19,442 bases of DNA from assembly GCA_905233515.1 (NCBI GenBank), contig CAJOEQ010000001.1, positions 1 to 19,442 of the forward strand. The letters run 5' to 3'. Source of the stretch: an uncultured Synergistales bacterium. GTDB lineage: Bacteria > Synergistota > Synergistia > Synergistales > Aminobacteriaceae. Both the position numbers and the translations under genes were made by a program. Positions 1-19,442 of the stretch are shown one piece after another. Each line of letters starts with the position of its first letter. The first letter of the stretch is position 1. Under the pieces are notes generated by a model. That model saw only the letters and a program-made list of their open reading frames with translations. It searched no databases and was not told the origin of the DNA.

Positions 1-22
1 AAAGTTAATAAAAGTCTATGAA

Positions 23-74
23 AATCTTTACCGAATCGAGGCGAATCTTTACCGAAAAAGGGGCAATCTTTCCC
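23..74. repeat. Three direct repeats at 21-bp spacing
   Basis: AATCTTTACCGAA occurs exactly at 23-35 and again at 44-56; a degenerate third copy (AATCTTTCCC) begins at 65. The starts 23, 44 and 65 are exactly 21 bp apart, about two helical turns, so bound proteins would sit on the same DNA face. The array could be an operator, an iteron-like site or one unit of a dispersed intergenic repeat. On the minus strand the period gives a seven-residue echo (SVKIRLD / SVKIFID), which I think is a by-product. No function can be assigned. Confidence 0.6.
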
Positions 75-112
75 TGGCATTTTTTGACGGAAAAATAATT
101 ATATATATACAC

Positions 113-141
113 TTGACAAATCACGCAGACAGGGGGATAAA
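113..141 (+). promoter_or_regulatory. Weak sigma-70-type promoter candidate
   Basis: A perfect -35 box TTGACA at 113-118 is followed after 17 bp by GATAAA at 136-141, which matches TATAAT at four of six positions. The spacing is ideal but the -10 is poor, and this AT-rich stretch offers many chance matches. If used, it would give a leader of about 240 nt before rpsL. Confidence 0.3.
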
Positions 142-275
142 TTTTCATGAAATATCGCAAAATAATTAAATCCTTCCTATTTATATATAGCATAAATAAA
201 AATGTTTCTTCCTATTATAATAGCGTCAAAATAATTTCATGATAAATCAACTCTAAAAAAATTTCTCGCATAAAT

Positions 276-305
276 TTGACATAAAGCCCGTTAATTTGCT
301 AAGAT
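276..305 (+). promoter_or_regulatory. Probable main promoter of the str operon
   Basis: TTGACA at 276-281 is a perfect -35 box. After 18 bp comes TAAGAT at 300-305, preceded by TGC at 297-299, which forms an extended -10 (TGn) element. Transcription would start near 312, giving a leader of about 80 nt that contains the SD site and the hairpin before rpsL. This is the best promoter I find for the downstream genes. The call rests on motif matching only. Confidence 0.6.
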
Positions 306-349
306 TATCGCGCTGTTAATTCAGTAAATTTTTATCGAGCTATAAAGAA

Positions 350-356
350 GGGAGGA
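350..356 (+). promoter_or_regulatory. Strong SD site unusually far from the rpsL start
   Basis: GGGAGGA is a near-perfect complement to the 16S rRNA 3' end, yet 36 nt separate its GGAGG core (351-355) from the TTG start at 392. No in-frame start lies closer: the frame of rpsL is closed upstream by TAG at 368-370. The hairpin at 360-385 fills the gap, and folding it would leave 8-10 nt between SD and TTG. Confidence 0.65.
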
Positions 357-359
357 AGT

Positions 360-385
360 GCAAAAGCTAGTTTGCTAGATTTTGC
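360..385 (+). promoter_or_regulatory. Hairpin between SD and start codon of rpsL
   Basis: GCAAAA (360-365) pairs with TTTTGC (380-385), and CTAG (367-370) pairs with CTAG (375-378), around one G-A mismatch (366/379) and a TTTG loop (371-374). U359 and G386 could add a wobble pair. The structure occupies almost exactly the excess spacer between SD and the TTG start. It probably brings the two together, and it could be a control point for S12 synthesis. No U-tract follows, so it does not look like a terminator. Confidence 0.6.
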
Positions 386-391
386 GAAAAG

Positions 392-744
392 TTGCCAACA
401 ATTAATCAATTAGTCCGGCTTGGACGACAAGAAAAGAAATCTAAAAGCAATTCTCCGGCATTACAAGGAAATCCGGCCCGCCGTGGTGTCTGCACTAGAG
501 TTTATACTATTACACCCAAGAAACCGACTTCAGCCTTAAGGAAAGTTGCCCGTGTTAGATTAACGAACGGTATCGAAGTTACTTCATACATTCCCGGAAT
601 TGGCCATAATTTACAGGAACACTCTGTAGTTCTCGTGAGAGGCGGCCGCGTTAAAGTATTAGAGGGACTTTAGACTGCGGAGGCGTTGAAAACCGCAAAA
701 GAAGCCGCTCAAAATATGGCGCAAGACGACCTAAAGCGAACTAG
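392..744 (+). pseudogene. rpsL: Ribosomal protein S12, frameshifted by a 25-nt loss
   Basis: S12 (uS12) lines the decoding centre of the 30S subunit. From the TTG start ([12 protein letters not shown]) the frame encodes a normal S12 as far as the GGRVK motif at 650-655, including the [11 protein letters not shown] segment. It then falls out of frame and stops at 671-673 after 93 residues. From 658 the other frame gives [19 protein letters not shown] and the usual basic C-terminus, ending in TAG at 742-744. Family alignment puts the residues DLPGVRYH plus one more in between; they are absent. The region is 353 nt, and adding 25 gives 126 codons, the usual S12 length. The missing loop includes the Asp that RimO methylthiolates in E. 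coli. S12 without this loop should not work, so this is either a sequence or assembly error or a non-functional copy. The annotated start is supported by family homology and the upstream in-frame stop. Confidence 0.9.
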
Positions 745-759
745 GAGGATTTATAAATC

Positions 760-1230
760 ATGCCGAGAAAAGGACATATCAAGAAAAGACCCCCCGAGCC
801 TGATATTAGATTTAATAATCCGGCCGCATCAAGATTTATTAGTGCCTTGATGATGGGTGGTAAACGCAGTCTCGCTGAAAGAATTTTTTACGGCGCTTTA
901 GAACAGGCTGCGGAAAAATTAGGCGTTGAACCTTTCGAAGTATTTGATAAAGCTATGGCAAATGTTACGCCTCAAATAGAAGTCAGACCCAGAAGAGTGG
1001 GCGGCGCAACTTATCAAGTACCAGTCGAAGTAACACCCGAGCGCGGCGTTCAGCTTTCTATTAGATGGATTGTAATGTACGCTAGAGCTAAAAAGGGTAT
1101 GCCTATGAGTGAAAGACTTATGCGTGAATTAATGGACGCTTACAAAAACGAAGGTGCTTCAATCAAACGCCGTGAAGATACTCACAGAATGGCCGAAGCT
1201 AATAGAGCGTTCGCACATTATCGCTGGTAA
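760..1230 (+). CDS. rpsG: 30S ribosomal protein S7
   Basis: S7 (uS7) nucleates assembly of the 30S head by binding the 3' major domain of 16S rRNA and borders the E site. The product is 156 residues, the normal length. It carries the family landmarks: MPRKG start, the KRSLAERIFYGAL helix, VRPRRVGGATYQVP, the RWIVMYAR stretch and the C-terminal HRMAEANRAFAHYRW. AGGAGG at 743-748 lies over the rpsL TAG stop with good spacing to the ATG. In E. coli S7 represses translation of its own operon from the rpsL-rpsG junction; here only 15 nt separate the genes and I see no matching structure. The gene is intact, unlike its two neighbours. Confidence 0.98.
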   Translation: MPRKGHIKKRPPEPDIRFNNPAASRFISALMMGGKRSLAERIFYGALEQAAEKLGVEPFEVFDKAMANVTPQIEVRPRRVGGATYQVPVEVTPERGVQLSIRWIVMYARAKKGMPMSERLMRELMDAYKNEGASIKRREDTHRMAEANRAFAHYRW

Positions 1231-1246
1231 GAGGAGTTAATTTTTT

Positions 1247-3284
1247 TTGGAAATCAGCAAAGTTAGAAATATAGGTATCGCCGCACATATCGACGCAGGG
1301 AAAACTACGACAAGCGAGCGAATTCTATATTACACAGGAAGTAATTATAAAGTCGGTGAAGTCCACGAAGGAACTGCAACAATGGACTGGATGGAACAAG
1401 AAAGAGAACGCGGAATTACTATCACTTCAGCGGCTACAACTTGCGCGTGGAAAGGTCATACTATAAATTTAATTGATACGCCAGGACACGTGGATTTTAC
1501 AGTCGAAGTTGAGAGATCTATGCGCGTTCTTGATGGAGCTGTTGCAGTATTTTGCGCCGTCGGTGGGGTTGAGCCTCAATCTGAAACTGTTTGGCGGCAG
1601 GCTGATAAATATCACGTCCCGAGAATTGCTTTTGTTAATAAAATGGACAGAATTGGAGCAGATTTTCAGGCTGTTGTTAAAGCCATGCGTGAAAGATTAG
1701 GAGCAAACGCTATACCCTTGCAATTACCAATCGGAGCAGAAGATGATTTTTCCGGAGTTGTTGACTTAATCGAGCAAAAAGCATTTTATTTTTCGGGAGT
1801 GTTAGGTCAGGCACCTGCTGAAGGTAATATCCCGCCTGAATTAGCCATGACTGCTAAACAAGGACGAGAAAATATTATCGAGGCTTTATCTGATTTCAGC
1901 GACGATATTATGACACTTTATCTTGAGGGGAAGCCTGTAAGCTCTGAATTAATACGCAAAAATCTACGCGAGGCAGTAATAAATCTTAAAGCCGTCCCAG
2001 TTCTTTGCGGGTCTGCTTTCAAAAATAAATGCATTGAGCCTTTACTTGACGCAGTTGTTGAATATTTGCCCAGTCCTGCAGATTTGCCGCCCGTTCAGGG
2101 TTTTAGTCCTGCTAATCCCGATGAAATTATCGAACGACACAGCAAAGTTGATGAGCCTTTTACTGCTCTTGCATTCAAAATCGCTGTTGACCCGTTTTTA
2201 GGTAAAATATTTTTCCTGCGTGTTTATTCGGGGAAACTCGAAAAGGGCAGCACTCTCTACAATCCTACTTCAGGACAAAAAGAGAGAATTGGCCGTATCA
2301 TGAGAATGCATTCTAACAAGCGCGAAGATATTGACGCAATGGAGGCCGGTATGATTGTCGCTGTTCCTTCACTTAAAAGCACTAAGACGGGCGATACTCT
2401 TTGCGACGAAAATAATCAAATTGTTCTAGAGAGCTTAGAATTTCCTGAGCCTGTTATTTCTCTAGCTGTTGAGCCTGCTACTCAGCAAGATAAAGTAAAA
2501 TTGTCTAAAGGTTTGAACGCCTTAGCTGACGAAGACCCTACTTTTAGAGTTCACAACGACGAAGAGAGCGGCCAAACTGTTATTTCAGGAATGGGAGAAT
2601 TACACCTAGAAATAATTGTAGACAGGCTTAAACGTGAATTCGGCTCAAGTCTCATACAGGGAAGCAATACGCAAATCAGCCAGCGCAGAAGGCAAATATA
2701 TTCGTCAATCAGGCGGACGCGGTCAATACGGTCATGTTGTATTCGAAATTGAGCCAATCGAAGGCAATAAATACGAATTTCAAGATAAAATTGTCGGCGG
2801 CGTTGTTCCTAAAGAATATATTACAGCTGTTGAAAAAGGTCTCGAAGAAGCTGTACAATCAGGCGTTTTAGGCGGTTATCCTGTTATAGGCGTAAAAGTT
2901 ACTCTTGTTGACGGTTCTTATCACGAAGTCGACAGCTCAGAAATGGCCTTCAAAATTGCCGCGTCTATGGGCTTTAAAGAGGCTATGAAACGCGCTGACC
3001 CCGTTTTAATGGAGCCCGTTATGTCCGTTGAAGTCGTTACTCCTGAAGAATATTTAGGTGATGTAATAGGCGATATTTCAGCAAGACGCGGACGCATTGA
3101 CGGGATGGACGTACGAGCCAACGCAAGAATTGTTAAAGCCTTTGTGCCTTTAGTCGGCATGTTCGGCTATGCTACTGACTTGAGAAGCAAGACTTCAGGA
3201 CGAGCTAATTACTCTATGCAATTTGACCATTACGAACAAACACCCGCAGAAATTAGTGATAAAATTTTGCAGGGGAAAATTTAA
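1247..3284 (+). pseudogene. fusA: Elongation factor G, frameshifted by a 23-nt loss
   Basis: EF-G is the GTPase that drives translocation of tRNA and mRNA. The first frame (1247-2644, 466 codons) has the G motifs [27 protein letters not shown] and GSAFKN, then domains II and III up to LKREFG. It then runs out of frame to a stop at 2752. The second frame resumes at [10 protein letters not shown] (2646) and continues through domain IV ([10 protein letters not shown]) and domain V to TAA at 3284. Between REFG and QVSYRE the family has eight residues (similar to VEANVGKP); only one base lies there. Restoring 23 nt gives 687 codons, a normal EF-G length. The start is TTG, with GAGGAG at 1231-1236, placing the homologous [10 protein letters not shown] at the N-terminus. 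As for rpsL, an assembly error or a broken copy is likelier than a functional product. Confidence 0.9.
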
Positions 3285-3305
3285 TTTTTAAGGAGTTGCT
3301 AAATT

Positions 3306-4508
3306 ATGGCAAAAGAAAAATTCGAACGCACTAAACCTCATTTAAATATCGGAACTATCGGACATATTGACCACGGCAAGACTACTTTAACAGCGGCAAT
3401 TACTAAATGTTTAGCTACTGAGAGTTACGCCGAATACACAGCTTATGACATGATTGATAAAGCACCTGAAGAGAGAGAGCGCGGAATTACTATTAATATC
3501 GCTCACGTTGAATATCAGACAGATAAACGCCATTATGCTCATATCGACTGCCCCGGACATGCTGACTATATCAAGAATATGATTACCGGTGCCGCTCAAA
3601 TGGACGGTGCTATTTTAGTTGTCAGTGCCGCAGACGGCCCTATGCCTCAAACTCGTGAACACGTCTTATTAGCTCGTCAGGTCAACGTCCCCGCCCTCGT
3701 CGTTTTCATGAATAAGACTGACCAAGTCGACGACCCCGAATTGCTTGACCTCGTAGAAATGGAAGTCCGTGAACTTCTCAGTAAATACGAATTCCCCGGC
3801 GATGACATTCCTATTATTCGCGGTTCAGCTCTTGAAGTCCTCGAGAAAGGCACAGGCAAGAAAGATGACCCAATTTGTAAGCCCATTTTTGACTTAATGG
3901 ACGCTTGCGATAATTTCATCCCTGACCCTGTACGTGAAATCGATAAGCCCTTCTTAATGCCCATTGAAGACGTTTTCACAATCTCAGGCCGCGGCACTGT
4001 TGTTACTGGTCGTGTTGAGCGTGGAGTTATCAACGCAGGCGAGCCCGTCGAAATCGTAGGAGTTAAGCGCGATACTACAAAAACTGTTGCGACTTCTTTA
4101 GAAATGTTCAGAAAAATTCTTGACAGCGCTGAAGCAGGCGATAACGTAGGCGTTCTTTTACGCGGCATTGATAAAGCTGATGTCGAACGCGGCCAAGTTC
4201 TAGCAAAACCAGGCACAGTTACACCTCATACGAAATTTAAAGGCGAAGTATACGTACTCAAGAAAGAAGAGGGCGGCCGTCATACTGCGTTTTTTGCAGG
4301 CTATAAACCGCAATTCTACTTCAGAACTACAGACGTTACAGGCAATATTAAATTACCTGAAGGCGTTGAAATGGTAATGCCCGGCGATAATGCTACGTTT
4401 GAAGTCGATTTAATCGTACCAATCGCTATGGAGGAAGGGTTGCGCTTTGCAGTTCGTGAAGGCGGCCACACAGTAGGCGCAGGCGTTGTTACAAGTATTA
4501 TAGAGTAA
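3306..4508 (+). CDS. tuf: Elongation factor Tu
   Basis: EF-Tu is the GTPase that carries aminoacyl-tRNA to the ribosomal A site. The 400-residue product is full length and intact. The G-domain motifs are [27 protein letters not shown] (the usual bacterial form is NKCD or NKVD) and RGSALE, followed by the two beta-barrel domains with [14 protein letters not shown] and the C-terminal [13 protein letters not shown]. Ile in GHIDHGKT and the [19 protein letters not shown] segment may help to place the lineage. It follows fusA by 21 nt with an AAGGAG site and precedes rpsJ by only 6 nt. This links the str and S10 operons. Confidence 0.98.
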
Positions 4509-4514
4509 ATTATC

Positions 4515-4820
4515 ATGGCACGTAAAATCAGAATAAGATTAAAATCTTTTGATCATAGAGTGCTAGACACATCAGCCGCCCAAATAGCACAAACAGCAAA
4601 CTCTACAGGCGCGCGCGTCTCTGGTCCTATTCCCTTACCTACTGAAATAGGCCGCATTACTATTTTGAAATCGCCTCATAAGGACAAAGACGCACGAGAA
4701 CAGTTCGAAATGCGCACTCACAAAAGATTAATAGATATTATTGAGCCAACACAAAGGACTATGGACGCACTGATGCAGTTAAATTTAGCGTCAGGTGTAG
4801 ACATACAGATAAAATTTTAA
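4515..4820 (+). CDS. rpsJ: 30S ribosomal protein S10
   Basis: S10 (uS10) sits in the 30S head and, as NusE, also joins the transcription antitermination complex with NusB. The 101-residue product has the normal length and the landmarks [14 protein letters not shown], the [19 protein letters not shown] loop and the terminal GVDIQIKF. The ATG starts 6 nt after the tuf stop, and no recognisable SD lies in the gap or the end of tuf, so translation probably depends on coupling to tuf. It is the first gene of the S10 segment. No separate promoter or L4-responsive leader has room to exist before it. Confidence 0.97.
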
Positions 4821-4843
4821 TTATTAAGGAGAATTAATTAATT

Positions 4844-5470
4844 ATGTCAATAGGGATTCTGGGGAAAAAACTCGGAATGACACAGATTTATGACTCAGAG
4901 GGACAGGCCGTAGCTGTTACGGTCGTCTCTGCTGGGCCGTGCTCTGTAGTTGCTCTGCGTACCCCTGAACAGAACGGCTATTCTGCTGTTCTTCTCGGCT
5001 TTGAGTCAGTAAAGGCTCATAAGCTGTCCAAACCGCAAAAAGTTATGTTCGAGAAATTAAAGCTCGAACCAAAGAGGACTCTTAGAGAATTCAGAGTCAA
5101 TGACGTTAAGCCCTATGAAGTCGGATCGGAAATCAAAGTAGATTTATTCACAGCCGGCGAAAAAATTAACGTCAAAGGTATATCAAAGGGTAAAGGTTTC
5201 GCAGGAGTTATCAAGCGTCATCATATGGGAGGCCAGCAATTTTCACACGGTACTTCGGTCGAACATAGACACGGAGGCTCAAGCGGTGCAATTTCCTATC
5301 CCGGCCGCGTTTTTCCTGGTAAAAGAATGCCCGGCCACATGGGAAGCGACAAAGTTACAGTCAAAAATCTTACTGTAATGGCCGTTGACGTTGAGAATAA
5401 TTTAATTCTAGTAAAAGGTGCAGTTCCAGGCGCAAAAAATAGCCTCATTGCCCTCTACAAGAAAGACTAA
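4844..5470 (+). CDS. rplC: 50S ribosomal protein L3
   Basis: L3 (uL3) is an early assembly protein of the 50S subunit whose extended loop reaches toward the peptidyl transferase centre. The 208-residue product shows the N-terminal GILGKKLGMTQIY, the central KGFAGVIKRHHMGGQ, the loop with HGTSVEHRHGGSSG and the PGRVFPGKRMPGHMG motif, then the second barrel with VKGAVPGAKN. AAGGAG lies 5' of the ATG in a 23-nt gap after rpsJ. Length and motifs are normal. Confidence 0.98.
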   Translation: MSIGILGKKLGMTQIYDSEGQAVAVTVVSAGPCSVVALRTPEQNGYSAVLLGFESVKAHKLSKPQKVMFEKLKLEPKRTLREFRVNDVKPYEVGSEIKVDLFTAGEKINVKGISKGKGFAGVIKRHHMGGQQFSHGTSVEHRHGGSSGAISYPGRVFPGKRMPGHMGSDKVTVKNLTVMAVDVENNLILVKGAVPGAKNSLIALYKKD

Positions 5471-5486
5471 AGGGGGTAAAGAGATT

Positions 5487-6113
5487 ATGCCATTCGTAAA
5501 AGTCTACGAGATAAACGGAGACCGGGCCGGAGAAATGGAACTATCAGACAAAGTATTTAATAATCCCGTTCATATGTCAGCAATCCATCAAGTTATAACC
5601 GCTCATTTAGCAAATTGCAGACAAGGCACCCACAACACAAAGACGCGCGGCGATGTCTCAGGAGGCGGCAAAAAGCCATGGCGGCAAAAACACACTGGGC
5701 GGGCTCGTCAAGGTTCTACACGTTCACCGATTTGGACACATGGTGGAGTAGCGCACGGACCTCATCCGCGAGATTATCATCAGAAAGTGAATAAAAAAGT
5801 ACGTCAGCTTGCATTAAAGAGTGTCTTATCTGACAAAGTGCGTGAAGAGTTAGCGGCGGTTGTAAAAGTTTTTGAGACGCTGGGAACACCCTCAACAAAG
5901 ACGATACAGGCCTTAATAAACGCGCTAGGATTTGGCAAAACTTTAATAATCTACAATGAGAATGCAAAAAACGTAACGCGTTCAGTGCGAAATTTATCGG
6001 GCGCGAAATGCATAAATGTATCAAGCATAAACGTATATGATATATTGAATGCAAAAAATTTGATATTAACGCCTGAAGTAGTAGCGAAAATTGAGGAGGT
6101 ATATTCAGCATGA
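5487..6113 (+). CDS. rplD: 50S ribosomal protein L4
   Basis: L4 (uL4) lines the polypeptide exit tunnel and in E. coli also represses the S10 operon. I start it at MPFVKVYEINGD, behind AGGGGGT at 5471-5477. An upstream in-frame ATG at 5418 would add residues lying inside rplC and unlike the family. The 208-residue product contains the tunnel loop around GGGKKPWRQKHTGRARQG (about residues 62-79) and GVAHGPHPRDY, then a Rossmann-like C-terminal half. It overlaps the start of rplW by 4 nt (ATGA), and it is the only clear TGA stop in the cluster. Confidence 0.97.
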   Translation: MPFVKVYEINGDRAGEMELSDKVFNNPVHMSAIHQVITAHLANCRQGTHNTKTRGDVSGGGKKPWRQKHTGRARQGSTRSPIWTHGGVAHGPHPRDYHQKVNKKVRQLALKSVLSDKVREELAAVVKVFETLGTPSTKTIQALINALGFGKTLIIYNENAKNVTRSVRNLSGAKCINVSSINVYDILNAKNLILTPEVVAKIEEVYSA

Positions 6114-6406
6114 ATTTAACTGCTCATGATATTATAATCAGGCCTGTAATCACGGAGAAATCGAGCGCATTAATGGGCTTCAACAAATACACTTTTGAAG
6201 TACACAAGAGTGCGGACAAGATACAAATACGCAAGGCCGTTGAAGAAGTCTTTAAAGTCCAAGTTATGGGCGTGAACACAATGAACGTAAAGGGCAAATT
6301 ACGCCGCAGAGGGATGACGAAAGGCTATACACGTTCATGGAAAAAAGCGATAGTAACGCTTAAGACCGGCCAAAGTATAGAATTTTTCGAGGGTGCCTCG
6401 ATATAA
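6110..6406 (+). CDS. rplW: 50S ribosomal protein L23
   Basis: L23 (uL23) surrounds the tunnel exit and is the docking site for trigger factor, SRP and the Sec translocon. The 98-residue product has the family signature IIRPVITEKSSALM, KYTFEVHKSADKIQIRKAVEEVF and the loop GKLRRRGMTKGYTRSWKKA. Its ATG overlaps the rplD TGA stop, with GAGGAGG-like purines (around 6092-6098) in the rplD end serving as SD. This arrangement implies translational coupling. Confidence 0.97.
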   Translation: MNLTAHDIIIRPVITEKSSALMGFNKYTFEVHKSADKIQIRKAVEEVFKVQVMGVNTMNVKGKLRRRGMTKGYTRSWKKAIVTLKTGQSIEFFEGASI

Positions 6407-6421
6407 TTAGGAGATTTAGAG

Positions 6422-7249
6422 ATGTCTATAAAACAATTTAAGCCGTATACACCTGGCCGCCGACAAATGACTATACAAGGGCGAGAAGATATTACAGCAG
6501 ATAAGCCTGAACGCTCATTAATAGTGCATTTACGCAAGCACGGAGGCCGCAATAACACGGGACGAATAACAATGCGTCATATCGGGGGCGGTCATCGTCG
6601 TGCATATCGTATAATAGATTTCAAGCGTGATAAAATCGGCATTCCCGGCAAAGTAGCAACGATTGAATACGACCCTAACAGAAACGCCCGAATAGCATTA
6701 ATTAATTACGTTGACGGCGAAAAGCGTTATATAATTCTGCCCAAAGGCCTAAATGTCGGCGATATGATTTATTCAGGTGCAGACAGTGATATAACGCCCG
6801 GAAATGCTTTAAAGCTGAAGGATATTCCCGTCGGAACGTTTATTCATAATATAGAGTTACAACCGGGCGGCGGAGCTAAATTAGTACGTTCGGCAGGAAC
6901 AAGCGCGCAGTTAATGTCAAAAGAAGGCAAATACGCTTATATCAGAATGCCGAGCAATGAGTTACGATTAATTTTGCTTGAATGCATGGCCACCGTGGGA
7001 CAAGTCGGCAATGAAGATTATGATAATATTTCACTGGGTAAAGCCGGAAAAATGCGCTGGAGAGGTCGCCGGCCTGTAGTTCGCGGAATGGTAATGAACC
7101 CTGTAGATCACCCTATGGGCGGCGGAGAAGGCAAAAGCAAATCCAACAAGCACCCAGTCTCACCATGGGGGACACCTGCAAAGGGTTATAAAACTAGAAA
7201 ACGCAAGCCGTCTGATAGATTAATAGTTCGCAGGCGTTATGATAAGTAA
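6422..7249 (+). CDS. rplB: 50S ribosomal protein L2
   Basis: L2 (uL2) is one of the most conserved 50S proteins and is needed for subunit association and peptidyl transferase activity. The 275-residue product has the N-terminal [13 protein letters not shown], the central RNA-binding domain with [17 protein letters not shown], and the C-terminal [16 protein letters not shown] carrying the conserved His of VDHP. It ends with the basic [13 protein letters not shown]. An AGGAG site sits in the 15-nt gap after rplW. Confidence 0.98.
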
Positions 7250-7265
7250 AAGGAGCTGAAGATAA

Positions 7266-7535
7266 ATGCGCTCAACAAAGAAGGGGCCTTTTGTCGAACA
7301 AAGGCTCTTAGACAGAATAGAAGCGATGAACGTATCAGGCAATAAAAAAGTTGTCAAAACATGGTCAAGACGTTCAACGGTAGTGCCTCAAATGATTGGA
7401 CATACAATAGCGGTGCATAATGGGAAAATGCATTTGCCTGTGTATATCAGTGAGAACATGGTAGGGCATAAGCTCGGCGAGTTCGCACCAACGCGCAGAT
7501 TTGGACATCACGCCGGACAGGACAAGAAGAAATAA
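7266..7535 (+). CDS. rpsS: 30S ribosomal protein S19
   Basis: S19 (uS19) forms part of the 30S head with S13 and contacts the A-site region and bridge B1a. The 89-residue product is normal in length and shows [15 protein letters not shown], the conserved [23 protein letters not shown] and [13 protein letters not shown]. An AGGAG site precedes the ATG in the 16-nt gap behind rplB. Confidence 0.98.
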
Positions 7536-7553
7536 GCGGGAGGAAATTTTTAG

Positions 7554-7901
7554 ATGGCAGATAAGAAAATAGCCGTAGCAATGACTAAGAACGCCAGAAT
7601 AAGCCCGTATAAAGTCCGTCAGGTTTTAGAGCTTATACGTGGTAAGAGTGCAGAGAAAGCCGTAATTACGTTAAAATTCAGCGATAAGAGAGCCGCCGGA
7701 ATAATCTTAAAAGTTTTAAACAGTGCGATGGCGAACGCTGAACACAATTACGGGATGGACTTAGACAAGTTATATATATGTGAGGCCTATGCAAATCAGG
7801 GCGCAATGATGAAGAGATTTAGACCTGTATCAATGGGACGCGCTCATCCTTATGTGCATAAGACATCGCATGTAGTAATAAAGCTCGGCGAGCGTAATTA
7901 G
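7554..7901 (+). CDS. rplV: 50S ribosomal protein L22
   Basis: L22 (uL22) binds all domains of 23S rRNA and its beta-hairpin forms the exit-tunnel constriction together with L4. The 115-residue product begins with a short lysine-rich segment, then ARISPYKVRQVLELIRGKS and the hairpin region around NQGAMMKRFRPVSMGRAHPY (about residues 81-100), ending VVIKLGERN. GGGAGG lies before the ATG. Length and motifs are normal. The stop is TAG. Confidence 0.97.
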   Translation: MADKKIAVAMTKNARISPYKVRQVLELIRGKSAEKAVITLKFSDKRAAGIILKVLNSAMANAEHNYGMDLDKLYICEAYANQGAMMKRFRPVSMGRAHPYVHKTSHVVIKLGERN

Positions 7902-7919
7902 TAGGAGGAAATTTTTTAA

Positions 7920-8603
7920 ATGGGACAGAAAGTTCACCCAGTAGGCTACCGTTTAGGAGTTTCAAGCGAATTTCAATCAAGATGGTACGCCGATAAAAAG
8001 AATTACGCGAAGAAGTTACACGAAGATTTAAAGTTGCGTAAATACATAATGAAGAAATGGGAAGGCGCGGGGATTTCGCGAATAGAGATAGAACGCGTCG
8101 GGCCTGTTGTAAGATTTACAATTTCTACAGCTAGACCTGGCGTAGTAATCGGCAAAGGCGGTAACGAAATTCAGAATATCAAGAATGAATTACAGGCTAT
8201 AACCGGCGGAAAAGTAATGGTAAACGTTCACGAAATCAAGAACCCCGACGTAGAAGCCCAGTTAGTAGCTGAAGGAATAGCAAGTTCACTCGAACGCCGA
8301 GTATCATTCAGACGAGCAATGAAGCAGGCAATTTTTAGAGCGACTAAAGCCGGAGTTAAAGGCATTAAAGCTCAAGTTGCAGGACGTTTAGGCGGAGCAG
8401 AAATCGCGCGAACAGAATGGTACAACGAGGGACAATTGCCATTATCGACGATAAAAGCAGATATAGATTACGGCTTTGCAGAGGCAGTAACAATGTACGG
8501 CGTAATCGGTTGCAAAGTCTGGATATATCGCGACAGACAAAACGAGAAAGCCCAAGCACCGGCACGACCGGCACGCAACAGGCCAGCAAACAAGGGGGCA
8601 TAA
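7920..8603 (+). CDS. rpsC: 30S ribosomal protein S3
   Basis: S3 (uS3) sits at the mRNA entry channel and contributes to the ribosomal helicase. The 227-residue product has MGQKVHPVGYRLGV, a type II KH domain with the GKGG loop at residues 78-81, and the C-terminal S3 domain with GRLGGAEIARTEWYNEGQLP and GVIGCKVWIYR. The last roughly 20 residues form a basic Ala/Pro-rich tail (QNEKAQAPARPARNRPANKG), a variable feature in this family. GGAGG precedes the start in an 18-nt gap after rplV. Confidence 0.98.
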   Translation: MGQKVHPVGYRLGVSSEFQSRWYADKKNYAKKLHEDLKLRKYIMKKWEGAGISRIEIERVGPVVRFTISTARPGVVIGKGGNEIQNIKNELQAITGGKVMVNVHEIKNPDVEAQLVAEGIASSLERRVSFRRAMKQAIFRATKAGVKGIKAQVAGRLGGAEIARTEWYNEGQLPLSTIKADIDYGFAEAVTMYGVIGCKVWIYRDRQNEKAQAPARPARNRPANKGA

Positions 8604-8607
8604 GTAA

Positions 8608-9027
8608 ATGTTAATGCCTAGCCGCGTGAAATATCGCAAATCTCATAGATCTCCATTGAGGGGAATATCTAAAGGCGGCACAAAAGTAGATTTCGGTGAT
8701 TTTGGAATTCAGGCACTTGAAAATGTTTGGCTGTCAGCTAGACAAATCGAGGCGGCACGTATTGCAATATCACGTAAAATGAAGAAGGGCGGCAAAATCT
8801 GGATACGCGTATTTCCTGATAGACCCTACACAAAGAAGCCTTTAGAAACTCGTATGGGTAAAGGAAAGGGCGCGCCTGAATACTGGGTAGCCGCAGTTAA
8901 AAGAGGCCGTGTATTATTTGAATTCTCCGGAATTAGTGAGGACGTAGCACAGCAGGCATTCAGGACAGCAAGCCACAAATTGCCTGTAAAAGTTCGCATG
9001 GTAGTGCGCAGTGGAGGGAGTGAATAA
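8608..9027 (+). CDS. rplP: 50S ribosomal protein L16
   Basis: L16 (uL16) is a late-assembling 50S protein near the A- and P-site tRNAs. The 139-residue product starts [14 protein letters not shown], as in the family, and holds the [20 protein letters not shown] motif. The Arg before MGKGKG corresponds to the arginine hydroxylated by RoxA/YcfD in E. coli. The SD function is supplied by AGGGGGC at the rpsC end, and only 4 nt separate the two genes. Length is normal. Confidence 0.97.
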
Positions 9028-9032
9028 GCCTG

Positions 9033-9245
9033 ATGGACGCAAACGTAAAGCCCGAGAAACTCAGAGAATTAACGCGTGAAGAGATTTCCGGCAAAATTAA
9101 AGAGTACAAGACAGAATTATTTAATCTGCGTTTTCAGAATGCCGTCGGGCACTTGAAGAACACTAGCAGAATACGTGAAGTAAGAAAGACTATAGCGAGA
9201 TTAATGACTATAGCTTCAGAAAGGGGAGCGGCAGAAAATGCCTAG
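9033..9245 (+). CDS. rpmC: 50S ribosomal protein L29
   Basis: L29 (uL29) is a small two-helix protein near the tunnel exit, next to L23. The 70-residue product has [20 protein letters not shown] followed by [20 protein letters not shown], the standard signature. It starts 5 nt after rplP, with the purine-rich GGAGGGAG of the rplP end as a rather distant SD. Its 3' end overlaps the rpsQ start by 8 nt. Confidence 0.96.
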
Positions 9246-9531
9246 TAAAGTTCGCACGGGTATAGTCGTGAGCAACAAAATGGACAAAACTATAGTCGTC
9301 CGAGTTGAACGCATGGCCGAACACCCGTTATATGGCAAGAGAATAAAGCGCGCGAAAAAGTATATAGCTCATGACGCAGAGAATAAATGCGGTTTGGGTG
9401 ATGAAGTCAAAATCAGAGAGACAAGGCCGTTAAGCAAAACTAAACGCTGGGAATTGCTTGAGATAACTAGACAAGCGCCTGTATTTGGCACTGATACGGA
9501 AGTAATTTCAGAAGGAGTTCAGGAGGGTTAA
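9238..9531 (+). CDS. rpsQ: 30S ribosomal protein S17
   Basis: S17 (uS17) is a primary 16S rRNA-binding protein with an OB fold. The 97-residue product has [38 protein letters not shown] and the motif [17 protein letters not shown]. The C-terminus runs about a dozen residues beyond the compact core, with an acidic end. The ATG overlaps the end of rpmC by 8 nt, with AGGGGAG as SD inside rpmC. Its own last codons carry the AGGAGG used by rplN. Confidence 0.97.
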
Positions 9532-9534
9532 AAC

Positions 9535-9903
9535 ATGATACAGTTGACAACAGTCTTGAATGTAGCTGATAATTCCGGCGCAAGAAAATTATTTTGCATT
9601 CAGGTAATGGGCGGCAGTAAGAGGCGTTACGGCACTATAGGCGATGTAATAGTTGCTTCCGTACGTGAGGCAATCCCGAATAGCAATATAGCAAAAGGAA
9701 GCGTCGTTAAAGCTGTTATCGTTCGCACAAAGAAAGAAATCAGGCGTAAAGATGGTACTTATGTCAGATTTGATGATAATGCCGCAGTATTAATTGACGC
9801 AAACGGCGAACCGCGTGGAACTCGTATATTTGGCCCTGTAGGTCGTGAGCTTAGAGCAAAGAAATACATGCGAATATTGTCGCTTGCTCCTGAAGTAGTC
9901 TAG
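9535..9903 (+). CDS. rplN: 50S ribosomal protein L14
   Basis: L14 (uL14) forms intersubunit bridges and is the site where the silencing factor RsfS docks. The 122-residue product is standard: [41 protein letters not shown], then [13 protein letters not shown] and the end SLAPEVV. The start lies 3 nt behind rpsQ with AGGAGG in the rpsQ end as SD. The TAG stop lies within a TAGTC pentamer repeat. In many bacteria this gene opens the spc operon; here it runs on from rpsQ without room for a promoter. Confidence 0.98.
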
Positions 9904-9911
9904 TCTAGTCT
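9897..9911 (+). repeat. TAGTC x3 tandem repeat across the rplN stop
   Basis: Three copies of the pentamer TAGTC run from the last sense codons of rplN through its TAG stop (9901-9903) into the 27-nt gap before rplX, the longest gap within the gene cluster. Slippage here would extend or shorten the spacer or add a stop, with no effect on the core protein. The AGAAGGG that serves rplX lies just after it. Confidence 0.7.
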
Positions 9912-9930
9912 AATTAGAAGGGTTAAAATC

Positions 9931-10260
9931 ATGACAGTAAGATTAAAGAAAAATGACCGTGTTAAAGTAATAACCGGAAAAGACAAGGGCAAAGAGGGCA
10001 AAATTATACGCAGAATTCCCGAACGTGATTTAATAGTCGTTGAGGGTGTAAATATGGTCTCTCGTCATGTCCGAGCAACACAGACTAACCCGCAGAGCGG
10101 CATAATCAAGCAGGAAGCACCTATTTATGCGAGTAAAGCAATGCTTGTTTGTCCACAATGCGGCAAAGCTACGAGGGTCGGAACTAGTTTTCTTGAGAGC
10201 GGCAAAAAAGTACGTGTCTGCAAGAAATGCGGCGAAATCATTGACAGGGGAGGGCTGTAA
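9931..10260 (+). CDS. rplX: 50S ribosomal protein L24, zinc-ribbon form
   Basis: L24 (uL24) starts 50S assembly by binding domain I of 23S rRNA. The 109-residue product has the N-terminal KOW motif ([20 protein letters not shown], about residues 9-28) and [18 protein letters not shown]-terminal zinc-ribbon pattern has Cys at 74, 77, 97 and 100 (CPQCGK and CKKCGE). Such four-cysteine tails are common in L24. AGAAGGG provides the SD. The protein is normal in length. Confidence 0.97.
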
Positions 10261-10263
10261 TTT

Positions 10264-10824
10264 ATGGCAATCACACCTAGAATGCAAGAAAAATACAAGA
10301 ATGAAGTCGCACCGGCATTATTGCGTGAATTCGGCTATAAAAATGTAATGCAATTGCCCAAAATTGAGAAAGTTGTAGTAAATATCGGTGTCGGAGACGC
10401 GAAACTCGATATAAAATTCATGGACGCGGCAATCAATGAATTACGCGCAATCACAGGTCAAGCACCTTTATTAAAGCGTGCAAAGAAGTCAATAGCCGGC
10501 TTTAAAGTTCGTCAAAATATGCCTGTAGCCTGTGCAGTTACATTGAGGGGCGCAAAGATGTGGGAATTTCTTGACAGATTAGTATCTCTTGCACTTCCTG
10601 CGATAAAAGATTTTCAGGGTATAACGCGAAAAGGTTTTGACGGGCGCGGAAATTATAATCTGGGCTTGAGAGAGCAGTTAATATTCCCTGAAATAAGCTA
10701 TGATAAAGTAATACGCTCACGAGGTATGAATATCTCAATAGTAACGAGCGCGAAAACTGACGAGGAAGCATTTGCCCTGTTAAAAGGCTTAGGACTTCCA
10801 TTTAGGACAGGCAGGGAGGCTTAA
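10264..10824 (+). CDS. rplE: 50S ribosomal protein L5
   Basis: L5 (uL5) binds 5S rRNA in the central protuberance and contacts P-site tRNA. The 186-residue product shows [21 protein letters not shown], the conserved [31 protein letters not shown], then [18 protein letters not shown] and the end [13 protein letters not shown]. It is a few residues longer than the usual 179. It follows rplX after 3 nt, with AGGGGAGG at the rplX end as SD. Confidence 0.98.
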
Positions 10825-10826
10825 TA

Positions 10827-11012
10827 ATGGCACGTAAGGCACTCAAGAATAAAGCAATGCAAACGCCCAAATTCAGCACGAGAAAATATAATCGTTGTCC
10901 GTTATGCGGGAGAATTCACGGTTATATCAGAATGTTTGACATGTGCAGATGCTGCTTTAGGAAAATGGCGCGTGAGGGAGTATTCCCCGGCGTTGTTAAA
11001 TCAAGTTGGTAA
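10827..11012 (+). CDS. rpsN: 30S ribosomal protein S14, zinc-binding (C+) type
   Basis: S14 (uS14) is a late-binding protein of the 30S head. The 61-residue product is the short zinc-binding type: Cys 24 and 27 (CPLCGR) and Cys 40 and 43 (CRCC) form the finger, followed by PGVVKSSW. Cys42 is an extra cysteine inside the second knuckle. In many bacteria a longer zinc-free paralogue replaces this form under zinc limitation; none lies here. The gene begins 2 nt after rplE, with GGGAGG in the rplE end as SD. Confidence 0.97.
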
Positions 11013-11034
11013 TTTGGAAGGGGTTAAAATTTAA

Positions 11035-11439
11035 ATGTACGTAAATGACCCTGTTGCAGACATGCTCACGAGAATAAGGAACGCAAATATGATATATGCA
11101 GAAAGCGTTGATATTCCCTCAAGCAAAATGAAATTAGCTCTAGCAAGAATTCTTAAAGATGAGGGCTATATACGCAATTTTAGAATGATAACGGATCCTG
11201 CAAAGCCCTACGCAGAAATTAGGATTTATTTATCATATGGAAATGGCAAAGAGAGAGTAATTCAGGGACTTAGACGCATAAGCAAGCCCGGCCGCAGAAT
11301 TTATGTAGGACGCGACAAATTGCCTGTAGTAATGGGCGGTTTAGGTTTAGCAATTCTCTCAACGTCAAAAGGTTTGAAGACCGGAACAGAAGCAAATAAA
11401 CTCGGTCTCGGCGGAGAAGTACTCTGCTATGTCTGGTAA
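11035..11439 (+). CDS. rpsH: 30S ribosomal protein S8
   Basis: S8 (uS8) is a primary binder of the central domain of 16S rRNA and in E. coli represses the spc operon at a site mimicking its rRNA target. The 134-residue product has [15 protein letters not shown], the RIYLSYG region and the C-terminal [26 protein letters not shown], all family landmarks. GGAAGGGG stands in the 22-nt gap after rpsN. I could not see an S8-type helix in the rplE start region. Confidence 0.98.
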
Positions 11440-11454
11440 GGGGGAAAAATAAAA

Positions 11455-11994
11455 ATGTCTCGTATCGGACGCAAAGCAGTAGAAATCGCAAAAGGTGCAA
11501 GCGTTGAACTCAAGGGCAATGATATTATCGTGAAAGGCCCAAAGGGTGAATTACACGCTAAATTAATGCCCGGCATAAGTTTAGAGATTGACGGCGGACT
11601 TGTTAAAGTCTCACGCGCGAATGAAGAGAAGCAAACACGCGCATGGCACGGCATGACAAGAGCATTAATCGCGAACATGATTACAGGAGTAACAGCCGGT
11701 TTCTCTAAAACTCTTGAAATCGTCGGAGTAGGTTGGAGAGCCGCATTACAGGGCAAAAAATTAGTCATGAATTTAGGCTATTCACACCCTATAGAATTCA
11801 CGCCGCCTGAAGGTATAGAAATAGTTGTAGAGAACCCGATTAAATTTCACGTAAGAGGCATAGATAAAGAATTAGTCGGGCAGACATGCGCATTGATAAA
11901 GGAATTCAGGCCGCCTGAACCTTATCACGGAAAGGGTATCAAATTCGAGAATGAATACATTATCCGCAAGGCCGGAAAGACGGGGGCAAAATAA
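11455..11994 (+). CDS. rplF: 50S ribosomal protein L6
   Basis: L6 (uL6) lies near the sarcin-ricin loop and stalk base. The 179-residue product has two duplicated domains and the signatures MSRIGRKAVEI, VKGPKGEL, GFSKTLEIVGVGWRAALQGK and the diagnostic EFRPPEPYHGKGIKFENE, ending IRKAGKTGAK. Length is normal. GGGGG purines precede the ATG in the 15-nt gap after rpsH. Confidence 0.98.
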   Translation: MSRIGRKAVEIAKGASVELKGNDIIVKGPKGELHAKLMPGISLEIDGGLVKVSRANEEKQTRAWHGMTRALIANMITGVTAGFSKTLEIVGVGWRAALQGKKLVMNLGYSHPIEFTPPEGIEIVVENPIKFHVRGIDKELVGQTCALIKEFRPPEPYHGKGIKFENEYIIRKAGKTGAK

Positions 11995-11997
11995 GAC

Positions 11998-12363
11998 ATG
12001 AAGAAGAGAAGCAGAAACGATATGCGCGTAATAAGGCATGAGAGATTACGCAAAACTCTTTCAGGCACAGCAGAAAAGCCGCGTCTATGTGTGTTCAGGA
12101 GCTTAAAGAATATTTATGTGCAAGTCATAGACGATGACAAAGGCCACACGCTTGTAAGTGCTTCAACACTTGAGAAGGCATTACAGCCCGAACTCAAAGG
12201 AGGCTGCAACATTGCGGCGGCAAAAGTCATCGGGAAGACCATAGCGGAACGTGCAAAGGCGAAGGGCATTACTTCTGTAGTATTTGACAGGGGCGGCCAT
12301 GCTTATCACGGAAAGATTCAGGCTGTAGCAGATTCAGCCCGTGAAGGAGGCTTAATATTCTAA
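11998..12363 (+). CDS. rplR: 50S ribosomal protein L18
   Basis: L18 (uL18) binds 5S rRNA with L5 and anchors it in the central protuberance. The 121-residue product starts with a basic tail ([18 protein letters not shown]), then [25 protein letters not shown], and ends [20 protein letters not shown] followed by AREGGLIF, as expected. It starts 3 nt after rplF and its TAA stop shares one base with the rpsE ATG (TAATG). Confidence 0.98.
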
Positions 12364-12899
12364 TGCCTAGAAGAGATTTAGATATAGAATTACAAGAACG
12401 AGTTGTAGCGATTAATCGTGTCAGCAAAGTCGTTAAAGGCGGTAAGAGATTTAGATTTGCAGTTCTCGTAGTAGTCGGAGATGGCTCAAGTCAAGTCGGT
12501 ACAGGTATCGGCAAAGCTAAAGAAATCGCCGAGGCAGTTAGAAAAGGTATCGAGAAAGCAAAGAAAAATTTAGTCTCAGTCAAGCATGACGGCGACACAA
12601 TCCCTCATCCTGTAGTCGGTGAATTTGGAGCAGCAAGAGTATTATTAAAGCCATCACCCGCAGGAACAGGAGTAATCGCAGGCGGAGTAGTTCGTGCAAT
12701 AATGGAACTTGGCGGCGTTAAAGACGTTGTTACAAAAGTTACAGGCCGGACATCGAACGCTATAAATGTAGCACATGCAACACTTGAGGCTATAAAGATA
12801 ACTCGTACATCGGACGAAATTATGAAATTGCGCGGGCTTGCTGCTGAAGTCGACACAGAAGAATCAGCACAGGACGATTCAGCAATAATCGGGGAGTAG
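12363..12899 (+). CDS. rpsE: 30S ribosomal protein S5
   Basis: S5 (uS5) shapes the mRNA entry channel and affects decoding accuracy. The 178-residue product has the double-stranded RNA-binding-like N-domain (QERVVAINRVSKVVKGGKRF, VGTGIGKAKEIAEAVRKG) and the C-domain with GEFGAARVLLKPSPAGTGVI and GGVVRAIMELGGVKDVVTK. The last 18 or so residues are an acidic tail, which varies in the family. It overlaps rplR by one base, which suggests termination-reinitiation coupling. GAAGGAGG at the rplR end is the SD. The stop is TAG. Confidence 0.98.
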   Translation: MPRRDLDIELQERVVAINRVSKVVKGGKRFRFAVLVVVGDGSSQVGTGIGKAKEIAEAVRKGIEKAKKNLVSVKHDGDTIPHPVVGEFGAARVLLKPSPAGTGVIAGGVVRAIMELGGVKDVVTKVTGRTSNAINVAHATLEAIKITRTSDEIMKLRGLAAEVDTEESAQDDSAIIGE

Positions 12900-12908
12900 T
12901 GAATAATC

Positions 12909-13091
12909 ATGGCCAAGATAAAAGCAAAATGGATTAAGAGCGCGATTAGTTTCCCCGAAAGACAAAAACGCACGATTAAAGCATTAGGATTTAAGAAATT
13001 AAATTCAGAAGTCGAACACGATGACACCCCGCAAATTAGGGGAATGCTTGAACACGTGCGGCACCTAGTAAAATGGGAGGTGCAAGAATAA
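12909..13091 (+). CDS. rpmD: 50S ribosomal protein L30
   Basis: L30 (uL30) is a small 50S surface protein that binds 23S rRNA domain II; some lineages lack it. The 60-residue product has KWIKSAISFPERQKRTIKAL, GFKKLNSEVEHDDTPQIRGM and the end VRHLVKWEV, the normal L30 pattern and length. A GGGGAG purine run at the end of rpsE acts as a moderately spaced SD. Its own last codons include the GGGAGG for rplO. Confidence 0.96.
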   Translation: MAKIKAKWIKSAISFPERQKRTIKALGFKKLNSEVEHDDTPQIRGMLEHVRHLVKWEVQE

Positions 13092-13093
13092 GA

Positions 13094-13540
13094 ATGATTA
13101 CATTAAATGATTTGCACCCTGCGAAGGGCAGCACTCATAAATCAAAGCGTCTCGGTCAAGGTATAGGCAGCGGGAACGGTAAGACATCCGGCAAAGGAAA
13201 TAAAGGCGATAAATCGCGAACTGGCGGCGGAGTTAGACCGGGCTTTGAAGGCGGACAAATGCCTTTGACTCGTAGGACACCTAAGCGCGGATTTAATAAT
13301 TATAGATTTGCTAAAATTTTCCAGACAGTAAATCTTGACGTGCTAGAAAAAAAATTTGATGCAGGTTCAGAAATAGATTTTGAAGTTCTTTACAAAGCCG
13401 GAATTATCAAGAAAAAATTACCCGTGAAAATTCTTGCAAATGGAGAGCTTACAAAGTCATTCAAGATAAAAGCCGCCGCATTTAGTGCAAGTGCCGCAAA
13501 GAAAATTGAGGCAGCCGGCGGAACTCATGAGGTAGCGTAA
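13094..13540 (+). CDS. rplO: 50S ribosomal protein L15
   Basis: L15 (uL15) is a late assembly protein that threads through the 50S interior. I start it at MITLNDLHPAKGS, 2 nt after the rpmD stop, with GGGAGG at 13075-13080 as SD; the earlier in-frame ATG at 13073 overlaps that SD and adds non-family residues. The 148-residue product has the Gly/Lys-rich N-terminus with RLGQGIGSGNGKTSGKGNKG, then RPGFEGGQMPLTRRTPKRGF and a globular C-domain. An A8 run at 13347-13354 is in frame (Lys-Lys) and probably of no consequence. Confidence 0.96.
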   Translation: MITLNDLHPAKGSTHKSKRLGQGIGSGNGKTSGKGNKGDKSRTGGGVRPGFEGGQMPLTRRTPKRGFNNYRFAKIFQTVNLDVLEKKFDAGSEIDFEVLYKAGIIKKKLPVKILANGELTKSFKIKAAAFSASAAKKIEAAGGTHEVA

Positions 13541-14842
13541 ATGTTCGGGTCGCTTGGAGATATTTTCAGGTTACCCGACCTGAAACGCAGAATATTTTTC
13601 ACGCTGGGAATATTATTTATTTTCCGTCTAGGAGCATATATTCCCAGTCCCGGCGTTGATCGTGCTGCTATGGCTAGTTTATTTAGCACAGGCGGCGGAG
13701 TTATGGACTTCTTGAATTTATTTTCAGGCGGTGCTCTTTCTCGATTTGGTATATTCTCGCTAGGTGTTGCGCCTTATATTAATTCAAGCATAGTCATGCA
13801 ATTATTAGTTGTAATATTTCCAGCTCTTGAGAAAATCCAGAAAGACTCAACAGACGGGCACAAAAAAATAGTTCAGTGGACTAGATACGGGGCAGTGTTA
13901 TTCGCATTAGTTCAAGCAATCGGCATGACGGCATGGCTCAGGGGACTGGGCATAATGCAGGGCGGCGCGTTTGAATGGCTCTTAGTAGTAATCACTCTAG
14001 TAGCTGGCTCAATGGCTGTAATGTGGCTCGGTGAAGAATTGACGGATCACGGAATAGGCAACGGAATATCATTATTAATTTTTGCCGGTATAGTCGCGCG
14101 AATTCCTGAGGCAATTTTACAGACTTGGAGCATGGTTCGCTTAGGCTCATTAAGCGTAATAGCCTTATTAATCGGCCTTGTCTTAATGGTAATAGTCGTA
14201 GCAGGCTGTATCTTATTGCAGGAAGGTCAAAGAAGATTACCCGTTCAGTACGCAAAAAGAGTTGTCGGCAATAAAATTTACGGCGGTCAAAGTACATTTA
14301 TCCCGTTAAAAGTCAATCAATCGGGAGTAATTCCGATAATTTTTGCGAGTTCGTTATTAATATTCCCGTACACTATTGCAAATTATTTCAGTGATAGCTC
14401 AATTGGAAGATTTATCAGCGGCTTATTTGCTCCGAATAGTTTCTTTTATATTTTGTGCTATGTAGCATTGATAATATTTTTCTCGTATTTCTACACGGCT
14501 GTAGTCTTTAATCCGACTGATATAGCAAATAACATGAAGAAATACGGCGGTTTTATACTGGGAATTCGTCCGGGCAATCCTACATCAGATTATATTACGC
14601 GTGTAATGGAGCGTATAACACTCGGCGGCGCGGTATTCTTAGCGATTATTGCGTTAATTCCTAATGTTATGTCAAGCGTGTTAAATATAAATAGTTTTTA
14701 CTTCGGCGGGACGGCAGTATTAATCGTAGTAGGTGTAGCAATGGACACGATTAATCAGATTGAGGCTCAATTACTAATGCGGCATTATGACGGAATATTA
14801 AAGAAATCCGGCGGAAGTCGCAAAGGTCTTCTAAGGGGTTAA
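13541..14842 (+). CDS. secY: Protein translocase subunit SecY
   Basis: SecY is the inner-membrane channel of the Sec translocon, working with SecE, SecG and SecA and with ribosomes. The 433-residue product is hydrophobic with about ten membrane segments. The first runs at about residues 18-38 (ending YIPSPG), followed by a plug region with GGVMDFLNLFSGGALSRFGI. The conserved stretch MWLGEELTDHGIGNGISLLI is at 161-180 and the cytoplasmic loop RRLPVQYAKR at 231-240, followed by FIPLKVNQSGVIPIIFA. Both ends face the cytoplasm, as shown by basic residues. It starts directly after the rplO stop, with no spare base, so coupling is likely. Length is normal. Confidence 0.98.
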   Translation: MFGSLGDIFRLPDLKRRIFFTLGILFIFRLGAYIPSPGVDRAAMASLFSTGGGVMDFLNLFSGGALSRFGIFSLGVAPYINSSIVMQLLVVIFPALEKIQKDSTDGHKKIVQWTRYGAVLFALVQAIGMTAWLRGLGIMQGGAFEWLLVVITLVAGSMAVMWLGEELTDHGIGNGISLLIFAGIVARIPEAILQTWSMVRLGSLSVIALLIGLVLMVIVVAGCILLQEGQRRLPVQYAKRVVGNKIYGGQSTFIPLKVNQSGVIPIIFASSLLIFPYTIANYFSDSSIGRFISGLFAPNSFFYILCYVALIIFFSYFYTAVVFNPTDIANNMKKYGGFILGIRPGNPTSDYITRVMERITLGGAVFLAIIALIPNVMSSVLNINSFYFGGTAVLIVVGVAMDTINQIEAQLLMRHYDGILKKSGGSRKGLLRG

Positions 14843-14844
14843 TC

Positions 14845-15465
14845 ATGAGGCTTGTATTATTAGGTGCGCCCGGAGCTGGTAAAGGAACTCAAGCCGCTTT
14901 GTTAAAATCAGAGCATAAACTTGCTCATATTTCGACGGGAGATATTTTCAGGCATAATCTAAAGAATAATACGCCGCTGGGAATTGAAGCAAAAAAGTAC
15001 ATGGATGCCGGCCAGTTAGTTCCCGATGAGCTTGTTAATAACATGGTAGCAGATACTTTGAAAAATTTAGAAGTTGACGGCTTTATGCTTGACGGCTTCC
15101 CTAGGACTATAGAGCAAGCGAAATTTCTTGATGGTATTACGAAAATTGACGGCGTTATTTTATTTGCTGTCTCAGATGAAGAAATTATCAAGCGTCTTAC
15201 AAGTCGTGGAGTTTGCAGGGATTGCGGACAAGTTACTAATATTAACGAGCATAAAAAATGTCCGTCCTGTAATGGCGAGCTTTATATCCGGGACGATGAC
15301 AACGAAGTAACTATTAAAAGCCGTCTAAAAGTCTTTCACGAACAGACAGAGCCATTAATCGCGTTTTATAAAGATAAAGGCTTATTGTTTGAAGTAGAAG
15401 CAGCGGGGACACCTGATGAAATTTTTTCGCGTGTTCAGAAAGTTTTGCGAAATGATAAAGATTAA
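14845..15465 (+). CDS. adk: Adenylate kinase, zinc-lid type
   Basis: Adk interconverts AMP and ATP with two ADP in the cytoplasm. The 206-residue product has the P-loop GAPGAGKGT at residues 7-15, the AMP-binding STGDIFR and DGFPRT (83-88), and the long form of the lid. The lid holds four cysteines at 124, 127, 139 and 142, the pattern that binds zinc in Gram-positive and several other bacterial Adk proteins. It follows secY by 2 nt with AAGGGG as SD. The last codons overlap the start of map by 14 nt. Confidence 0.98.
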   Translation: MRLVLLGAPGAGKGTQAALLKSEHKLAHISTGDIFRHNLKNNTPLGIEAKKYMDAGQLVPDELVNNMVADTLKNLEVDGFMLDGFPRTIEQAKFLDGITKIDGVILFAVSDEEIIKRLTSRGVCRDCGQVTNINEHKKCPSCNGELYIRDDDNEVTIKSRLKVFHEQTEPLIAFYKDKGLLFEVEAAGTPDEIFSRVQKVLRNDKD

Positions 15466-16225
15466 GCGTCCTGAAGAAATAGAATTAATGCGAGTTGCCG
15501 GACGAGTTACAGCAGAAGTACTTGACATAATGCGCGAGGCAATAAAGCCCGGTATATCAACGGGAGAGCTTGACAGGTTAGCAGAGGAGCATATAAGGCG
15601 CAATAACGGCATACCAGCATTCAAGAATTATAGACCAGCTGCGAATATGCCTCCTTTTCCGGGGACTATATGCGCGTCAATAAATGAAGAAGTTGTGCAC
15701 GGAATACCTGATTTTAACAGGATTTTGCAGGAAGGCGACATTATCAGCGTTGACGTGGGAACATATGTAAATGGCTGGTGCGGAGATGCTGCCTGCACTT
15801 ATCCCGTTGGAAATATAAGCGAACCCCGTAAAAAATTGCTTGAAGTTACTCAAGACGCACTAAACAGGGCGATAAAAGCAGCTATTGCAGGAAATACTTT
15901 AGGCGATATAGGCTACTCAATAGAAAGTTTTGTAAAGCCGCTCGGTTTTGGAATAGTTCGCGACTACACGGGGCACGGTATCGGCAAAAAAATGCATGAA
16001 GCCCCGCAAATTCCGAATTACGGCGACGCTGGGCAGGGTTTAACTCTTCAAAGGGGCATGACTATAGCAATTGAGCCTATGATCATGTCAGGTGCTGAAG
16101 ATGTAAAAGTAGGCTCTAACGGCTGGACAGTCTCAACAGTGGACGGTTCTGACGCGGCACATTTTGAACGCTCAATAGCGATTCTCGACGATGGGCCGGA
16201 GATTTTAACGAAATGGGGAATGTAA
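15452..16225 (+). CDS. map: Methionine aminopeptidase, type I
   Basis: MetAP removes the initiator Met from nascent proteins at the tunnel exit, after deformylation. I start it at [14 protein letters not shown], which matches the family N-terminus; an in-frame ATG at 15416 would add 12 residues encoded inside adk. The 257-residue product has the five metal ligands Asp101, Asp112, His175, Glu208 and Glu239, plus His83 in VVHGIPD and the [11 protein letters not shown] motif. There is no N-terminal SEC-C zinc extension. No clear SD precedes the start and it overlaps adk by 14 nt, so translation is probably coupled. Confidence 0.96.
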
Positions 16226-16230
16226 ATAAA

Positions 16231-16455
16231 ATGGCTTCCGGCAAAGAGGACGTAATGGAAATCAAGGGCGTAATATCTGAACCGCTGCCCAATGCTATGT
16301 TTAGAGTCGAGCTTGAAAACGGTCATAGAGTTTTAGCTCATGTCAGCGGCAAAATGAGAATGCACTTTATCAGAATTTTACCCGGTGATAAAGTTCTCGT
16401 TGAAATATCCCCCTATGATTTAACGAGGGGCAGAATAATTTATCGTTATAAATAA
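16231..16455 (+). CDS. infA: Translation initiation factor IF-1
   Basis: IF-1 is an OB-fold protein that binds the 30S A site during initiation. The start [15 protein letters not shown], 5 nt after map, gives 74 residues, close to the usual 72. An ATG at 16213 inside map would add six non-family residues. Landmarks are [49 protein letters not shown] and the end YRYK. The GGGGA at the map end is a plausible SD. infA next to map, with rpmJ and rpsM behind, is the usual Gram-positive-type order. Confidence 0.96.
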
Positions 16456-16473
16456 ATTTGGAGGTTATAAATC

Positions 16474-16599
16474 ATGAAAGTAGGGCCTTCAGTCAAGCCT
16501 ATTTGTGAATTTTGCAGAGTAATCCGCCGTCATGGAGTTGTGCGTGTAATCTGTTCACGCAATCCAAGACACAAGCAGAGACAAGGTGTCAGGAGGTAA
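16474..16599 (+). CDS. rpmJ: 50S ribosomal protein L36, zinc-binding type
   Basis: L36 (bL36) is the smallest 50S protein. It is read here from ATG to TAA as 41 codons plus stop. The protein starts [19 protein letters not shown] and has the zinc ligands Cys11, Cys14, Cys27 and His33, followed by KQRQG. It differs from the common form at residue 4 (Gly instead of the usual Arg) and by three extra C-terminal residues (VRR). The last two Arg codons, AGG AGG, are also the SD of rpsM. TTGGAGG provides its own SD in the 18-nt gap after infA. Confidence 0.96.
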
Positions 16600-16606
16600 T
16601 AAATAA

Positions 16607-16984
16607 ATGGCACGTATAGCAGGTGTAGATTTACCCAGAGATAAACGGGTAGAAATCGGCTTAACTTATATATTTGGGATAGGTCTCAAGACTTCCCAGA
16701 AAATTTTAGCGGCAACAGGCGTAAATCCTGATGTAAGAGTTAAGGACTTAGACGAGGCAGATACGCAGAAATTACGCCGTGAAATAGAAGATAATTACAA
16801 GGTCGAGGGCGATTTAAGACGTGAAATTTCTATGAATATTAAACGCCTAATTGATATAGGTTGTTATCGCGGTACTCGTCATCGTTTAGGTCTTCCTGTC
16901 AGAGGCCAGCGCACTAAGACCAACGCAAGAACCCGCAAAGGTCCGAGAAGAACTGTTGCAAATAAGAAAGTTGCGACGAAATAA
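16607..16984 (+). CDS. rpsM: 30S ribosomal protein S13
   Basis: S13 (uS13) is at the top of the 30S head and forms bridges B1a and B1b and contacts with P-site tRNA. The 125-residue product has [20 protein letters not shown], the helix-two-turn-helix region [14 protein letters not shown], and the conserved [20 protein letters not shown] with the lysine/arginine-rich C-terminal tail. SD AGGAGG lies in the last codons of rpmJ, 10 nt from the ATG. Length is normal. Confidence 0.98.
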
Positions 16985-17003
16985 CGTCAGGAGGTAAACA
17001 AAC

Positions 17004-17402
17004 TTGGCAAAGAGAACTAGTCAGGCTCGTAAAGGCAAAAGACGCGAGAAGAAAAATATAAATTACGGAGTAGCGCACATTTACTCGACATTCAATAATA
17101 CAATTATGTGTATTAGCGATCGCGGCGGAAATATTATAACTTGGGCAAGCGGCGGAAATGTCGGCTTCAAAGGCACAAGGAAATCTACACCGTTCGCGGC
17201 TCAGATAGCAGCACAGCAGGTCGCAAAAGGTGCGCAGGATCAGGGCGTTCAAGAGATTGACGTAATCGTAAAAGGCCCCGGCCCCGGCAGAGAAAGCGCA
17301 ATTAGATCTCTACAGGCGGCAGGACTTCAGGTTAATTTAATCAAAGACGCTACCCCTATTCCTCATAACGGATGCAGACCTCCTAAGAGAAGGCGTGTTT
17401 AA
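17004..17402 (+). CDS. rpsK: 30S ribosomal protein S11
   Basis: S11 (uS11) forms part of the 30S platform next to the E site. The start is TTG, 8 nt behind AGGAGGT, and it reads [17 protein letters not shown]. The 132-residue product contains [56 protein letters not shown] and the end [14 protein letters not shown], all diagnostic. rpoA follows after 3 nt. In many bacteria rpsD (S4) lies between these two genes; here there is no room for it. Confidence 0.97.
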
Positions 17403-17405
17403 TAT

Positions 17406-18758
17406 ATGGAGAGTAATAGATTTAAAATTTTTATCGATGAGACTAAAGGCAATTACGGGCGTTTATATATCGAGCCATTAGAACGCGGTTACGGTGATAC
17501 GCTCGGAAATGCTTTAAGGCGGCTTTTATTGTCGTCAATTAAGGGCGCGGCTGTTACAGCTGTGAGAATTGACGGCGTTTTGCATGAATTCAGCACTATT
17601 AAAGGAGTTCGCGAGGACGTTATAGAAATTTTAATGAATCTCAAGCATATTCCCATTAGAGCTAAGCACGATATGCCGCCTTCAGAATATAAAATTTTGA
17701 CATTGGACTCAAGAGATTTGCCGGCTGATTTTTTCACGCGCGAGAAAAATCCCGGAGTTATCACTGTTAAAGATTTATTGCCTTGGGATAATGATTTTGA
17801 GTTCGTTGACAGTCCCGACAATCATAATGACGGAGTTATATGCACTCTTGAACCGGGAGCAGATTTAACTCTTGAAATCTACGTAGAACAGGGAGTCGGT
17901 TATTTATCTGCTGAACGTGAACGCCCCGCACAGCCTCCTATGCCGCTTGATGCAATGTTATCGGACGCAATTTTTTCACCTGTTACACGAGTTAATTACG
18001 AAATCGAACCCGCCCGAGTCGGTCAAAGTATTGACTATGAAAGATTGATTTTAGAAGTCTGGACTAATGGCACAATTTCACCGCAGGAAGCAGTCAAGCA
18101 AGCCGCCGAAATCGCAGAAAGTTACTTCAAAGAAATTGCCGAGAATGTTGCAACCGCTATAAAGAATACTCGCCAAACGGTTGAAATTCCTGATAGTGCC
18201 AGCGAAATAGAAAATGTAACTATACCGCCAAAAGTTACAGAGAAAGACGACGGAGAGCCTGAAATATTCTCTCATCCGATTCATGAGCTTGAATTAAGTA
18301 TCAGGAGTGAAAATTGTCTACTTCGCGGCGGAATGAACACTATAGGCGATTTAATTAAGAAGTCGCGTGATGATTTGCTTAAGATTCGTAATCTCGGCAG
18401 AAAGTCTTTAACTGAAATTGAAGAAAAAATTGCCTCACTGGGATTTAATCTCACTGTTAGCAAGCCCAGCGCAAACCCTGAAGGCGAAATCACCGAAAAT
18501 ATACCGGACTCAGAGCCAAAACCTGAACAGGAAGAAGGCTCAAAAACTGATTTAGAATCAATATTTGAATCTGAAGTTAAGCCTGAAGTTAAATCTGAAT
18601 CAGAGCCGGCACCTGAGACAGAAAAAAAGCCTAAAACTAAATCAAAATCTAAGGCTAAAGCTAAATCAGAGCCAGAATCAGACTCAGACTCAGAGCCTGA
18701 AGCTAAACCTAAGAAAAAACGTACAGCAAAGAAATCTTCTAAGGAGGTGCAGGAATAA
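17406..18758 (+). CDS. rpoA: RNA polymerase alpha subunit with long C-terminal tail
   Basis: Alpha dimerises to start RNA polymerase assembly and its C-terminal domain binds UP elements and activators. The 450-residue product is about 100-120 longer than usual. Residues 1-250 are the N-domain (LERGYGDTLGNALRRLLLSS, VLHEFSTIKGVREDVIEILM). It includes an enlarged segment at about 104-146. A linker (about 254-290) precedes the CTD (291-349). The CTD has the DNA-contact residues of the family: Arg300 (E. coli R265), Asn303 and the NLGRKSLTEIEEK helix. Residues 350-450 are a Lys/Glu/Ser/Pro-rich low-complexity tail. The tail's last codons form the SD of rplQ. The start lies 3 nt after rpsK. Confidence 0.97.
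   Translation: MESNRFKIFIDETKGNYGRLYIEPLERGYGDTLGNALRRLLLSSIKGAAVTAVRIDGVLHEFSTIKGVREDVIEILMNLKHIPIRAKHDMPPSEYKILTLDSRDLPADFFTREKNPGVITVKDLLPWDNDFEFVDSPDNHNDGVICTLEPGADLTLEIYVEQGVGYLSAERERPAQPPMPLDAMLSDAIFSPVTRVNYEIEPARVGQSIDYERLILEVWTNGTISPQEAVKQAAEIAESYFKEIAENVATAIKNTRQTVEIPDSASEIENVTIPPKVTEKDDGEPEIFSHPIHELELSIRSENCLLRGGMNTIGDLIKKSRDDLLKIRNLGRKSLTEIEEKIASLGFNLTVSKPSANPEGEITENIPDSEPKPEQEEGSKTDLESIFESEVKPEVKSESEPAPETEKKPKTKSKSKAKAKSEPESDSDSEPEAKPKKKRTAKKSSKEVQE
18540..18755 (+). repeat. Low-complexity charged coding repeat in rpoA tail
   Basis: Residues about 379-450 of RpoA are built from short degenerate units such as PEVKSE, SEPAPE, TKSKSKAKAKSE and SDSDSEPEAKP. At DNA level the units are variations on GAATCTGAA, AAACCTGAA and AAATCT, which suggests growth by replication slippage. 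An acidic part (about 383-407) is followed by alternating basic and acidic stretches and a basic end (PKKKRTAKKSSK). It is predicted to be disordered by composition. The reading frame stays open to the rplQ SD. Confidence 0.85.
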
Positions 18759-19133
18759 TTGAGACATCATGTAGATCACAGGACACTTGGCCGTTATGGC
18801 AGTCATAGAAGGCTCATGCTTGGCAATATGGCAGCGAGTTTATTTCTTAACGGTCAAATCACTACAACAGTAACAAGAGCTAAGGAATTACGCCGTGTTG
18901 CAGAAAAATTAATCACCCGCGCAAGAGGCGGCAGCGTTCATGATATACGCGTAGTTTTCTCGAAAATGCCTCATAAACAGGCAGCAACGAAATTATTTCA
19001 GGAAATCGCCCCGAAATATAAAAGTTTCGATAAAGGCGGTTATACCAGAATCGTAAAATTAGGAGCACGCAAAGGCGACGGGTCTCCTATGGCAGTGATT
19101 GAACTTGTCGAACGCACTGACGAGAAGAAATAA
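18759..19133 (+). CDS. rplQ: 50S ribosomal protein L17
   Basis: L17 (bL17) sits near the tunnel exit region of the 50S subunit. The start is TTG directly after the rpoA TAA, 9 nt behind the near-perfect SD AAGGAGGTG at 18741-18749. The 124-residue product has MRHHVDHRTLGRYGSHRR, MLGNMAASLFLNGQITTTVT, the AKELRRVAEKLITRAR helix and the end PMAVIELVER. Length is normal. It is the last ribosomal protein gene of the cluster. The reading frame of the next gene, an ABC-transporter ATPase, is already open at its 3' end. Confidence 0.97.
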   Translation: MRHHVDHRTLGRYGSHRRLMLGNMAASLFLNGQITTTVTRAKELRRVAEKLITRARGGSVHDIRVVFSKMPHKQAATKLFQEIAPKYKSFDKGGYTRIVKLGARKGDGSPMAVIELVERTDEKK

Positions 19134-19442
19134 TATCCCGTTAATACAAGTGCGCTCGCTCTCATTCAAGTATGACGCAAAATCGGGACGTGCATTAAAA
19201 GCCGTCTCGTTTTTTGTGAACAATGGCGAAAGAATTGCTATTTTAGGTCATAACGGCTCAGGAAAATCTACTCTTGCTAAAATCTTGGCCGGACTTATTG
19301 ATAATTATGAGGGCGAATGCATTATTAACGAAAATATTAATGTCGGCATAGTCTTTCAAGACCCCGAAAATCAAATAGTAGCCTCAATTGTTGAAGATGA
19401 CGCGGCATTTGCTCCGGAAAATCAAGGCTTATTACCTGATGA
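19105..19442 (+). CDS. ecfA: Energy-coupling factor transporter ATPase, 5' part
   Basis: The frame runs off the right edge. It encodes an ABC ATPase start: LIQVRSLSFKYDAKSGRALK, a Walker A GHNGSGKST, LAKILAGLIDNYEG, and the Q-loop segment VFQDPENQIVASIVEDD, typical of EcfA/CbiO proteins that power vitamin and metal uptake with EcfT. rplQ-ecfA is a familiar order in Gram-positive-type genomes, where a second ecfA, ecfT and truA follow. The start is uncertain: there is no ATG. TTG at 19105 (overlapping rplQ by 29 nt) keeps the first beta strand; GTG at 19150 would cut into it. No good SD is seen for either. Gene identity is sure to family level; which paralogue (ecfA1 is likely from position) is inferred. 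Confidence 0.85.
   Translation, partial: MSNALTRRNNIPLIQVRSLSFKYDAKSGRALKAVSFFVNNGERIAILGHNGSGKSTLAKILAGLIDNYEGECIINENINVGIVFQDPENQIVASIVEDDAAFAPENQGLLPD

Follow-up and report, generated by a model that had tools for sequence, protein, structure and literature searches.

Does the ribosomal protein gene rpsL of this uncultured Synergistales bacterium really lack 25 nucleotides inside its coding sequence, and if so, how could the cell make S12? The window, i.e. the whole stretch of DNA analysed here, is a complete contig of 19,442 bases from a draft genome of 2.03 Mb (353 contigs, 89.6% complete). Its gene order is rpsL, rpsG, fusA, tuf and then more ribosomal protein genes (named from the translations), and rpsL takes its normal operon position beside rpsG, fusA and tuf. 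By EF-G, the closest named relatives are Synergistaceae drafts; the nearest relative is the genome G008, with 90.0% identity (BLASTN, window 1-18489). The features discussed below are collected in the table.

The S12 frame reads MPTINQ...GGRVK, with the K at 653-655, and continues with VLEGL until the TAG at 671-673. A different frame, which starts at 658 and, by eye, ends at the TAG at 742-744, encodes the C-terminal part of S12. In a profile search PF00164 matched at 443-673 with one internal stop. The initial annotation had described an out-of-frame loss of 25 nt that removes the DLPGVRYH loop and whose restoration would give a normal S12 gene, and all three points are borne out. The alignment to G008 (L039+L040) places a 25-nt gap after 656, the 353 nt present plus 25 add up to the 378 nt of the gene in the nearest relative (L022), and the residues absent from the window S12 are DLPGVRYHII in all 30 translated S12 genes of the same genus, whereas their codons are absent from the DNA here.

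The loss was seen in none of the 42 other genomes of the genus in a search for S12 matches: 38 had an uninterrupted match, one (G012) a match cut by a contig end, and three had no match. Intact rpsL is known here from other species of the genus, and the near-identical intact copies are those of EF-G (see below). On the G008 sequence no microhomology is visible by eye at the junction, and no repeats or palindromes spanning 656/657 were listed. An exact copy of the junction was not found in public genome contigs, a scan from which records of the same genome or of near ones may be excluded. A truncated S12 common to other records was considered and rejected, as none with the ending of the window was present among seven examined (of the best 120 of 8000 scored); the S12 ends of P0130 (91 aa) and P0126 (139 aa) are altered in other ways. 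The lost 25 nt were also considered as an assembly word common to several species and hence unusually conserved, which the data do not support: their mean pairwise identity is 0.844 compared to 0.756-0.913 in other 25-nt blocks, and 18 distinct versions of the stretch occur among 25 same-length rpsL genes of the genus.

Two further residues of the window S12 are unusual. It has T in the motif KKP(N)SALRK, where 30/30 proteins of the genus have N, and Q where 28/30 have E; both are possibly consensus errors in the draft. In another draft of the genus (G012:C226, L107) the contig starts inside rpsL and fusA carries an in-frame TAG.

Table. Features of the rpsL-fusA region in the window, and losses and N runs of the same draft compared with the nearest relative G008.
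Feature	Position	Strand	Size (nt)	Details
Shine-Dalgarno GGAGG of rpsL	351..355	+		36 nt before the start codon
Hairpin between Shine-Dalgarno and rpsL start	359..386	+		Arms 359-370 and 375-386, loop 371-374
rpsL 5' part, in frame	392..656	+		TTG start at 392; runs on to the stop at 671-673
Junction in rpsL	656..657	+	25 absent	Frame broken; alignment vs G008, 25 nt between 400-nt flanks in G008
rpsL 3' part, other frame	658..744	+		IRGTLDC... to TAG 742-744; sequence reading and alignment
fusA (EF-G) 5' part, in frame	1247..2643	+		TTG start; residues 1-465 the same or almost the same in P0002-P0007
Junction in fusA	2643..2646	+	23 absent	Frame broken; alignment vs G008, flank distance 23 nt in G008
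fusA 3' part, other frame	2647..3284	+		ORFs and alignment
Loss in topoisomerase I			29 absent	Frame broken; Pfam name
Loss in Cpn60/GroEL			29 absent	Frame broken; Pfam name
Loss in EF-G paralogue			23 absent	Frame broken; Pfam name
Loss in DctP-type binding protein			29 absent	Frame broken; Pfam name
Intergenic loss			28 absent	Alignment vs G008
N run			77	True 90 nt on G008, short by 13
N run			47	True 86 nt on G008, short by 39; flanks only 72% and 81% identical
N run			36	True 53 nt on G008, short by 17
N run			10	True 37 nt on G008, short by 27
N run			7	True 22 nt on G008, short by 15

The same contig holds a second out-of-frame loss, of 23 nt in fusA near 2643. The position of this junction is ambiguous by a few bases, with one alignment placing it after 2643 and another after 2645. 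The remaining gaps between the window and G008 that fall into genes are multiples of three or sum to such, and all others are found in intergenic DNA or where genes end. Two neighbouring essential genes are thus disrupted alike. For fusA nearly identical records are available, namely six full-length EF-G proteins (P0002-P0007, 686 aa). Their first 465 residues agree with the EF-G of the window at 99.6-100% identity, their last 216 residues at 97.7-98.6%. Like the loss in rpsL, that in fusA is almost certainly a fault of the assembly.

In order to see how the draft compares with its relative elsewhere, the window and 20 further stretches of the source genome (293 kb) were aligned with 1.23 Mb of G008, including the counterpart of the window. 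Only matches with 400 or more columns and 80% or higher identity were kept and overlaps were dropped, which left 120.7 kb of the 2.03 Mb aligned (all from the window or from portions of 13 of these stretches). Within these 120.7 kb seven losses of 23-29 nt without any N lie on the side of the draft, at unrelated places, and none is a multiple of three. Six fall into genes, which are unrelated and for the most part have housekeeping roles, and all six break the frame. On the side of G008 the same alignments contain one N-less loss of 25 nt between genes and one in-frame loss of 24 nt in a gene, but zero frame-breaking losses of 23-29 nt in genes.

The gaps that are filled with Ns show a similar shortfall. 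The draft has 10 N runs, 7-85 long, in the 312.9 kb covered, and the window itself has none. For five of the ten the true length could be taken from G008, and every one of them was too short, by 13-39 nt. The seven N runs in the stretches of G008 are each a short contig read as N over its full length, and not gaps within contigs.

Short-read draft genomes are known for mis-sized scaffold joins. The present case resembles these in that bases are gone at contig joins, gaps are wrong by tens of bases and conserved frames are broken; it differs in that the joins carry no Ns and so resemble true deletions. We infer that the losses are abutted joins for which the gap estimate was zero or less. The draft would consist of short contigs joined into scaffolds. 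Wherever the estimated gap was positive, Ns would have been written, though too few. At a true gap of about 23-29 nt the estimate would have fallen to zero or below, so that the contigs would have been set end to end and the bases dropped; rpsL and fusA would each hold one such join. A loss of about 25 nt would pass silently because an underestimation by 13-39 nt leaves no Ns to write. This proposal would account for the sizes of the losses, for their disregard of frame and for a junction in rpsL that shows no microhomology. Taken together with the full-length genes in relatives (near-identical records for fusA, other species of the genus for rpsL), we consider it very probable that the 25-nt loss was made in assembly and that the gene of the organism lacks no such bases.

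A real deletion would be the alternative, and it could have happened in two ways. If the rpsL of the window were a decaying second copy, a working one would have to lie elsewhere. With a completeness of 89.6% another copy could indeed be unassembled, and one draft of the same genus, G003, does have two S12 matches. However, the only rpsL match in the 353 contigs of this incomplete draft is the one in the normal operon with rpsG, fusA and tuf, no intact second copy was found there, and losses of this kind also occur in fusA of the window and in four genes elsewhere, which makes a decaying copy highly improbable. A recent deletion present in part of the population and picked up by the assembler is also very unlikely: a mixture of strains is compatible with the data, and the two unusual residues of the window S12 would fit it, but one draft would then have to contain six or more independent deletions, all frame-breaking and of almost equal length, in mostly essential genes. 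As to G003, its two S12 matches lie on different contigs (L024, L297) and their leaders belong to different hairpin sequence classes, so that either a duplication or a stray contig is at hand.

If instead the genes were truly broken, they would have to be rescued at the RNA level or during translation. The losses are alike in size (23-29 nt), and several essential genes are affected that a process of this kind would need to rescue. Yet the initial annotation had argued that neither a frameshift nor a ribosomal bypass can supply residues that the DNA lacks, and this applies here: a programmed event of this kind leaves all residues encoded, and this locus lacks the DLPGVRYH codons. Moreover, 38 of the 42 other genomes of the genus have an uninterrupted S12 match and none has the loss, the near-identical EF-G genes are full length, the N-filled gaps of this draft fall short in the same way, and six or more genes would depend on the repair in one strain but not in its kin. 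We regard it as practically negligible. The ranking proposed initially, with assembly or sequencing error before a decaying copy and RNA-level repair last, is thus supported by the seven like losses, the short N gaps and the single rpsL match.

Taken at face value, the losses would describe a living cell without a complete S12 or EF-G and would overturn what is known about the decoding centre; recognising a recurrent drafting fault prevents such a claim. A simple check for drafts follows, namely to compare the sizes of N gaps with a relative and to look for N-less losses near the same shortfall.

With the assembly fault as the preferred explanation of the gap, the oddity of this rpsL is likely to be its start and not the missing 25 nt. 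Between the Shine-Dalgarno sequence and the start codon lies a predicted hairpin, and the same layout is found in 37 of 40 rpsL leaders of the genus (those with the hairpin are window 351-394, L002-L031, L289-L291, L293, L296 and L297; the last two were assigned by eye and are not in the pair counts). In the 35 leaders that were fitted, the linear distance from Shine-Dalgarno to start varies from 32 to 76 nt, whereas it is a near-constant 7-10 nt when the hairpin is left out. The loops are 3-44 nt long across the leaders.

The stem appears to be kept by compensating changes. The 35 leaders contain 20 distinct arm pairs, and the stems of different lineages are unrelated in sequence; nevertheless 303 of 315 cells are paired, compared to 96-191 after one arm has been displaced by 1-3, with the stem register chosen for maximal pairing by our own script. 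When each leader was shuffled 300 times, preserving base composition only, at most 5 of 300 shuffles were as good in 33 of the 34 leaders scored. The exception is L014 (G042) with 24/300, which has a weak hairpin (7/9 pairs) and in one scan a left-out spacing of 11 rather than 7. For L004 the hairpin was found in two scans while its Shine-Dalgarno sequence was mis-picked in the shuffle scoring, and the stem of L023 was over-extended in one scan. The case for the hairpin rests on comparison because folding energy alone is unimpressive: z is -1.58 for the window (15/200 shuffles as good) and -1.90 for L016 (8/200). A search of window 1-1300 against Rfam 15 gave no match with E of 1 or below, and there was none at the gathering score in the 15 loci searched of 30 (L002-L031).

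A scan of 1.23 Mb of G008 for other starts of this kind gave 2 matches among 641 start-codon candidates and 2 among 1562 control positions. Of the two matches at start-codon candidates one is rpsL and the other lies inside the rpsG coding sequence, which leaves rpsL as the only convincing candidate for a hairpin-bridged start by the narrow criteria used (GGAGG without mismatch, 22-79 nt, a score of 19 or more and 60 open codons), which have low power for weaker cases. The hairpin may also mislead gene callers into a longer N-terminus of S12. The predicted S12 P0121 (138 aa) starts with MTRKKKQIRQQRL before V-PTINQ, and its RQQRL fits the translated 3' arm GACAGCAGAGACTT.

The hairpin seems to hold the two halves of the ribosome-binding site together, and from the comparison of leaders it is probably a split site of this type. 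Such sites are described for the T4 genes 25 and 38, where the structure shortens the spacing from 27 to 11 nt in gene 25 and from 22 to 5 nt in gene 38 (PMC3014915), and for E. coli thrS, whose split site has a long hairpin (PMC3936740). The likeness is that an RNA structure between Shine-Dalgarno and start provides a working distance, in rpsL 7-10 instead of 32-76 nt. In difference to these cases rpsL encodes a ribosomal protein, the arrangement is kept over most of a genus, its stems are unrelated between lineages with loops of 3-44 nt, and its function in translation is a prediction. No report of the rpsL hairpin was found in the literature, as far as titles and the openings of abstracts show, and the available part of PMC7247131 names no S12 or Synergistetes leader.

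Other roles of the leader have to be considered. It could be bound by a protein for feedback; a sequence-specific site is disfavoured because the stem sequences are replaced between lineages. There may also be weak masking of the Shine-Dalgarno sequence by bases at the start codon, which the predicted fold of the window would permit. Tuning or sensing of the S12 supply may come on top of the split site.

The distribution of the hairpin was compared with that in the family, where 75 of 81 genomes have an S12 match. In the 19 other genera GGAGG lies exactly 7 nt from the start in 35/35 leaders. Three genomes within the genus are without the hairpin: G013 and G025 have a linear Shine-Dalgarno sequence of the same form as the other genera, and in G017 (L292) a CTG occupies the start position of S12, with GGAGG 8 nt ahead of it. 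An EF-G tree with 19 rows, of which 12 have the hairpin and 7 do not (midpoint root), places G013 and G025 together as sister to the rest, and the rest is grouped with support 97/96. The hairpin label needs two changes on this tree because G017, inside the hairpin clade, is without it; its linear leader is either a later loss or another drafting fault.

The leader hairpin is of more value than the 25-nt loss, which was correctly observed but is probably a fault of the assembly. On the present analysis, rpsL would be a new case of a split ribosome-binding site, in a ribosomal protein gene and across most of a genus. The ancestral short spacer persists in sister lineages, and the hairpin would represent an experiment of nature, spread over nearly the whole genus, on the way in which ribosomes deal with a folded stretch that separates Shine-Dalgarno and start codon in an essential gene.
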